A DNA stretch of 64,000 nt from Bordetella ansorpii. Lineage in GTDB: Bacteria > Pseudomonadota > Gammaproteobacteria > Burkholderiales > Burkholderiaceae_B. Shown piece after piece: positions 1 to 64,000 of this stretch. Each line of letters opens with the position of its first letter. Position 1 is the first letter of the stretch. A model generated the notes under the pieces. The model worked only from the letters and a program-made list of their open reading frames with translations, ran no database searches and had not been told where the DNA came from. The position numbers and the translations under genes are program-made. The stretch lies in NCBI RefSeq assembly GCF_900078705.1, contig NZ_FKIF01000007.1, positions 558,001-622,000 of the forward strand. Direction: 5' to 3'.

Positions 1-170
1 GACGCGGCCGCGCCCATCGCCACGGACCAGGCTGTCCCCGCCCGCGCCCTGACGCGGACGGAAGTTCAGGCGGAGCTCGCAAGCTGGGGCGTGCCGGCGC
101 GCCGGGCCGCGACGCCGTTGCTCCGCCCTGCCCCTTTGCGTATCGTGAGGCGGCCCGCATGCTGCCATGA
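1..170 (+). other. possible tail of a DUF4148-like small exported protein, apparently frameshifted
   Basis: The first reading frame encodes a stretch containing LTRTEVQAELASW, which resembles the LTRxEVxAEL core of DUF4148 proteins common in Burkholderiales. The frame then loses similarity and stays open for hundreds of bases, which is unlike the short natural family. The third frame supplies FAYREAARMLP followed by a stop at about 168-170, which resembles the family's C-terminal AYRxxY segment, so a frameshift near base 105 is possible. The gene would start left of the window. This rests on short motifs only. Confidence 0.2.
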
Positions 171-242
171 GAAAAAATTCACAATCCCTTTGGACACCGG
201 CTTTGCGCCGGATTGCGCTGCGCGCCTCGACCGGGTTATAAA

Positions 243-257
243 TGATAAAGATTCTTA
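243..257 (+). promoter_or_regulatory. Fur box upstream of the FecI-type sigma factor
   Basis: TGATAAAGATTCTTA matches the 7-1-7 Fur consensus TGATAATNATTATCA at most positions. It lies in a conspicuously AT-rich stretch about 40 bases before the sigma-factor start. Iron-repressed transcription of the sigma/anti-sigma/receptor cassette is what this family normally shows. Binding itself is inferred. Confidence 0.75.
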
Positions 258-298
258 TTCGATAATTACGAACGTCCGAACCGCCCTGCGGTTGCCCC

Positions 299-808
299 AT
301 GCCAGCCGCCGATCTTCCCGCGCAGCCCGACCTGCATACGCTCTACAGCGACCATCACGGCTGGCTGTCCGGCTGGCTGCGGCGCAAGCTGGGCAACAGC
401 TTCGACGCGGCCGACGTGGCGCAGGACACCTTCGTCAGCGTGATGACGTCCGATACGGCGGACGGCATCCGCGAACCCCGCGCCTTCCTGGCCACCATCG
501 CGCGCCGCCTGCTGGCGCACCGCCATCGCCGCCAGTTGCTGGAAACCAGCTACCTGGAAATGCTGGCCGCGCTGCCCGAGCCGCTGGCGCCCTCGCCCGA
601 GAGCCAGGCCCTGGCCATCGAGGCGCTGCAGGAATTGGACCGCGTGCTGGACGGCCTGCCGCCCAAGGTGAAGGAAGCCTTCCTGCTGGCCCACCTGGAA
701 GAACTGAGCTACGCCGACATCGCGGACAGATTGGGCGTGTCCACCAGTTCGGTCAAGCAATACCTGACGCGCGCCCACCGGCAGTGCCTGTTCTCGCTGT
801 CGAGCTAG
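299..808 (+). CDS. FecI-family ECF RNA polymerase sigma factor
   Basis: This 169-residue protein has the compact two-domain layout of FecI/PvdS-like extracytoplasmic-function sigma factors. Region 2 spans roughly residues 12-75 and includes the AADVAQDTFV helix and the REPRAFLATIARRL segment. Region 4 spans about 110-165 with PPKVKEAFLLAHLEELSYADIADRLGVS, which binds the -35 element. FecI factors direct transcription of an adjacent outer-membrane siderophore receptor when FecR relays ligand binding. The fecR-like gene follows after 13 bases and the STN-domain receptor comes next, so this is a textbook sigma/regulator/receptor cassette. A Fur box sits just upstream, so expression is probably iron-repressed. 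The cognate siderophore cannot be read from sequence. Confidence 0.93.
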   Translation: MPAADLPAQPDLHTLYSDHHGWLSGWLRRKLGNSFDAADVAQDTFVSVMTSDTADGIREPRAFLATIARRLLAHRHRRQLLETSYLEMLAALPEPLAPSPESQALAIEALQELDRVLDGLPPKVKEAFLLAHLEELSYADIADRLGVSTSSVKQYLTRAHRQCLFSLSS

Positions 809-821
809 GCCGAAGCCCGCC

Positions 822-1877
822 ATGACCTCGGCCTCCTGTACGTCCGCGCCCCGCCCCTGCGTCTCATCCGAAAGCGGCGCCACGCCCCCCATGGCTGGGG
901 GCCAGCCCATCAGCGAAGCCACCGCCGACGCCGCCGCCGAATGGCTGACGGTGATGATGTCCGGCGAGGCCACGGAAGCCGACCACGAGCGCTGGCGGCA
1001 ATGGCGCGCCGCCGACGCCGAACATGAGCGCGCCTGGCGGCACATCGAGGCCGTCATGGCCGGCCGGCTGGGCGCGCTGCAGCGCCATGCCGCCTACCAG
1101 GCCCTGTCGCCCTATGCCGGCCCCGCCCCCCGCGGCCGCCGGCAGGCGCTGCGCCTGCTGCTGTGGGGCGGCGCCGCCGGCGGCACGGCGATGCTGGCCT
1201 CGCGCACACAGACCTGGCGGAGCCTCTCGGCCGACTACCGCACCGGCACCGGCGAGCAGCGCGCGCTCGCGCTGGCCGACGGCACCCGTATCCTGCTGAA
1301 CACCGGCAGCGCCATCGACGTCCGCTTCGACGGCCAGACGCGCCTGGTCAGGCTGATCGGCGGCGAGGTGCTGATCACCACCGGACACCCGATGGCGGAT
1401 GGCGCGCCCGATCCCCGCCCCTTCATCGTGCAGACCGGCGAGGGCCGCGTGCGCGCGCTGGGCACCCGCTTCACCGTGCGGCAGGACGACGGGCGCACGG
1501 TGGTGGCGGTGATCGAAAGCGCCGTCGAGGTCACCCCCGACGCCGCCCCGGGCCAGACCCGGCGCCTGCACGCGGGCGAGCGCGCGGCCTTCACGCGCCA
1601 CGCCGTCGACACGCCCCTGGCCATGGCCGAACGCGACCTGGCGTGGACCCGCCGCCAGATCGTGGCCGAGGACGTCCGCCTGGCCGACTTCCTGGCGGAA
1701 CTGGGCCGCTACCGGCCCGGCCTGCTGCGCTGCGATCCCGCCGTGGCCGACCTGCGCCTGTCGGGCGTCTTCCCCCTGGAGGACACCGGCCGCGTACTGG
1801 CCATGCTGCCCAAGGTACTGCCGGTGCAGGTCCGGCAACGCACCCGCTACTGGGTGACGATCGAAGGCCGTGCCTGA
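822..1877 (+). CDS. FecR-family transmembrane sigma regulator
   Basis: The protein has 351 residues. An N-terminal DUF4880-type cytoplasmic segment (about residues 28-75, with SGEATEADHERWRQWRAAD) contacts the sigma factor. A hydrophobic stretch near residues 106-127 (LRLLLWGGAAGGTAMLA) is the likely single membrane span. The periplasmic FecR domain follows at about 135-250, containing the family hallmark LADGTRILLNTGSAIDV, and then a C-terminal DUF4974-like region. FecR carries the signal from the receptor's STN domain across the inner membrane to the FecI factor. The gene starts 13 bases after the sigma factor, with no strong ribosome site, suggesting translational coupling. Its stop codon lies inside the first unit of a 14-bp tandem repeat. 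Confidence 0.92.
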   Translation: MTSASCTSAPRPCVSSESGATPPMAGGQPISEATADAAAEWLTVMMSGEATEADHERWRQWRAADAEHERAWRHIEAVMAGRLGALQRHAAYQALSPYAGPAPRGRRQALRLLLWGGAAGGTAMLASRTQTWRSLSADYRTGTGEQRALALADGTRILLNTGSAIDVRFDGQTRLVRLIGGEVLITTGHPMADGAPDPRPFIVQTGEGRVRALGTRFTVRQDDGRTVVAVIESAVEVTPDAAPGQTRRLHAGERAAFTRHAVDTPLAMAERDLAWTRRQIVAEDVRLADFLAELGRYRPGLLRCDPAVADLRLSGVFPLEDTGRVLAMLPKVLPVQVRQRTRYWVTIEGRA

Positions 1878-1935
1878 TGGGCCGTGCCTGACAGGCCGTG
1901 CCTGACAGGCCGTGCCTGACAGGCCGTGCCTGATC
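1866..1935 (+). repeat. 14-bp minisatellite, five units of GGCCGTGCCTGACA
   Basis: Five head-to-tail 14-bp units run without gaps: three exact internal copies and two outer copies that differ in the last two bases. The array begins in the last codons of fecR, supplies that gene's TGA stop in its first unit, and extends into the gap before the receptor. Because the unit is 14 bp, copy-number change would not keep frame, but it lies after the stop and would only change the length of the intergenic leader. Confidence 0.95.
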
Positions 1936-2055
1936 CGCGATAGCGCCGTTACAAATAAATCGAAGAAATCCGCATTTCCGCCTGCCCGATTCGCGGTCTC
2001 GCGGCACCTATCCCATGAGGACTTCATTTTCCAACCGCCAATTCTTGGGGAACCC

Positions 2056-4515
2056 ATGCGGATCGTCGGGCGCCTTGGTGCGCGCATCAACCCACAAACC
2101 CAGCCCGGCACGCCGGTGAACACCCGCCTGCGCCCCATCGCGCTGGCCTTGGCCACGTGCGGCCTGACGCTGGCCGCCGCGCTGGCCGCCGCGCTGCCCG
2201 CCACCGCGCGGGCGCAGGCCGAGGCCGGTTCGGAAACCCGCGACTTCAGCATTCCCGGCGGCCCGCTGGCCCCGGCCCTGCGCCAGCTGGCCAGCTCGGC
2301 CAACATGCTGCTCACCTTCACCGAAAGCCAGACCAGCGGCAAGACCACGCGCGGCATCAGCGGCCCCTACACGCCGCGCGCGGCGCTGGCGGCGCTGTTG
2401 TCGGGCACGGACCTCGAGGCCGTGCGGCAGGACAACGGCGGCTACCTGCTGCGTCCCGCGCCCGCCGGCGGCAATACGCTGCCCACGGTGCGGGTGCAGG
2501 GCAACGCCGTGGATGACGCGACGACGGAAGGCAGCGGCTCGTACGCCGCCACCACGGCCACCGTCGGCAAGGTGCCGGTGGCGATCCGGGAGATCCCCGC
2601 CTCGGTCTCGGTGCTGACGCGCCAGCAACTGGACGACATGAACGTATCCACCATCCAGCAGGGCCTGCGCTACGTCACGGGCGTGGGCTCGACGGACTAC
2701 GGCGACGGCACGGCCTATTACCGCGCGCGCGGCAACCAGATGGGCGTCGAGTTCGACGGCGTGTCCATCATGAACGGCCTGCAATACCAGCAGCAGTTCG
2801 ACATGGCCATGTACGACCGGGTGGAAGTGCTGCGCGGCCCGGCCGGCGTGACCGACGACGCGCTGGGCCAACCCGGCGGCACGGTCAACCTGGTGCGCAA
2901 GCGTCCGATGGACGAATTCCACATGTCGGGCGAGACGCAGGCCGGCACCTTCGGCAGCATCCGGCAGATGTTCGACGTGACGGGCCCCCTGAACAAGGAA
3001 GGCACGCTGCGCGGCCGCACGGTGATCGCGGGCAACAACTCGCTGCAGTCGGTGGATGGCACGCGCAACAAGAACCTGATGATCTACGGCGCGCTGGACT
3101 ACGATTTCTCGCCGCGCACCACCCTGTCGCTGTCGGCGGGGTACCAGGTCAATTCGCAGCACGGCGTGGACTACGGCGCGGCGGGCACGTTCAATTCCTC
3201 CCTGACCGCACTGGTCGGCCGCGTGCCGGGCTCGTACTCGGACAACTACAGCCCGGACTGGAACTGGTCCAACGTCAAGACCACCGAAGCCAATGCCGAC
3301 CTGACGCACCGCTTCGACAACGGCTGGACCTGGGGCACGACGGCGTTCTACCGGCATGGCGAACTGCGTTCCAAGTATGCCTACTCCGGCCCCGGCGCCA
3401 CGCAGCAGGGCCTGGCGCGCTTCGGCGACCAGGCCCAGTACGGCGAGTTCAACTGGCTGGGCCTCGATACCCATGCGTCCGGTCCCGTCCAGGCCTTCGG
3501 CCTGACGCACATCCTGACGGTGGGCGCCAACTACTCGCAGGTCGACAGCACCGACAAGCGCGGCTACCAGGTCGTGGCCGGCCCCTATCCGGGCGGCCTG
3601 TTCAGCCTGTACAGCCCCAACGACGTGCCCGATGTCGACGTGCCGTTCACCTTCGGCAGCAAGGGCCGCATGGAGCAGTACGGCGTCTACGGCCAGGCCC
3701 GCGTGAAGCTGGCCAAACCGCTGACGCTGGTGCTGGGCGCGCGCGAGGCCTTCCTGCGGCAGCGCTCCAAGACCATCATCCCGACGCCGCAGGACTGGGA
3801 AACCACCGCGCGCGTCAACCACCGCTTCCTGCCCTCGGCCGGCATCGTGTGGGACGTGACGTCCGCCACCACGGCATACGCCAACTTCTCGCGCTTCATG
3901 ACGGCGCAGACCAGCACCACGTATACCGGCGCCATGCTGCCGCCGCGCACGGGCGAACAGTACGAAGTGGGCGTGAAGAATTCGTTCTTCGACGACCGCC
4001 TGAACACCACGCTGGCGCTGTTCCGCATCAACGACGAGAACCGCGCGGTCAGCGATCCGGATCATCCCACCGGCAGCATTCCGGGCGGCCGCGCGCGCAA
4101 CCAGGGCGTGGAACTGGAAGTGACCGGCCAGCCTGCGCCGAACTGGAACGTGACCGCGGGCTATACGTACCTGAACGTCAGGTACGACAACGACGAACCC
4201 GACCTGACCGACGGCACCGATCCGAAGCACCTGTTCAAGCTCTGGACCCACTACAAGTTCACCGATGGCACGCTGGACGGCTTCAGCGTGGGCGGCGGCA
4301 TGCTGACGCAAAGCGCCATCACGCGCGGCATCTCGCAAGGCGGCTATGCCATCTACAACGCGCAGGTCGGCTACCGCGTCAACCCGAACGTGGACGTGGC
4401 CCTGCAGTTGAACAACATCTTCGACCGCGACTACTACATCCGTCCGCCCAGCCGCTTCTACAGCGTGTTCGGCGATGGCCGCAATGCCATGCTGACGCTG
4501 CGCTACCGGATGTAG
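2056..4515 (+). CDS. TonB-dependent siderophore receptor with N-terminal STN signalling domain
   Basis: An outer-membrane ferric-siderophore receptor of 819 residues. A signal peptide covers about residues 1-55 (hydrophobic ALALATCGLTLAAALAAAL, cleavage near ATARAQA). An STN secretin/TonB N-terminal domain follows at about 60-140 (FSIPGGPLAPALRQLASSAN). The plug domain starts near PVAIREIPASVSVLTRQQL and includes YDRVEVLRGPAGV. The 22-strand barrel ends in an aromatic residue two places before the end (LTLRYRM). The STN domain marks this as a transducing receptor working with the adjacent FecI/FecR pair. I chose the ATG at 2056 because GGGGA sits 4-8 bases before it and a signal peptide follows. 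Upstream in-frame starts lie in the 14-bp repeat and lack such a site. It looks like FpvA/FoxA/FhuE-type hydroxamate or mixed receptors, but the ligand is not determined. Confidence 0.93.
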   Translation: MRIVGRLGARINPQTQPGTPVNTRLRPIALALATCGLTLAAALAAALPATARAQAEAGSETRDFSIPGGPLAPALRQLASSANMLLTFTESQTSGKTTRGISGPYTPRAALAALLSGTDLEAVRQDNGGYLLRPAPAGGNTLPTVRVQGNAVDDATTEGSGSYAATTATVGKVPVAIREIPASVSVLTRQQLDDMNVSTIQQGLRYVTGVGSTDYGDGTAYYRARGNQMGVEFDGVSIMNGLQYQQQFDMAMYDRVEVLRGPAGVTDDALGQPGGTVNLVRKRPMDEFHMSGETQAGTFGSIRQMFDVTGPLNKEGTLRGRTVIAGNNSLQSVDGTRNKNLMIYGALDYDFSPRTTLSLSAGYQVNSQHGVDYGAAGTFNSSLTALVGRVPGSYSDNYSPDWNWSNVKTTEANADLTHRFDNGWTWGTTAFYRHGELRSKYAYSGPGATQQGLARFGDQAQYGEFNWLGLDTHASGPVQAFGLTHILTVGANYSQVDSTDKRGYQVVAGPYPGGLFSLYSPNDVPDVDVPFTFGSKGRMEQYGVYGQARVKLAKPLTLVLGAREAFLRQRSKTIIPTPQDWETTARVNHRFLPSAGIVWDVTSATTAYANFSRFMTAQTSTTYTGAMLPPRTGEQYEVGVKNSFFDDRLNTTLALFRINDENRAVSDPDHPTGSIPGGRARNQGVELEVTGQPAPNWNVTAGYTYLNVRYDNDEPDLTDGTDPKHLFKLWTHYKFTDGTLDGFSVGGGMLTQSAITRGISQGGYAIYNAQVGYRVNPNVDVALQLNNIFDRDYYIRPPSRFYSVFGDGRNAMLTLRYRM

Positions 4516-4617
4516 GCAGAACGCGCGCCGAGGCGGTGCGCGGGCCGACGCGCGCTGCGTGGAGGCCAGGCACGCACCCGGCTGGACACAGCCGTGCCGC
4601 CCAGGGGCATCCGCGAT

Positions 4618-5193
4618 CTAGAGCTTCTGGTCGCGCAGCAACTTCGCCAGCTCCGGCGCCGTCATCAACGACAGGTTCTGCGCCTTCGCATACTGGATGG
4701 CGGTGCCGGACACCTCGCCCAGCGCGATGAAGATGGCTTCGCGGGCGCCGCGCTCATCGCGCACGGCCTGCAACTCGCGCAGGGGCTCGACGCCGATGCG
4801 TGCGGCCTTCCAGCGCCTGGCGCTGACGATGGCCTCGCGGCCATCCTTGTTCAGCGCGAAATCGGCCCCTGGCAGTTGCAGGCGCTGGACCTCGCAGCCA
4901 TCGCGTTTGAAGCCCGCCTCGGCCAGGGTGGAGAACGTGGCCCAGGACATGCCGGCCACGGCCTCGGTCACGGCCTGCACGCGCGCGCCCGACGGGTTCT
5001 TCCATTGCCTGCGCAGGGCGATGCCGGCGGTGACCACGAACGGCACGGCCGCGAACATGCCCATCGACGCGTACTCCAGCGGCAAGGCCACGAAGCCCAG
5101 CACGCTCAGCAGCAGCGCCACGCCCGCGCTCATCCACCACGGCGAACGCGACAGCACGGCGAAGATGGAGTTCTGGAACCTCGTGCTTTTCAT
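4618..5193 (-). CDS. membrane-anchored Mrr/restriction-endonuclease-like protein with degenerate active site
   Basis: This 191-residue protein has two N-terminal membrane segments (about residues 20-38 and 43-60, VALLLSVLGFVALPLEYAS and MGMFAAVPFVVTAGIAL). A soluble domain follows, resembling membrane-bound restriction-endonuclease-like (Mrr/DUF2034) proteins, with GFKRDGCEVQRLQLPGADFAL and a later IVSARRWKA. In active members the last motif normally reads like QCKRW and supplies the catalytic lysine of the PD-(D/E)xK fold. Here it reads SARRW, so the nuclease centre seems lost, although GADF retains an aspartate. The gene is convergent with the receptor to its left. Its substrate is unknown; a non-catalytic DNA-binding or structural role is an inference. 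Confidence 0.6.
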   Translation of the reverse strand: MKSTRFQNSIFAVLSRSPWWMSAGVALLLSVLGFVALPLEYASMGMFAAVPFVVTAGIALRRQWKNPSGARVQAVTEAVAGMSWATFSTLAEAGFKRDGCEVQRLQLPGADFALNKDGREAIVSARRWKAARIGVEPLRELQAVRDERGAREAIFIALGEVSGTAIQYAKAQNLSLMTAPELAKLLRDQKL

Positions 5194-5234
5194 GGCGGCT
5201 CGCGGCGTTGCGGGGTTGGGGCTGGGAATGGGGG

Positions 5235-5480
5235 TCAGTCTTCGTCGGCGGCGGCCGGATGCGCGCGCACCACGATGCGCACGTCGCCGCAGGTGACGAT
5301 CTGGCCGTCGCGGATCTTGGCGGTCTTGCGCGTTTCCGGCACGCCGCCCACGCTGACGTACCCTTCGGCCACCAGCATCTTGCCCGCGCCGCCGCTGTCG
5401 CAGACGCCCGTGGCCTTCAGCAATTGGTTGACTTCGATGTAGGGGCTGCCTTCGGCAAGCGTGAATTCGATGATGGGCAT
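5235..5480 (-). CDS. small S4-domain RNA-binding protein (YbcJ-like)
   Basis: The protein has 81 residues and consists almost entirely of one S4 RNA-binding fold: EVNQLLKATGVCDSGGAGKM, then LVAEGYVSVGGVPETRKTAKI, then GQIVTCGDVRIVV. This matches the small YbcJ/RNA-binding S4 family, thought to bind structured RNA, perhaps in ribosome assembly or quality control. I chose the ATG at 5480 because the family begins directly with a short strand before the S4 core; an in-frame start 51 bases upstream would add unrelated residues. It lies 78 bases downstream of the siderophore ATPase gene, on the same strand, with no obvious functional tie. Confidence 0.8.
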   Translation of the reverse strand: MPIIEFTLAEGSPYIEVNQLLKATGVCDSGGAGKMLVAEGYVSVGGVPETRKTAKIRDGQIVTCGDVRIVVRAHPAAADED

Positions 5481-5558
5481 GCGTGACGCGGTTCCGGATG
5501 GACCGGCCCCGAGCGGGACCGGCGCCAGCATGATACTCGACGGCCCGGTTGCCCCTGT

Positions 5559-6317
5559 TCAGCGGTAGTAGGTGCAGATGCGCTGCCCATCCAGCTCATG
5601 TACGGCGATGGGCAGTTCGTACAGGTCCTGCAGCACCTCGGGCCGGATGATTTCCCGAGGCGTGCCCTGGCACGCCACCCTGCCCTGGCGCAGCGCCACG
5701 ATGCGGTCGGCGTGGCACGAGGCGAAATTGATGTCGTGCAGCACCAGCACCACGGTCTTGCCCAGTTCATCGGCGGCGCGGCGCAGGATGCGCATCATGG
5801 CCACCGCGTGCTTCATGTCCAGGCTGTTCAGCGGCTCGTCCAGCAGGACGTAGCGCGTGTCCTGGCACAGCACCATGGCCACGAAGGCCCGCTGGCGCTG
5901 GCCCCCTGAAAGTTCGTCCAGGTAGCGGTCGGCCAGCGGCGTCAGGGCCAGGTAATCAATGGCGCGGTCGATGTGCTCCTTGTCTTCCAGCGTGGGACGC
6001 CCCCCCGTGTGCGGATAACGGCCGAACGCCACCAGGTCGCGCACCGTCAGGCGCAGCGGCAGGTGATTGTCCTGCCGCAGGATGGACAGGCGCCGCGCCA
6101 GCTCGCGGCTGTCGGCGCGGGCCACGTCCAGGCCGTCCACCCGCACCTGCCCGGACGTCGGCGTCAGCAGCCGGCTCATCATGGACAGCAGCGTCGACTT
6201 GCCCGCCCCATTGGGGCCGATGATGGCGGTGACGCCGCCGGCGGGCAAGGTCAGGGTGACGTCGTCCACCACCACGGTGTCCGCGTAGCGCTTGCTGACT
6301 GCTTGGATCTCTATCAT
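5559..6317 (-). CDS. ferric-siderophore ABC transporter ATP-binding protein
   Basis: This 252-residue ABC ATPase has Walker A GPNGAGKST near residue 35, Q-loop ILRQDNHLPL, signature LSGGQRQRA, Walker B YVLLDEPLNSLD and switch histidine LVLHDINFA. The sequence between signature and D-loop fits the FepC/FecE/CeuD group that energises iron-chelate import. Its ATG overlaps the stop of the upstream permease by 4 bases (ATGA), so the subunits are translationally coupled. It is the last gene of the receptor, binding protein, permease, permease, ATPase operon. The start at 6317 is supported by the overlap and by alignment of the first strand (MIEIQAVSKRY) with the family. Confidence 0.93.
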   Translation of the reverse strand: MIEIQAVSKRYADTVVVDDVTLTLPAGGVTAIIGPNGAGKSTLLSMMSRLLTPTSGQVRVDGLDVARADSRELARRLSILRQDNHLPLRLTVRDLVAFGRYPHTGGRPTLEDKEHIDRAIDYLALTPLADRYLDELSGGQRQRAFVAMVLCQDTRYVLLDEPLNSLDMKHAVAMMRILRRAADELGKTVVLVLHDINFASCHADRIVALRQGRVACQGTPREIIRPEVLQDLYELPIAVHELDGQRICTYYR

Positions 6318-7273
6318 CGGCGCCCCCCGCGCAGGACCAGGAAAAGAAACATCAGGCCGCCGACGAACTCGATGACGACGCTGACAGTGGTATTCAAGGC
6401 CAGCACGCGCTCCAGCAGCGCCTGCCCCCCGACCAGGAAGAGCACGCCCAGCAGCACGGCCGCAGGCACGGTGTGGCGATGCCTGTCGCTGCCCATGGCG
6501 TGATACGCCAGGTTGCTGACCAGCAGGCCGAAGAACGTGACGGGCCCGACCAGCGCCGTGGAGACGGACACCAGCACCGCGATGCACGCCAGCGTGGCCA
6601 TCAGCGTGCCGCGGTAGTCCACGCCCAGGTTGACGGCGATGTCGCGGCCCATGGCCAGCACGTCGTAGCGCCGCCGCATGCGCCAGATCGCAAGCGTGAC
6701 GGCCAGCGTGGCGCCCGCGGCGATGGGCAACAGGCCCGTGCGCGCGGTGTTGAAGCTGGCGAACATGCGGTCCTGCAGCACCAGGAACTCGTTGGGATCG
6801 ATCAGCCGGATGGCGAAACCCGACAGGCTGCGGAACAGCAGGCCGAACACGATGCCCACCAGCATCATCAGGTGCAGGCTGCGCACCTCGCCGCGGAACA
6901 GCCAGCGGAACAGCAGACAGGCAAAGCCCGTCATCACGCCCGCTTCCAGCAGGAATTTCCAGACCGGATCGTCGGTGGCCGTGGCCGACAGGCCGAAACC
7001 GAAGACGATCAGCGCCTGGATCAGCACGTACAGCGCGTCGAAGCCCATGATGGCGGGCGTCAGGATGCGGTTGTGGGTGAGGGTCTGGAACAGCACCGAC
7101 GACACCGCCACGCAGTAGGCCACCAGCAGCATCGCCAGCAGCTTGCCGCCACGGAACGGGATGACGAACGACCACTGGCCGTTGGCGCCCAGCGTCATGA
7201 AGGCCACGCAGCAGGCCAGGGCCATGATGGCCAGGGCCGCCAGGCGCGCATTCGGAGAGAGGAGTCTCGGCAT
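6314..7273 (-). CDS. iron-chelate ABC transporter permease, second subunit (FecCD family)
   Basis: A polytopic inner-membrane protein of 319 residues with about nine hydrophobic segments. It has FecCD-family hallmarks: LTHNRILTPAIMGFDALYV near residue 65, and the ATPase-coupling loop LGVDYRGTLMATLACIAVL. GPVTFFGLLVSNLAYHAMGSD is close to the family's GxIxFvGLivPHxxR motif, with N in place of the usual H. In order and motifs it resembles CeuC/FatC/VctG-type catechol siderophore permeases. It overlaps the ATPase gene by 4 bases. A 146-base gap holding a palindromic repeat separates it from the first permease gene. Confidence 0.9.
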   Translation of the reverse strand: MPRLLSPNARLAALAIMALACCVAFMTLGANGQWSFVIPFRGGKLLAMLLVAYCVAVSSVLFQTLTHNRILTPAIMGFDALYVLIQALIVFGFGLSATATDDPVWKFLLEAGVMTGFACLLFRWLFRGEVRSLHLMMLVGIVFGLLFRSLSGFAIRLIDPNEFLVLQDRMFASFNTARTGLLPIAAGATLAVTLAIWRMRRRYDVLAMGRDIAVNLGVDYRGTLMATLACIAVLVSVSTALVGPVTFFGLLVSNLAYHAMGSDRHRHTVPAAVLLGVLFLVGGQALLERVLALNTTVSVVIEFVGGLMFLFLVLRGGRR

Positions 7274-7340
7274 TTATATCTTCAGTATCACCACACGCCC
7301 AGATCGTCACGGGAAAAGGCGGCCACTTGATCGGGGACGC

Positions 7341-7415
7341 GGCGGACCCGGCTTCGCCGGTCCGCCTGCGTCGCCCCTTGAGGGGGGAGCGCGCAGCGCT
7401 TCTGGGGTGGGTCCA
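7341..7415. repeat. palindromic intergenic repeat (REP-like) between the two permease genes
   Basis: The gap holds a strong hairpin: GGCGGACCCGGC at 7341-7352 pairs with GCCGGTCCGCC at 7356-7366, with one bulged C. A CCCC-TTGA-GGGG stem follows at 7374-7385, then a GC-rich segment AGCGCGCAGCGCT. This hairpin arrangement resembles dispersed extragenic palindromes I associate with Achromobacter/Bordetella-type genomes. Within an operon it could stabilise or attenuate the mRNA between the permeases. Whether it is dispersed in this genome cannot be seen from one window. Confidence 0.5.
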
Positions 7416-7419
7416 CCTT

Positions 7420-8409
7420 TCAGCCCAGCCTTGCCTTGCGGCTGCGCAGCAGGCACAGGAACAGCGCGCTGCCGATCACGCCCACCACCGTGCCGATGGG
7501 CACCTCGTAGGGATACAGGACCAGGCGGCCGATGATGTCGCAGGCCAGCACGAAGCCTCCGCCCAGCACGGCCACCCAGGGAATCGCCCGCCGCAGGTTG
7601 TCGCCCATCAGCAGGCTGACGGCATTGGGCACGATCAGGCCCAGGAAGGGAATGCTGCCCGCCGTGACCACCGTCATGGCCGAGATCGCGGACACGATCA
7701 GCAGCCCCCCCAGCGTCAGGCGCGCATGGTTCAGCCCCAGGTTGGACGCGAACGCGCGGCCCATGCCCGCCACGGTGTAGCGGTCGGCCGCCAGCCAGGC
7801 CACGGCGGTCAGGGCGAAGCCGATCCACAGCAGTTCGTAGCGGCCGCGCAGCACGCTGGAGAAGTCGGCGACGGTCCAGGCATGCAGCGATTGCAGCAGG
7901 TCGTAGCGGTAGGCCACGAAAGTGGTGGCCGCGCTGATCACGCCGCCCAGCACCAGGCCGATCAGCGGCACGATGAAGGGCGTGCGCAAGGGCACGCGGC
8001 GCAGCAGCGCCAGGAACAGCAGCGTGCCCGCCAGCGCGAAAACGGTGGCGACCAGCATCTTGCCGATCATGGGAATGCCGGGCATCAGCAGCGTCACCAC
8101 CAGGATGCCCAGCGTGGCGGACTCCAGCGTGCCCGCGGTGGCAGGCTCGACGAATCGGTTGCGCACCAGCATCTGGATGATCAGCCCCGCCACCGCCAGC
8201 GACATGCCCGCCAGCAGCAGCGCCAGCGTGCGCGGCACGCGGCTGACCAGCAGCAGTTTCCACGTGCGCGCGGCGTCCGGCCCGCCCAGTAGCGCGCCGA
8301 ACGAGAACTCGCTCGCCCCCAGTCCGATGCTGATCACGCACAGCACCACCAGCAGGGCCGACACCAGCGCCAGCCCGCCCCATCCCCGCGCCCACGACCG
8401 CAACGTCAC
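7420..8409 (-). CDS. iron-chelate ABC transporter permease, first subunit (FecCD family)
   Basis: This 329-residue polytopic membrane protein has the FecCD signature early on (VSRVPRTLALLLAGMSLAVA, then AGLIIQMLVRNRFVEPATAG). It also has the coupling-loop sequence ASNLGLNHARLTLGG and the late GSIPFLGLIVPNAVSLLMGDN, close to the GxIxFvGLivPH motif. It ends with RLVLYPYEVPIGTVVGVIGS, another family landmark. It pairs with the next permease to form the heterodimeric channel and lies 27 bases after the binding-protein gene. By order and motifs it resembles CeuB/FatD/VctD. Confidence 0.92.
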   Translation of the reverse strand: MTLRSWARGWGGLALVSALLVVLCVISIGLGASEFSFGALLGGPDAARTWKLLLVSRVPRTLALLLAGMSLAVAGLIIQMLVRNRFVEPATAGTLESATLGILVVTLLMPGIPMIGKMLVATVFALAGTLLFLALLRRVPLRTPFIVPLIGLVLGGVISAATTFVAYRYDLLQSLHAWTVADFSSVLRGRYELLWIGFALTAVAWLAADRYTVAGMGRAFASNLGLNHARLTLGGLLIVSAISAMTVVTAGSIPFLGLIVPNAVSLLMGDNLRRAIPWVAVLGGGFVLACDIIGRLVLYPYEVPIGTVVGVIGSALFLCLLRSRKARLG

Positions 8410-8436
8410 CCGCTCTTCCTCGCCACCGTCACTCGA

Positions 8437-9384
8437 CTACAGGCCCTTGGCCAGCGCCTGGGCCAGGTCGTCGACATTCTGCTGCATGCCGGCCAGGCCC
8501 GCACTGCCCAGCAGATACCAGTTGTAGGCGTTCAGGTACACGATGCGTCCCGTGCGCCAGGCCCTGGTGGCGCGTACCAGTTCGTTGTCCAGCAGGCGCT
8601 GGGCGGACACGCCCTCGCGGCCGATGGCGGCATCGCGATCGATCACGAACAGCCAGTCGGGATCGGTCTGCGCCAGGAATTCGAACGACACCGCCTGGCC
8701 GTGGTTGGACACGTTCAGGCCCGGCGCCGCCGGTTTCACGCCGAAGGCGTCGTGGATCACGCCGAAGCGCGAACCGGGGCCGTAGGCGCTCATCTTGCCG
8801 CCCGTGGTCAGCAGGATCAATCCGGTGCCCGCGCCGCCCGCGCGGGCCTTCAACGCGGCGATCGAGTCGTCCAGCGCCCGCACCTTCCGGCGCGCCAGAT
8901 CCTGCTTGCCGTAGATACCGCCCAACAGCTCGGTGTTGCGCCGGACGCTGCCCACCAGGTCCTTGGGATCGACGGTCAGGTCGACCGTGGGCGCCAGCCT
9001 GGCCAACTCGTCGTACTTGGGCGCCGAACGGCCCGCCACGAAGATGACCTGCGGCGCGGCGGCGTGGATCACCTCGTAGTTCGGCTCGAACATCGAACCG
9101 ACTTTCAGATAGCGCTTGTCCTGGTATTGCGCCAGCTGCGGCGGCAGCTTGACGGCGGCGGGCAGGCCCGTCACCTCGACGTCCAGGGCGTGCAGAGTGT
9201 CCAGCACCGCCAGGTCCATCACCACGGTCTTGGCGGGGTGGGCCGGCACGGCGGTCACGCCTCGGGCATGCTTGACCTGGACCGTGGCCTGCGCGGCGGC
9301 CAGCGCGGGCGCCAGCATCAGGGTGGCGCCCATTGCGGCCAGCGCGGCGGCGAACCCGCGGCGCGTACGTGCCTGCATCGTCAT
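8437..9384 (-). CDS. periplasmic ferric-siderophore-binding protein (CeuE/FatB-like)
   Basis: A 315-residue substrate-binding protein of the iron-siderophore class. An N-terminal signal peptide (about residues 1-32) has a twin-arginine-like TRRGFAAALAA start and a possible cleavage after ALAAAQA. There is no lipobox cysteine, so it is predicted soluble rather than lipid-anchored. The mature part opens with HARGVTAVPAHPAKTVVMDL and includes LKVGSMFEPNYEVIHAAAPQVIF, typical of CeuE/FatB/VctP proteins. I chose the ATG at 9384 because AAGGAG lies about 9 bases before it. An in-frame ATG at 9405 lies upstream of that ribosome site. The receptor gene ends 23 bases upstream. Confidence 0.9.
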   Translation of the reverse strand: MTMQARTRRGFAAALAAMGATLMLAPALAAAQATVQVKHARGVTAVPAHPAKTVVMDLAVLDTLHALDVEVTGLPAAVKLPPQLAQYQDKRYLKVGSMFEPNYEVIHAAAPQVIFVAGRSAPKYDELARLAPTVDLTVDPKDLVGSVRRNTELLGGIYGKQDLARRKVRALDDSIAALKARAGGAGTGLILLTTGGKMSAYGPGSRFGVIHDAFGVKPAAPGLNVSNHGQAVSFEFLAQTDPDWLFVIDRDAAIGREGVSAQRLLDNELVRATRAWRTGRIVYLNAYNWYLLGSAGLAGMQQNVDDLAQALAKGL

Positions 9385-9407
9385 CGAATCTGCTCCTTGC
9401 TTCATGT

Positions 9408-11423
9408 TCAGAACTTCACTCCCACGCCCAGCCAGTAGCGGCGGCCGTCTTCCACATAGGCGTAGTCGTCGTAGCCCACGTCCTTGTCGAACAGGTTGTA
9501 GATGCCGGCGTAGACCGACACGCTCTTGTTGACGGCATACGAGCCGCCCAGGTCGACGAAAGTGTAGGAAGGCGCCACGACCGCCGAGGACGACGGGCCC
9601 GTGATGGGCTGGCTTTCCTTGCCGCGGTAATTCAGGCGCGCCCACGCCCGCAGGGCATCGGAGGCCTGCCAGTTCACGGTGGTGGTGAACAGGTGGCGCG
9701 GCAGCTGGTTCAGCGGCTGGCCCTTGTACTGGCCCGACTTCTGCTCGGAATCCGTGAAGGTATAGCTGGCCGTGAGCGACCAGGCCCGGTCCAGCGGCAG
9801 GCGCATGCTGGCCTCCACCCCGCGCGACACTGCCTCGTCCACGTTCAGGTAGGTGGTGGGATTGGCGCCGAACTGGTTGGGACCGTCCGTGCACTGCGTC
9901 AGCGGGCACGCCACGCGGGTGATCTTGTCCTTGAAGTCGTTGTTGAACACGGTCAGGCCGGCGTTGAAACCCTCGCCGTTGTCGTACAGCAGGCCGATTT
10001 CCTCGGTGACGGACTTCTCCGGCTTCAGGTCGGGATTGCCGTACATGTTGCCGCCGCGGCTGACCTGGCCCCAGCCCGCCACGGTCTGGCGCAGGTCGGG
10101 CGCGCGAAAGCCCGTGGACACGCCGCCCTTCAGGGTCCAGCGTTCGGCCAGGTGCCACACGCCGTACAGGCGCGGGCTGAAGTGATCGCCGAAGTTCTCG
10201 TCCTTGTCCATGCGCAGGCCGCCCGTCAGCGCGAAACTGTCGGCCAGGCGCCATTCGTCCTCGGCGAACAGCGCCCACTGGTAGCGCTCGACGTCGCTCG
10301 GGCCGCCCGCCAGCTGGTTGCCGGTCTGGTCGTTCAAGCTCTGCTCCAGGAACGAGCCACCGATCGTCAGCATGTGGCTGCCCAGCGGCAGCGTCCAGTT
10401 GGTCTTGATGTCGGTGTTCTTGATCTTCATCCGCCGCGAGCGGTTGTCGAACTCTTCCTGCTGCACGTACGAATCCGACACGGCCCAGCCCCAGCGGCCC
10501 GTGTGCGACAGCGCCCACTTGTTGCTGCGGTAGTCGGTCTCCGACGAGGCCGGGCAACCGGTGCGCGGGCACGCGGCGCCGGGCGCCAGCGGCTCGACGG
10601 TCTTGCCCAGCGTATTCTCGTACTTCTGGCGCGCATGCGTGGCTTCCAGGACGATGTCGTGATTGCGGGTGGGCGTCAGCGCCAGCTTGGCGGTGACGGT
10701 GTTGGCGGCGCGCTGCCGGAAACCGTTGTAGAGGTTGTCCTCGTCGCGCTGCGTGCCCTGGCCGTAGATCTGCAGGCCCAGCATGTCGGTCTTGATCGGG
10801 CCGGCCAGGTAGAAGTTGCCCTGGTAGATGTCGCCAGACTTGCTGCTTTCCTGGATGGTGGTGTCCATGCGGATCTCGCCGCCCCAGGCCTGCGGCACCT
10901 TGCGCGTGATGATGTTGATCACGCCGCCCATGGCGTCGGAGCCGTACAGCGAGGACATCGGGCCGCGCACCACTTCGATGCGCTCGATGGCCGAGATCGG
11001 CGGCGACCAGCCGCCCTCCACGCCCGGACCGTCGGAATTGGTGCGGGTCTCGCGGGAATTCTGGCGCTTGCCGTCGATCAGGATCAGGGTGTATTGCGAG
11101 GCCATGCCGCGCAGGCTGATATCCTGCCGGTCGGCGCCACCGGTGACGACCACGCCGGGCACTTCGAGCAGCGCATCGGTCACGTCACGATAGAACTTGT
11201 TCTCCAGGTCCTGCCGCGTGATCACACTGATGGACGCCGGCGCATCCTGGATCTGCTGTTCGAAACCACTGGCGGTCACCACCACGGTGTCCAGGGTCTG
11301 CGCTGCCAGCGTGGTCTGCGCCCAGGCAGTACCCGTGATGCCCCAACCCGCCGCGCACAGGGCGGCGGCCAGACGCGTGCGCGGCCCCAGGGCACTGCGC
11401 CCGGCCAGATGCTTGCTGCTCAT
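9408..11423 (-). CDS. TonB-dependent ferric-siderophore receptor (IrgA/CirA/BfrA-like)
   Basis: A 671-residue outer-membrane receptor without an STN domain. A signal peptide ends near AWAQT. The TonB box region is LDTVVVTASG. The plug runs from DAPASISVITRQDLENKFY through LRGMASQYTLILIDGKRQ and IERIEVVRGPMSSLYGSDAMGGVINIIT. The barrel ends YWLGVGVKF with the usual terminal phenylalanine. A CPRTGC cysteine pair lies in a barrel loop. The plug resembles the catecholate group (IrgA, CirA, FepA, Bordetella BfrA). AGGAG lies 9 bases before the ATG. It heads the ABC importer operon and is divergent from a two-component system, with a Fur box in between. Confidence 0.93.
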   Translation of the reverse strand: MSSKHLAGRSALGPRTRLAAALCAAGWGITGTAWAQTTLAAQTLDTVVVTASGFEQQIQDAPASISVITRQDLENKFYRDVTDALLEVPGVVVTGGADRQDISLRGMASQYTLILIDGKRQNSRETRTNSDGPGVEGGWSPPISAIERIEVVRGPMSSLYGSDAMGGVINIITRKVPQAWGGEIRMDTTIQESSKSGDIYQGNFYLAGPIKTDMLGLQIYGQGTQRDEDNLYNGFRQRAANTVTAKLALTPTRNHDIVLEATHARQKYENTLGKTVEPLAPGAACPRTGCPASSETDYRSNKWALSHTGRWGWAVSDSYVQQEEFDNRSRRMKIKNTDIKTNWTLPLGSHMLTIGGSFLEQSLNDQTGNQLAGGPSDVERYQWALFAEDEWRLADSFALTGGLRMDKDENFGDHFSPRLYGVWHLAERWTLKGGVSTGFRAPDLRQTVAGWGQVSRGGNMYGNPDLKPEKSVTEEIGLLYDNGEGFNAGLTVFNNDFKDKITRVACPLTQCTDGPNQFGANPTTYLNVDEAVSRGVEASMRLPLDRAWSLTASYTFTDSEQKSGQYKGQPLNQLPRHLFTTTVNWQASDALRAWARLNYRGKESQPITGPSSSAVVAPSYTFVDLGGSYAVNKSVSVYAGIYNLFDKDVGYDDYAYVEDGRRYWLGVGVKF

Positions 11424-11495
11424 TCTTCTGTTTCTCCTGATTCCCAGGCCCGCGTGCCCCCGGCGCGCGGATTCCCGTCGAAATGCACTTATGAA

Positions 11496-11510
11496 TGAAA
11501 ACGATTCTCA
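11496..11510. promoter_or_regulatory. Fur box between the siderophore receptor operon and the two-component system
   Basis: TGAAAACGATTCTCA keeps the 7-1-7 Fur symmetry (TGAnAAnNATTnTCA) and sits in a short AT-rich stretch. It lies 73 bases upstream of the receptor start and about 130 bases upstream of the response-regulator start, so it could serve the receptor operon and perhaps both directions. Position and sequence support it; binding is inferred. Confidence 0.75.
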
Positions 11511-11638
11511 TATTAGAATTTGACTGAAAGGGTTGCCGCAACGCGCTTTCCCCAACTTTTATCTTCTTTGCACTTCTTCACACACGCCCGCTTGCCGGCA
11601 TGGGACAGACCGGCAAGCGGGCGCAGGACGTATCGACG

Positions 11639-12355
11639 ATGGCTCACGCTCCCCTCGCTGCAACGCGCCGAATCCTGCTGATCGACGACGACGTCGAACT
11701 GGCGCAGATGCTGCGCGAATACCTCGAACCGCATCGCTACCAATTGACGCTGGCGCACACTGGCGCCCAAGCCGTGCCCCTGCTGGCACAGGACGACTTC
11801 GACCTGACGTTGCTGGACCTGATGCTGCCCGACGGCAGCGGACTGGACCTGCTGCGCCAGTACCGGGCACGGTCGCGGCGCCCGGTCATCATGTTCACGG
11901 CCCACGGCGGCGAGACCGACCGCGTGCTCGGCCTGGAACTGGGCGCGGACGACTACCTGGCCAAGCCCTTCAGCCCGCGCGAACTGCAGGCCCGCATGAC
12001 GGCGGTGCTGCGGCGCTTCCAGGAAGCGCCCGCGGCGGCCACGGCGGGACTGTCGGTCGGCGCGCTGTCGCTGGACCCGGCCACCGGCCTGGCCCGCATG
12101 GGCGCGGACGAAGTCGCGCTGACGGGCGCCGAGCAGCGCATCCTGGAAGTGCTGATGCGCGCGCCCGGACAGGTCATCGCGCGCGAGTTGATCGGGCAAT
12201 ACGCGCTGGGCCGCGCGCCCGACCGCTTCGACCGCAGCATCGACACCCACATCAGCAGCCTGCGGCGCAAGCTGCGCCTGGACAGCCATCCCGAGGCGCC
12301 CGCCATCCGCAACCTGCGCGGCGTGGGCTACGTCCTGGCCGGCGCGGCCGGATGA
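11639..12355 (+). CDS. OmpR/PhoB-family response regulator
   Basis: This 238-residue protein has an N-terminal receiver domain (ILLIDDDVELAQML, acidic pocket D16-D18; phosphoacceptor D60 in LTLLDLMLPDG; conserved FTAHG and KPFSPREL). It is followed by a winged-helix DNA-binding domain (about 140-235, with LTGAEQRILEVLMRAPGQVI and DTHISSLRRKL). Its stop overlaps the sensor-kinase start by 4 bases. The pair faces the siderophore receptor across a Fur box, as PfeR/PfeS do beside pfeA in Pseudomonas aeruginosa. Activation of the receptor operon in response to its siderophore is therefore the simplest inference. I chose the ATG at 11639 because the receiver fold begins a few residues later. Confidence 0.92.
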   Translation: MAHAPLAATRRILLIDDDVELAQMLREYLEPHRYQLTLAHTGAQAVPLLAQDDFDLTLLDLMLPDGSGLDLLRQYRARSRRPVIMFTAHGGETDRVLGLELGADDYLAKPFSPRELQARMTAVLRRFQEAPAAATAGLSVGALSLDPATGLARMGADEVALTGAEQRILEVLMRAPGQVIARELIGQYALGRAPDRFDRSIDTHISSLRRKLRLDSHPEAPAIRNLRGVGYVLAGAAG

Positions 12356-13788
12356 GCCGCTTCGTGGTCCGCTCGCTGTTCTGGCGCGCCTTCCTGTCGG
12401 TGTGGTGCGCCATGGCCGTCATCGTCGCCTGCGGCATGCTGCTGACGGCCACGGCGGCCTGGTACCGCTTCAACTCGCTGGACGGCCTGAGCCCCGGCGG
12501 CCTGGCGCGCGAGGCCCAGCAGGTGGCCCGCACGCAAGGCGCCGAGGGCCTGGAACGCTGGATCCGGGCCATGTCCGACAGTTACTCGGCGCTGAAGATC
12601 TACGTGGTCGACCCGCGGGACCGGGACATCCTGGGCCGCGCCCTGCCGCGCCGCATGAGCGACTGGCTGGATGCCTACCGCGGCTCGCAGGACGCCGTGC
12701 CGATGTCGGAAGAGCAGCAGCAGATGCGCGAGCTGCCGGGCGTGCGATCGTCGTGGTGGGCGCCGCAATGGCTGCGGCTGCCCGACGGCACGGCCCTGCT
12801 GATGCTGTACCTGCCCTTCGATTCCTCGCACTGGGAATTGCTGACCTTCACTCCAGTGCTGGTGGCGCTGCTGGCTTTCGCGCTGGCGGTGACCGCGCCG
12901 CTCTGTTGGGCGCTGACCCGCCACATCACCCGGCCGCTGCGCGCGCTGCGGCAGGCCACGCGCGCGTTGGCGCAGGGCGATCTGCAGGCCCGCACGCCTG
13001 CCGAACTGGCCCGGCGGCGCGACGAGCTGGGCCTGCTGGCGCGCGACTTCGACGGCATGGCGGGCCGGCTGCAGGCGCTGGTGGATACCCGCGAGCAACT
13101 GCTGCACACGGTGGCGCACGAGTTGCGCTCGCCGCTGGCGCGGCTGCGGCTGGCCACCGAACTGGCGCGCCGCAAGGACGACACGCAGGCTCTGCAACTG
13201 GACCGCATCGAACGCGAATGCGAGCGCCTGGACAGCCTTGTCGGCCATACGCTGCAACTGGCGCGGCTGTCCGCCATGGCCCGGCCCACCGCGCCGGTGG
13301 ATCTCAGCCATCTGGTGGACACCCTGGTGCAGGACGCCCGTTTCGAGGCCGGCGAGCAGCGCATCGGCATCGCCTGGACCGCGCCGGGTCCGCTGTGGGT
13401 GACCGGCGACGCGCAGACCCTGGCCAGCGCCGTCGACAACGTGCTGCGCAACGCGCTGCGCCACGCGGGCGCGGCGGCGGCCATCCACGTGGCCTTGCAG
13501 GCCGACGAAGGCCGGCTGCTGCTGGACATCGAGGACAACGGGCCGGGGGTGCCGTCCGAGCACGTCGGCCATCTGTTCGAACCGTATTTCCGCGTGCCGG
13601 GCGCCTCGCGCGCCAAGGGCGCGGGTTTGGGATTGAGCATCGCCCGCGCCGCAGTCGAGGCGCACGGCGGCAGTATCCGCGCCCAGAACCGCAAGCCGCG
13701 CGGGCTGGTGGTGCAGATCGAGTTGCCGCAGGCGGCCACGCAGAGTGCGGCGCCCGCGCCCCCTGCCCGCGCGGCGGTTTTGGCATGA
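12352..13788 (+). CDS. sensor histidine kinase partner of the response regulator
   Basis: This 478-residue membrane kinase has a first transmembrane segment at about residues 15-38 and a periplasmic sensor of roughly 125 residues. A second segment follows near 165-185 (LVALLAFALAVTAPLCWALT), then a HAMP domain (RHITRPLRALRQATRALAQGDL). The dimerisation/phosphoacceptor helix carries the active histidine near residue 256 in VAHELRSPLARLR. The ATPase domain has DNVLRNALRHA (N box), DNGPGVP (G1) and KGAGLGLSIARAAVEAHGG (G2). Its start overlaps the regulator stop (ATGA). The short HAMP-type architecture is CpxA/PfeS-like. The ligand is unknown; ferric siderophore or iron status is suggested only by location. 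Confidence 0.92.
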   Translation: MSRFVVRSLFWRAFLSVWCAMAVIVACGMLLTATAAWYRFNSLDGLSPGGLAREAQQVARTQGAEGLERWIRAMSDSYSALKIYVVDPRDRDILGRALPRRMSDWLDAYRGSQDAVPMSEEQQQMRELPGVRSSWWAPQWLRLPDGTALLMLYLPFDSSHWELLTFTPVLVALLAFALAVTAPLCWALTRHITRPLRALRQATRALAQGDLQARTPAELARRRDELGLLARDFDGMAGRLQALVDTREQLLHTVAHELRSPLARLRLATELARRKDDTQALQLDRIERECERLDSLVGHTLQLARLSAMARPTAPVDLSHLVDTLVQDARFEAGEQRIGIAWTAPGPLWVTGDAQTLASAVDNVLRNALRHAGAAAAIHVALQADEGRLLLDIEDNGPGVPSEHVGHLFEPYFRVPGASRAKGAGLGLSIARAAVEAHGGSIRAQNRKPRGLVVQIELPQAATQSAAPAPPARAAVLA

Positions 13789-13882
13789 GGCGTCGGCGGC
13801 TTGACGGCATGGACGCGTTCAATTTGAGACCGGACAGGAGACCGAATGCACCGCCGCTTCGGTGGCCGTGGAGTTCCCTTGA

Positions 13883-14092
13883 CGAAATTATTCCTTTGAA
13901 CAATCAGGGGGCAACCCTTTGCGCACCTTGTACGCATTCGATCCGAGACGCACGGCGATCTTGCTGATCGGTGGTGACAATACCGGAGATGACCGGTGGT
14001 ACCACAGGTACGTCCCCTTGGCTGATCGGCTCTACGACGAACATCTGAATGCACTAAGACGGGAAGGACTGACCCATGGCGAAAAAATTTGA
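13883..14092 (+). pseudogene. truncated RelE/HigB-type toxin, C-terminal part only
   Basis: This frame, open from a TGA at 13880 to a TGA at 14090, encodes about 69 residues ending in a clear RelE/HigB-like toxin C-terminus. It includes LYAFDPRRTAILLIGGDNTG and DRWYHRYVPLADRLYDEH. Intact members are about 110-120 residues and begin with a segment carrying catalytic-site residues that is absent here; the upstream bases show no match in any frame. The only possible starts are non-ATG codons such as TTG at 13919. It overlaps the antitoxin gene by 17 bases, the normal arrangement, so a 5' deletion of an intact toxin gene is likely. Base composition is lower in GC than the flanks. Confidence 0.75.
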
Positions 14093-14408
14093 CGCCCTGC
14101 GTGCAGCCATGTCTGCCGAGTCGCAGACCCGCGCCAAGGCAGCCACGGAACAAATGCTCAGTGAAATGCCGCTTCAGGAACTGAGGCAGGCCCGGGGGCT
14201 TTCACAAAAGATGTTGGCCGAAATACTGCATGTTCAGCAGCCATCTATAGCGAAAATGGAAAAGCGGACAGACATGTACATTTCCACGCTGCGCAGCCAC
14301 ATAGAAGCGATGGGTGGTCGACTGGAAATCGTTGCTCGCTTTCCAGATGGCTCAGTCAAAATCAGCAATTTCTCAGAACTGGATGTCATACCGGCTCTCG
14401 ATACTTGA
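14076..14408 (+). CDS. XRE/HigA-type antitoxin, apparently orphaned
   Basis: This 110-residue helix-turn-helix protein carries the DNA-binding region at about 45-75 (LRQARGLSQKMLAEILHVQQPSIAKMEK), followed by the family-typical RTDMYISTLRSHIEAMGGRLEIVARF. Such antitoxins neutralise the upstream RelE/HigB-like toxin and repress the operon. Here the toxin has lost its N-terminal half, so this is either a solitary antitoxin (a decayed locus or an anti-addiction remnant) or a repressor retained for another purpose. Codon usage (several AAA, AAT, ATA codons) is less GC-rich than in the neighbours, consistent with acquisition by transfer. Confidence 0.88.
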   Translation: MAKKFDALRAAMSAESQTRAKAATEQMLSEMPLQELRQARGLSQKMLAEILHVQQPSIAKMEKRTDMYISTLRSHIEAMGGRLEIVARFPDGSVKISNFSELDVIPALDT

Positions 14409-14472
14409 GCTACCCCGCAGGGTATCGCTGAGTAACGTGCGTCGCTTGGTGAACAGGCAGCAGAGACATTGC

Positions 14473-15291
14473 TCAGGCAATGGGAAGCAGGACATTCTTT
14501 AAACGAGGAAGCACCCGAATCGCCGTCGCGCCAGTCTCAGCGCGTATCACCGCCGCGGACTCGCCACGCAATTCCGCCAGCGACTCGGCAATCCGCGACA
14601 CTTGATGCGGCGCATTGCGCCGGTCCGGCTCGTGCAGCCAGGCGGGCGGGATGTCGGGCGCATCCGTTTCCAGCACCAGATGATCCAACGGCAATTCCGC
14701 CGCATGACGGCGGATCTGCCGCGCGCGCGGATACGTCATGGCCCCTCCGATGCCCAACGCGCAGCCCTGGTCGATGAAGCCCTGCGCCTGCTGCGCGCTG
14801 CCATTGAAGGCATGGGCGATGCCGCCCCGCAGCCTGGGCTTGCGCCGCAGGTGCTTCAACACGATGTCCTGCGAACGGCGCACGTGCAGCAGCACCGGCA
14901 AGCCGAACTCGGCGGCGATGTCCAGCTGGGCGGCGTAGAAATGCTCCTGCCGTTCCCGCTGCACGCCGCTGGCGATCTCTTCGACGAAGAAATCCAGGCC
15001 GATCTCGCCGATGGCGACGAAGCGCGGGTCGTCCATCGCGACGGCCACGGCCTGGCGCAGCGTAACCAGGTCTTCGTCGCGGGCGTCCCGCACGTACAGG
15101 GGATGGATGCCCAGCGCGTAGGCGCCGCCCGCGGTGGCGTGTGCCAGGTCGCGCACCACGTCGAAATTGAAGCGTGCGATCGCCGGGATGACGATGGCGC
15201 GCACCTCGGCCTGCCAGGCGCACCGCGCCACGTCGGCGCGGTCGGCGTCGAACTCGGCGGCATCCAGGTGGCAGTGGGTGTCGATCAGCAT
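14473..15291 (-). CDS. TatD-family metal-dependent hydrolase/DNase
   Basis: This 272-residue TIM-barrel hydrolase opens with the TatD metal motif MLIDTHCHLD. It continues with GIHPLYV, the metal ligand region AIGEIGLDFF, LPVLLHVRRSQ, the histidine of GIAHAFNGS and the late aspartate in LVLETDAPDIPP. These are the landmarks of TatD/YcfH/YjjV magnesium-dependent 3'-5' nucleases. I chose the ATG at 15291 because the family starts immediately before the DTHCH motif. An in-frame ATG 30 bases upstream would only add MPWRPALFIA, and neither has a strong ribosome site. It lies downstream of lolD on the same strand. Confidence 0.92.
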   Translation of the reverse strand: MLIDTHCHLDAAEFDADRADVARCAWQAEVRAIVIPAIARFNFDVVRDLAHATAGGAYALGIHPLYVRDARDEDLVTLRQAVAVAMDDPRFVAIGEIGLDFFVEEIASGVQRERQEHFYAAQLDIAAEFGLPVLLHVRRSQDIVLKHLRRKPRLRGGIAHAFNGSAQQAQGFIDQGCALGIGGAMTYPRARQIRRHAAELPLDHLVLETDAPDIPPAWLHEPDRRNAPHQVSRIAESLAELRGESAAVIRAETGATAIRVLPRLKNVLLPIA

Positions 15292-15352
15292 GGCGATGAA
15301 CAAGGCGGGCCGCCAGGGCACGCGCCCTGCCCGCGCCTAGCGGAAATCCGGA

Positions 15353-16078
15353 TCAGCCCGGAACGCGATCCAGCACCAGCTTACCGCGTTCCATGTGCAG
15401 TTGCCGGTCGGCCCGGGCCGCCAGTTCGCGGTCGTGCGTGACGATGACGAAAGCGGTGCCGGACTCGCGGTTCACGCGGGCCAGCAGGTCGAACATGCCG
15501 TGCGCGGTCTGGCGATCCAGGTTGCCGGTGGGCTCGTCGGCCAGCACGCAGGCCGGCCGCGTGACCAGCGCGCGCGCCAGCGCCACGCGCTGGCGTTCGC
15601 CGCCCGACAACTGGCCCGGGAAATGCCCTTCCCGCGCGGACAGGCCCACCTGCGCCAGCACCTCGCGCGCGGCCAGGCGGGCCGACTCGCGCGACTGGCG
15701 CCGCACGATCAGCGGCATGGCCACGTTGTCCAGCGCCGAGAACTCGGGCAGCAGGTGATGGAACTGGTAGACGAAACCCAGGCTGCGGTTGCGCAACTGG
15801 CTCTTGGCGGATTCGCTCAGGCCCTCGGCGGCCACGCCATCCACGGTGACGTTGCCGCTGGAAGGCACGTCCAGCAGCCCCAGGATGTGCAGCAGCGTGC
15901 TCTTGCCCGAGCCCGACGCGCCGATGATGGCGACCATCTCGCCGCGCTGCACGGTCAGCGATACGCCGCCCAGCACCTCGATGCGGGCCGGGCCTTCGTC
16001 GTAGATCTTGGCCAGGTTCTCGGCGTGCAGGGCGGGCGACGTCTTGTCGCCGTGAAGGGTCTTTTGGCTGTCAGTCAT
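15353..16078 (-). CDS. lolD: lipoprotein-releasing ABC transporter ATP-binding protein LolD
   Basis: This 241-residue ATPase powers release of outer-membrane lipoproteins from the inner membrane to LolA. It shows Walker A GASGSGKST, the LolD-typical HILGLLDVPSSG, and Q-loop FVYQFHHLLPEFSALDNVAMP, a Lol-family motif that contacts LolC/E. Signature LSGGERQRVALARAL, Walker B CVLADEPTGNLD and switch FVIVTHDREL are also present. Its start overlaps the upstream lolC/E-type gene by 8 bases. With the two membrane genes it forms a three-gene operon (membrane, membrane, ATPase) instead of the E. coli order C-D-E. Confidence 0.95.
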   Translation of the reverse strand: MTDSQKTLHGDKTSPALHAENLAKIYDEGPARIEVLGGVSLTVQRGEMVAIIGASGSGKSTLLHILGLLDVPSSGNVTVDGVAAEGLSESAKSQLRNRSLGFVYQFHHLLPEFSALDNVAMPLIVRRQSRESARLAAREVLAQVGLSAREGHFPGQLSGGERQRVALARALVTRPACVLADEPTGNLDRQTAHGMFDLLARVNRESGTAFVIVTHDRELAARADRQLHMERGKLVLDRVPG

Positions 16079-17351
16079 GGCGCAATACCTGTGCCGGTTG
16101 CAGGCGCGAGGCGCGCCAGCTGGGATAGAGCGTGGCCAGCAGCGACAGCACCAGCGACGTGATGCCGATGGTGACGATGTCGGCGGCCTGCGGATCGGAC
16201 GGCAGCGCGCTCACGAAATACACTTCGCGCGGCATGAACTGGATGCCGAACAGGCCTTCGATGAAAGGCACGATGACGTCGATGTTATAGGCCAGGAGGA
16301 TGCCCCCCCCGACGCCCACGATGGTGCCGATGACGCCGATCAGCGCCCCCTGCACCAGGAAGATGCGCGCGACCTCGCCGGGGCCCGCGCCCAGCGTGCG
16401 CAGGATGGCGATGTCGGACTGCTTGTCCTTGACGGCCATCACCAGCGAGGACAGCAGGTTGAACGCGGCCACCGCCACGATCAGCGCCAGGATCAGGAAC
16501 ATCATGCGCTTCTCGGTCTGCACGGCGGCGAACCAGGTGCGGTTGCTCTGCGTCCAGTCGCTGGCCTTCACGCCCTCGGGCATGGATTTCTGCAACTGGG
16601 CCGCGACCTCGGGCGCGCGCTGCATGTCGTCGATGCGCAGCCGCACGCCCGCCGTGCCGCTGTCGCGGAACACGCGCGCCGCGTCCTCGGCGTCGATGAA
16701 GGCCAGCGTGGAGTCGTATTCGTAGTGGCCCGACGAGAACACGCCCACCACGGTGAACTGCCGCATGCGCGGCGTGAAGCCGGCCGGGCTGATGGAACCC
16801 TGCGGCGCCAGCATCAGCACCGTATCGCCCACGCGCAGGCCCAGCCCGTTGGCCAGTTCGTCGCCCAGCACCACGCCATAGCTGCCCGGTTCGAGCGCCG
16901 CCAGCTTGCCGCGGGTGATCTGCTTCGGCAGGTCGGACACGGCGCCCTCGGTGGCCGCGTCGATGCCGCGCACCTGCACGCCGCGCAGCGCCTGGCCGCG
17001 CACCAGCATGCCCTGCGCCGACACGAACGGCGCCTCGCCGATGACGGCGGGATTCTTCTTCGCATCGTCGGCCAGCTTCTGCCAATGGGCCAGCACGGCC
17101 TGCGACGCCTCGTCGGGCTGGGACAGTTCGATGTGCGGCAGCACCGACAGCATGCGGTCGCGCACGTCCCTCTGGAAGCCGTTCATCACGGACAGCACCA
17201 CGATCAGGGCGGCCACGCCCAGCGCGATGCCCACCATGGACGAACCGGCGATGAAGGACACGAAGCGGTCGCGGCGGCCGCGCCGTCCGCCCGGCGAAAC
17301 GATGCCTGCATAGCGGGCGCCGATCCAGAACTCGTAGGGAATCTTGAACAT
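16071..17351 (-). CDS. lipoprotein-releasing system membrane protein LolC/LolE, second tandem copy
   Basis: A 426-residue permease of the LolC/E (MacB-type) fold: one N-terminal membrane helix, a large periplasmic domain (about residues 50-270) and three C-terminal helices. It begins MFKIPYEFWIGARYAG. The conserved segment VSFIAGSSMVGIALGVAALI carries the first helix, and MNGFQRDVRDRMLSVLPHIEL follows. The C-terminal coupling region is AVKDKQSDIAILRTLGAGPGEVARIF. It is very similar throughout to the upstream copy, far more so than E. coli LolC is to LolE. This points to duplication of a LolF-like gene, so assignment as C or E is not possible from motifs alone. Confidence 0.92.
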   Translation of the reverse strand: MFKIPYEFWIGARYAGIVSPGGRRGRRDRFVSFIAGSSMVGIALGVAALIVVLSVMNGFQRDVRDRMLSVLPHIELSQPDEASQAVLAHWQKLADDAKKNPAVIGEAPFVSAQGMLVRGQALRGVQVRGIDAATEGAVSDLPKQITRGKLAALEPGSYGVVLGDELANGLGLRVGDTVLMLAPQGSISPAGFTPRMRQFTVVGVFSSGHYEYDSTLAFIDAEDAARVFRDSGTAGVRLRIDDMQRAPEVAAQLQKSMPEGVKASDWTQSNRTWFAAVQTEKRMMFLILALIVAVAAFNLLSSLVMAVKDKQSDIAILRTLGAGPGEVARIFLVQGALIGVIGTIVGVGGGILLAYNIDVIVPFIEGLFGIQFMPREVYFVSALPSDPQAADIVTIGITSLVLSLLATLYPSWRASRLQPAQVLRHD

Positions 17352-17354
17352 GGA

Positions 17355-18671
17355 TCAGTCCTGCCGCAGCACCTGGGCCGGCTGCAGCCGCGAGGCGCGC
17401 CAGCTGGGATAGAGCGTGGCCACCAGCGACAGCGCCAGCGACGTGAGGCCGATGGAGACGATGTCCGCCATCTGCGGATCGGACGGCAGTTCGTTGATGA
17501 AGTAGACCTCGCGCGCCAGGAAATGGATGCCCAGCAGGCGCTCGATGAAAGGCACGATGATGTGGATGTTGTAGGCGATGAGGATGCCGCCGGTCACGCC
17601 CAGGACAGTGCCGATGACGCCGATCAGCGAGCCCTGCACAAGGAAGATGCGCGCGATCTCGCCCGGCCGCGCGCCCAGCGTGCGCAGGATGGCGACGTCG
17701 GAGCGCTTGTCCTTGACCGCCATCACCAGCGAGGCCAGCAGGTTGAACGCGGCCACCGCCACGATCAGCGCCAGGATGAGGAACATCATGCGTTTCTGCG
17801 TCTGCACCGCGGCGAACCAGGTGCGGTTGTTGCGCGTCCAGTCGCTGGCCATGATGTAGGGCGGCAGCGTCTTCTGCAGCTCGGCCGCGATCTGGGGCGC
17901 GCGCTGCATGTCGTTCACGCGCAGGCGCATGCCGGCCGTGCCGCTGTCGGCGAACACCGCCGCCGCGTCGCGGTCGTTGATGAAGGCCAGCGAGGAGTCG
18001 TATTCGTAATGGCCCGACGAAAAGATGCCGGTGACGGTGAACTGCCGCATGCGCGGCGCGAAACCGCCCGGGGCCACGGCCAGGCGGGCATTGGCGTTGT
18101 CGGGTTCGGCGCCGGCGCTGCTCTGCGGGGCCAGCATCAGCACCGTGTCGCCGGCCTTCACGCCCATGGTCTTGGCCAGTTCCTCGCCCAGCACGATGCC
18201 GTAGCTGCCGGGCTCGAGCGACTCGAGCTTGCCGCTGGTCATCTCGCGCGGGATGTCGGACACCTTGCCTTCGGCGACGGGATCGATGCCGCGCACCTGC
18301 ACCCCGCGTACGGCATCGCCGCGCACCAGCATGCCCTGCGCCGCCACGAACGGCGCCTGGCCGATGATGGCGGGATTCTTGCCCAGGTCGCCGGCGAAAT
18401 TCGGCCACAGCGTCAGCACGCGTTCGGGCGAGGCGCCCGGCACGTAGAGCTCGATGTGCGGCAGCACCGACAGCATGCGGTCGCGCACTTCCTTCTGGAA
18501 ACCGTTCATCACGGACAGCACCACGATCAGGGCGGCCACGCCCAGCGCGATGCCCGCCATCGACGAGGCGGCGATGAAGGAGACGAAGCGGTCGCGTCCG
18601 CGCCGACCGCGCAGGGAGGCCATGCCCGCATAACGGGCGCCTACCCAGAGTTCATAGGGGATTTTCAGCAC
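17355..18671 (-). CDS. lipoprotein-releasing system membrane protein LolC/LolE, first tandem copy
   Basis: A 438-residue LolC/E-type permease, paralogous to the next gene along its whole length (VSFIAASSMAGIALGVAALI, MNGFQKEVRDRMLSVLPHIEL, RTLGARPGEIARIFLVQG). Its periplasmic part carries a short insert absent from the other copy (SSAGAEPDNANARLAVAPG), which may affect LolA or lipoprotein contact. I chose the GTG at 18671 because translation from there (VLKIPYELWVGARYAG) aligns exactly with the MFKIPYEFWIGARYAG start of the paralogue. An ATG 105 bases upstream would add an unrelated segment. Only 3 bases separate the two copies. Confidence 0.9.
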   Translation of the reverse strand: MLKIPYELWVGARYAGMASLRGRRGRDRFVSFIAASSMAGIALGVAALIVVLSVMNGFQKEVRDRMLSVLPHIELYVPGASPERVLTLWPNFAGDLGKNPAIIGQAPFVAAQGMLVRGDAVRGVQVRGIDPVAEGKVSDIPREMTSGKLESLEPGSYGIVLGEELAKTMGVKAGDTVLMLAPQSSAGAEPDNANARLAVAPGGFAPRMRQFTVTGIFSSGHYEYDSSLAFINDRDAAAVFADSGTAGMRLRVNDMQRAPQIAAELQKTLPPYIMASDWTRNNRTWFAAVQTQKRMMFLILALIVAVAAFNLLASLVMAVKDKRSDVAILRTLGARPGEIARIFLVQGSLIGVIGTVLGVTGGILIAYNIHIIVPFIERLLGIHFLAREVYFINELPSDPQMADIVSIGLTSLALSLVATLYPSWRASRLQPAQVLRQD

Positions 18672-18869
18672 GAGCGGGATTATGGCATCAAGGATGAGGG
18701 GGCTCGTAGCGAAATGTGTGCAGAGTACGAGGGATGTTTGGCGAAAAGTTTCCGTGTGGACCAGCGGACTCATCATCCGTTGGTGCCGAGCCGCTCTCCA
18801 GAGTTCCCCGACAAGGGGCCGATTCCGTCAGTCAGCCCGTGACCGAAACGTCGCACTACAATCCCGCCC

Positions 18870-19916
18870 ATGCTCATTGTCATCCCCGGCGCCCTGCCCC
18901 CGGCGTCCGTCGCGCCCGAACTGGCCAAGCGGCTGCCCAAGCAGGCGCCCGCGTTGCATGCCTGGCTGCAGGCCGGCCAGGCCCGGTCCGAGCCCTTCGA
19001 CGTGCGCGCGCAGGGCTGTACGCCCCTCGAAGCCTGGCAACTGGAACGGGCGGGCTTTCGCGGCCAGCCTGAACTGCCTTTCGGGGCGGGTCTCGGACCG
19101 CTGCTGGCCGCGCAAGCCCGAACCGACGCCACGCGTCCCCCGGCTTCGCCGCCCGGCCCGGATGCGGCATCAGCAGACGCGTCCGCGACGCCTTCCCCCG
19201 CCGGCGCGGCATCGGCCAATTCCGGCATCTGGCTCGCCGACCTCGTCCACATGGCCCTGGGCACCGACCAGGCCTCGCTGCTGGAGCCGGACCAGATGGA
19301 CTTGCGGCCAGAGGAAGGCCAGGCGCTCTACGACGCCGTCGCGCCGCTATTCGACGGTACCGCCTTCGCCGCCGCCCCCCTGGCCCCCCACCGCTGGCGC
19401 GTGACCCTGCCCGAGGGCCTGCGCCCGCACACGGGCAGCCCGCGCGCCGTGGCCGGCCACAACCTGAATGCCTGGTGGCCGCAGGACGCCACCATGCGCC
19501 CGTGGCGCCGCCTGCTGAACGAAATCCAGATGGCCTGGTACGAACACCCGGTGAACGAGGCCCGCGCCGCGCGCGGCGCCGCCCCGGTCAACGGGTTGTG
19601 GCTGTACGGCGGCGCAACGCCCTGGCCCATCCAGCAGCCCGCGCCGGACGACGCCCAGCTCATCACCGACCTGGACGCCGCCCACCGCGCCGGCGACTGG
19701 GCCACCTGGCTCGACGCCCTGTCCGGCCTGGACCGCGCGCGCATCGCCCCGCTGGCGGGCTCGGAGAAATCCCCCCTGCCCGCGCAACCCACCGAACTGC
19801 TGCTGCTGGGCGAGGATCGCCGCGTCCGGCTCACCCTGAAACCGCGCACCGGCCTGCTGAAATGGCTGCCGGCGCCCAAGCACGACTGGAACACCTGGTG
19901 GTCTCGCCCCGTCTGA
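18870..19916 (+). CDS. RpfE-like/phosphoglycerate-mutase-annotated protein of unknown function, upstream of recJ
   Basis: This 348-residue protein is of the type found directly in front of recJ in many Beta- and Gammaproteobacteria and labelled RpfE-like or, weakly, as a phosphoglycerate-mutase relative. It opens with [11 protein letters not shown] and has a low-complexity Ala/Pro-rich linker at about residues 88-120. A conserved-looking core includes [28 protein letters not shown] and [10 protein letters not shown], and it ends near [10 protein letters not shown] see no catalytic motif that I can assign with confidence. It overlaps recJ by 19 bases, so the two are translationally coupled and may share a role in DNA repair or its regulation. 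Confidence 0.75.
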
Positions 19917-21598
19917 CCGTACGCCCCACCGACGCCGCAGCCTGCAGGCTGCTGGAATCCGCCGGCATCCATCCCCTGCTGTCGCGCCTGTGGGCCGCGC
20001 GCGGGGTCACGCACCCCGACCAGACCCGCCTGGCCTGGCCCGCGCTGCTGCCGCCCAGCGGCCTGACGCATTCGGCGCATGCCGCTGGCGTGCTGGCCGA
20101 CGCCATCCAGCAGCGCAAGAAGCTGCTGATCGTGGCCGACTACGACTGCGACGGCGCCACCGCCTGCGCGGTCGGCCTGCGCGCCCTGGCCGCCATGGGC
20201 GCCGACGTCGACTTCCTGGTGCCCAACCGCTTCGAAACGGGCTATGGCCTGTCGCCCGCCGTGATCGAACTGGCCTGCACGCACCGCGGCGGCAAGCCCG
20301 ACCTCATCATCACGGTGGACAACGGCATCGCCAGCGTCGACGGCGTGGCCGCGGCCAATGCCGCCGGCATCGGCGTGGTCGTCACCGACCATCACCTGCC
20401 CGGCGACACCCTGCCCGACGCCCTGGCCATCGTGAACCCCAACCAGCCCGGCTGCGGCTTCCCGTCCAAGAACCTGGCCGGCGTGGGCGTCATCTTCTAC
20501 ATGATGCTGGCGCTGCGCGCCGAGCTGCGCCGCCGCGGCGTGTACGCGGCCGACGGCGGCCCTCGCCTGGATGCGCTGGCCGACCTGGTGGCGCTGGGCA
20601 CGGTCGCCGACGTGGTCAAGCTCGATGCCAACAACCGCCTGCTGGTCACGCAGGGCCTGCAGCGCATGCGCGCCGGCCGCATGCAGCCCGGCCTGCGCGC
20701 CCTGTTCGCCGTGGCCAGCCGCGAGCCGCGCACCGCCAGCGGCTTCGACCTGGGCTTCGCCCTGGGCCCGCGCATCAACGCCGCCGGCCGCCTGGCCGAC
20801 ATGAGCCTGGGCATCGCCTGCCTGACCACCGACGACGAGGCCGAGGCCCTGGACATGGCGCGCCAGCTCGACCAGATCAACCGCGAACGCCGCACCATCG
20901 AGGCCGAGATGCGCGACCAGGCCATGGCCGCCATGGCCGATCCCTCGGCCGCGCCGGGCGCCACCGTCTGCGTGTTCGACCCGGGCTGGCACCAGGGCGT
21001 GGTGGGCCTGGTGGCCTCGCGCCTGAAGGAAAAGTTCTGGCGCCCCACCCTGGCCTTCGCGCCGGCGGGCGACGACGAGATCCGCGGCTCGGGCCGTTCG
21101 ATTCCCGACGTGCACCTGCGCGACGCGCTGGACCTGGTCTCCAAGCGCCATCCCAACCTGATCCGCAAGTTCGGCGGCCACGCCATGGCGGCCGGCCTGA
21201 CACTGGGCCGCGACGACTTCGCCACCTTCGCCCCCGCCTTCGACGCCGCTGTGCGCGAGCTGACGGGCCGCGACCGCTTCGAGCCGCTGATCGAGACCGA
21301 CGGCACGCTGGAATCCGGCTACGCCAATGCGGAGGTCGCCGGGCTATTGAACCAGCAGGTCTGGGGCGCGGGTTTCGCGGCTCCGCTGTTCCTGGACGAA
21401 TTCACCGTGCGCGCCCAGCGGCTGGTGGGCGAGAAGCACCTGAAGCTGTCGCTGGAACGCGGCCACCAGCGCTTCGACGCCATCTGGTTCGGGCACGATC
21501 AGTCGGTGCCCGAGCACGTGCAGGTGGCCTACCGGCTGGAGCAGAACGTGTGGAACGGCATGGTGTCGGCGCAGTTGGTGATCGAGCACGCCGAATAG
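19898..21598 (+). CDS. recJ: single-stranded-DNA-specific exonuclease RecJ
   Basis: This 566-residue 5'-3' single-strand exonuclease acts in RecF-pathway recombination and mismatch repair. The DHH-family motifs are in order: [11 protein letters not shown] (motif I), [15 protein letters not shown] (motif III DHH) and [28 protein letters not shown] appears as [14 protein letters not shown]. The DHHA1 domain carries [17 protein letters not shown] and [12 protein letters not shown], and an OB-like C-terminal domain follows. Length matches E. coli RecJ (577). The start is placed at a GTG overlapping the end of the RpfE-like gene, because no ATG precedes the conserved N-terminus closely; a nearby CTG is an alternative. 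A perfect hairpin follows the stop. Confidence 0.95.
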
Positions 21599-21623
21599 GC
21601 CTGCCAATCCAGCCTCACGGACA

Positions 21624-21649
21624 CAAACGCCGCCCCAGGGCGGCGTTTG
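21624..21649 (+). terminator. hairpin downstream of recJ
   Basis: CAAACGCCGCCC and GGGCGGCGTTTG form a perfect 12-bp stem with a 2-base loop, 25 bases after the recJ stop. No T-run follows, so it is a probable but not classical intrinsic terminator separating recJ from prfB. Confidence 0.75.
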
Positions 21650-21812
21650 CACATCCGGTCCAGGCGCCCTGCCTGCTCACCAGCCTGGCCGGCTGCGACA
21701 CCGCATGCGCCTCCCCCCATACCTACCACAGCACCTTCCGCACACCCCCGAACCGATCTCCCCCAGACAAGCTAAAATGCCAGGTTTCGCAGAAAAGTCA
21801 TCAAGGATCGCC

Positions 21813-22917
21813 ATGGAAGCCGAACGCCAGAACCAGATCGCCGCCCGCCTCGCCGACTACGCGCAGCGCGAGCTGGCGTTACGGGGGTATCTTTGACTAC
21901 GATGCCAAGACCGAACGCCTGCACGTCGTAAACGCCGAGCTCGAAGACCCGGCCGTCTGGAACGACCCCAAGCACGCCCAGGACCTGGGCCGTGAAAAGA
22001 AATCCCTCGAAGACGTCGTCACCACGCTGACCGAACTGGGCAATGGCGTGGCCGATGCGCGCGAGCTGTTCGAGCTGGCCGCGGCCGACAATGACGACGC
22101 CACCCTCGAAGCCATCGAGCAGGACGCCAACGGCTTCCAGGAACGTCTCGAAGGCCTCGAATTCCGCCGCATGTTCTCCAACCCGGCCGATCCGCTGAAC
22201 TGCTTCGTGGACATCCAGGCCGGCGCGGGCGGCACCGAGGCGCAGGACTGGGCTTCCATGCTGCTGCGCCAGTACCTGAAGTATGCCGAGCGCAAGGGTT
22301 TCAAGGCCGAAGTGCTGGAAGAGTCCGAGGGCGAAGTGGCGGGGCTGAAGTCGGCCACCATCAAGCTCGAGGGCGAGTACGCATTCGGCTACCTTCGCAC
22401 CGAAACCGGCGTGCACCGCCTGGTCCGCAAGAGCCCGTTCGACTCCTCCGGCGGCCGCCACACCTCGTTCGCCAGCGTGTTCGTCTATCCCGAGATCGAC
22501 GACTCGTTCGAGATCGAGGTCAACCCCGCCGACCTGCGCGTGGACACCTACCGTGCCAGCGGCGCGGGCGGCCAGCACATCAACAAGACCGACTCGGCCG
22601 TGCGCCTGACGCACATCCCCACCGGCATCGTCGTGCAGTGCCAGAACGACCGTTCGCAGCACCGCAACCGCGCCGAAGCCATGCAGATGCTGAAGTCGCG
22701 CCTGTACGAGCTGGAAATGCGCAACCGCATGGCCGAGCAGCAGAAGCTGGAAGACTCCAAGACCGACGTGGGCTGGGGCCACCAGATCCGTTCGTACGTG
22801 CTGGACCAGAGCCGCATCAAGGACCTGCGCACCAACGTCGAAATCTCGAACACGCAGAAAGTGCTGGACGGCGACCTGGATCCCTTCATCCAGGCCAGCC
22901 TGAAGCAAGGCGTCTGA
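21813..22917 (+). CDS. prfB: peptide chain release factor 2, made by programmed +1 frameshift
   Basis: RF2 recognises UGA and UAA stop codons. The first 27 codons (ATG at 21813, ribosome site AAGGA) end at an in-frame TGA at 21894-21896. Slipping forward one base at CTT-T joins them to the 340-codon main frame that begins GAC at 21895, giving 367 residues, the normal RF2 length. The main frame shows the codon-recognition tripeptide SPF ([11 protein letters not shown]) and the peptidyl-transferase GGQ motif ([17 protein letters not shown]). The low-RF2 feedback is the known control. prfB is followed by an SDR gene and lysS on the same strand. Confidence 0.97.
21881..21897 (+). promoter_or_regulatory. 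prfB programmed +1 frameshift site
   Basis: The site reads ACGGGGGTATCTTTGAC: an internal Shine-Dalgarno-like G-run, then TAT, the slippery CTT, the in-frame TGA and a following C. This is the canonical autoregulatory arrangement. The G-run has CGGGGG where E. coli has AGGGGG, still able to pair with 16S rRNA. Scarce RF2 lets the ribosome slip and bypass the stop. Confidence 0.95.
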
Positions 22918-22951
22918 CCCCGAGTTTCCAACCCGATCAGCGAGGCACAGC

Positions 22952-23707
22952 ATGACCGACACCATTGCCATCCTTACCGGCGCCTCGCGCGGCCTGGGCG
23001 CCGCGCTGGCGCGTGGCCTGGCGCGCCCCGGCGTGCGCCTGGTCACGCTGGCGCGGCGCGACGACGCCGAACTGGCCGAATTCGCCCGCGCACAGGGCGC
23101 CGAGTTGCAGCAGGTCAAGGTCGACCTGTCCGACCTGTCCGCCGCGCAGCGCACCGCCGACCAGATCGCGCGTGACCTGCCGCACGACGCCAGGCGCTAC
23201 CTGCTGGTCAACAACGCCGGCACCGTGCAGCCGGTGTCGCCCTGTGCGGGGCTGACCGACGCCGCCAGCATCACGCAGGCGTTCAACCTCAACGTCACCG
23301 CCGTCATGCTGCTCACCGCGCGCTTCCTGCAGGCGGTGCGCGGCATGCAGGCCGACCGCCGGGTGCTCAACATCTCGTCGGGCGCCGGCCGCAATCCCAA
23401 CGCGGGCTGGGGCGTGTACTGTGCCACCAAGGCCGCGTTGGACATGTACACGCGCGTGCTGAAGCAGGAACAGGGCGCCGACGGCGTGCGCGCCGTCTCG
23501 CTGGCGCCCGGCATCGTCGACACCGACATGCAGGAAACCATCCGCGGCAGCGACCCCGCCAGCTTCCCCGCCCTGGCCAAGTTCCAGGAATTCAAGACCG
23601 CCGGCCAACTGGCCGCTCCCGCCGACGTTGCCGCGCGCATCCTCGCCTACCTAGACCGCGACGACTTCGGCACGACCGACATCGACGACATCCGCCATTA
23701 CCCCTGA
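22952..23707 (+). CDS. short-chain dehydrogenase/reductase of unknown substrate
   Basis: This 251-residue classical SDR has the cofactor motif [15 protein letters not shown] (TGxxxGxG) near residue 9, VNNAGTVQP (NNAG) near 88, the catalytic serine in NISSGAG and the active-site pair in YCATKAALD (YxxxK). The residue after the first strand (LARRDD) favours NADP over NAD, as in sepiapterin reductase/benzil reductase-like SDRs. It sits between prfB and lysS (34 and 7 bases away) and is probably co-transcribed. No neighbour suggests a substrate. Confidence 0.9.
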
Positions 23708-23714
23708 ACCCGCC

Positions 23715-25232
23715 ATGACCGACCACCCCGCCGCCCCCGCCCAGGACGAAAACCGCTTGATCGCCGAACGGCGCGTCAAGCTGGCCAAACTGCGCGAAAC
23801 CGGTGTCGCGTATCCGAACGACTTCGTACCCGACGCCCGCGCCGCCGACCTGCACGCCCAATACGACGATCAGGAACAGCCCGCCCTGGAAGAGGCCGCG
23901 GTGCAGGTCAAGGTGGCCGGCCGCATGATGCTCAAGCGCGTCATGGGCCGCGCCAGCTTCGCCACGCTGCAGGACAGCACCGGCCGCATCCAGCTCTACC
24001 TGGAACGCGGCACGCTGGGCGAGGAGGTCTACGCGGCATTCAAGCAATGGGACATCGGCGACATCATCGCCATCGAAGGCCGCATCTTCAAGACCAACAA
24101 GGGCGAACTGTCGGTGCACGCCACCGCCGCCCGCCTGCTGTCGAAGTCGCTGCGCCCCCTGCCCGACAAGTTCCATGGCGTGGCCGACCAGGAACTGCGC
24201 TACCGCCAGCGCTACGTCGACCTCATCATGACAGACGCCACGCGCCGCACCTTCGAGGCGCGCAGCAAGGCCATCGGCAGCATCCGCCAGTTCATGCTGG
24301 AATCCGGCTTCCTCGAAGTCGAGACCCCCATGCTGCACCCCATCCCGGGCGGCGCGGCGGCCAAGCCCTTCATCACCCACCACAACGCGCTGGACATGGA
24401 AATGTTCCTGCGCATTGCGCCCGAGCTGTACCTGAAGCGCCTGATCGTGGGCGGCTTCGAGCGCGTGTTCGAAGTCAACCGCAACTTCCGCAATGAAGGC
24501 GTCAGCCCGCGCCACAACCCCGAATTCACGATGATGGAGTTCTACGCGGCCTATGCGGACTACCGCTGGCTGATGGACTTCACCGAGCAGGTCATCCGTG
24601 GCGCGGCCATCGCCGCCACCGGCAGCGCCGTGCTCACCTACCAGGAACGCGAACTGGACCTGTCCAAGCCGTTCGACCGCCTGACCATCTGCGAAGCCAT
24701 CATCAAGTACGCCCCCGGCTACACGCAGGAGCAACTGGACGACATCGAGTTCGTGCGCGCCGACCTGAAGAAGCACGGCGCGGACGTCGACGGCCCCGTG
24801 CTGTCGCGCGCCGGCCTGGGCGCGCTGCAACTGGCGCTGTTCGAGGAAACGGCCGAGTCCAAGCTCTGGAACCCGACCTACATCATCGACTACCCGGTCG
24901 AGGTCTCGCCGCTGGCGCGCGCCTCCGACACCCGCGAGGGCATCACCGAGCGCTTCGAGCTGTTCATGACCGGCCGCGAGATCGCCAACGGCTTCTCCGA
25001 GCTGAACGATCCCGAAGACCAGGCCGAGCGCTTCCGTTCGCAGGTCGAGGCCAAGGACGCGGGCGACGAGGAAGCCATGTTCTACGACGCGGACTACATC
25101 CGCGCCCTGGAATACGGCATGCCCCCCACCGGCGGCTGCGGCATCGGCATCGACCGCCTGGTCATGCTGCTGACCGACAGCCCCAGCATCCGCGACGTCA
25201 TCCTGTTCCCGCATCTGCGCCGTGAAGACTGA
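23715..25232 (+). CDS. lysS: lysyl-tRNA synthetase, class II
   Basis: This 505-residue cytoplasmic enzyme charges tRNA-Lys. The N-terminal OB-fold anticodon-binding domain spans about residues 55-150 ([36 protein letters not shown]). The class II catalytic core shows motif 1 around [20 protein letters not shown] and motif 2 in [21 protein letters not shown]. Motif 3 is the glycine-rich [14 protein letters not shown] near the C-terminus. Length and motif order match bacterial LysS. It is the distal member of the prfB-SDR-lysS group; prfB-lysS linkage is widespread in proteobacteria. Confidence 0.97.
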
Positions 25233-25244
25233 GCGGGCCGCGCC

Positions 25245-25538
25245 ATGATCGCCAAGATCCTCGTCATCGTCGCGTTCCTGGTGCTGCTGATGTATGTGGT
25301 GCTGCCCAAGCGCGGCGTGCTGGCCGCGCCGCCGGGCACCGACCAGCGCACCTACACGGCGCTATTGCTCACGGCCGTCGTGATGCTGATCGCCTCCCTG
25401 TGCTGCGTGGCCTTCTGGCTGGGCCAGGCGTCTTCCGGCGCCGGCCAGGAACGCAGCACCCTGCTGCCCATCGCCGGCGTGCTGCTGGCCGTCTCGGTGG
25501 CCTGCGCCGGCGTGGCGCTGCTGAAGCGGCGCCGCTAG
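25245..25538 (+). CDS. small three-helix membrane protein, function unknown
   Basis: A 97-residue protein with three predicted membrane segments (about residues 4-20, 38-60 and 74-91) separated by short polar loops. The loops contain LPKRGVLAAPPGTDQRTY and GQASSGAGQERSTLL, and the tail LLKRRR is basic. I do not recognise a family. It starts 12 bases after lysS and ends before a strong terminator, so it is likely the last gene of the prfB-SDR-lysS transcript. Confidence 0.7.
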   Translation: MIAKILVIVAFLVLLMYVVLPKRGVLAAPPGTDQRTYTALLLTAVVMLIASLCCVAFWLGQASSGAGQERSTLLPIAGVLLAVSVACAGVALLKRRR

Positions 25539-25566
25539 CCCACCGAAACCGGACACTCAAAAAATG

Positions 25567-25601
25567 ATGCCGCGGGGCCTTGCCACAAGGCCCCGCGGCA
25601 T
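25567..25601. terminator. strong bidirectional terminator hairpin
   Basis: ATGCCGCGGGGCCTTG and CAAGGCCCCGCGGCAT form a perfect 16-bp stem with a 3-base loop, between the rightward lysS group and the leftward GalB-like gene. AAAA precedes and TTT follows, so it can end transcripts in both directions. Confidence 0.85.
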
Positions 25602-25622
25602 TTAGGCCGATCGAGGCGCGGC

Positions 25623-26348
25623 CTATGCCAGTTCCGCCGTGACCTGCGGGAAGACACGCTGGTAGCCCTCGCCGTACTGGATCTTCAGAGCCGAATTGCG
25701 CGCCGCCTGCACGCCACGCTGCAAGGCCACGCGGGTGTAGTACTCCCACAGATGCTCCTGCGCGGCCATGGTCTCGAATGCGCGGCGCTTGGTCTGCCAG
25801 ACCGGCGAGATGTCCAGCAGCACATCGGGCTTCCAGCCGCATTGCTCCGGCTGGTGCGGCTCGAACAGGAATACCGGCGGCGCGCCCAGCACGCCCTCTT
25901 CTGGATGATGTCCATGCGCCTGGGCAATCACGCGCGCCTCCTGCGCCACGTGCGTGGCCAAAGGGTGATCGAAGTTGTACGGGTCGCGCTGCGAATGCGT
26001 CAGCACGAAGGCCGGCCGCAGTTCGCGGTAGATATCGACCAGTTGGAACAACGCTTCGTCGGGTACGCGCAAGGGATAGTCGCCGCAATCCAGGAACCGC
26101 ACGGAAGCCCCCAGGATGCCCGCCGCGCGTTCCGCCTCTTCGCGGCGGGCAGCCTTCACGCGTTCCAGCGTCATGCCAGGCTCGCGCCAAAGCTTGGCCG
26201 ATTCGCCGCGCTCGCCATACGACAGGCACACGACGACCATGTTCCAACCGCGGCTGGCATACAGGGCGATCGCCCCCCCGGCCCGCCAGACGAAATCCGC
26301 CGAATGCGCACTGACGATCAGGCCCGTCTGTTGCGTGGTGCTGCTCAT
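25623..26348 (-). CDS. galB: PIG-L/LmbE-fold hydrolase, probable 4-oxalomesaconate hydratase (GalB-like)
   Basis: This 241-residue protein of the LmbE/PIG-L fold begins with IVSAHSADFVWRAGGAIAL. This metal-site variant (AHSAD instead of AHPDD) is typical of Pseudomonas putida GalB, which hydrates 4-oxalomesaconate in gallate degradation. Further GalB-like landmarks are CLSYGERGESAKLW, LTHSQRDPYNFDHPLA, FLFEPHQPEQCGWKPDVLLDI and AAQEHLWEYYTRVA. AGGGAG lies in good position before the ATG at 26348. It lies 36 bases after a Bug-family receptor gene and near a divergent LysR regulator, but no other gallate or protocatechuate meta-cleavage genes are in the window. The substrate assignment is from family likeness; a related hydratase or deacetylase role is possible. 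Confidence 0.7.
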   Translation of the reverse strand: MSSTTQQTGLIVSAHSADFVWRAGGAIALYASRGWNMVVVCLSYGERGESAKLWREPGMTLERVKAARREEAERAAGILGASVRFLDCGDYPLRVPDEALFQLVDIYRELRPAFVLTHSQRDPYNFDHPLATHVAQEARVIAQAHGHHPEEGVLGAPPVFLFEPHQPEQCGWKPDVLLDISPVWQTKRRAFETMAAQEHLWEYYTRVALQRGVQAARNSALKIQYGEGYQRVFPQVTAELA

Positions 26349-26384
26349 GAATTGCTCCCTTGAATAGGCCGGCTGGACGCGCAC

Positions 26385-27374
26385 TCAATCGGCGCGCACG
26401 CCCGCCTGCTTGATGACGCGTTCCCATTTGATGGTTTCGGCGGCGACGAAGCGGCTGAAATCGGCGGCGCTGCCCGGGGTCAGTTCGGCGCCCATCTCGG
26501 CCATGCGCTGCCGCACATTCGCGTCGGCCAGCGCCTTGCGCAGCGCCTGGTTCAGGCGTTGCACGACCGGCGCGGGCATGCCGGCGGGACCGATCACGCC
26601 CCACCACACCGCGGCCTGCGCGTCCGGCAGGCCCTGATCCACCACGGTGGGCACCTTGGGCAACAGCGGCGAACGCTTGGCATCCAACACCGCCAGCGCG
26701 CGCAACTTGCCCGACTGGATATGCGGCAGGACCTCCAGCGGATTGATCGCCATGAAATCGATGCGCCCGCCCAGCAGGTCCGTGACGGCCGGCGACCCGC
26801 CCTTGTACGGCACATGCAGCGCCTGGAACTTGCCTTCGCGCTTGAGCAGTTCGCTGGCCAGATGCCCCGAACTGCCATTGCCCGCGGACGCATAGGTCAG
26901 CTTGTCCGGATGGGCGCGGCCATATGCCACCAGATCCTTCAGGCTTCGGTGGGGCGAATCGGACGGCACCACCACGACCAGCGAGGCATAACCGATGGCG
27001 CCCACCGCCGCGAAATCCTTGGCCGGGTCGAAGGGCAGCTTCGAGAACAGCGCGGCATTGCCGGCCAGCGTATTCGAGGCCGTCAGCAGCGTATAGCCGT
27101 CAGGCTGCGCGCGCGCCACCGCCTCCAGGCCGATGTTGGTGGCGGCGCCGGGCCGGTTGTCCACGATGATGGGCTGCCCCAGATCCTGCGCCATTTTCTG
27201 CGTCACCAGACGCGTGACGATATCCACCCCACCGCCCGGCGAGTACGGCACGACCACGCGTATGGGCTTGTCGGGGAACGCCTGCGCGCCCTGCGCGGCC
27301 GTAGCCCCCGCCAGCGCGAAAGCCAGGCCGCAGGCGCGCAGCAGGCGGGTCAGGACGTGGGAAGTCCGTTGCAT
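26385..27374 (-). CDS. Bug-family (TctC-like) periplasmic solute-binding protein
   Basis: This 329-residue extracytoplasmic receptor has a signal peptide cleaved near GAQA. The Bug signature follows: FPDKPIRVVVPYSPGGGVDIVTR, IIVDNRPGAATNIG, DGYTLLTAS, VPYKGGSPAVTDLLGGRIDFM and WWGVIGPAGMPAPVV. Bug proteins bind carboxylates and related small molecules. They are hugely expanded in Bordetella and relatives, often without adjacent TctA/TctB membrane genes, as here. Its location just upstream of the GalB-like gene suggests the ligand may be an aromatic or tricarboxylic acid, but this is inference. The divergent LysR gene probably regulates the pair. Confidence 0.93.
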   Translation of the reverse strand: MQRTSHVLTRLLRACGLAFALAGATAAQGAQAFPDKPIRVVVPYSPGGGVDIVTRLVTQKMAQDLGQPIIVDNRPGAATNIGLEAVARAQPDGYTLLTASNTLAGNAALFSKLPFDPAKDFAAVGAIGYASLVVVVPSDSPHRSLKDLVAYGRAHPDKLTYASAGNGSSGHLASELLKREGKFQALHVPYKGGSPAVTDLLGGRIDFMAINPLEVLPHIQSGKLRALAVLDAKRSPLLPKVPTVVDQGLPDAQAAVWWGVIGPAGMPAPVVQRLNQALRKALADANVRQRMAEMGAELTPGSAADFSRFVAAETIKWERVIKQAGVRAD

Positions 27375-27467
27375 CGATGTCTCCTGTTCGTGGGAACGCC
27401 GTTCGCGTCCCGTTCTTGGTATGCGGGTGACTATGATCTCGCCAGGCCATTAATATGATCCAATACT

Positions 27468-27498
27468 TTTGGAACCCACCTTTTATTTCGATTCCAAA
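27468..27498. promoter_or_regulatory. candidate LysR-regulator operator, inverted repeat TTTGGAA-N17-TTCCAAA
   Basis: A 7-bp inverted repeat (TTTGGAA at 27468-27474, TTCCAAA at 27492-27498) lies in the AT-rich divergent promoter region, ending 4 bases before the lysR ATG. Such a position suits autorepression. The arms are longer-spaced than the usual T-N11-A LysR box, so the assignment is tentative. Confidence 0.4.
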
Positions 27499-27502
27499 TA
27501 AC

Positions 27503-28438
27503 ATGGAACTACGCCAACTCCGCTATTTCGTCGCGGTCGCCGAGGAACTGAGCTTCAGCGCCGCCGCGCGGCGCCTGCACGTCAGCCAGCCACCGCTCAG
27601 CCTGCAGATCAAGGCATTGGAAGAGGAACTGGGTTCCGTGCTGCTGGAACGCACCAAGCGCCACGTGGCGCTGACCGAAGCCGGCGCGCTGTTCCTGGAG
27701 CAAGCCCGCGCCGCCCTGCGGCACGTGGACCGCGCCGGCGAAGTGGTGCGGCTGGCCTCGCGCGGCCTGGCAGGAGAACTGCGCCTGGCCTTCACCGCGT
27801 CGGTGCCCATGTTCGATGCCTTTCCCCGCCTGATCCAGCGTTTTCGCGCGGCCCACCCGCAGGCCCGCGCCGACCTGGCCCACATGTCCACGGGCCAGCA
27901 ACTGCGCGCCCTGGCGGACAAGACCATCGACGTGGGTTTCCTGCGGCCGTCCCTGCTGTTCTGCGCGCCGGCCAGCATCGCGACGCTGCCGCTATGGGGC
28001 GACCGTCTGGTCGCGGTCCTGCCCGATCAGCATCCCCTGTCGCACGGCACGCAGCCCCTGCCCCTGGCCGCCTTGAAAGATGAACCCTTCATCCTGTTTC
28101 CGCGCGGATTGGGCTGCGGGCTGTTCGAACACGTCATGGTGCTGACCAGCCGCGCCGGCTACGCGCCGCGCCTGGTGCAGGAAGCCCGGGAAGGCGCCAC
28201 CATCCTGGGCCTGGTGGCCGCGGGCATGGGCATTTCGATCCTGCCTGAAACCTATGCCCGCAGCGGCGTGCCCGGCGTGGCCTATCGTCCCATCGACACT
28301 CCCGATGCCGCCAGCCAGCTGCTGATGGCCTATCGTCCCGACGACGACGGCCCGCTGCTGCGGCGGTTTCTCGATACGGTCTGGCGCTGCCTGTACAGCG
28401 CCCCGGCGCCCCCAGGCGGCTCGCCGCGGCTCGGCTAA
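27503..28438 (+). CDS. LysR-family transcriptional regulator
   Basis: This 311-residue regulator has the standard N-terminal winged helix-turn-helix (MELRQLRYFVAVAEELSFSAAARRLHVSQPPLSLQI, residues 1-36) and linker helix (ALRHVDRAGEV). The two-lobed effector domain contains ELRLAFTASVPMFDAF and LVQEAREGATILGLVAAGMGISILP. It resembles the CatM/BenM/CbnR group that senses aromatic-pathway intermediates. I chose the ATG at 27503 because the family starts with MELRQL. It is divergent from the Bug receptor and GalB-like genes, which it probably controls. The C-terminus runs 4 bases into the remnant hydrolase gene on the other strand. Confidence 0.93.
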   Translation: MELRQLRYFVAVAEELSFSAAARRLHVSQPPLSLQIKALEEELGSVLLERTKRHVALTEAGALFLEQARAALRHVDRAGEVVRLASRGLAGELRLAFTASVPMFDAFPRLIQRFRAAHPQARADLAHMSTGQQLRALADKTIDVGFLRPSLLFCAPASIATLPLWGDRLVAVLPDQHPLSHGTQPLPLAALKDEPFILFPRGLGCGLFEHVMVLTSRAGYAPRLVQEAREGATILGLVAAGMGISILPETYARSGVPGVAYRPIDTPDAASQLLMAYRPDDDGPLLRRFLDTVWRCLYSAPAPPGGSPRLG

Positions 28439-28689
28439 TGCCGCATCGCGGCTTCCACGAAACCTGACAGCTCACGATTGAAGCGCTGCCGCTCCTCCAT
28501 GAACGGCGCATGCCCCGCTTCTGGATAGAACTGGCCGGTGATCCGCGCATTCAGGGCCCGGGCCCGCTGGAAAGAGGCTTCGGCGCGAACCAGCGCGTCG
28601 CGCGCGCCATAGATCAACAGCAGCGGCTTGTGCATCGCCGCCAGGCCCTGGGGCGCCTCCACCGACATGCCGTGCACCGCATGCTCAGG
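28435..28689 (-). pseudogene. alpha/beta-hydrolase remnant, C-terminal third
   Basis: The leftward frame encodes about 84 residues that end a typical alpha/beta-fold hydrolase. They include KPLLLIYGARDALV (strand plus acid residue), FYPEAGHAPFMEE with the catalytic histidine, and FNRELSGFVEAA as the last helix. The nucleophile-elbow half is missing: an in-frame stop (TGA at 28690-28692) lies directly upstream and unrelated sequence begins there. It is a 5'-truncated relic, not a complete gene. Confidence 0.75.
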
Positions 28690-28922
28690 TCAGGCAGATC
28701 CAGCGCCTGATCGCCACCGGCTTCAGCCTGGCGGAGATCCGCGGCTTTCCCGGCTGCATGTTGCTGATCGAAGGCGCCAAAGCCTGCGCGGCCATCACGG
28801 ATGCAAAGCGCAAGCGGCTTGCGATCCTGGAACGGCGGATAACCGCGCTCGAAAAACAACGGCAACGCCTGCGTGCCATGGTTGTCGAAAGCGCCGAATC
28901 CGACGAGAACCTGTCGCCATAG
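28680..28922 (+). pseudogene. MerR-family regulator remnant, C-terminal part
   Basis: The frame ending at TAG 28920-28922 encodes QIQRLIATGFSLAEIRGF, CMLLIEGAKACAAITDAKRK and the coiled-coil RLAILERRITALEKQRQRLR. This is the second half of a MerR-type regulator (end of the DNA-binding domain and dimerisation helix). The N-terminal helix-turn-helix start (normally about 35 more residues) is missing, because the sequence to the left belongs to the hydrolase remnant on the other strand. It is a truncated relic. Confidence 0.65.
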
Positions 28923-29112
28923 CCAGGCGATGCGTTGACGCTCGCCGATATCGACATCGCCGCCCCATTTTCACGCTACCGACGAACCGGCACGCCCCAC
29001 GACGAATTCCCTGACCTCGTCGCCTGGCAGGAGCGCCTGCCCCGAACCGTGCCGGCACGGGCGCAGACGCGAGATGAAGTCGAGCAACGCCTGGGAGCAG
29101 TACCGCAGGCCG
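28923..29112 (+). pseudogene. glutathione S-transferase-like C-terminal remnant
   Basis: Directly after the MerR stop, in the same frame, the sequence reads PGDALTLADIDIAAPFSRY, then DEFPDLVAWQERL and VPARAQTRDEVEQRL. This resembles the C-terminal helical domain of glutathione S-transferases (LTxADI and PxLxAW motifs). No thioredoxin-fold N-terminus is present and no natural stop follows, so this is an internal fragment. The match rests on short motifs. Confidence 0.45.
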
Positions 29113-29181
29113 CACGCGCAAGCGATTTCCGTAGACATCCGGGGCCACGGGCAAAAGCGCGCGCCAGGGCAACCGGGCAGC
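29101..29181 (+). pseudogene. possible alpha/beta-hydrolase N-terminal scrap
   Basis: A third frame here encodes AISVDIRGHGQKRAPGQPGS, which resembles the early VxxVDxRGHGxSxxP segment of alpha/beta hydrolases. It is cut off on the right by the end of the methylglyoxal synthase gene. It could be the other end of the same hydrolase whose C-terminus lies reversed at 28435-28689, implying an inversion. Support is one short motif. Confidence 0.25.
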
Positions 29182-30069
29182 CTACACCCGCTCGGCACGC
29201 AACCGCGCCGCCTGCGCCCAGCGCCGCGCCACCACCGGCGAAGTCGCGCACGCGGCATGCGCCGTCGCCACGCGCACGGCCCGTTCCAGCAGTTGGATGT
29301 CGGCCTCGTGCTGGCGCGCCACGTGCGGATCCTCGAAGAACACCACCCGCTGGCACTGCTGTTCCAGCACCAGTTCGGCGATCTGCGCGTCGCCGCCCAG
29401 CGGCCCGCTCAGGTAACGGCGCACCCAGGGCTTGTCTGCGGGCCAGCCGCGCGACCAGGCCAGGTCGTTCAGCAGTCCGCCCGTCGTGCCCGTCGCCACC
29501 CGGCTGGCGAACTGCGACAACAGGTCGAAGTGCTCGGCCGCGAACGTCAGCATTTCGCTTTTCAAGGCATCGTGCGCGATCAGCGCCAGCGTCTGGCGGC
29601 CGAAATCGAAATGGCGCGACACCGCGGGATCCGGCGTCAGGCCCGCCAGCACGCGCTCGGCCTCGATCCATTCGATGGCCCCGGCCAGCGTCGAGATGAA
29701 CGGCCGACCGTGCGTGATGCACTGGCGCTTGAGCGCCAGCGCCTCCGGAAAGATGGAAGAAGGATCCACCGGATCGATCAGGTAGATGGCGCCGTCGAAC
29801 GGTTCGGCGCCATCGCGTCCCTCGGTCACGCGCGCCACCAGCTTCATCAGGCCGCCTTCGCGGCCATAGGGATAACGGACCAGGCCGCGATACCCCTGAA
29901 GCATCTCTTCCCGCTGGATGGCGTCATAGGTGCGCCCGACCGTGTGCAGCTCCATGCCCAACTCGCGGATGCCCGCCGAACTGGCGCGCAGCCAGTCGAA
30001 CAGCGCGGCATCGGGGGTTTCGTGATGCAGGCGGTTGGCGGCAAGTCCGAAACGCAGGCGAGCGGTCAT
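29182..30069 (-). CDS. mgsA: methylglyoxal synthase with two tandem MGS-like domains
   Basis: Methylglyoxal synthase converts dihydroxyacetone phosphate to methylglyoxal. This 295-residue protein is about twice the E. coli length (152). The C-terminal half (about 165-280) carries a full active-site set: IAHDALK (H-D pair), RVATGTTGG (phosphate loop), LSGPLGGDAQ (catalytic aspartate region) and FFEDPHVARQHEAD. The N-terminal half (about 5-140) follows the same order of motifs in worn form. It has LAANRL where AHD is expected, VGRTYD for the phosphate loop, YPYGREGGLMK for GPxGGD, and YLIDPVDPSS for FFxDP. I read it as a duplicated MGS fold in which only the C-terminal copy is catalytic. The first copy may be regulatory. 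Confidence 0.85.
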   Translation of the reverse strand: MTARLRFGLAANRLHHETPDAALFDWLRASSAGIRELGMELHTVGRTYDAIQREEMLQGYRGLVRYPYGREGGLMKLVARVTEGRDGAEPFDGAIYLIDPVDPSSIFPEALALKRQCITHGRPFISTLAGAIEWIEAERVLAGLTPDPAVSRHFDFGRQTLALIAHDALKSEMLTFAAEHFDLLSQFASRVATGTTGGLLNDLAWSRGWPADKPWVRRYLSGPLGGDAQIAELVLEQQCQRVVFFEDPHVARQHEADIQLLERAVRVATAHAACATSPVVARRWAQAARLRAERV

Positions 30070-30260
30070 CGAGGAACACCGGAAACAGAGAGGTATTCGA
30101 TATTACTGTGCCTGATCGCGATACACCGGCGCCGTATCGACGGCGCCTGGATGGCTGCCCCTGCCCTCAGGAACATGCCGCCACCGGCCCGAGGCCCGGA
30201 TGTCCGCCATTTCCCGCTACGAGGCGGCTCCCGCGCCCCGTGGCCGGCCTCAAACAACAA

Positions 30261-30286
30261 CGGCCCCATCCTGATGGATGGAGCCG
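30261..30286 (-). terminator. intrinsic terminator of the isc operon
   Basis: On the leftward strand, CGGCTCCATCC pairs with GGATGGGGCCG (one mismatch, 4-base loop) and is followed by TTGTTGTTTG. It lies 31 bases beyond the iscX stop, so it probably ends the isc transcript. Confidence 0.75.
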
Positions 30287-30316
30287 CTCGCCTCGGCGCG
30301 CGCCGGGCGGCGCGCC

Positions 30317-30511
30317 CTATTGCGCCTCGTCGATCCACGCCATCTGGATGGCCTCGAGGATCTTCTCGCCGCTGCGCGCCGGATCGTCGTTGAAACCGGG
30401 CAGCGCCATCACCCATTCGCGCAACTGCGTGAACCGCACCGTGTTGGGGTCGACGTCGGGATGGGCGTCGGCCAGCGCGGCGGCGACGTCGTAGGTGTCG
30501 GTCCACTTCAT
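30317..30511 (-). CDS. iscX: Fe-S assembly protein IscX
   Basis: A 64-residue acidic protein of the IscX (YfhJ) family. It binds IscS and iron and tunes cysteine desulfurase activity in concert with frataxin. Landmarks are MKWTDTYDVA, HPDVDPNTVRFTQLREWV and the terminal KILEAIQMAWIDE. The length is essentially that of E. coli IscX (66). It starts 1 base after the fdx stop, the usual last place in the isc operon. Confidence 0.95.
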   Translation of the reverse strand: MKWTDTYDVAAALADAHPDVDPNTVRFTQLREWVMALPGFNDDPARSGEKILEAIQMAWIDEAQ

Positions 30512-30512
30512 G

Positions 30513-30854
30513 TCAGTGCGCCTCTTTGGCGTGATTGATCGTGTACTTCGGGATTTCCACGGTCAGGTCCTGGTCGGCGATCTTCGCCTGGCACGACAGC
30601 CGCGAGGTGGACGTCAGGCCCCAGGCCCGGTCCAGCAGGTCTTCCTCGGCGTCGGTGGCGTCCTCCAGCGACGCATAGCCCTGCTTCACGACGACATGGC
30701 ACGTGGTGCAGGCACAGGACAGTTCGCAGGCATGCTCGATATCGATGTGATTGTCGAGCAGCACGCGGCAGATGGAGACGCCTTGCGGCGCGTCTTCAAT
30801 GACGGCGCCATCGGGGCAGACGTCGGGATGAGGCAATACAGTCAGCTTGGGCAT
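30513..30854 (-). CDS. fdx: ISC-type [2Fe-2S] ferredoxin
   Basis: This 113-residue adrenodoxin-type ferredoxin donates electrons to Fe-S cluster assembly on IscU. The cluster ligands are visible in HACELSCACTTCHVVV and the late SRLSCQAKI, and the C-terminal EIPKYTINHAKEAH is typical of isc ferredoxins. It lies between hscA (6 bases) and iscX (1 base). Confidence 0.96.
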   Translation of the reverse strand: MPKLTVLPHPDVCPDGAVIEDAPQGVSICRVLLDNHIDIEHACELSCACTTCHVVVKQGYASLEDATDAEEDLLDRAWGLTSTSRLSCQAKIADQDLTVEIPKYTINHAKEAH

Positions 30855-30860
30855 GTCGGA

Positions 30861-32738
30861 TCAGGCGATTTCGTCCAATTTACGGCCAGCCAGCGCGCGC
30901 CGGATGCTGCGATCCATGCGGCGCGCGGCAAAGTCTTCGGTTGCATCGGACAGGGCCCGCACCGCGGCGCGCACGGCGTCCTCATCGTCCAGTTGCTGGG
31001 CCGCGTCGGCCTGCGTCAGGCATTGCTCGACACGCTCGCGCTCGTCGGCCTGCAGCAGGTCGCCATCGGCCTGCAGCGCCGCGCGCACGGATTCGGCCAG
31101 TTGCCGGGCCTCGACCTGCTGCTCGCGCAGCATGCGGGCGCGCGCATCGCTGTCGGCCTCGCGCACGCTGTCGGCCAGCATGCTGGCGACCTCGTCGTCG
31201 GACAGGCCATACGAGGGCTTGACCGTGACGGCGGCCTCGACGCCCGTGCTCTGCTCGCGCGCGGTCACGCTGAGCAGGCCGTCGGCATCCACCTGGAAGG
31301 TGACGCGGATACGGGCCGCCCCCGCCACCATGGGCGGAATGCCGCGCAGCTCGAACCGCGCCAGCGAACGGCTGTCGGCCACCAGGTCGCGCTCGCCCTG
31401 CACCACGTGCAGGCTCATCGCGCTCTGGCCGTCCTTGAAGGTCGTGAATTCCTGCGCGCGCGCCACCGGAATGGTGCTGTTGCGCGGGATGATCCGCTCG
31501 ACCAGGCCACCCATGGTTTCCAGGCCCAGCGACAGCGGGGTGACATCGAGCAGCAGCCAGTCTTCGCCCGGCGCGCGGTTGCCCGCCAGCAGGTTGGCCT
31601 GCAGGGCGGCGCCCAGCGCCACGACCTGATCGGGATCGAGGTCGACCAGCGGCTCGGTGCCGAACAGCTCGCCCACGGCACGGCGCACCACGGGCATGCG
31701 CGTGGCGCCGCCCACCATCACCACGCCGCGCACGTCGGCCGGCGCCAGGCCGGCATCGCGCAAGGCGCGCCGCGCGCTGTCCAGCGTGCGCTCGACCAGC
31801 TCGCGGGCCCATTCCTCGAATTGCGCGCGGCTCAGGTCGTAGGCCACGGCCGTGCCGTCGGCCAGCGTCACGTCCAGGCGCGCCTGCTCCTGCGAACTGA
31901 GCGCCTCGCGCGCGGCACGCGCGGCCACCAGCAGGCGGCGGCGGTCTGCGCGCGCGCCCTGCGCGTCGGCGGCTTGCGCGGCGGGCTGCCCGGCCAGCAC
32001 GCGCTCGACGATGAGCGAATCGAAATCGTCCCCGCCCAGCGCGGTGTCGCCGCCGGTGGCAATGACCTCGAAGACGCCGCGCGTCAGGCGCAGGATGGAG
32101 ACGTCGAACGTGCCGCCCCCCAGGTCGTACACGGCATACACGCCCTCGGCCGCGTTATCCAGTCCGTAGGCGATGGCGGCGGCGGTGGGCTCGTTCAAGA
32201 GGCGCAGCACGTTCAGGCCGGCCAGGCGCGCGGCGTCGCGCGTGGCCTGGCGCTGCGCGTCGTCGAAATACGCAGGCACGGTGATGACCGCGCCGACCAG
32301 ATCATCGCCCAGCACGTCTTCGGCGCGCTGGCGCAGCACCGCCAGGATCTGCGCGGACACTTCCACGGGGCTCAGGTCGCCCTGCACCGTGCGCACCCGC
32401 ACCATGCCCGGCGCATCGATGAATTCGTATGGCGCCCCGCTGGCCTGCGCCTCGGCCAGCGTGCGGCCCATGAACCGCTTGACCGACACGACCGTGTTGG
32501 CCGGATCATTGGCCTGTTGCGCCAGGGCGTCGTAGCCCGTGATGGCGCGGCCGCCCGGCAGGTACTGCACGGCGGACGGCAGCAGAGGCCGCCCGGCATC
32601 GTCATTCAGCACCTCGGCCACGCTGCTGCGCACCGCGGCCACCAGGGAATGGGTCGTACCCAGGTCGATCCCCACCGCCAGCCGGCGCTGGTGCGGCGCG
32701 GGCGACTCACCGGGTTCGGAAATCTGCAATAAAGCCAT
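30861..32738 (-). CDS. hscA: Fe-S assembly chaperone HscA (Hsp70 family)
   Basis: This 625-residue specialised Hsp70 binds the LPPVK motif of IscU and, with HscB, promotes cluster transfer. The ATPase domain shows [13 protein letters not shown] near residue 20, [22 protein letters not shown] and [13 protein letters not shown]. The substrate domain begins around [17 protein letters not shown] and includes [10 protein letters not shown]. Length is close to E. coli HscA (616). I chose the ATG at 32738 because the family has a short pre-ATPase tail (MALLQISEP). It sits 79 bases after hscB. Confidence 0.96.
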
Positions 32739-32817
32739 ATCTCGCTTGAATTTCTTGGAAGTATGGAGGGGGCGGACGGACCAGGCGGCCGGCGCATTCC
32801 AACCGCTGGCCGGGGCG

Positions 32818-33330
32818 CTATCGCAACGGCTGCAGTTGGGCCAGCTCCTGCGCCAGGCGTTCGATGAACATCCACTCGCGTACCTTCTGCCCCGCTTGCG
32901 CGGTGTCGCCGCGCGCGTCCAGCAGATCGGCCAGCGTGCGGCGCATCGCTTCGCGCGCCTCGCCCAGCTCGGCGCGCAGTGCGTCCGCGCGGGCGGCATC
33001 TTGGCGCGCGTCGTCGAGCATCTCGCGCCATTCCATCTGCTGCATCAGGAAAGCGGGATCCATCGAGGTGTTGCTTTCGGTCTGCAGGTCGACGCCCGCC
33101 TGCTCGCACAGATAACGCGCGCGCAGCAGCGGATCACGCAGTTGCCGGTAGGCTTCGTTGGCGCGCGCGGACCACTGCATGGCCACGCGCCGCTCGGCGG
33201 CGCTTGCCGTGGCATAGCGGTCGGGATGCACCCGTGCCGCCACGTCGCGCCACGCGCGCTCCAGGGCATCCGTATCGATGTCGAACCGCGCGGGCAACCC
33301 GAACAGGCTGAAGTGATCGTCCGCCGCCAA
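32818..33330 (-). CDS. hscB: Fe-S assembly co-chaperone HscB (J-protein)
   Basis: This 170-residue J-domain protein stimulates HscA and delivers IscU. The J-domain occupies about residues 1-75 with [14 protein letters not shown], the essential HPD tripeptide in VHPDRYA, and [17 protein letters not shown]. The C-terminal three-helix IscU-binding domain includes [11 protein letters not shown]. Size matches E. coli HscB (171). It lies 3 bases after iscA. Confidence 0.96.
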
Positions 33331-33333
33331 GGC

Positions 33334-33657
33334 CTACACCGTGAACGACTCGCCGCAGCCGCAGGTCGCCTTCTCGTTGGGGTTGCGGAACTTGAAGCCC
33401 TCGTTCAGGCCCTCGCGCGCGTAGTCGAGCTCGGTGCCATCCAGGTACGCCAGGCTCTTGGGATCGATGAACACCTTTACCCCGAAGCTCTCGAACATCT
33501 GGTCGGCCGTGTCGGCCTCGTCGACGTACTCGAGCTTGTAGGCCATGCCCGAGCACCCCGTGGTACGCACGCCCAGGCGCAGGCCAATGCCCTTGCCGCG
33601 CTTGGTCAGGTAGCGGCTGATGTGGTTGGCCGCCTTCTCGGTCAGGGTGACTGCCAT
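33334..33657 (-). CDS. iscA: Fe-S assembly A-type carrier IscA
   Basis: This 107-residue A-type carrier protein has the three conserved cysteines in [16 protein letters not shown] and [11 protein letters not shown]. It carries clusters to apo-targets. The ATG at 33657 gives the family start [13 protein letters not shown]; an in-frame upstream start would add an unrelated Pro/Arg-rich tail. It begins 4 bases beyond the iscU stop. Confidence 0.95.
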
Positions 33658-33661
33658 GATC

Positions 33662-34105
33662 TCAGCTCGCCGCGGCGGCCGTTGCCGTGACGGCCTCGGG
33701 TTGCGACACGGAGGCTTCGGCCGGCCCGCCGTGCTTGGCACGGTAGTCCTGCACGGCGGCCTTGATGGCGTCCTCGGCCAGAATGGAACAGTGGATCTTG
33801 ACGGGGGGCAGCGCCAGCTCTTCGGCGATCTGCGTGTTGCGGATGCTCATGGCCTGATCCAGCGTCTTGCCCTTCACCCATTCGGTGACCAGCGAGCTGG
33901 AGGCGATGGCGGAACCGCAGCCATAGGTCTTGAAGCGCGCATCCTCGATCACGCCCGACGGGCCGACCTTGATCTGCAGCTTCATGACGTCTCCACAGGC
34001 AGGCGCGCCGACCATGCCGGTGCCGACCGTGTCGTCGCCCTTTTCGAACGAACCCACGTTGCGGGGGTTTTCGTAATGATCCAGAACCTTGTCGCTATAT
34101 GCCAT
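33662..34105 (-). CDS. iscU: Fe-S cluster scaffold IscU with extended C-terminus
   Basis: IscU is the scaffold on which IscS-derived sulfur and iron form the cluster. Ligand residues are seen in [14 protein letters not shown] (Cys and the labile-cluster Asp), [13 protein letters not shown] and [15 protein letters not shown], the HscA recognition motif, is intact. The protein is 147 residues, about 19 longer than E. coli IscU. The extra part is an Ala/Thr/Val-rich tail (after YRAKHG) that looks unstructured, and no motif suggests a function for it. Confidence 0.96.
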
Positions 34106-34138
34106 GATGTTTCTCCACTGCTTGTTCGTGGCAGGGGC

Positions 34139-35350
34139 TCAGTGAGCGGCCCACTGCACGGTGTTCAGGTCGATGCCGTCCTTGGCCATTTCCCACAGCG
34201 GCGACATGTCGCGCAGCTTGCCCACCCGGCTCTTGATCAGTTCGACCGTGAAGTCGACTTCCTGCTCGGTGGTGAAACGGCCCAGGGTGAAGCGGATGGA
34301 ACTGTGCGCCAGTTCGTCGTTGCGGCCCAGGGCGCGCAGCACGTACGACGGTTCCAGGCTGGCCGAGGTGCAGGCCGAGCCGCTGGACACGGCCAATTCC
34401 TTGATGGCCATGATCAGCGACTCGCCCTCGACATAGTTGAAGCTGATGTTGAGGTTGTGCGGCACGCGGTGTTCCATGCTGCCGTTGACGTAGACCTCTT
34501 CGATCTGCGACAGGCCGGCGTACAGGCGGTCGCGCAGCATGCGCAGGCGCTCGTTCTCGGTGCCCATTTCCTCGCGGGCCAGGCGGAAGGCCTCGCCCAT
34601 GCCGACGATCTGGTGCGTGGCCAGCGTGCCCGAGCGGAAACCGCGCTCGTGGCCGCCGCCGTGCATCTGCGCCTCGATGCGCACGCGCGGCTTGCGGCGC
34701 ACGTACAGCGCGCCGATGCCCTTGGGACCGTAGGTCTTGTGCGCCGAGAACGACATCAGGTCGACCTTCAGCTTCTGCAGGTCGATCTCGACCTTGCCGG
34801 TGGCCTGGGCGGCATCCACGTGGAAAATGATGCCCTTCTCGCGGCAGATTTCGCCGATGGACTCGACATCTTGAATGACGCCGATCTCGTTGTTCACCAT
34901 CATCACCGACACCAGGATGGTATCGGGACGCAGCGCGCCCTTGAACGCATCCAGGCTGATCAGGCCATCCTCCTGGACGTCCAGGTAGGTGACTTCGAAG
35001 CCCTGGCGCTCGAGTTCGCGACAGGTGTCCAGCACCGCCTTGTGCTCGGTCTTGACCGTGATGATGTGCTTGCCGCGCTCGGCGTAGAAGTTGGCCGCGC
35101 CCTTGATGGCGAGGTTGTCCGATTCGGTGGCGCCGGAGGTCCAGACGATTTCACGCGGGTCGGCATTGACCAGCCTGGCGACTTCCTCGCGCGCCTTCTC
35201 GACGGCTTCCTCGGCGTCCCAGCCAAAAGCGTGGCTGCGCGATGCCGGGTTGCCGTAGTTTTCGTATAGCCAGGGCACCATCTTGTCGACCACGCGGGGG
35301 TCGACCGGCGTGGTGGCCGAGTAATCGAGATAGATGGGACGGGTGGTCAT
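34139..35350 (-). CDS. iscS: cysteine desulfurase IscS
   Basis: This 403-residue pyridoxal-phosphate enzyme takes sulfur from cysteine for Fe-S assembly and tRNA thiolation. It starts [20 protein letters not shown]. The cofactor lysine lies in [17 protein letters not shown], and the sulfur-carrying active-site cysteine in [17 protein letters not shown]. The C-terminal IscU-docking segment ends [14 protein letters not shown], like E. coli IscS. GGAGTTGC precedes the ATG at 35350; an in-frame TTG three codons upstream is a weaker alternative. It lies 18 bases after iscR. Confidence 0.97.
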
Positions 35351-35368
35351 TTTGTGCAACTCCTGCTT

Positions 35369-35902
35369 TTATACGGTGGCGTTGGCCTCGACGGCGGCCG
35401 CCGGCGCATTGGCCGCGCTCCCCGTGCGGCTGACCCGCACGGAGCATTCCTGGGCCTGGTTGGCCGCTTCCTGCAACTGGCGCACGCGCTGCTGGTCGAC
35501 CAGGTCCTGCAGGGAAACCGAGTCGAGGTAATCCACCATCTTGCGATTCAGCGTGGCCCAGAGTTCGTGCGTCATGCACTTGCCCGAGCGGCCATCGTTG
35601 CCGCTGGTGCAGTCGCGCTTGCCGCCACAGCTGGTGGCGTCGAGCGGTTCGTCCACGGCGAAGATGATGTCGGCGACGGTGACGTTGCGGGCCAGGCGGG
35701 CCAGCGAGTAGCCGCCGCCCGGACCGCGCACGCTGTCCACGAGTTCGTGGCGGCGCAACTTGCCGAACAGCTGTTCCAGGTAGGACAACGAAATGTTCTG
35801 CCGTTGGCTGATGGCCGCGAGCGTGACCGGGCCGCTGTGCTGCCGCATTGCCAGGTCGATCATGGCCGTTACGGCGAAACGCCCTTTGGTAGTTAGCCGC
35901 AT
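35369..35902 (-). CDS. iscR: Rrf2-family Fe-S regulator IscR
   Basis: This 177-residue regulator holds a [2Fe-2S] cluster and represses the isc operon when clusters are plentiful. The winged helix-turn-helix covers residues 1-70 (MRLTTKGRFAVTAMIDLA, ISLSYLEQLFGKLRR, GPGGGYSL). The cluster ligands C-x5-C-x5-C plus a histidine are seen in ATSCGGKRDC and GKCMTHELW. A perfect type-1-like IscR palindrome lies 66-90 bases upstream, so autoregulation is expected. It is the first gene of the isc operon. Confidence 0.97.
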   Translation of the reverse strand: MRLTTKGRFAVTAMIDLAMRQHSGPVTLAAISQRQNISLSYLEQLFGKLRRHELVDSVRGPGGGYSLARLARNVTVADIIFAVDEPLDATSCGGKRDCTSGNDGRSGKCMTHELWATLNRKMVDYLDSVSLQDLVDQQRVRQLQEAANQAQECSVRVSRTGSAANAPAAAVEANATV

Positions 35903-35967
35903 GGTGTGTTTCCTGTGTATCCGTAAAATCGCCTGAAAGCATCCAGAGGACTATGTCAGGCGGCCTA

Positions 35968-35992
35968 ATACTTGAGTAATTGCCTCAAGTAT
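35968..35992. promoter_or_regulatory. IscR type-1 binding site upstream of iscR
   Basis: ATACTTGAG and CTCAAGTAT form a perfect 9-bp inverted repeat with a 7-base AT-rich spacer. This matches the symmetric ATAnnnGAn...nTCnnnTAT pattern of [2Fe-2S]-IscR sites. A further single half-like motif, ATACCCGAG, lies at 35998-36006. Position relative to iscR fits promoter overlap. Confidence 0.85.
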
Positions 35993-36035
35993 AGCAAATA
36001 CCCGAGTAAATTGCTAGGCATCCAGGTCGGAAAAA

Positions 36036-36053
36036 ACCGCGCCTGGGCGCGGT
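36036..36053 (-). terminator. intrinsic terminator after the tyrosine phosphatase gene
   Basis: Read leftward, ACCGCGCC and GGCGCGGT form an 8-bp stem with a 2-base loop followed by six T residues. It ends the phosphatase transcript and insulates the isc promoter. Confidence 0.85.
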
Positions 36054-36116
36054 CTGAGAAAGAACTGCATGGGCCTGCCCCGCCCGCGTGCGAGCGCAGC
36101 AAGCCCTTCGAATGAT

Positions 36117-36605
36117 TTATGCGGCCTGATACTGGGTGGCGCGCTTGCGCACCAGCTCAAGCACGCCCTGACAGGCGTCTTCGATGTAGTCCAGCACCTT
36201 GCCGAAGCCCTCGGGACCGCCGTAGTACGGATCCGGCACGGTGGCTTCCTCGAACTCGTTCGCGAAGCGCATCAGCAGCATCAGCTTGTGCTGGTAGGCT
36301 TTGGGGCACTGCTGCTGCATGGCGGACAGGTTATCCCAGTCCATTGCCAGGATGAGATCGAAATCGCGGAAATCTTCCGCGGTGACCTGGCGGGCCTCGC
36401 AGTGAGTGATGTCATAGCCGCGCTTGCGGGCCGCGGCCAGGGCCCGGGCATCGGGAGCTTCGCCGATGTGATAGGCGTGGGTGCCCGCGGAGTCGATCCG
36501 CACGACGTCACCCAACCCGGCGTCATTCACCAGATGGCGAAACACACCCTCCGCGCTCGGCGAGCGGCAGATATTGCCCATGCAAACGAAAAGTACCTTG
36601 GTCAT
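36117..36605 (-). CDS. low-molecular-weight protein-tyrosine phosphatase
   Basis: A 162-residue cytoplasmic phosphatase. The P-loop CMGNICRSPSAEG (C-x5-R-S) lies at about residues 8-20 and the general-acid aspartate in VPDPYYGG. The substrate-specificity region is HIGEAPDARALAAARKRGYD. Unlike Etp/Wzb, there is no kinase or exopolysaccharide gene nearby, so its target is unknown. I chose the ATG at 36605 (MTKVLFVCMGN); the immediately preceding ATG codon is equivalent. Confidence 0.93.
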   Translation of the reverse strand: MTKVLFVCMGNICRSPSAEGVFRHLVNDAGLGDVVRIDSAGTHAYHIGEAPDARALAAARKRGYDITHCEARQVTAEDFRDFDLILAMDWDNLSAMQQQCPKAYQHKLMLLMRFANEFEEATVPDPYYGGPEGFGKVLDYIEDACQGVLELVRKRATQYQAA

Positions 36606-36725
36606 CATGGCGTCAAGTGTGCGGGAAAACCCGGAACATAGCAAGTTTTTTTTGCAGGGCCGTTATATCAACACTCATCATTTAAAAGATCAATTTTCCC
36701 AATAAAATCAATCAATTGAATGAAG

Positions 36726-36741
36726 TGTCAAATATATGACA
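36726..36741. promoter_or_regulatory. AT-rich palindrome TGTCA-N6-TGACA in front of the phosphatase gene
   Basis: A perfect inverted repeat, TGTCA AATATA TGACA, lies in an unusually AT-rich pocket (about 36,640-36,745) within a GC-rich region. It lies 121 bases upstream of the phosphatase start. It looks like a dimeric-regulator operator, but I cannot name the protein. Confidence 0.35.
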
Positions 36742-36799
36742 TGGCACCTTTTCAGTCGCTGAACGAGGGGCGGCAAATCTGCCCCCAATTTGGTCGCGC

Positions 36800-36815
36800 G
36801 CCCGCCGGGGCGGGC
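36800..36815 (-). terminator. possible terminator after uvrB
   Basis: GCCCGCC-GG-GGCGGGC is a perfect 7-bp hairpin 43 bases after the uvrB stop (leftward). No T-run follows, so termination is uncertain. Confidence 0.4.
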
Positions 36816-36858
36816 TTCATCCGTAACACTGTGGCGCCGTCCAACACGGCTTTGGTTA

Positions 36859-38889
<2,031 letters not shown>

Positions 38890-38906
38890 GCTAGACTTTT
38901 TCCAAG

Positions 38907-38924
38907 ATGTCTTTTTCAAGACAT
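38907..38924. promoter_or_regulatory. short palindrome in the uvrB/aminotransferase divergent promoter region
   Basis: ATGTCTT-TTTC-AAGACAT is a perfect 7-bp inverted repeat, 18 bases upstream of the chosen uvrB start. It does not fit the LexA consensus seen at lexA. It could be an operator or part of the 5' leader. Confidence 0.3.
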
Positions 38925-38992
38925 TCTGTCGGGGGTAAACCCCCCATTATCCACAGCACCCGGTAGTGCGTCCACCCAGCCATTCAACGCCC

Positions 38993-40195
38993 ATGAGCAA
39001 CCTCTTCGCTTCCGTCGAACTCGCGCCGCGCGACCCCATTCTTGGCCTGAACGAGCAGTACAACGCCGACACCCGCCCCGGCAAAGTGAACCTCGGCGTG
39101 GGCGTGTACTACGACGACGAAGGGCGCATTCCCCTGCTGGGCGCCGTGCGCAAGGCTGAAGTGGCCCGCGTCGAGGCCGCCGCCGCCCGCGGCTACCTGC
39201 CGATCGAAGGCATCCCCGGCTACAACAAGGGCGCGCAGGCCCTGCTGCTGGGCGCCGACTCGCCCCTGGCCGCCGCCGGCCGCGTGCTGACCACCCAGGC
39301 CCTGGGCGGCACCGGCGCGCTGAAGATCGGCGCCGACTTCCTGCGCCAACTGCTGCCGAAATCCAAGGTGCTGATCAGCGACCCCAGCTGGGAAAACCAC
39401 CGCGCCCTGTTCGAGCGCGCCGGCTTCCCGGTCGGCACCTACACCTACTACGATGCCGCCACGCACGGCCTGAACTTCGACGGCATGCTGGCCGACCTGA
39501 AGTCGGCCCCGGCCAACACCATCGTGGTGCTGCACGCGTGCTGCCACAACCCCACCGGCGTCGACCCCACGGCCGACCAATGGCGCCAGATCGCCGACGT
39601 GGTCAAGGCCCGCGGCCTGGTCCCGTTCCTGGACATCGCGTACCAGGGCTTCGGCGACGGCCTGCAGGAAGATGCCTCGGTCGTGCGCCTGTTCGCCGAC
39701 CTCGACATCACGATGCTGGTCAGCTCGTCGTTCTCGAAGTCGTTCTCGCTGTACGGCGAGCGCGTGGGCGCCCTGACCGTGGTGGCGGGCGACAAGGAAG
39801 AGGCCGGCCGCGTGCTGAGCCAGTTGAAGCGCACCATCCGCACCAACTACTCCAACCCGCCCACTCACGGTGGCACGGTGGTGGCCTCGGTCCTGAACGA
39901 CGCCGAGCTGTTCGCGGAGTGGGACCGCGAACTGGCCGGCATGCGCGACCGCATCCGCCTGATGCGCAAGCAACTGGTCGACAAGATCAAGGAACACGGC
40001 GCCACGCAGGACTTCAGCTTCGTGCTGAAGCAGCGCGGCATGTTCTCGTACTCGGGCCTGACCAGCCAACAGGTCGACCGCCTGCGCGAAGAGCACGGCG
40101 TGTACGCCATCAGCACCGGCCGCATCTGCGTGGCCGCCCTGAACAGCCGCAACATCGACGTGGTGGCAAAGGCCATCGCGGCCGTGCTGAAGTAA
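38993..40195 (+). CDS. aromatic amino acid/aspartate aminotransferase (TyrB/AspC type)
   Basis: A 400-residue class I (subgroup Ialpha) aminotransferase. It starts [19 protein letters not shown], like AspC/TyrB. Cofactor contacts are seen in [13 protein letters not shown] and the Schiff-base lysine in [16 protein letters not shown]. The substrate arginine lies in [11 protein letters not shown]. Likely reactions are aspartate or tyrosine/phenylalanine with 2-oxoglutarate; motifs do not separate the two. It is divergent from uvrB and followed by a strong terminator. The ATG at 38993 fits the family start. Confidence 0.93.
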
Positions 40196-40221
40196 GCCTC
40201 ACCCCTGTTCGGCAAGCGCGC

Positions 40222-40246
40222 AACGGAGCCCACGGGCTCCGTTTTT
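40222..40246 (+). terminator. intrinsic terminator of the aminotransferase gene
   Basis: AACGGAGCCC and GGGCTCCGTT form a 10-bp stem with a 2-base loop and run into TTTTT, 26 bases after the stop. Confidence 0.92.
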
Positions 40247-40356
40247 CCTTGGTGCATGTGCCAGTAGGTGCTTGTGCCGCAGTGCATGCTGCCCCTTGCC
40301 GCATCGCGTTTCATACACGTGTCTTGCATTTTTCCGCTGCGTCCCCCAGAATGCCG

Positions 40357-40372
40357 CTGTATATACATACAG
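40357..40372. promoter_or_regulatory. LexA (SOS) box upstream of lexA
   Basis: CTGTATATACATACAG matches the CTGT-N8-ACAG consensus of beta/gammaproteobacterial LexA exactly at the arms. It lies 30 bases before the lexA start, as expected for autorepression. Confidence 0.95.
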
Positions 40373-40401
40373 TCCGCGTTCAGCGCACACGGATCATCGC
40401 C

Positions 40402-41055
40402 ATGGCCACGAAACTCACGGAACGCCAACAGGAAATCCTGGATCTCATCCGCCAGACGGTTGCCCGCACCGGCTTCCCGCCCACGCGCGCCGAAATCGCG
40501 CAGGCACTGGGCTTTCGCTCGCCCAATGCGGCCGAAGACCACCTGAAGGCGCTGGCCCGCAAAGGCGCCATCGAACTCACCGCCGGCGCCTCGCGCGGCA
40601 TCCGCCTGAAGCCGCTGGCCGACGCGCCCGCCGAGGCTCCCGCCGCCATCGCTTCCACGCTGTCGCACCTGCTGCTGCCGCTCATCGGCCGTGTCGCCGC
40701 GGGCAGCCCCATGCTGGCCGCCGAGCACGTCGAACGCGAGGTGGGCGTCGACCCGGGCCTGTTCGCCCAGGCGCCCGACTACCTGCTCAAGGTGCGCGGC
40801 ATGAGCATGCGCGACGCCGGCATCCTCGAAGGCGACCTGCTGGCCGTCAAGAAGACCGCCGAAGCGCGCAACGGCCAGATCGTCATCGCACGGCTCGACG
40901 ACGAGGTTACCGTCAAGCGCCTGCAGCGGCAGAACGGCCGCATCGAGCTGCTGCCCGAGAACCCCGACTTCTCGCCCATCATCGTGCAGGCCGGGCAGGA
41001 CTTCTCGCTCGAAGGCATCGCCGTCGGGCTCATCCGCACGCAACCGCTGCACTGA
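40402..41055 (+). CDS. lexA: SOS repressor LexA
   Basis: This 217-residue self-cleaving repressor has a winged helix-turn-helix at residues 1-70 ([43 protein letters not shown]). Its Ala-Gly cleavage site is in [11 protein letters not shown]. The catalytic serine lies in [11 protein letters not shown] and the catalytic lysine in [10 protein letters not shown]. The length is slightly above E. coli LexA (202), owing to an Ala/Pro-rich linker at about 75-90. Its own LexA box precedes the start. Nothing SOS-related follows directly; there is no sulA- or recA-like partner in the window. Confidence 0.97.
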
Positions 41056-41656
41056 ACGCTGCACCGGCGGGCCCCTGTACGAACGCAGACCTCGCATCGC
41101 GGCCTGCGGTGGGCAATCCAGGGCAAGCCACGCGCCGCACGCCGGGCGCATGCAGCCATGCATGCGCCCACGCAAGAATCCCCTCTTCCAGGCCGGTCAT
41201 GCCATTGCCGACCCGTCTTTGCCGCGGCGGGAGGCGTGAACGCCGATGCCCACGGAGGGAATCGGCATTCCTGTAAAGAAAATGCAATAAAACGTAGGAC
41301 GGGTTGCCTCCCAGCTCGGCGCCAGTCAAAAGGCCCGGCGCGGACCCACCCTTCGCCAGAACGATGCATACCGGCCGTGCCCCTTGTCCGCCCCCAGTCG
41401 CATTCCCCCCTCGGCACCCCATCCACGCCCGCGCGCCTGGCCGCTCCCTCCACCCGAATTCGTCATTCATGTTTCCTAACAAAATGGCTCATTCACACAT
41501 ATGAGCGGCTCACGCGCAGGGTATTAATGTCGCCTTCAAAGTGGAAGGCGGCGGCCGTGCCGCCAGCGCATCATGCGCAACCCCGATAACAACAGCCATC
41601 ATCCAGGCATGATGGAGCAGCCATTCCACTGGCCGCGCTGGGACACGAGGGATGTC
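41056..41656. other. 601-base gap between lexA and the T6SS island
   Basis: No convincing gene is visible. Frames on both strands here are short and of mixed composition. The last 200 bases become AT-richer, with GCTCAT-N8-ATGAGC at 41487-41506 as a candidate operator or promoter-proximal element for the island. Alternative vgrG starts at 41573 and 41609 fall in this gap and would lengthen that protein. Confidence 0.6.
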
Positions 41657-44011
41657 ATGGACGTACCGGATTCCATCCAATATCGCGCCATCGTCGCGCA
41701 CACGCCCCTGGGCGGCCAGCTCGCCTTCCGCAGCATGACCGGTTCGGAAGGTCTCTCGCGATTGTTCGAGTTCGACGTCGAGTTGATCGCCGACAACTAC
41801 AACCTGGATCTGGACGCGCTGCTGGGCAAATCGCTGACGCTGGAGATGGAGACGCAGGCGGGCTCGCGCTTCCTGGACGGCCACGTGACGCGCTGCGAGA
41901 TGATCGGCCGCGAAAGCGGCACCTCGCGCCATTACATCTACCGCGCCACGGTGCGCCCGTGGCTGTGGTATCTGACGCAGACCTCGGACAGCAAGATCTT
42001 CCAGAAGAAGACCGTGCCCGACGTGATTGCCGAGGTATTGGGTGAACACGGTTTCGCGTTCGAATCGAAACTGACCGGTACTTACCGCACCTGGGAATAC
42101 TGCGTGCAGTACCAGGAAACCGATTTTGCGTTCCTCAGCCGCCTGATGGAACACGAAGGCATCTATTACTACTTCAAGCACGGCAACGGGCAGCACACGC
42201 TGGTCATGGTCGACGACGTGGCCTCGCACGAAGCGCAGCCCGGCTACGCCGACATTCCGTACTACGGCCCGGACCGCCTGGTCACGCCGCAGGACGAATA
42301 CATCTCGATGTGGGAAGTGGCCTCGGCGATTACGCCGGACAGCTACGCCACGGTGGATTACGACCCGATCAAGCCGGGCGCCAGCCTGGATGCCGTGTCG
42401 CGCCAGCCGGGCGGCTCGCAAAGCGGCAACCTGGAGATGTACGAGTGGCAAGGCGGTTTCCAGGAGCCCGACCAGGCCGAGCAGTATTCGAAGATTCGCC
42501 TTCAGGAACTGCAGACCCAGCGCAAGCAGGGCCGTGGGATGGGTTCCGCGCGCAAGATCGCGCCGGGGTATCTCTTCACGTTGAAGAACCATCCGCGCTC
42601 GGCCGAGAACAAAGAGTATCTGGTGCTGTCGGCCAACTACCGCATGAATTCCGGCGGACACGCCACGGGTTCGGGCTCCGAATTCTTCTGGGAAACCTCG
42701 TTCGTCGTCCTGCCCACCAGCCATCAGTACCGCGCCCCGCGCACCTCGCCGATTCCGCATACCCACGGCCCGCAGACCGCCCGCGTGGTGGGCCCGGCCG
42801 GCGAGGAGATCTGGACGGACGAATACGGCCGCATCAAGGTGCAGTTCCACTGGGACCGCTACGGCCAGAAGAACGAGAACAGCTCGTGCTGGGTGCGCGT
42901 GTCCAGCCCCTGGGCCGGCGGCGGCTTCGGCGGACTGCAATTGCCGCGCATCAACGATGAGGTCGTCGTCGACTTCATCGGCGGCTGCCCCGACCGCCCG
43001 CTGATCCTGGGCCGCGTCTACAACGGCAACAACATGCCGCCCGTGGACCTGCCCGCCAGCGCCACGCAAAGCGGCTTCCGCAGCCAGTCGGTGCATGGCG
43101 ACCCGTCCATGTCCAACCGCATGATCTTCGACGACAAGCTGGGCATGGAACTGTTCCACACCCGCGCGCAGCGCAACATGCTGAACGACGTGGTCAATGA
43201 CCACGATCACCATGTCGGCAACAACCATTGCCAGAACGTGGGCGTGGACCACACGCATACCGTGGGCAAGAACCACACGCAGACGATCGGCTGCAACCAC
43301 ACCATCGAGGTCGGCGAAGACCTGAAGACCACCATCAAGCGGATGGAGGAACGGCTGGTGCAGGCCGAGCAGAAGATCACGGTGATGAAGGATGCCACGC
43401 AGCGGTTCGAGGGGCAGTTCATCAAAGAAGTGATCGGCATGGAGAAGCGAATTACGTCGGCCGAGCAGCAGATCACGGTCAATCAGGCCGCGCTGCACAA
43501 GTACAACACGACGCTGACCCAGGAGATCCAGAACAATCACAAACTGAAGGTACAGGCCGATCAGAGCACGGAAATTCTGGGCGAGATGAAGGTCGAGGCG
43601 GGCAGCTTCTGGAAATCGGTCAAAGGCAACGCTTTTGACACAACCTTGGGAGCGAAATTTTCGGCCGTCATCGGGACCAACGTCTCCCTCTATCCCGTGG
43701 TCAACGCCACAGTGGCAGGTTGGACCAATTCGATGTCCGCAATGAGCCTGACGCTTAATGGATACTCCGCCACGGTAGTGGGCAAAACACTAATGACCGC
43801 AGGGCAGAAAGCCAAGCTGGCGGCGGCCGAACAGCGTCTGGTAGGCATTGAAAACAATGTCACCGGTCTGAAGTCGGACACGGCGGGACTGATAAAAAGC
43901 ATGCAAGGTGTCAAAGCGAGTCAAGCCGGGCTAAAACAGGCCCTGAACGGGGTGAAGAACAATATCAGCAGCCTGGACAATCGTGTGTCTGCGCTCGAGA
44001 GTCACGCGTAG
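41657..44011 (+). CDS. type VI secretion spike protein VgrG with divergent C-terminal coiled-coil extension
   Basis: A 784-residue VgrG. The gp27-like base opens with VAHTPLGGQLAFRSMTGSEG and includes YCVQYQETDFAFLSRLMEHEGIYYYF. The gp5 OB-fold carries WTDEYGRIKVQFHWDR and SSCWVRVSSPWAGGGFGG. A short histidine-rich needle repeat follows at about residues 515-560 (DHHVGNNH, VGKNHTQTIG). The last 220 residues are unlike standard VgrG. Two heptad-rich coiled coils flank a hydrophobic Ser/Thr/Val-rich segment (near NVSLYPVVNATVAGW). That part is visibly poorer in GC, so it may be an exchanged effector or adaptor module. I chose the ATG at 41657, which has GAGGG upstream. No other T6SS structural gene is present. 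Confidence 0.88.
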   Translation: MDVPDSIQYRAIVAHTPLGGQLAFRSMTGSEGLSRLFEFDVELIADNYNLDLDALLGKSLTLEMETQAGSRFLDGHVTRCEMIGRESGTSRHYIYRATVRPWLWYLTQTSDSKIFQKKTVPDVIAEVLGEHGFAFESKLTGTYRTWEYCVQYQETDFAFLSRLMEHEGIYYYFKHGNGQHTLVMVDDVASHEAQPGYADIPYYGPDRLVTPQDEYISMWEVASAITPDSYATVDYDPIKPGASLDAVSRQPGGSQSGNLEMYEWQGGFQEPDQAEQYSKIRLQELQTQRKQGRGMGSARKIAPGYLFTLKNHPRSAENKEYLVLSANYRMNSGGHATGSGSEFFWETSFVVLPTSHQYRAPRTSPIPHTHGPQTARVVGPAGEEIWTDEYGRIKVQFHWDRYGQKNENSSCWVRVSSPWAGGGFGGLQLPRINDEVVVDFIGGCPDRPLILGRVYNGNNMPPVDLPASATQSGFRSQSVHGDPSMSNRMIFDDKLGMELFHTRAQRNMLNDVVNDHDHHVGNNHCQNVGVDHTHTVGKNHTQTIGCNHTIEVGEDLKTTIKRMEERLVQAEQKITVMKDATQRFEGQFIKEVIGMEKRITSAEQQITVNQAALHKYNTTLTQEIQNNHKLKVQADQSTEILGEMKVEAGSFWKSVKGNAFDTTLGAKFSAVIGTNVSLYPVVNATVAGWTNSMSAMSLTLNGYSATVVGKTLMTAGQKAKLAAAEQRLVGIENNVTGLKSDTAGLIKSMQGVKASQAGLKQALNGVKNNISSLDNRVSALESHA

Positions 44012-44019
44012 GAGACGTC

Positions 44020-44442
44020 ATGCAGGGACTGAAGTACCTGGCTTTCACCCTTACGGCAGTAGTGGTCATCTGGGGGGCCTGGATGATCTACAAGGGCCAA
44101 TATGGCGCAGGGGTGGGCATGCTGCTCACCTCGGTGCTCATGGTAGTGCCTTACTTGCTGTTCATGCATCCGTATGTGCGCATGGATGCATTGATGACGC
44201 GTTTGAACAAGGAAGGGATTCCTGCCCAGGCATCCATCGTCAGCATCGAAGAGACATCGATGTACGTCAACGAGGTGCCGGTCATGCGCGTGAACGTCAA
44301 GTACGCCATTGAAGGCAAGGAGCGCACCGGCGAGATCAAGCAACCCATCCCATATCACTCTCTATCGTCCGTTCAACCGGGCACGCTGGTTCCCATATTG
44401 GTAGATCCCAAAGACGACGCGCAATTCCTGTTGCAGTTTTAG
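44020..44442 (+). CDS. small membrane protein, first of two paralogues (DUF3592-like), candidate immunity protein
   Basis: A 140-residue protein with two N-terminal membrane helices (about 6-24 and 30-50) and a beta-rich soluble domain. The soluble domain includes AQASIVSIEETSMYVNEVPVMRV, EIKQPIPYHSL and PILVDPKDDAQF. These resemble DUF3592-type modules. It starts 8 bases after vgrG, and a related gene follows after a 70-base gap. Because it directly follows a VgrG with a divergent tail and has a membrane-anchored periplasm-type layout, an immunity role is conceivable. There is no direct evidence. Composition is less GC-rich than the core genes. Confidence 0.7.
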   Translation: MQGLKYLAFTLTAVVVIWGAWMIYKGQYGAGVGMLLTSVLMVVPYLLFMHPYVRMDALMTRLNKEGIPAQASIVSIEETSMYVNEVPVMRVNVKYAIEGKERTGEIKQPIPYHSLSSVQPGTLVPILVDPKDDAQFLLQF

Positions 44443-44512
44443 AGGCAGGCATACCCACATCGTTCCGGGGCAATCCTCTTCGTACTCGGGCGCAAACATC
44501 CGGCGAGGCGGC

Positions 44513-44935
44513 ATGCAGTGGTTGAGGTACATGATCTGGTTGATGGTCAGCGGCTACCTTGTCTGGTCCGCTTGGTCCCTGCGTGCGGGGAGATACGAAG
44601 AGTCGGTCGGCATGTTCGCCTCGGCTCTGTTGACCGGCGCCCTGTATCACTTCTTTTTTCGGCGCCACATTATTCAGGATGCGCTCCGGGAGCGACTGGA
44701 AAAGGAAGGACTGCGCGTCCCGGCGACGATCCTCAGCGTCCAACAGACCTCAAGGTACCTGAATGAAACCCCGGTCATGCGGGTGAAGGTCAAATACACC
44801 GCCGGAGGTAGGGAGCACACGCACGAGATCAAGCAGCCTGTCTCCTACCTGGCGGTGTCCCATCTGCAGCCTCACAAGCGCATAACCGTACTGGTCGATC
44901 CGAAAAATACTGACCGCTTCCTGCCGCAGCCCTGA
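44513..44935 (+). CDS. small membrane protein, second of two paralogues (DUF3592-like)
   Basis: A 140-residue paralogue of the preceding gene with the same layout: two membrane helices (about 6-22 and 29-48), then a conserved soluble domain. The shared pattern is PATILSVQQTSRYLNETPVMRV, HEIKQPVSYLAV and VLVDPKNTDRF. The most conserved strip between the pair is TSxYxNExPVMRVxVKY, so that surface is probably functional. The N-terminal helices have diverged. Duplicated candidate immunity genes behind a VgrG are common in polymorphic effector loci. Here no toxin can be named, so other envelope roles remain open. Confidence 0.7.
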   Translation: MQWLRYMIWLMVSGYLVWSAWSLRAGRYEESVGMFASALLTGALYHFFFRRHIIQDALRERLEKEGLRVPATILSVQQTSRYLNETPVMRVKVKYTAGGREHTHEIKQPVSYLAVSHLQPHKRITVLVDPKNTDRFLPQP

Positions 44936-44940
44936 AGCCC

Positions 44941-47688
44941 ATGAAAACGATCAAACCGTTCCGACTGACCTCGCTGCATCGGCCCTACTCCTGGCGCAAG
45001 CGCAATTTCCTGTCAGTGGCCATCTACGCCCTGGCGGACCTGCGTGAACCTGGCAACCCCAAGCTGCTGTCCGACATGGAAGTCTGGCGCGAGGTGATGC
45101 CCGAGCTGGACTGCGACGGCGTGATCGACCACATCCTGCCCAAGACGGTGCCCGAGTTCCTGGTGGGCGGCCATGCCTACACCAGCCATCAGGACGACAA
45201 GACCAAGGTCATGGTGCGCGCGCAGGTGGGCGAACTGGAGAAAGAGCTGGTCGTATTCGGCGACCGCTACCTGATCGGCGACCGCCCGACCGACCCGGTT
45301 CCCTTCGACAGCATGCCGATGACCTGGAGCCGCGCCTTCGGCGGTCCGAACTTTCCGGAAAACCCCGGCGGCACGGGCATCGAACCGGTGGACGCCCATG
45401 GGCAGAAGCTGGTGCGCTATCCCAACATCGAGCACGGCATCGATCGCTACCAGCGCGGACAGCGCAACGGCACGCCCTACAGCTTCGGCCCCGTCAACAT
45501 GATGCTGCCGCGGCGCTTCGGCATGATGGGCACGTATTCCGAGCGCTGGAAGAAGGAAGAGTTTCCGGGTTTCTTCCCGGACATGAACCCGTTGATCTTC
45601 AACGCCGCCGAACCGGACCAGCGCTGGCCGGATCGCAGCGAACTGCCATTGGGCGAGGCCTTCAGCATCTGGAACATGCACCCCACGATTCCGTGCTGGG
45701 AAGGCAAATTGCCCAAGTGGCATGCGCGTGCCTTCATCCGCCGCAAAGCGGCGGATGGCGAGGTCTCGCCGATCGACGAAGTCGACATGCGCGCCACCAC
45801 GGCCTGGTTCGTGCCACACCAGGAAAGAGTGTTGCTGATCTATCACGGCAACATCGAAGTGCAAGAGGACGATGCCAGCGACGTGCTGAGCCTGATGTCC
45901 GCGCTGGAAGCGCAAGGCGCCGAGCGCTCGCCCGAGCACTATGCCCAGATCATGCGCCTGCGCGAGGACCCCGAAACCGGCGGCGTGCGCGTGATGTGCG
46001 ACGACGAACTGATCACCGAGGCCATCCTCGGCGCGGTCAACATGGATACCGACGCGGTCTTCCAGACGCCGACCTGGGTCAAGTCGCAACTCTACAAACA
46101 CAAGGTGATCGCCGAACGGCGCCAGGAACTGGTCGACTGCGGCCAGAACCCGGACGAGATCGTGCCAGACCTGCACGGGCCCGAAAGACGCTATGGCCCC
46201 GGAGACCTGCCCGAGCTGGCGCGCGACATGGCCCGTCACAAGGAAGAATCGCAAAAGCTGAAGGAAGATCTGGAACGCCAGAGCGCCGAGCTGAAGGCCC
46301 ACTACGAAAAGCAGGGTGTACCCATGCCCGATACCGACAGCCGCCCCTCGGGACCGCCCACGCAATTGCTGGCGCTGCTGGCGCAGCCCGAGATGTTGGG
46401 ATCGTTGATGAATCCCACCACCGCCGACGTCGACTTCACGCTGCTGGGCAAGCTGATGGGCCAGGCCGAACCCCTGGCGCCAAGCCAGGACTACAAGCAG
46501 ACGCCCCAGTACGCCGCGTTCATCAAGGACAATCCGGAACTGCCCGGCAAGGATGCGACCGCCTGGACGCGGGAGCCGGCCTTCCAGCGCCAGATGCGGT
46601 CGATGAAGCCGCTGCTGCACAAGAGCTACCTGTATTCCGCACACTGGCAGGACGCGGCCCTGAAGCTGGACACCGAACAGAACAGAATGATGCGAGCCTT
46701 GGTGATGGAAAAGCACCAGCGCGGCGAATCGCTGTCCGAGCTGGATCTGACCGGTTGTGCCTTGCCCGGCCTGAACTTCGACAACGCCGACTTCAGCCGC
46801 TCGTTCCTGGAGAACAGCGACCTGTCCGACAGCACCTTCCAGTCCTGCCACTTCACGGAATGCGTGCTGGCGCGCGCCGACCTGTCCAACAGCAAGTTCG
46901 TGAACTGTACGTTCGATAAAGCCAACCTGTCGCTGGCCAAGCTGTACAACGTCTGCTTCGAGAACTGCTCGTTCAAGGAATCGACGATCGAGAACACGGA
47001 CTTCGAGCAATGCGTGATCCAGGGCGGCGTGTTCGATTCGGTGATGCCCCACAAAATCCGCCTGCTGAAGTGCCGGCTGCTGGGCGGCGCGCATCTGCGC
47101 ATGAGCATCTTCAACGAGGCGGAACTGACGGACTGCCGCCTCGAAGAGGTGCGCTTCGAGAAGGTCTCTTTCCAGAACGCCAGGCTGACCGATTCGGTGT
47201 TTGAAAGCGCCAATCTGGACGGCGGCTCGTTCTTCATCACCACGATGTCCAACGTGTTCTTTCACCGCTGCCAGATCAGCAATACCGCGTTCGTGCACCA
47301 GACCGAGCTGGATGCCTGCTCGTTCGAGGGTTCCAGCCTGACACAGTGCAATTTCCGGGAAACGCCGATGCAGTCGGTGAATTTCGAGAATGCCCGCATC
47401 GAGCTTTGCGACTTTTCACTGGCCGACCTGAGCCACGCCAATCTGCGCCAGGCGCGCGCCACCCACACGCAGTACACGCGCGCGACCCTGGTGCATTCGG
47501 ATCTGTCGAAGGCCAACCTGATGGGCAGCGACTTCAAGGCCGCGGACCTGCGGCATGCCGATCTCAGCGTGGCCAATCTGTTCCGCGCCAACTTCGCGCT
47601 GGGCAAGATGGACGACAGCACGGCCCTGGACGGCGCCTACAAGAAGGAAGTGAACCTGTACCCTTTGCGGCAGGCCAAGACCTCATGA
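44941..47688 (+). CDS. DUF2169-pentapeptide-repeat fusion protein, T6SS adaptor
   Basis: A 915-residue fusion. Residues about 1-340 form a DUF2169 domain (FLSVAIYALADL, FGDRYLIGDR, SRAFGGPNFPENPGG, WNMHPTIPCWEG). This family is repeatedly found beside PAAR/VgrG genes and is thought to load cargo onto the spike. Residues about 410-460 carry a charged helical linker. About 590-900 are pentapeptide repeats of the A(D/N)LxX type, for example LSELDLTGCALPGLNFDNADF, building a right-handed beta-helix. It starts 5 bases after the second DUF3592-like gene and overlaps the next gene by 4 bases. Confidence 0.88.
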   Translation: MKTIKPFRLTSLHRPYSWRKRNFLSVAIYALADLREPGNPKLLSDMEVWREVMPELDCDGVIDHILPKTVPEFLVGGHAYTSHQDDKTKVMVRAQVGELEKELVVFGDRYLIGDRPTDPVPFDSMPMTWSRAFGGPNFPENPGGTGIEPVDAHGQKLVRYPNIEHGIDRYQRGQRNGTPYSFGPVNMMLPRRFGMMGTYSERWKKEEFPGFFPDMNPLIFNAAEPDQRWPDRSELPLGEAFSIWNMHPTIPCWEGKLPKWHARAFIRRKAADGEVSPIDEVDMRATTAWFVPHQERVLLIYHGNIEVQEDDASDVLSLMSALEAQGAERSPEHYAQIMRLREDPETGGVRVMCDDELITEAILGAVNMDTDAVFQTPTWVKSQLYKHKVIAERRQELVDCGQNPDEIVPDLHGPERRYGPGDLPELARDMARHKEESQKLKEDLERQSAELKAHYEKQGVPMPDTDSRPSGPPTQLLALLAQPEMLGSLMNPTTADVDFTLLGKLMGQAEPLAPSQDYKQTPQYAAFIKDNPELPGKDATAWTREPAFQRQMRSMKPLLHKSYLYSAHWQDAALKLDTEQNRMMRALVMEKHQRGESLSELDLTGCALPGLNFDNADFSRSFLENSDLSDSTFQSCHFTECVLARADLSNSKFVNCTFDKANLSLAKLYNVCFENCSFKESTIENTDFEQCVIQGGVFDSVMPHKIRLLKCRLLGGAHLRMSIFNEAELTDCRLEEVRFEKVSFQNARLTDSVFESANLDGGSFFITTMSNVFFHRCQISNTAFVHQTELDACSFEGSSLTQCNFRETPMQSVNFENARIELCDFSLADLSHANLRQARATHTQYTRATLVHSDLSKANLMGSDFKAADLRHADLSVANLFRANFALGKMDDSTALDGAYKKEVNLYPLRQAKTS

Positions 47689-48749
47689 TGACGCTGGAAG
47701 AACTGCTGGAAAAAACCCGATACGGCGAGCCGGTCTCCGACCAGCGCTTTGCCGGCCTGCGCCTGGCGGGCGCCGATCTGTCCGCCACCACTTTCGACCA
47801 CGTCGATTTCTCGGGATGCGCGTTCGACGGCTGCAACCTGACCGAGGCCACGTTCACCGGTTGCGACTTCACGGGCGCAGTGTTCCAGGACTGCGTGCTG
47901 CAGAAGGCCATCTTCAACGAATGCCGCCTGAGCGACAGCCGCTACACACGCGTCACCATGACGCACGCCATCGTGAACGACTGCGACCTGAGCGCCATCC
48001 GGATGGCGGACAGCAACCTGGGCTTCGCCACCATCCGGAATTCGACGCTGACAGATGCGGTGTTCAGCGAGATCGCCAATGACCATGCCGTGTTCTTCTG
48101 CGCCAGGCTTGAGCGCACGCGTTTCGAATCGGTGAAGTTCTCGCAGTTCACCTTCCACCAGGCCGACCTGAGCGCCTGCGAATTCGACGGCGTCACCTTC
48201 GAGAAGACCGTCTTCTTCGAATCCGACCTGCACGCCCTGCAGATGCCGCGGGCGTCCATGGTGATGTGCCAGTTCATCGATGCGAACCTGCATGGCGTGG
48301 ACCTGACCGGCAGCGACCTGACGCAAAGCAGCTTCAAGGGCTGCGACTTGATAGGCGCGAAACTGGACATGGCCAACGCCAACAACACGCTGTTCCCCTA
48401 CGCCCGGGTAGAAGGCGCGTCGTTCCGCAATGCCCGAATGGATGCATCCTTGTGGGTCGAATGCCAGGCCGACCAGGCGGATTTCACCGGCACGACGCTC
48501 AAGCAGGCGGTGTTTCATCGGGCCTTGCTGAAGCATGCCCGCTTCGACGGCTGCGACCTGGAATACACGGATTTCTCATATGCCGACGTCAACGGCAGCA
48601 GCTTTGCCAGATCGGCTTTCAGCCGCACCAAGTTCCACAGCGCATTGATGGAATCGGATGCCTTGCTCCGGCACCCCGGCGTACTGGCCAACGACCCGGC
48701 CTTGTACGAAGCGCAGTTGTGGAGCACCGACAACGGCAACAGCCTCTAG
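47685..48749 (+). CDS. pentapeptide-repeat protein of the T6SS island
   Basis: A 354-residue protein that is almost wholly pentapeptide repeat from about residue 22 to 325 (for example LAGADLSATTFDHVDFSGCAF). It has a short polar N-terminal helix (TLEELLEKTRYGEP) and a helical tail. It resembles the C-terminal half of the preceding fusion protein and is probably a duplicate of that half. Pentapeptide proteins of this kind accompany DUF2169 and DUF4150 genes in T6SS clusters; their exact role is unsettled. The ATG at 47685 overlaps the upstream stop (ATGA). Confidence 0.88.
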   Translation: MMTLEELLEKTRYGEPVSDQRFAGLRLAGADLSATTFDHVDFSGCAFDGCNLTEATFTGCDFTGAVFQDCVLQKAIFNECRLSDSRYTRVTMTHAIVNDCDLSAIRMADSNLGFATIRNSTLTDAVFSEIANDHAVFFCARLERTRFESVKFSQFTFHQADLSACEFDGVTFEKTVFFESDLHALQMPRASMVMCQFIDANLHGVDLTGSDLTQSSFKGCDLIGAKLDMANANNTLFPYARVEGASFRNARMDASLWVECQADQADFTGTTLKQAVFHRALLKHARFDGCDLEYTDFSYADVNGSSFARSAFSRTKFHSALMESDALLRHPGVLANDPALYEAQLWSTDNGNSL

Positions 48750-48762
48750 GAGGACACAACAC

Positions 48763-49152
48763 ATGTTTACCAACACACAGATGTTCGGCGTGGACCTCGG
48801 ATTTCCGGACGTCTGCCTGACGCCGCCGGCGATGATCCCCATCCCCTACCCCGACATTGCGTTGGGGCCGACGGCCATCCCGGTCTGCTTCAACATCCTG
48901 CACTGCTTCGCGCCGGTCCATAACCTGTTCACGATCACGCCCATCACCAACGGCGACAACCCTGGGATCGCCACCGGCGTGATCTCTCACCTGGTGATGG
49001 GGCCCTCCACGCCGCGCACAGGCGCATTCACCTACCTGAACCGCTGCGCCCCGACCACGCGCCTGACGTCGATCAACACCCAGAACGGCATCAACACGAT
49101 CGGCATGCGCATCGTGCCCAGCCAGCCGAAGATATTGGCGTTGGGAGCTTGA
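48763..49152 (+). CDS. DUF4150 (PAAR-like) spike-tip protein
   Basis: A 129-residue protein with the DUF4150 core: MFTNTQMFGVDLGFPDVCLT, PIPYPDIALGPTAIPV, GDNPGIATGVISHLVMGPST and TRLTSINTQNGINTIGMRIVPSQ. DUF4150 folds like PAAR and caps the VgrG spike. Here it has no C-terminal toxin domain, so it is a bare tip, unlike evolved PAAR proteins. AGGAGG lies 7 bases before the ATG. It is the last gene of the island; a hairpin pair follows about 90 bases downstream. Confidence 0.92.
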   Translation: MFTNTQMFGVDLGFPDVCLTPPAMIPIPYPDIALGPTAIPVCFNILHCFAPVHNLFTITPITNGDNPGIATGVISHLVMGPSTPRTGAFTYLNRCAPTTRLTSINTQNGINTIGMRIVPSQPKILALGA

Positions 49153-49243
49153 GACCGCCACGAGGGATCTCGCCTGGCACAGGCCCGGGCGGTCTTATGC
49201 ATCGAGCGCGCGTCCATCCGCGCGATGCGGCGGCCCTGAAATG

Positions 49244-49272
49244 ACGATAGCCGCTCGATGAGCGGCTATCGT
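49244..49272. terminator. hairpin between the T6SS island and lon
   Basis: ACGATAGCCGCT and AGCGGCTATCGT form a perfect 12-bp stem with a 5-base loop. It lies between two convergent genes and could end either transcript. No strong T-run is adjacent. Confidence 0.6.
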
Positions 49273-49275
49273 GAG

Positions 49276-49302
49276 GGGCGCCGCGGCCAGGCCGCGGCGC
49301 CC
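49276..49302. terminator. second GC-rich hairpin between the T6SS island and lon
   Basis: GGGCGCCGCGGCC and GGCCGCGGCGCCC pair perfectly over 13 bp around a single A, immediately after the first hairpin and 52 bases from the lon stop. It is very stable but lacks a T-run. Confidence 0.55.
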
Positions 49303-49354
49303 ATGCGGCAGGAGCGGGAGCGGCCGCGAACCGCCCCCTTCCCGCCGTGATCGA

Positions 49355-51793
<2,439 letters not shown>

Positions 51794-51865
51794 AGGAATT
51801 CCTCGGTTGACTCGGCGTATCGGGGACGGGCCTATCAGACTGGACAGGCTCATCGATTACGTCTG

Positions 51866-51893
51866 ATATGGGAACAATAGCTGAAAATTCAAG
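51866..51893 (-). promoter_or_regulatory. sigma32-type heat-shock promoter of lon
   Basis: Read leftward, CTTGAA is followed after 14 bases by TCCCATAT, close to the sigma32 consensus CTTGAAA-N13/14-CCCCATNT. It lies about 75 bases before the lon start, just past the clpX terminator. Heat-shock control of lon is well established in proteobacteria. Confidence 0.8.
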
Positions 51894-51924
51894 CGACCGT
51901 CGGCGATGCCGGGCCCGAATGCAA

Positions 51925-51949
51925 AAAAACCCGTACACGACGGGTTTTT
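51925..51949 (-). terminator. intrinsic terminator between clpX and lon
   Basis: AAAAACCCGT and ACGGGTTTTT form a 10-bp stem with a 5-base loop, running into seven T residues leftward. It ends the tig-clpP-clpX transcript before the lon promoter. Confidence 0.92.
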
Positions 51950-52052
51950 GAGGGTTTTTTGCTGCTTTCAAGGGCCTGATGCCCCTATTTTGGGGTTTCA
52001 AGCCCATGCAGGCAGCATGGGTATGAGCGCGATGCGCGAGGCATCCATCCGA

Positions 52053-53357
52053 TCAGGCGGCGGCGTTGCGGACCTCGCCGCGTGACGGCTTGGCTTCGGT
52101 TTCGCCGCCTTGGTCGTCGGCGTAGATCAGCAGGGGCTTGCCCTCGCCTTCGACCGCGCCGTCGTCCAGCACCACGCGCTTGACGTTGCCTTGCGACGGC
52201 AGGTCGTACATGGTGTCCAGCAGCGCGCCTTCGAGGATGGAACGCAGGCCGCGCGCGCCGGTCTTGCGCTTGAGCGCCTTGCGGGCGATGGCCTTCATGG
52301 CCCCCGGCCGCACGTCGAGCTCGGCGCCTTCCATGGCGAACAGCTTCTGGAACTGCTTGACCAGCGAGTTCTTGGGCTCGGTGAGGATCTGCACCAGGGC
52401 AGCCTCGTCGAGTTCGTCCAGCGTGGCGACCACGGGCAGACGGCCCACCAGTTCGGGGATGAGACCGAACTTGATCAGGTCTTCGGGCTCGACTTCACTG
52501 AACAGCTCGCCCACGCCGCGCTCGGACTTGGCCCGGACGGCGGCCGAGAAGCCGATGCCGGATTTCTCGGTGCGGTCGCGGATGACCTTTTCCAGTCCGT
52601 CGAAGGCGCCGCCGACGATGAACAGGATGTTGGTGGTGTCCACCTGGACGAAGTCCTGATTGGGATGCTTGCGGCCACCTTGCGGCGGCACCGAGGCGAT
52701 GGTGCCCTCGATCAGCTTCAGCAGCGCCTGCTGCACGCCCTCGCCCGACACATCACGCGTGATGGACGGGTTGTCGGACTTGCGCGAGATCTTGTCGATC
52801 TCGTCGATGTAGATGATGGCGCGCTGCGCCTTCTCGACATCGTAATTGCAGTTCTGCAGCAGCTTCTGGATGATGTTCTCGACGTCCTCGCCCACGTAGC
52901 CGGCTTCCGTCAGCGTGGTGGCGTCGGCCATGACGAACGGCACGTTCAGCATGCGCGCCAGCGTCTGGGCCAGCAGCGTCTTGCCCGAGCCGGTGGGGCC
53001 GATGAGCATGATGTTGCTCTTGGACAGCTCGACCTCGTCGCCCTTGATCTCGCCGTGGCGGATGCGCTTGTAGTGGTTGTAGACAGCCACGGCAAGCATG
53101 CGCTTGGGCGAAGTCTGGCCGATGACGTACTGATCGAGGAACGTCTTGATTTCGGCCGGGGTGGGCAGCTCGGAGCGAATCGCCGCGCGCGCGGTGGCCT
53201 GGGCCTCCTCGCGGATGATGTCGTTGCACAGGTCGATGCATTCATCGCAGATGAATACGGACGGACCTGCGATCAGCTTGCGGACTTCATGCTGGCTCTT
53301 GTTGCAGAACGAGCAATGCAGCACCTTTGCGTCTGCCGATCCCTTTTTTTCAGGCAT
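52053..53357 (-). CDS. clpX: ATP-dependent protease ATP-binding subunit ClpX
   Basis: This 434-residue AAA+ unfoldase feeds ClpP. The zinc-binding dimer domain has C15-x2-C18 and, about 20 residues on, C-x2-C ([14 protein letters not shown] and [10 protein letters not shown]). Walker A is [15 protein letters not shown], the pore loop GYVG lies in [13 protein letters not shown], and Walker B is [11 protein letters not shown]. The IGF-type ClpP-docking loop is seen as SGIGFSA. I chose the ATG at 53357 ([11 protein letters not shown]), the usual start. It lies 149 bases after clpP on the same strand. Confidence 0.97.
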
Positions 53358-53506
53358 AAGTATTTCGTTTCTCTGGGAGCCGGATGCGCCCGCCGCCTGG
53401 GCGGCCGACGCATCCAACGCTTAGTCGAAAAAATGACGGCAGTGCGGACGAGGGCCTGTTGCAGCCCCCGGGAACTCAAGCGTCCGGGGTTGGAACTTCC
53501 TGGCTA

Positions 53507-54160
53507 TCAGACGTCCGCACGGGTCGTCAGAACCTTGTCCACCAGACCATACGATACCGCATCTTCGGCGGACATGAAGTTGTCACGCTCCGTGTCCACC
53601 GCAATGCGCTCGACGGGCTGGCCGGTGTTGTCGGCCAGGATGCGGTTCAGGCGCTCACGCAGATCCAGGATCTCGCGCGCCTGGATCTGGATGTCGGTGG
53701 CCTGGCCCTGGGCGCCGCCCGAAGGCTGGTGGATCATGATGCGGGAGTTGGGCAACGAGAACCGCTTGCCCTTCTTGCCCGCCGCCAGCAGGAACGCGCC
53801 CATGCTGGCCGCCAGCCCCGTGCACAGCGTCGACACGTCGGGCTTGATGAACTGCATGGTGTCGTAGATGGCCATGCCCGCGTACACCGACCCGCCGGGC
53901 GAGTTGATGTAGAACGAGACGTCCTTGTCGGGATTCTCCGATTCCAGGAACAGCAGCTGCGCCACCACCAGGTTGGCGGTGGCGTCGTTGACCGGACCGA
54001 CCAGGAAGATCAGCCGCTCGCGCAGCAGGCGCGAGTAGATGTCGTAAGCACGCTCGCCGCGTCCCGACTGCTCGATGACCATGGGGATGTACCCCAGGCC
54101 GGTCGGCGTGACCGACGAACCGCCGTGCATGGACGCGTAGAAATCGGTGAATCTCTGCAT
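53507..54160 (-). CDS. clpP: ATP-dependent Clp protease proteolytic subunit ClpP
   Basis: A 217-residue serine protease subunit that forms the tetradecameric chamber. The catalytic serine lies in [16 protein letters not shown], the histidine in [14 protein letters not shown] and the aspartate in [26 protein letters not shown] is the oxyanion region. An N-terminal propeptide-like stretch (about residues 1-20) precedes the mature [21 protein letters not shown]. The gene starts 3 bases after tig. Confidence 0.97.
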
Positions 54161-54163
54161 GCT

Positions 54164-55471
54164 TTACATCCCCATCAACTGATCGAAAGGCACCGCTTCG
54201 TCGGTGACCTTGGCCTGGCCCAGCACGTGGGCAACGACGTTGTCCTCCAGCACGATGGCCTCGATTTCGGCGCGGCGCTGGCGGTCGGACAGATAGTAGC
54301 TGACCACCTGGGCCGGCTGCTCGTAGTTCTGGGCGAACTCTTCGATGCGTTCACGCACCTGCTCGGGCTTGGCCTGCAGTTGCGCCTGCTTGACCAGCTC
54401 GGAGATCAGCAGGCCCAGGCGCACGCGGCGGGTCGACTCTTCCGTGAAGGCTTCGGCCGGGATGGGCATCGAGTCGGCGTTCGGCACGCCACGCTGCTTC
54501 AGTTCCTCGCGGGCGGCGGCCACGCGGCTCTGCGCGTCGCTGTCGATCAGGGCGCGGGGCACGTCGAACTGGGCGGCGCCGACCAGGGCGTCCATGACGC
54601 TGGCCTTGGTGCGGCTCTGGGCGCGGTTCTTGACCTCGCGCTCGATGTTCGCACGGATGTCGGCGCGCAGCTTCTGGACGTCGCCCTCGGCCTGGCCGAG
54701 CGACTTGGCGAACTCGCCGTCGACTTCGGGCAGCACGCCTTCGGCCACTTCCTTCACCGTGATGGTGAATTCGGCCGTCTTGCCGGCGACTTCGGCGCCT
54801 TGGTAGTCATCGGGAAATTTCAGCGGGAAGACCTTGGTTTCGCCAGCCTTCAGGCCGCGGGCGGCGTCCTCGAACTCGGGCAGCATGCGGCCCTGGCCCA
54901 GCACGAAGGGGAAGCCTTCGGCCTTGCCGCCTTCGAACGGCACGCCGTCGATGGTGCCGGCGAAGTCGAGGGTGATGCGGTCGCCGTCGGCGGCGGCGCG
55001 GTCTTCGCGGGCCTCGAACGTGGCGCGCTGCTTGCGCAGGACGTCGATGGTCTTCTCGACCTCGGCGTCCGACACCTCGGTGGTGGTGCGCGTGACGGCC
55101 AGGGTCGACAGGTCGGGCACGGCGACTTCGGGATAGACCTCGAAGGTGGCCGAGAAAGCCAGCGTGTCGTCAGCCACGCCTTCGGTCTTGGGTTCGAGGG
55201 TGGGGGCACCGGCGACGCGCAGCTTGGCGTCGTCGATGGCCTGCTCGAAGGCACGGCCCACCTGGCTGTTGATCACGTCATAGCGGATGCCGGGGCCATG
55301 GCTGCGCTCGAGCATGCCGATGGGAGCCTTGCCGGGACGGAAGCCAGGCACCTTGGCCGTGCGCGCCACGCGCTGCAATTGCGCCTGGACTTCCTTTTCG
55401 ACGTCGGCGACCGAGACGGACAGATCAACACGGCGCTCGAGGCCGGAGAGGGTTTCAACCACAGGCTGCAT
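54164..55471 (-). CDS. tig: trigger factor
   Basis: This 435-residue ribosome-associated chaperone and prolyl isomerase has an N-terminal ribosome-binding domain (about 1-145) that includes the signature VPGFRPGKAPIGML. An FKBP-type PPIase domain lies at about 150-245 (ADGDRITLDFAGTIDGVPFEGG, FVLGQGRMLPEFE), and an alpha-helical C-terminal chaperone domain follows. The length matches E. coli tig (432). It heads tig-clpP-clpX. Confidence 0.97.
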   Translation of the reverse strand: MQPVVETLSGLERRVDLSVSVADVEKEVQAQLQRVARTAKVPGFRPGKAPIGMLERSHGPGIRYDVINSQVGRAFEQAIDDAKLRVAGAPTLEPKTEGVADDTLAFSATFEVYPEVAVPDLSTLAVTRTTTEVSDAEVEKTIDVLRKQRATFEAREDRAAADGDRITLDFAGTIDGVPFEGGKAEGFPFVLGQGRMLPEFEDAARGLKAGETKVFPLKFPDDYQGAEVAGKTAEFTITVKEVAEGVLPEVDGEFAKSLGQAEGDVQKLRADIRANIEREVKNRAQSRTKASVMDALVGAAQFDVPRALIDSDAQSRVAAAREELKQRGVPNADSMPIPAEAFTEESTRRVRLGLLISELVKQAQLQAKPEQVRERIEEFAQNYEQPAQVVSYYLSDRQRRAEIEAIVLEDNVVAHVLGQAKVTDEAVPFDQLMGM

Positions 55472-55651
55472 TAAAAGACCTATTTTCCGAGAGGTAGAAG
55501 AAGAGATGCGGATAAACGAGTCATTTTACCGGAAACCGCCGAGCCCCTACCCGGGGGCCTTCCGCCTCGGGTGACGCAACGCAACATCCCTCTTGCCGGA
55601 TTGATAGAATCTGACCCCGGCACCACCCCCAACAACCGGCTCGTACCCACC

Positions 55652-56224
55652 ATGATGTCGCACCCCACCTCCCGCCGCCTGCAACCCCTGCCGGCGCTGA
55701 TCTTCAGTTCGCGCTGGCTGCAACTGCCCCTGTACCTGGGCCTGATCATCGCCCAGGGCGTCTACGTCCTGCTGTTCCTGAAGGAACTCTGGCACCTGGT
55801 CACCCACGCCACCAGCTTCGGCGAACTCGAGATCATGCTCATCGTCCTGGGCCTGATCGACGTCGTGATGATCTCGAACCTGCTGGTGATGGTCATCGTC
55901 GGCGGCTACGAGACCTTCGTGTCGCGCCTGCGGCTCGAAGGCCACCCCGACCAGCCCGAATGGCTGAGCCACGTCAATGCCAGCGTGCTCAAGGTCAAGC
56001 TGGCCATGGCCATCATCGGCATCTCGTCGATCCACCTGCTGCGCACCTTCATCGAGGTCGGCAACCTGGGCACGGCGGGCTCGCGCGTCACGGAACAGGG
56101 CGTGATGTGGCAAGCGATCATCCACGCGCTGTTCATCCTGTCGGCCATCGGCATCGCCTACGTCGACCGGCTGACCGTGATGCCCCATGCCCCCCGCCAC
56201 GACGACAGGGCGGCCCGCCACTGA
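55652..56224 (+). CDS. UPF0114 (YqhA-type) inner-membrane protein
   Basis: A 190-residue polytopic protein with four membrane segments (starting near [64 protein letters not shown] and [18 protein letters not shown]). The motif [21 protein letters not shown] is characteristic of UPF0114/YqhA. Its function is not established. I chose the ATG at 55652, because translation from farther upstream adds an unlikely polar segment; the adjacent ATG at 55655 is equally possible. Confidence 0.88.
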
Positions 56225-56249
56225 GACGCGCGTCTCGCGGTACGAATAA

Positions 56250-56277
56250 AAATCCCGGCGCCAGGCCGGGATTTTTT
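56250..56277. terminator. bidirectional terminator between the UPF0114 gene and the cold-shock gene
   Basis: AAATCCCGGC and GCCGGGATTT form a 10-bp stem with a 5-base loop, followed by TTT and preceded by AA, between convergent genes. Confidence 0.9.
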
Positions 56278-56320
56278 CGTGTGGCGCGAGACACGCCCGC
56301 ACCCTCCTCCGTCCATCCGC

Positions 56321-56527
56321 TCAGGACGCGACCTTGATGTTCTTGGCGCTGGGCCCTTTGGGGCCCTCGCCGATCTCAAAGGTGACGCGCTGGTTCTCCT
56401 GCAGCGACTTGTAGCCCTCGCTGCGGATCTCGGAATAGTGTGCGAAGAGATCCTTGCTGCCGTCATCGGGCACGATGAACCCATACCCCTTCTCGGCGTT
56501 GAACCATTTGACGATGCCTGTTGCCAT
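56321..56527 (-). CDS. cold-shock protein, CspA family (first copy)
   Basis: A 68-residue single cold-shock domain with both RNP motifs: KGYGFI (RNP1) and DLFAHYSEI (RNP2-like). It starts [18 protein letters not shown] and ends SAKNIKVAS. It binds single-stranded RNA/DNA as an RNA chaperone or antiterminator. A sigma70-type promoter lies about 140 bases upstream, giving a leader of roughly 130 nt, as in E. coli cspA. A second cold-shock gene lies 423 bases to the right on the same strand. Confidence 0.95.
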
Positions 56528-56663
56528 GATGTGTCCTTCAACCTAGTAGCGATTGCTCGCGGAAGCGCCAGATCATCAAGTAGGGAACGACGCCCGACAA
56601 AGCGGTACATACACACGGCACAAAACAGCACACAGCCGCACTGCTTGAAAATCTCGCCGACTC

Positions 56664-56692
56664 AGTTTAGGAGCGTCGTCGGCGGGGGTCAA
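56664..56692 (-). promoter_or_regulatory. sigma70-type promoter of the first cold-shock gene, with long leader
   Basis: Read leftward, TTGACC and TAAACT are spaced by exactly 17 bases. Transcription would begin near 56657, leaving a leader of about 130 nt before the ATG at 56527. The rest of the 56,528-56,950 gap is AT-rich and holds no gene. Its right end carries the terminator of the second cold-shock gene. Confidence 0.7.
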
Positions 56693-56907
56693 CGGAGGCG
56701 GGAATGGGTATGCAACCAGGTGTTTTGTTACACAAGCATACAATTTTTTCAATAACCAGCGGGCAGCGGAATAGCCGTATTGCCCGCCTGGCCGTCCCGC
56801 GCTTTGATTAACCTAGGGTTTATACCAAGCCGCATGCAACGCCGGTTTACCGCGAATACGCCCCGGCAGAACTGCAGGGCCGGTGGAAACCGATACCGCG
56901 GAAATTA

Positions 56908-56931
56908 AAAAAGCCCCTTGCGGGGCTTTTT
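56908..56931 (-). terminator. intrinsic terminator of the second cold-shock gene
   Basis: AAAAAGCCCC and GGGGCTTTTT form a 10-bp stem with a 4-base loop, running leftward into T residues, 20 bases after the stop. Confidence 0.93.
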
Positions 56932-56950
56932 CAGAACTTCAGGTCTCGCC

Positions 56951-57154
56951 TTACAGGGGCGTGATCTTCGTGGCCTGGGGACCCTTGGGGCCCATCGCCG
57001 TCACGAAGCTGACGCGCTGGTTTTCTTCCAGCGACTTGAAGCCCTGCGATTGGATTTCCGAGAAGTGAGCGAACAGGTCCTTACCACCCGATTCCGGGGT
57101 GATGAAGCCATAACCCTTTTCCGCGTTGAACCATTTAACGACGCCGGTTTCCAT
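56951..57154 (-). CDS. cold-shock protein, CspA family (second copy)
   Basis: A 67-residue single cold-shock domain, about two-thirds identical to the first copy ([45 protein letters not shown]). RNP1 and RNP2 are intact. Its promoter lies about 130-165 bases upstream, again leaving a long leader, so both genes probably share the thermosensitive-leader type of control. Which copy is cold-induced cannot be told from sequence. Confidence 0.95.
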
Positions 57155-57290
57155 ACTGTATTTCCTAGAGATTTAAATTGGGCTTGCGCCCGGGACCACG
57201 AGTCAAGCAAGGAGGGGACAGTAGAACAAGAACGGTCGCCGATAAGGCAAGGTACTGTACAAGCATCAACACCCTGGATCGTGTGCCGAC

Positions 57291-57319
57291 ACTATCGTCA
57301 GATTCCCCTCTCAAGTCAA
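57291..57319 (-). promoter_or_regulatory. sigma70-type promoter of the second cold-shock gene, with long leader
   Basis: Read leftward, TTGACT and GATAGT are spaced by exactly 17 bases. Transcription would begin near 57284, about 130 nt before the ATG at 57154. The gap 57,155-57,486 otherwise shows no gene; it is the leader and promoter of this gene plus the AT-rich end region of the next one. Confidence 0.75.
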
Positions 57320-57486
57320 CATAATCCTCAAAAATGCGTGCCCATAATGCAACAAAGAGAAACAGGGACGTATGTTGAGCAACAAATGCCCATTAATGCA
57401 AAACGTCACTGGCCCGCCCCGCGAAAGACGTGGGGGACAGATGGTAACGCAGGTCAAGGATTACACCAAATCAGTAAGTGCAAATA

Positions 57487-57807
57487 TTAGTCATCAATCG
57501 GTAATCCGAGCAAATCCAAAGCCGCCCCGAAACTGTTCTCGTCGGGGCAGAAAAACACCACGACATCGCCGGGATTGACGTTTTCAAGCACTTGATCGAC
57601 CTGATCTTGCGCTTGATCAATATCGTCGATGCCCGCCGCGTGTATGGCGGCGCCCGCTTCGACCAATTCCGGCGGCACAATGGCGGGAATCGATTCCAGG
57701 TCGGCATCGCCCAGCATGACGTACACCGTCAAGCTGGCGCCTTCCAGCGTGGTTTCCAGACAAAGCCCGTGCTCGAGCGTGGCCTGGCGGCGGCTGAGGA
57801 TTTCCAT
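57487..57807 (-). CDS. small acidic protein, unrecognised
   Basis: A 106-residue strongly acidic protein (LGDADLESIPAIVPPELVEAG, IDDIDQAQDQVDQVLENV, VVFFCPDENSFGAALDLLG) with no membrane segment and no motif I recognise. Regular hydrophobic spacing suggests a compact alpha/beta fold. It lies between the cold-shock genes and a small membrane-protein gene on the same strand. Coding character is supported by its length, composition and lack of a better competing frame, not by homology. Confidence 0.6.
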   Translation of the reverse strand: MEILSRRQATLEHGLCLETTLEGASLTVYVMLGDADLESIPAIVPPELVEAGAAIHAAGIDDIDQAQDQVDQVLENVNPGDVVVFFCPDENSFGAALDLLGLPIDD

Positions 57808-57846
57808 GATCGGTATCGCCTTGTTTGAATTGAAAAACGCGAACGC

Positions 57847-58128
57847 TTATCGCGCCCGCATGCGCAGCAGCACTTTACGCGCCACCAGCGTGGCCGCTGT
57901 GCCGATAACCGAGCAGAACAGGAAGGAGGCCACTGCGAGCAGCCAGGACTGGCTGGCCAGTTCGCCCTCGCCGGACGCCAGCAGAACCGCCACCAGCACG
58001 CACAGAGCGCCCACCAGCACGCCCGCCACGCTGTGCGCGACCGAACGCAAGACGGCCAGCAACGTGCCCCCCACGAGCGCTAGCGCAACGAGGGCCGCCA
58101 TGGACCAGAACAGGGATTCGTACTGCAT
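57847..58128 (-). CDS. small three-helix membrane protein, unrecognised
   Basis: A 93-residue protein with three membrane segments (about 8-28, 33-52 and 59-80) and a basic C-terminus (ARKVLLRMRAR). I chose the ATG at 58128, because the hydrophobic core begins a few residues later and the residues encoded further upstream are polar and Pro/Gln-rich. Family and function are unknown to me. It lies 39 bases before the small acidic gene and may be co-transcribed with it. Confidence 0.6.
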   Translation of the reverse strand: MQYESLFWSMAALVALALVGGTLLAVLRSVAHSVAGVLVGALCVLVAVLLASGEGELASQSWLLAVASFLFCSVIGTAATLVARKVLLRMRAR

Positions 58129-58269
58129 GGAGAGGCTTGCGGCCTGGCGGGCGTGGCCCGGGGCAGGGATGTCTTGCGGAAGGATGGCTTGCTGAGGATC
58201 TTGAGTCGGCAACCGAGGATACGGCTACCCATTACCCTCTCATTATGCACGTTTCCGAGAATGTTTGCT

Positions 58270-58339
58270 GGCGCCGTGCAACGGGCGCCGTGCAACGGGC
58301 GCCGTGCAACGGGCGCCGTGCAACGGGCGTGGCGCAACG
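58270..58339 (+). repeat. 14-bp minisatellite, four exact units of GGCGCCGTGCAACG plus one degenerate
   Basis: Four exact head-to-tail 14-bp units (58270-58325) are followed by a fifth with substitutions (58326-58339). They lie between the small membrane-protein gene and the diguanylate cyclase gene. The unit shares GCCGTGC with the unit at 1866-1935 but is otherwise different. The 14-bp length is the same in both arrays. Confidence 0.95.
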
Positions 58340-58409
58340 AGCGTGGTCTCCTTGGCGCGGCATGGCCGATACCGCGCGCGCCCTGCTCGCTTCCGCTTCC
58401 GCTGGCATC

Positions 58410-59987
58410 CTAGGCGGCAGCCGGCTGCGGGCCTGGTCCGTCCTGCGCCGCCGTGGCCGACTGCACGCGGTTGCGTCCGTTCAGCTTGGCGTCGTAGAGC
58501 AGCGCATCGGCCACGCGCAACAGGTTGTCCACGGACCCGCCCGCCGCCGGCATGCAACTGGCCGCGCCGATGCTGACCGTGACCTCGCCATGCACGCTGT
58601 GCTGGTGCGCCACGTGCAACGCCTGGACCTTCTTGCGCACGCGCTCGGCCACCGCCGTCGCCTGCTCCGTGGCCAGTTCGGGCAGCACCATCGCGAACTC
58701 TTCGCCGCCGTACCGCGCGGGCATGTCCGCAGGCCGGCGCGCGCAGGAACTGATGCACTGCGCCACTGCCGCCAGCACCTCGTCACCGGCTCCGTGGCCG
58801 TAGTTATCGTTGAACTGCTTGAAATGGTCCACGTCGATGAACAGCACCGCCAGCGGAGTGCCGGCACGCCGCGCACGCGCCCATTCCTGCTCGAGACGGA
58901 CATCCAGGGCCCGCCGGTTGCTCAGGCCTGTCAGGCCGTCGGTGACGGCCAGGCGCTCCAGCTCGATCTGCGCGCGCAGCTTGTCGCGCAGGCTGAAGGC
59001 CAAGAGCCACGACAACAGGATGAACAGGCCGACCAGCCCCGCCGTCAGCCCACCGACCACGACGCTGCGTTCGCGCCAGTCGGCCAGCACGTCGTCGACC
59101 GCCGGCGCCACCACCGCGATCAAGGGACTGCCGGGTACGCGCGCGAAGGTGAAAATGCGCTCCACCCCGTCCACACGCGAGCGGGCCACGTATGAGTCGG
59201 GGACCTGGGTGGCCATCATGGCGAACGCGGGCAGGCGTGTCCGGTTGGTGTTGACCTCGGCGTTCAGCGTGGGCTTGCGCGCCAGCCAGGTGCCATCGGA
59301 CAGCGCGATGAAGGCCGAGCCCGCGGCGCCCGTGTTGACGCGGTCGACCAGCCGCTGGAAGAAATCGACCGGCACGGCCATCAGCGCGACGCCGTCGAAA
59401 CTGCCATCGGGCGCGTTGATGCGGCGCGTCAGGCCGATGGACAGCGCCCCGCCGCGCAACCTCGACCGGAACGGATGGGACACATACAGGCCGACGGCGG
59501 GACTGCGCTGGTGCACCAGGAAGTAGTCGCGGTCGGAAAAGCGCACCGTGCGGTCGATCAGCCGGCTCTGCGACGCCACGACGGCGCCGTTCACGTCGAC
59601 CACGTAGGCGCCGCTGACGTAGCTGGCGGTGGTGAAACGGTCGAACAGCAGGCTTTGGCGCAGATCGGCCGGCAGCTCCCAGATGCCGGGCCGCTGCGCG
59701 CTTTCGACCACGCCCTGCAGCGACAGGTTGTAGGTCTCGATGTTGCGCTCGAGATCGCCGGTCATGATGGCAACGAGGCTGGCGGCCGAATCGCGGGCGC
59801 GCGCCAGCGCGTCGGTGCGGCCGAGGTAGAGGATGCTGCCGATGAGGCTGGCCATGGCCAGCGCGATGAGCGTACCGGCTAACCCGGCGACATAGGGGTG
59901 CCCGCCGATCAGCTGTACGGCGCGATCGGCGTAGATTCCGACCAGCTTGCGCACGCGGCGGCGCAAGGGCAATCCGAATTGCGGCAT
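58410..59987 (-). CDS. membrane diguanylate cyclase with periplasmic Cache-type sensor and GGDEF domain
   Basis: A 525-residue protein with a first membrane helix near residues 30-50 and a long periplasmic sensor of dCache type (about 55-320). The sensor includes AYVVDVNGAVVASQSRLIDR and FSDRDYFLVHQRSPAVGLYVS. A second helix follows near 325-348, then a C-terminal GGDEF domain (about 365-515). The active loop reads ARYGGEEFAMVLP, so GGEEF. RPAD five residues upstream is a complete RxxD inhibitory site, implying c-di-GMP product feedback. Both features predict active cyclase. AGGAGG lies in good position before the ATG at 59987. No EAL domain is present. Confidence 0.93.
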   Translation of the reverse strand: MPQFGLPLRRRVRKLVGIYADRAVQLIGGHPYVAGLAGTLIALAMASLIGSILYLGRTDALARARDSAASLVAIMTGDLERNIETYNLSLQGVVESAQRPGIWELPADLRQSLLFDRFTTASYVSGAYVVDVNGAVVASQSRLIDRTVRFSDRDYFLVHQRSPAVGLYVSHPFRSRLRGGALSIGLTRRINAPDGSFDGVALMAVPVDFFQRLVDRVNTGAAGSAFIALSDGTWLARKPTLNAEVNTNRTRLPAFAMMATQVPDSYVARSRVDGVERIFTFARVPGSPLIAVVAPAVDDVLADWRERSVVVGGLTAGLVGLFILLSWLLAFSLRDKLRAQIELERLAVTDGLTGLSNRRALDVRLEQEWARARRAGTPLAVLFIDVDHFKQFNDNYGHGAGDEVLAAVAQCISSCARRPADMPARYGGEEFAMVLPELATEQATAVAERVRKKVQALHVAHQHSVHGEVTVSIGAASCMPAAGGSVDNLLRVADALLYDAKLNGRNRVQSATAAQDGPGPQPAAA

Positions 59988-60021
59988 GCTTGCCTCCTGG
60001 AAAGAGGACATGCGGCGAACT

Positions 60022-60107
60022 TGGTGCGAGGGAGGGGACTCGAACCCCTACACCTTAACGGCGTCTGGACCTAAACCAGGTGCGTCTACCAATTTCGCCA
60101 CCCTCGC
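60022..60107 (-). tRNA. tRNA-Leu (UAG)
   Basis: The leftward strand folds as an 86-nt class II tRNA with encoded CCA. The acceptor stem is GCGAGGG paired with CCCTCGC, and the D-arm region is TTGGTAGACGC. The anticodon loop is TTTAGGT, with UAG at the anticodon, on stem CCTGG/CCAGA. A long variable arm is present, and the T-arm is GGGG-TTCGAGT-CCCC. The long variable arm and the anticodon identify leucine. Confidence 0.96.
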
Positions 60108-60152
60108 AAAGCCAAGCCCGCTATTGTAGCTTGCTTGGTAAAATCTTGGGCC

Positions 60153-61349
60153 ATGAATCCCCGCCTCGATATTTTGCACCCCTATCCGTTCGAGAAGCTG
60201 CGTGCGCTGCTGGCCTCGGCGCAGGCGGCGGCGCACGCATCGACGCCGATCAATCTGTCCATCGGCGAACCCAAGCATGCCGCGCCCGAGCCGGTCATGC
60301 AAGCCCTGCGCGACGGTCTCGATGGGCTGTCGGTCTATCCGGCCACCCATGGCGATCCGCGCCTGCGCCAGGCCATCGCCCAGTGGCTGGCGCACCGCTA
60401 CAGCATTCCCGCGCCGGACGCCGACACGCAGGTGCTGCCCGTGCTCGGCTCGCGCGAGGCGCTTTTCGCCTTCGCCCAGGTGGTGCTCGATCCCACGGGC
60501 AATCAGCGCGTAGTGTGCCCGAACCCGTTCTACCAGATCTACGAAGGCGCCACGCTGCTGGCGGGCGGACGGCCCTACTTCCTGAACGCCGACCCGGCGC
60601 GCGACTTCGGCTGCAACTGGGGCGACGTGCCCGAGGACGTATGGCGCCAGACGCGGCTGGTTTTCGTGTGCTCGCCGGGCAATCCGGCCGGCAACGTCAT
60701 GTCGCTGGAAGACTGGCGCGAACTGTTCGCGCTGGCCGACCGTCATGGCTTCGTCATCGCCTCGGACGAGTGCTATTCCGAGATCTATCTCGACGAAGGC
60801 GATCCCCCGCTGGGCAGCCTGCAGGCCGCGCGCCGGCTGGGCCGTGACGATTATCGCGGGCTGGTGGCCTTCTCCAGCCTGTCCAAGCGCTCCAACGTGC
60901 CCGGGCTGCGCTCGGGCTTCGTGGCGGGCGACGCCGCGCTGATCGCGCCTTTCCTGCGCTATCGCACGTATCATGGCAGCGCCATGAGCCCGGCGGTGGC
61001 CTCGGCCAGCATCGCCGCCTGGCACGACGAAGACCATGTGCGCGACAATCGCCGCCAGTACCGCGAGAAATTCGACGCCGTGCTGCCCATCCTGCAATCC
61101 GTGCTGGACGTGCGCCGGCCGCAGGCCTCGTTCTACCTGTGGGCGCGCACGCCGGGCCCCGATACCGCGTTCGCCCGCGACCTCTACGGCAGCACCGCGG
61201 TCACCGTGCTGCCGGGCAGCTTCCTGGCGCGCGAGGCCCATGGCGCCAATCCCGGCTGCGGCCGGGTGCGGCTGGCGCTGGTCGCGCCGCTGGCGCAATG
61301 CGTGGAGGCCGCCGAGCGCATCGCGCGCTTCGTGCGCCCCCATGCCTGA
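60153..61349 (+). CDS. dapC: succinyldiaminopimelate transaminase DapC
   Basis: This 398-residue class I/II aminotransferase uses glutamate to convert N-succinyl-2-amino-6-ketopimelate to N-succinyl-LL-diaminopimelate in lysine and peptidoglycan synthesis. It begins MNPRLDILHPYPFEKLRALL. Cofactor contacts are PINLSIGEPKH, CPNPFYQIYEG, SPGNPAGNVM and the Schiff-base lysine in FSSLSKRSNVPGLRSGF. The dapC type is the one first characterised in Bordetella pertussis. The ATG at 60153 fits that start. dapD follows 48 bases later. Confidence 0.95.
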   Translation: MNPRLDILHPYPFEKLRALLASAQAAAHASTPINLSIGEPKHAAPEPVMQALRDGLDGLSVYPATHGDPRLRQAIAQWLAHRYSIPAPDADTQVLPVLGSREALFAFAQVVLDPTGNQRVVCPNPFYQIYEGATLLAGGRPYFLNADPARDFGCNWGDVPEDVWRQTRLVFVCSPGNPAGNVMSLEDWRELFALADRHGFVIASDECYSEIYLDEGDPPLGSLQAARRLGRDDYRGLVAFSSLSKRSNVPGLRSGFVAGDAALIAPFLRYRTYHGSAMSPAVASASIAAWHDEDHVRDNRRQYREKFDAVLPILQSVLDVRRPQASFYLWARTPGPDTAFARDLYGSTAVTVLPGSFLAREAHGANPGCGRVRLALVAPLAQCVEAAERIARFVRPHA

Positions 61350-61397
61350 ATCCATTCGAATCCCCCTCTCATCAACCCGTCTACACATCGGACCACA

Positions 61398-63358
<1,961 letters not shown>

Positions 63359-63364
63359 GGCTCC

Positions 63365-64000
63365 ATGGTGCCTGCAAACGCCCGAACCGAACTGCTTACC
63401 GTGCGCGATCTGGTGCGCTACGCCGTATCGCGCCTGAATGCCACGCACGCGGTGCTGGGCCACGGCACGGACAACCCCTACGACGAGGCCGTGTACCTGG
63501 TGCTGCATACGCTGCACCTGCCGCTGGACACGCTCGATCCCTTCCTGGACGCACGCGTGCTGTCCAGCGAGCGCGAGCGCGTGCTCGACCTGATCGACCG
63601 CCGCGTCACCGACCGCCTGCCCGCGCCCTACCTCACCCACGAGGCCTGGCTGCGCGGCCATCGCTTCTACGTCGACCAACGCGTGATCGTGCCGCGCTCG
63701 CCCATCGCCGAACTGCTGGAGACCGGCTTCGCGCCCTGGGTCGCCGATGCCGACGAGGTGCGGTACGCGCTGGACATGTGCACCGGCTCGGGCTGCCTGG
63801 CCATCCTGACCGCGCTGGCATTCCCCAGCGCTCTGGTCGATGCCGTCGACCTGTCGCCCGACGCCCTGGAAGTGGCCGCCCGCAACGTGGCCGACTATGG
63901 CCTGCAAGACCGCCTGGCGCTGCACCAGGGCAACCTGTTCGACGCCCTGCCCGAGCGCCGCTACGACGTCATCGTCTGCAATCCGCCCTACGTGAACAGC
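63365..64000 (+). CDS. prmB: 50S ribosomal protein L3 N5-glutamine methyltransferase PrmB, partial
   Basis: The first 212 codons of PrmB, which methylates a glutamine of ribosomal protein L3, run off the window. The N-terminal helical domain (LTVRDLVRYAVSRLNA, YDEAVYLVLHTLHLPLDTLDPF) and the linker AWLRGHRFYVDQRVIVPRSP are typical of the PrmB group. The methyltransferase fold shows DMCTGSGCLAI (SAM-binding) and the glutamine-specific NPPY motif at the window edge. It starts 6 bases after dapE. About 80-90 C-terminal residues are missing, beyond the window. Confidence 0.95.
   Translation, partial: MVPANARTELLTVRDLVRYAVSRLNATHAVLGHGTDNPYDEAVYLVLHTLHLPLDTLDPFLDARVLSSERERVLDLIDRRVTDRLPAPYLTHEAWLRGHRFYVDQRVIVPRSPIAELLETGFAPWVADADEVRYALDMCTGSGCLAILTALAFPSALVDAVDLSPDALEVAARNVADYGLQDRLALHQGNLFDALPERRYDVIVCNPPYVNS

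What the first reader, a model, noticed from the sequence alone, without database searches (positions are those of the whole stretch)
41657..49152. Orphan T6SS island with no recognisable toxin
The island has a VgrG, two paralogous membrane proteins, a DUF2169-pentapeptide fusion, a second pentapeptide protein and a bare DUF4150 tip in one tight rightward group. The tssA-M apparatus and any known toxin fold are absent. Such spike-adaptor sets normally carry an effector. So an unrecognised activity may sit in the VgrG tail or in the pentapeptide/DUF2169 proteins. The pair of 140-residue genes lies where immunity genes normally lie.
Basis: partly seen in the sequence, partly recalled or inferred. 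Interest (0 to 1): 0.72.

Follow-up and report, generated by a model that had tools for sequence, protein, structure and literature searches.

The report
Swappable spike tail with matching immunity genes
This gene block makes the tip of a bacterial harpoon whose machinery lies elsewhere in the same genome; the end of its spike and the two small membrane proteins beside it look like a killing part and its antidotes that are exchanged together between strains.

Summary
The genes are real and at the stated coordinates. The island is not orphan: the same genome has a T6SS apparatus cluster on contig C6, and that cluster holds the one spike-chaperone gene the island lacks (tvpC, DUF3540). The block VgrG–M–TvpAB–TvpB–PIPY is a Class III "Tvp" spike-assembly set, described in Serratia in 2026. 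In two relatives it sits between tvpC and tssG; here it lies between lexA and lon, which are neighbours in some genomes of the genus. The DUF2169 and pentapeptide proteins are best read as chaperones. Between this genome and B. ansorpii one tract (43417–44936: VgrG tail, M1, M2) is 65% identical inside 93% surroundings. Its silent divergence is 0.48–0.76 against 0.08–0.18 in nine apparatus-cluster genes. An M gene (membrane helices plus OB-like domain) lies between vgrG and tvpAB in 22 of 25 named loci. Best reading: the VgrG tail is the membrane-acting part and M1/M2 are its immunity genes, as proposed for Serratia VgrG1/Vai1, but with a different-looking immunity family and a tail lacking the hydrophobic C-terminal peptide. 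No toxicity was tested. New variant of a known kind.

The parts
41657..44011 (+). VgrG, 784 aa; residues 1 to about 588 are a conserved body (95-98% identical in two close relatives)
   Evidence: Pfam/TIGR03361; start by coding score; identity
43417..44936 (+). exchanged cassette: VgrG tail (from about codon 588) plus M1 and M2
   Evidence: best two-breakpoint split of the window/B. ansorpii alignment on a 10-base grid: 64.7% identity inside, 93.4% outside, delta lnL 370; pS 0.48-0.76 inside; GC3 of tail 0.72 and M1 0.74 against 0.86-0.87 in body and TvpAB
43457..44011 (+). VgrG tail, residues 601-784: strand-like alternation at 600-712, heptad-like at 713-784; proposed membrane-acting part
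   Evidence: periodicity tests, uncorrected; Pfam matches above cut-off end at residue 609 of the longer reading, i.e. about 581 here; AlphaFold monomer too poor to use, pLDDT 44
44020..44442 (+). M1, 140 aa, two predicted TM helices then a beta domain; proposed immunity gene of the present tail
   Evidence: 59% identical to the single M of B. genomosp. 13, 45% to B. ansorpii M1
44513..44935 (+). M2, 140 aa, paralogue of M1; possibly an immunity gene retained from an earlier tail
   Evidence: AlphaFold pLDDT 89: helices 2-24 and 28-65, then beta domain 67-138, OB-like; 58% identical to B. ansorpii M2
44941..47688 (+). TvpAB: DUF2169 domain with C-terminal pentapeptide repeats, spike chaperone by family
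   Evidence: PF09937 5.3e-65, PF00805; nearest solved chain 8vth, DUF2169 domain-containing protein, E 0.0047; Class III feature
47685..48749 (+). TvpB: stand-alone pentapeptide-repeat protein
   Evidence: PF00805 5.5e-45
48763..49152 (+). PIPY/DUF4150 spike cap, 129 aa, no effector domain
   Evidence: PF13665 1.3e-30; 100% identical in B. ansorpii

Best explanation
The island is the spike block of this genome's own T6SS, lying at a separate site. Shown by sequence: it is a Class III Tvp set, its missing TvpC is encoded between tssF and tssG in the apparatus cluster, and its VgrG tail, M1 and M2 differ together, as one tract, from those of B. ansorpii. Inferred: TvpC from C6 first nucleates a TvpAB-TvpB-PIPY cap, which then passes to this VgrG; the spike is fired into neighbours; the VgrG tail, not a separate enzyme, disturbs the target's inner membrane; M proteins, anchored in the inner membrane by one or two helices with an OB-like domain probably on the cytoplasmic side, recognise the tail and protect kin. 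M1 would be the current immunity gene and M2 a retained older one, as in the Vibrio displacement model.
For: Families and the Class III definition. Apparatus and tvpC in the same genome. In B. genomosp. 1 (L041/L065) and Achromobacter Marseille-Q4962 (L067) the block sits between tvpC and tssG, while in this genome, B. ansorpii (L086), B. genomosp. 13 (L087) and A. aestuarii (L091) tvpC is followed by tssG. lexA and lon are adjacent in G003 and G009. Cassette: 65% inside against 93% outside; pS tail 0.64, M1 0.58, M2 0.48 against 0.08-0.18 for nine apparatus-cluster genes, lexA 0.16, lon 0.12, VgrG 1-600 0.20, TvpAB 0.15; low GC3. M lies between VgrG and TvpAB in 22 of 25 named loci. G018 has two VgrGs, each followed by its own M, before one TvpAB-TvpB-PIPY. 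Partial Mantel on 24 loci: tail-M 0.61 (P 0.002), body-M -0.15. Precedents: Vai1 is an immunity gene just downstream of vgrG1, with VgrG1-dependent depolarisation, and Vai1 pulls down only VgrG1; V. cholerae tail/immunity displacement.
Against: No function was tested. The Serratia VgrG1 C-terminal domain was not specifically toxic alone. The window tail has no TM-grade segment (largest KD-19 mean 1.18) and lacks the hydrophobic C-terminal peptide. Adjacency alone could make tail and M move together; the M-TvpA partial correlation is 0.58. TvpB is also raised (pS 0.34). In the Variovorax pairs with a sharp tail jump (for example L051/L058, L052/L066) the downstream genes differ strongly too, and ten Achromobacter pairs show no consistent separate cassette. 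For window/B. genomosp. 13 the contrast is smaller, and the two-breakpoint fit finds only the missing M2. M-like proteins occur outside Tvp islands: 5 of 17 hits, 2 of them in a genome without TssC. M is not shown to be a Vai1 homologue.
Confidence: 0.62

Rival explanations
1. Spike-only block: the VgrG tail is merely a long structural spike that varies for mechanical or baseplate-fit reasons, and the M proteins are membrane accessories of assembly, not immunity proteins. Killing relies on other effectors such as the Tlde1-like one in the C6 cluster.
For: The tail shows strand- and heptad-like periodicity of a spike. M is nearly constant in the islands regardless of tail type. A Tlde1-like gene with a DUF2195 neighbour is in the apparatus cluster. 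The Serratia VgrG1 pathway also delivers Hcp-dependent effectors.
Against: M copy number varies (2, 2, 1 in three close relatives), and M diverges with the tail, not with the body. A duplicated VgrG has a duplicated M. The equivalent Serratia gene is an immunity gene.
Confidence: 0.25
2. An unlinked or unannotated effector is carried non-covalently by this spike, and M1/M2 are immunity genes against that effector.
For: No toxin domain was found in the tail; the Serratia authors also could not assign the toxic moiety formally.
Against: No candidate effector gene was called between lexA and lon in the window, and in B. ansorpii and B. genomosp. 13 the only extra gene is a TctC-type receptor. The cassette boundary falls inside vgrG, not at a separate gene.
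Confidence: 0.1
3. The M genes are ordinary DUF3592-like membrane proteins caught in the island by chance, and the cassette is a random recombination tract.
For: Of 17 M-profile hits 9 lie in Tvp islands, 5 outside, 3 were not examined; two of the outside ones match DUF3592 in Pfam.
Against: 22 of 25 named loci keep M in the same place across Bordetella, Achromobacter, Advenella and Variovorax; two more carry it rearranged, and the last has a copy with one stop.
Confidence: 0.03

Closest known systems
Serratia marcescens Db10 VgrG1-Vai1-TvpAB-TvpB-TvpC-Paar1 (Class III Tvp; PMC13373197)
   Same: Order vgrG, small membrane gene, TvpAB, TvpB, small DUF4150 cap; long VgrG without a recognised toxin domain
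   Different: tvpC is in the apparatus cluster here, not in the island; two M genes of a weakly DUF3592-like family, where Vai1 is labelled DUF3192; predicted cytoplasmic OB-like domain rather than a periplasmic body; hydrophilic VgrG C-terminus
Synteny type C DUF2169 clusters (PMC11883445)
   Same: DUF2169 fused to pentapeptide repeats with DUF4150 (PIPY) and VgrG
   Different: DUF3540 gene not in the island; M genes present
Vibrio cholerae large-cluster vgrG-3 tail/immunity displacement (PMC5361080)
   Same: Constant 5' vgrG, variable 3' tail followed by immunity genes, older immunity genes retained downstream
   Different: VgrG-3 tails degrade peptidoglycan in the described case; this tail is an unrecognised spike extension
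Burkholderia glumae T6SS group_5 DUF2169/pentapeptide pair (PMC8747328)
   Same: TvpAB-like and TvpB-like neighbours needed for a T6SS phenotype
   Different: Reported as virulence accessory genes of a plant pathogen; M genes are not mentioned in the passages seen

Membership tests
Class III Tvp spike-assembly system | TvpA (DUF2169) with a C-terminal pentapeptide-repeat extension | tested here: met
   PF09937 and PF00805 in one 915-aa protein
Class III Tvp spike-assembly system | Separate pentapeptide-repeat protein TvpB | tested here: met
   47685-48749, PF00805 5.5e-45
Class III Tvp spike-assembly system | DUF3540-type TvpC | tested here: met
   Not in the island; two in the genome, C6:724413 in the apparatus cluster and C9:337749 in the second Class III locus
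Class III Tvp spike-assembly system | Small DUF4150 cap without effector domain, and a long VgrG | tested here: met
   129-aa cap; VgrG 784 aa
Class III Tvp spike-assembly system | TvpC pre-complex replaced by VgrG | not testable with these tools
   needs protein work
VgrG1/Vai1-type effector-immunity pair | Small membrane-anchored protein encoded directly downstream of vgrG | tested here: met
   8 bases separate the vgrG stop codon (ends 44011) from the M1 start (44020); TM helices
VgrG1/Vai1-type effector-immunity pair | Homology to Vai1 (DUF3192) | tested here: inconclusive
   No DUF3192 hit at E up to 1 for M1/M2, but HMMER's filters drop weak hits and the Vai1 sequence itself was not obtained for comparison
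VgrG1/Vai1-type effector-immunity pair | Hydrophobic C-terminal VgrG peptide proposed as the toxic part | tested here: not met
   Last 26 residues mean hydropathy -0.39. By a limit of 1.3 for the best 13-residue mean in the last 40 residues, chosen afterwards, 18 of 35 VgrG rows with an M have one (two rows are duplicates) and the window does not (0.09)
VgrG1/Vai1-type effector-immunity pair | VgrG-dependent killing neutralised by the small protein | not testable with these tools
   needs competition assay
DUF3592 (PF12158) | Score above the Pfam gathering cut-off | tested here: inconclusive
   M2 21.1 and M1 15.4 bits against 25.3; the B. genomosp. 13 M reaches 26.3
Specialised VgrG with a known toxin domain | Recognisable C-terminal toxin domain | tested here: not met
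   Pfam and NCBIfam show none

The most novel reading that the evidence does not exclude
The spike extension itself is the toxin: a non-enzymatic, variable VgrG tail that harms the inner membrane when fired, recognised allele by allele by membrane-anchored OB-like proteins, with tail and immunity genes exchanged between strains as one cassette. This would be a kin-recognition system built into the structural spike and widespread in Burkholderiales Tvp islands.
Probability: 0.4. Interest if true: 0.75.

Novelty: new variant of a known kind. Interest (0 to 1): 0.55.

Why it matters
How a VgrG without a toxin domain kills is an open question from the 2026 Serratia study. Natural exchange of residues from about 588 to the end together with M1/M2 points to that part as the specificity region and to M as a candidate immunity family in Burkholderiales. 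About half of the M-linked VgrGs seen, this one among them, lack a clearly hydrophobic C-terminal peptide, so that peptide is unlikely to be the universal toxic element. The split locus suggests that TvpC can be supplied from a distant apparatus cluster, so apparently orphan vgrG islands should be read against the whole genome.
Full report
WHAT IS THERE. Pfam confirms VgrG, DUF2169, pentapeptide repeats and the Tox-PAAR-like cap. DUF3592 is only a weak label for M2 (5.2e-4, under the cut-off) and M1 (0.031). No toxin domain is recognised. The left neighbour was taken as lexA and the right one as lon from their sequences (my reading, not a Pfam result). Relatives: G001 matches Bordetella ansorpii SMC-8986 and G011 matches B. 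genomosp. 1 by position and gene lengths; the window genome is in the same genus group.

NOT AN ORPHAN. The same assembly has TssC on contig C6, in a cluster TssA–TssB–TssC–Hcp–ImpE–TssE–TssF–DUF3540–TssG–Tlde1-like–DUF2195–ClpV, with TssJ, TssK, TssM (IcmF), TagF and an OmpA-domain protein beyond. ClpV is named from its AAA/ClpB domains; TssL was not tested as such. TssC was found in 11 of 12 genomes tested, the miss being G179, which shows no Tvp island in the two stretches read. T6SS in Bordetella is known from a 26-gene locus of B. bronchiseptica RB50 (PMC3470547, passages).

CLASS III TVP. Monlezun, Earl and Coulthurst 2026 (PMC13373197; I read the abstract and sections 5, 7, 8, 9, 12 and 13 and further passages) define Class III as DUF2169 with a pentapeptide extension (TvpAB), a separate pentapeptide protein (TvpB) and a DUF3540 protein (TvpC), and find it with small DUF4150 caps and long VgrGs. 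In Serratia a TvpC pre-complex must form before the VgrG1 complex. Sachar 2025 (PMC11883445, passages) shows DUF2169 as chaperone of DUF4150 'PIPY' domains. The window island has everything but TvpC. DUF3540 is in 10 of 11 genomes searched, and in 9 of 9 good-quality ones; the miss is the fragmentary G012. In G008 and G053 it lies beside the block, in the others elsewhere. In this genome one copy is in the apparatus cluster between tssF and tssG, and one in a second Class III locus on C9.

A DISPLACED BLOCK. In B. genomosp. 1 (L041/L065) and Achromobacter Marseille-Q4962 (L067, the same contig as L134 by length) the order is TssF–TvpC–VgrG–M–TvpAB–TvpB–PIPY–TssG, then ClpV. In this genome, B. 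ansorpii (L086), B. genomosp. 13 (L087) and Achromobacter aestuarii (L091) TvpC is followed directly by TssG, and the block is elsewhere. G018 differs: its tvpC lies between tssE and tssF. The lexA–lon interval is a variable site. Of 15 genus genomes, the island lies there in three (own, G001, G011). lexA and lon are near neighbours in G003 and G009 (about 130 and 75 bases apart), and in G007 and G013 within 1 kb. Two other genes lie there in G010 and G008, and one was called in G006. For G005, G002, G004, G014 and G012 lexA was not seen in the stretch read. Whether the block moved out of the cluster or was acquired separately is not decided: the block's VgrG body is only 58% identical to that of B. 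genomosp. 1.

THE CASSETTE. Compared with B. ansorpii, VgrG is 98% identical over the body, TvpAB, TvpB and PIPY 89–100%, but the tail 68%, M1 45% and M2 58%. Silent divergence pS: lexA 0.16, lon 0.12, nine apparatus-cluster genes (TvpC and the Tlde1-like gene among them) 0.08–0.18, VgrG 1–600 0.20, TvpAB 0.15, PIPY 0.21, TvpB 0.34; VgrG 601–755 0.64 (0.54–0.77), VgrG 756–784 0.76 (0.49–1.03), M1 0.58 (0.51–0.68), M2 0.48 (0.38–0.59). High silent divergence points to allele replacement, not selection on the protein alone. A two-breakpoint fit on a 10-base grid puts the tract at 43417–44936, 4 bases before tvpAB: 64.7% inside, 93.4% outside. In the window the tract has low GC3 (tail 0.72, M1 0.74, body 0.87, TvpAB 0.86); B. 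ansorpii is intermediate (0.82) and B. genomosp. 13 shows little or no difference (tail 0.92, M1 0.89, body 0.92). Against B. genomosp. 13 the contrast is smaller but present: tail 0.61, M1 0.60, VgrG 1–600 0.34, TvpAB 0.37, TvpB 0.41, cluster genes 0.14–0.31; there the fit finds only the absence of M2.

SURVEY. One scan of named genomes gave 25 loci with this TvpAB. M lies between VgrG and TvpAB in 22 of 25. Two Advenella loci (L048, L050) carry M with VgrG inverted, and Andreprevotia (L061) has a copy with one stop codon, found as G254 on a contig of the same length. TvpC is within the fetched stretch in 14 of 25: 12 between TvpB and PIPY, 2 upstream of VgrG. An M profile against 399 genomes of the order gave 17 matches in 11 genomes: 9 in a Tvp island, 5 outside as far as the stretches show, 3 not examined. 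M-like genes also sit after PIPY in the C9 locus and in two other genomes (L127, L128). G018 has two VgrG–M pairs before one TvpAB–TvpB–PIPY. On 24 loci (the window, 21 of the 25 named ones, L032 and L035; L053, L056, L061 and L068 were dropped for missing or short genes), partial Mantel correlations given the other three: tail–M 0.61 (P 0.002), M–TvpA 0.58 (0.002), body–tail 0.48 (0.002), TvpA–TvpB 0.42, tail–TvpB 0.34, body–M −0.15. The loci are related and M lies between tail and TvpA, so linkage alone could give part of this. Counter-cases: the ten Achromobacter pairs show no consistent tail jump beyond the rest, and in Variovorax pairs with a sharp jump (for example L051/L058, body pS 0.27, tail about 0.6–0.7) the downstream genes differ strongly too.

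MECHANISM. Shown: family membership, apparatus in trans, joint divergence of tail and M genes. Inferred from Serratia: VgrG-dependent depolarisation, M as immunity. Inferred here: M1 current and M2 retained, after the displacement model of Kirchberger 2017 (PMC5361080, passages). B. genomosp. 13 has one M, closest to window M1 (59%); window M2 is closest to B. ansorpii M2 (58%) and groups with it at 98/99 support, while the place of M1 is unresolved.

NOVELTY. The Tvp framework and the idea of a VgrG-borne membrane toxin are published. PMC13373197 does not name Bordetella or Achromobacter in its main text (its appendix was not seen), and no held paper links DUF3592 with T6SS or immunity. New here, as far as these searches go: the split locus, the tail-plus-M cassette, a different-looking immunity family, and a tail class without the proposed peptide. 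I file it as a new variant of a known kind.

Noticed in passing
L040 (G000:C9:333000-350000), about 3762-11537: A second Class III Tvp locus in the same genome: VgrG-TvpAB-TvpB-TvpC-PIPY followed by a 169-aa M-like membrane protein, with the immunity-type gene at the end instead of after vgrG.
   Followed up: partly
L039 (G000:C6:734501-754000), about 3955-15844: A third vgrG locus: VgrG, single-domain DUF2169, DUF4150, then proteins of 387, 160 and 336 aa without Pfam matches and a run of small genes including a SUKH-family protein; a candidate effector with an immunity array.
   Followed up: partly
L038, 7321-8248: Tlde1-like gene (PF10908, 2.2e-6, just under the cut-off) with a DUF2195 neighbour between TssG and ClpV, present also in B. 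ansorpii and B. genomosp. 13.
   Followed up: partly
L138 (G036:C14:1-10000), 1022-2761: Three tandem M-like membrane genes beside tauE and rnr without a VgrG in the stretch; possibly an orphan immunity array, but close to a contig start.
   Followed up: partly
window 40357-40372: Exact LexA-type box upstream of lexA, as expected for autoregulation.
   Followed up: no
window 56900-58200: GC falls to about 0.55 at 57-58 kb with only short ORFs; two ORFs of 188-190 aa have no Pfam match.
   Followed up: no
L126, 7066-7821: On an Enterobacter plasmid T6SS, two small membrane-type ORFs lie between VgrG and TvpAB; the 71-aa one scores weakly with the M profile (15 bits), hinting that Enterobacterales have distant M relatives.
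   Followed up: partly
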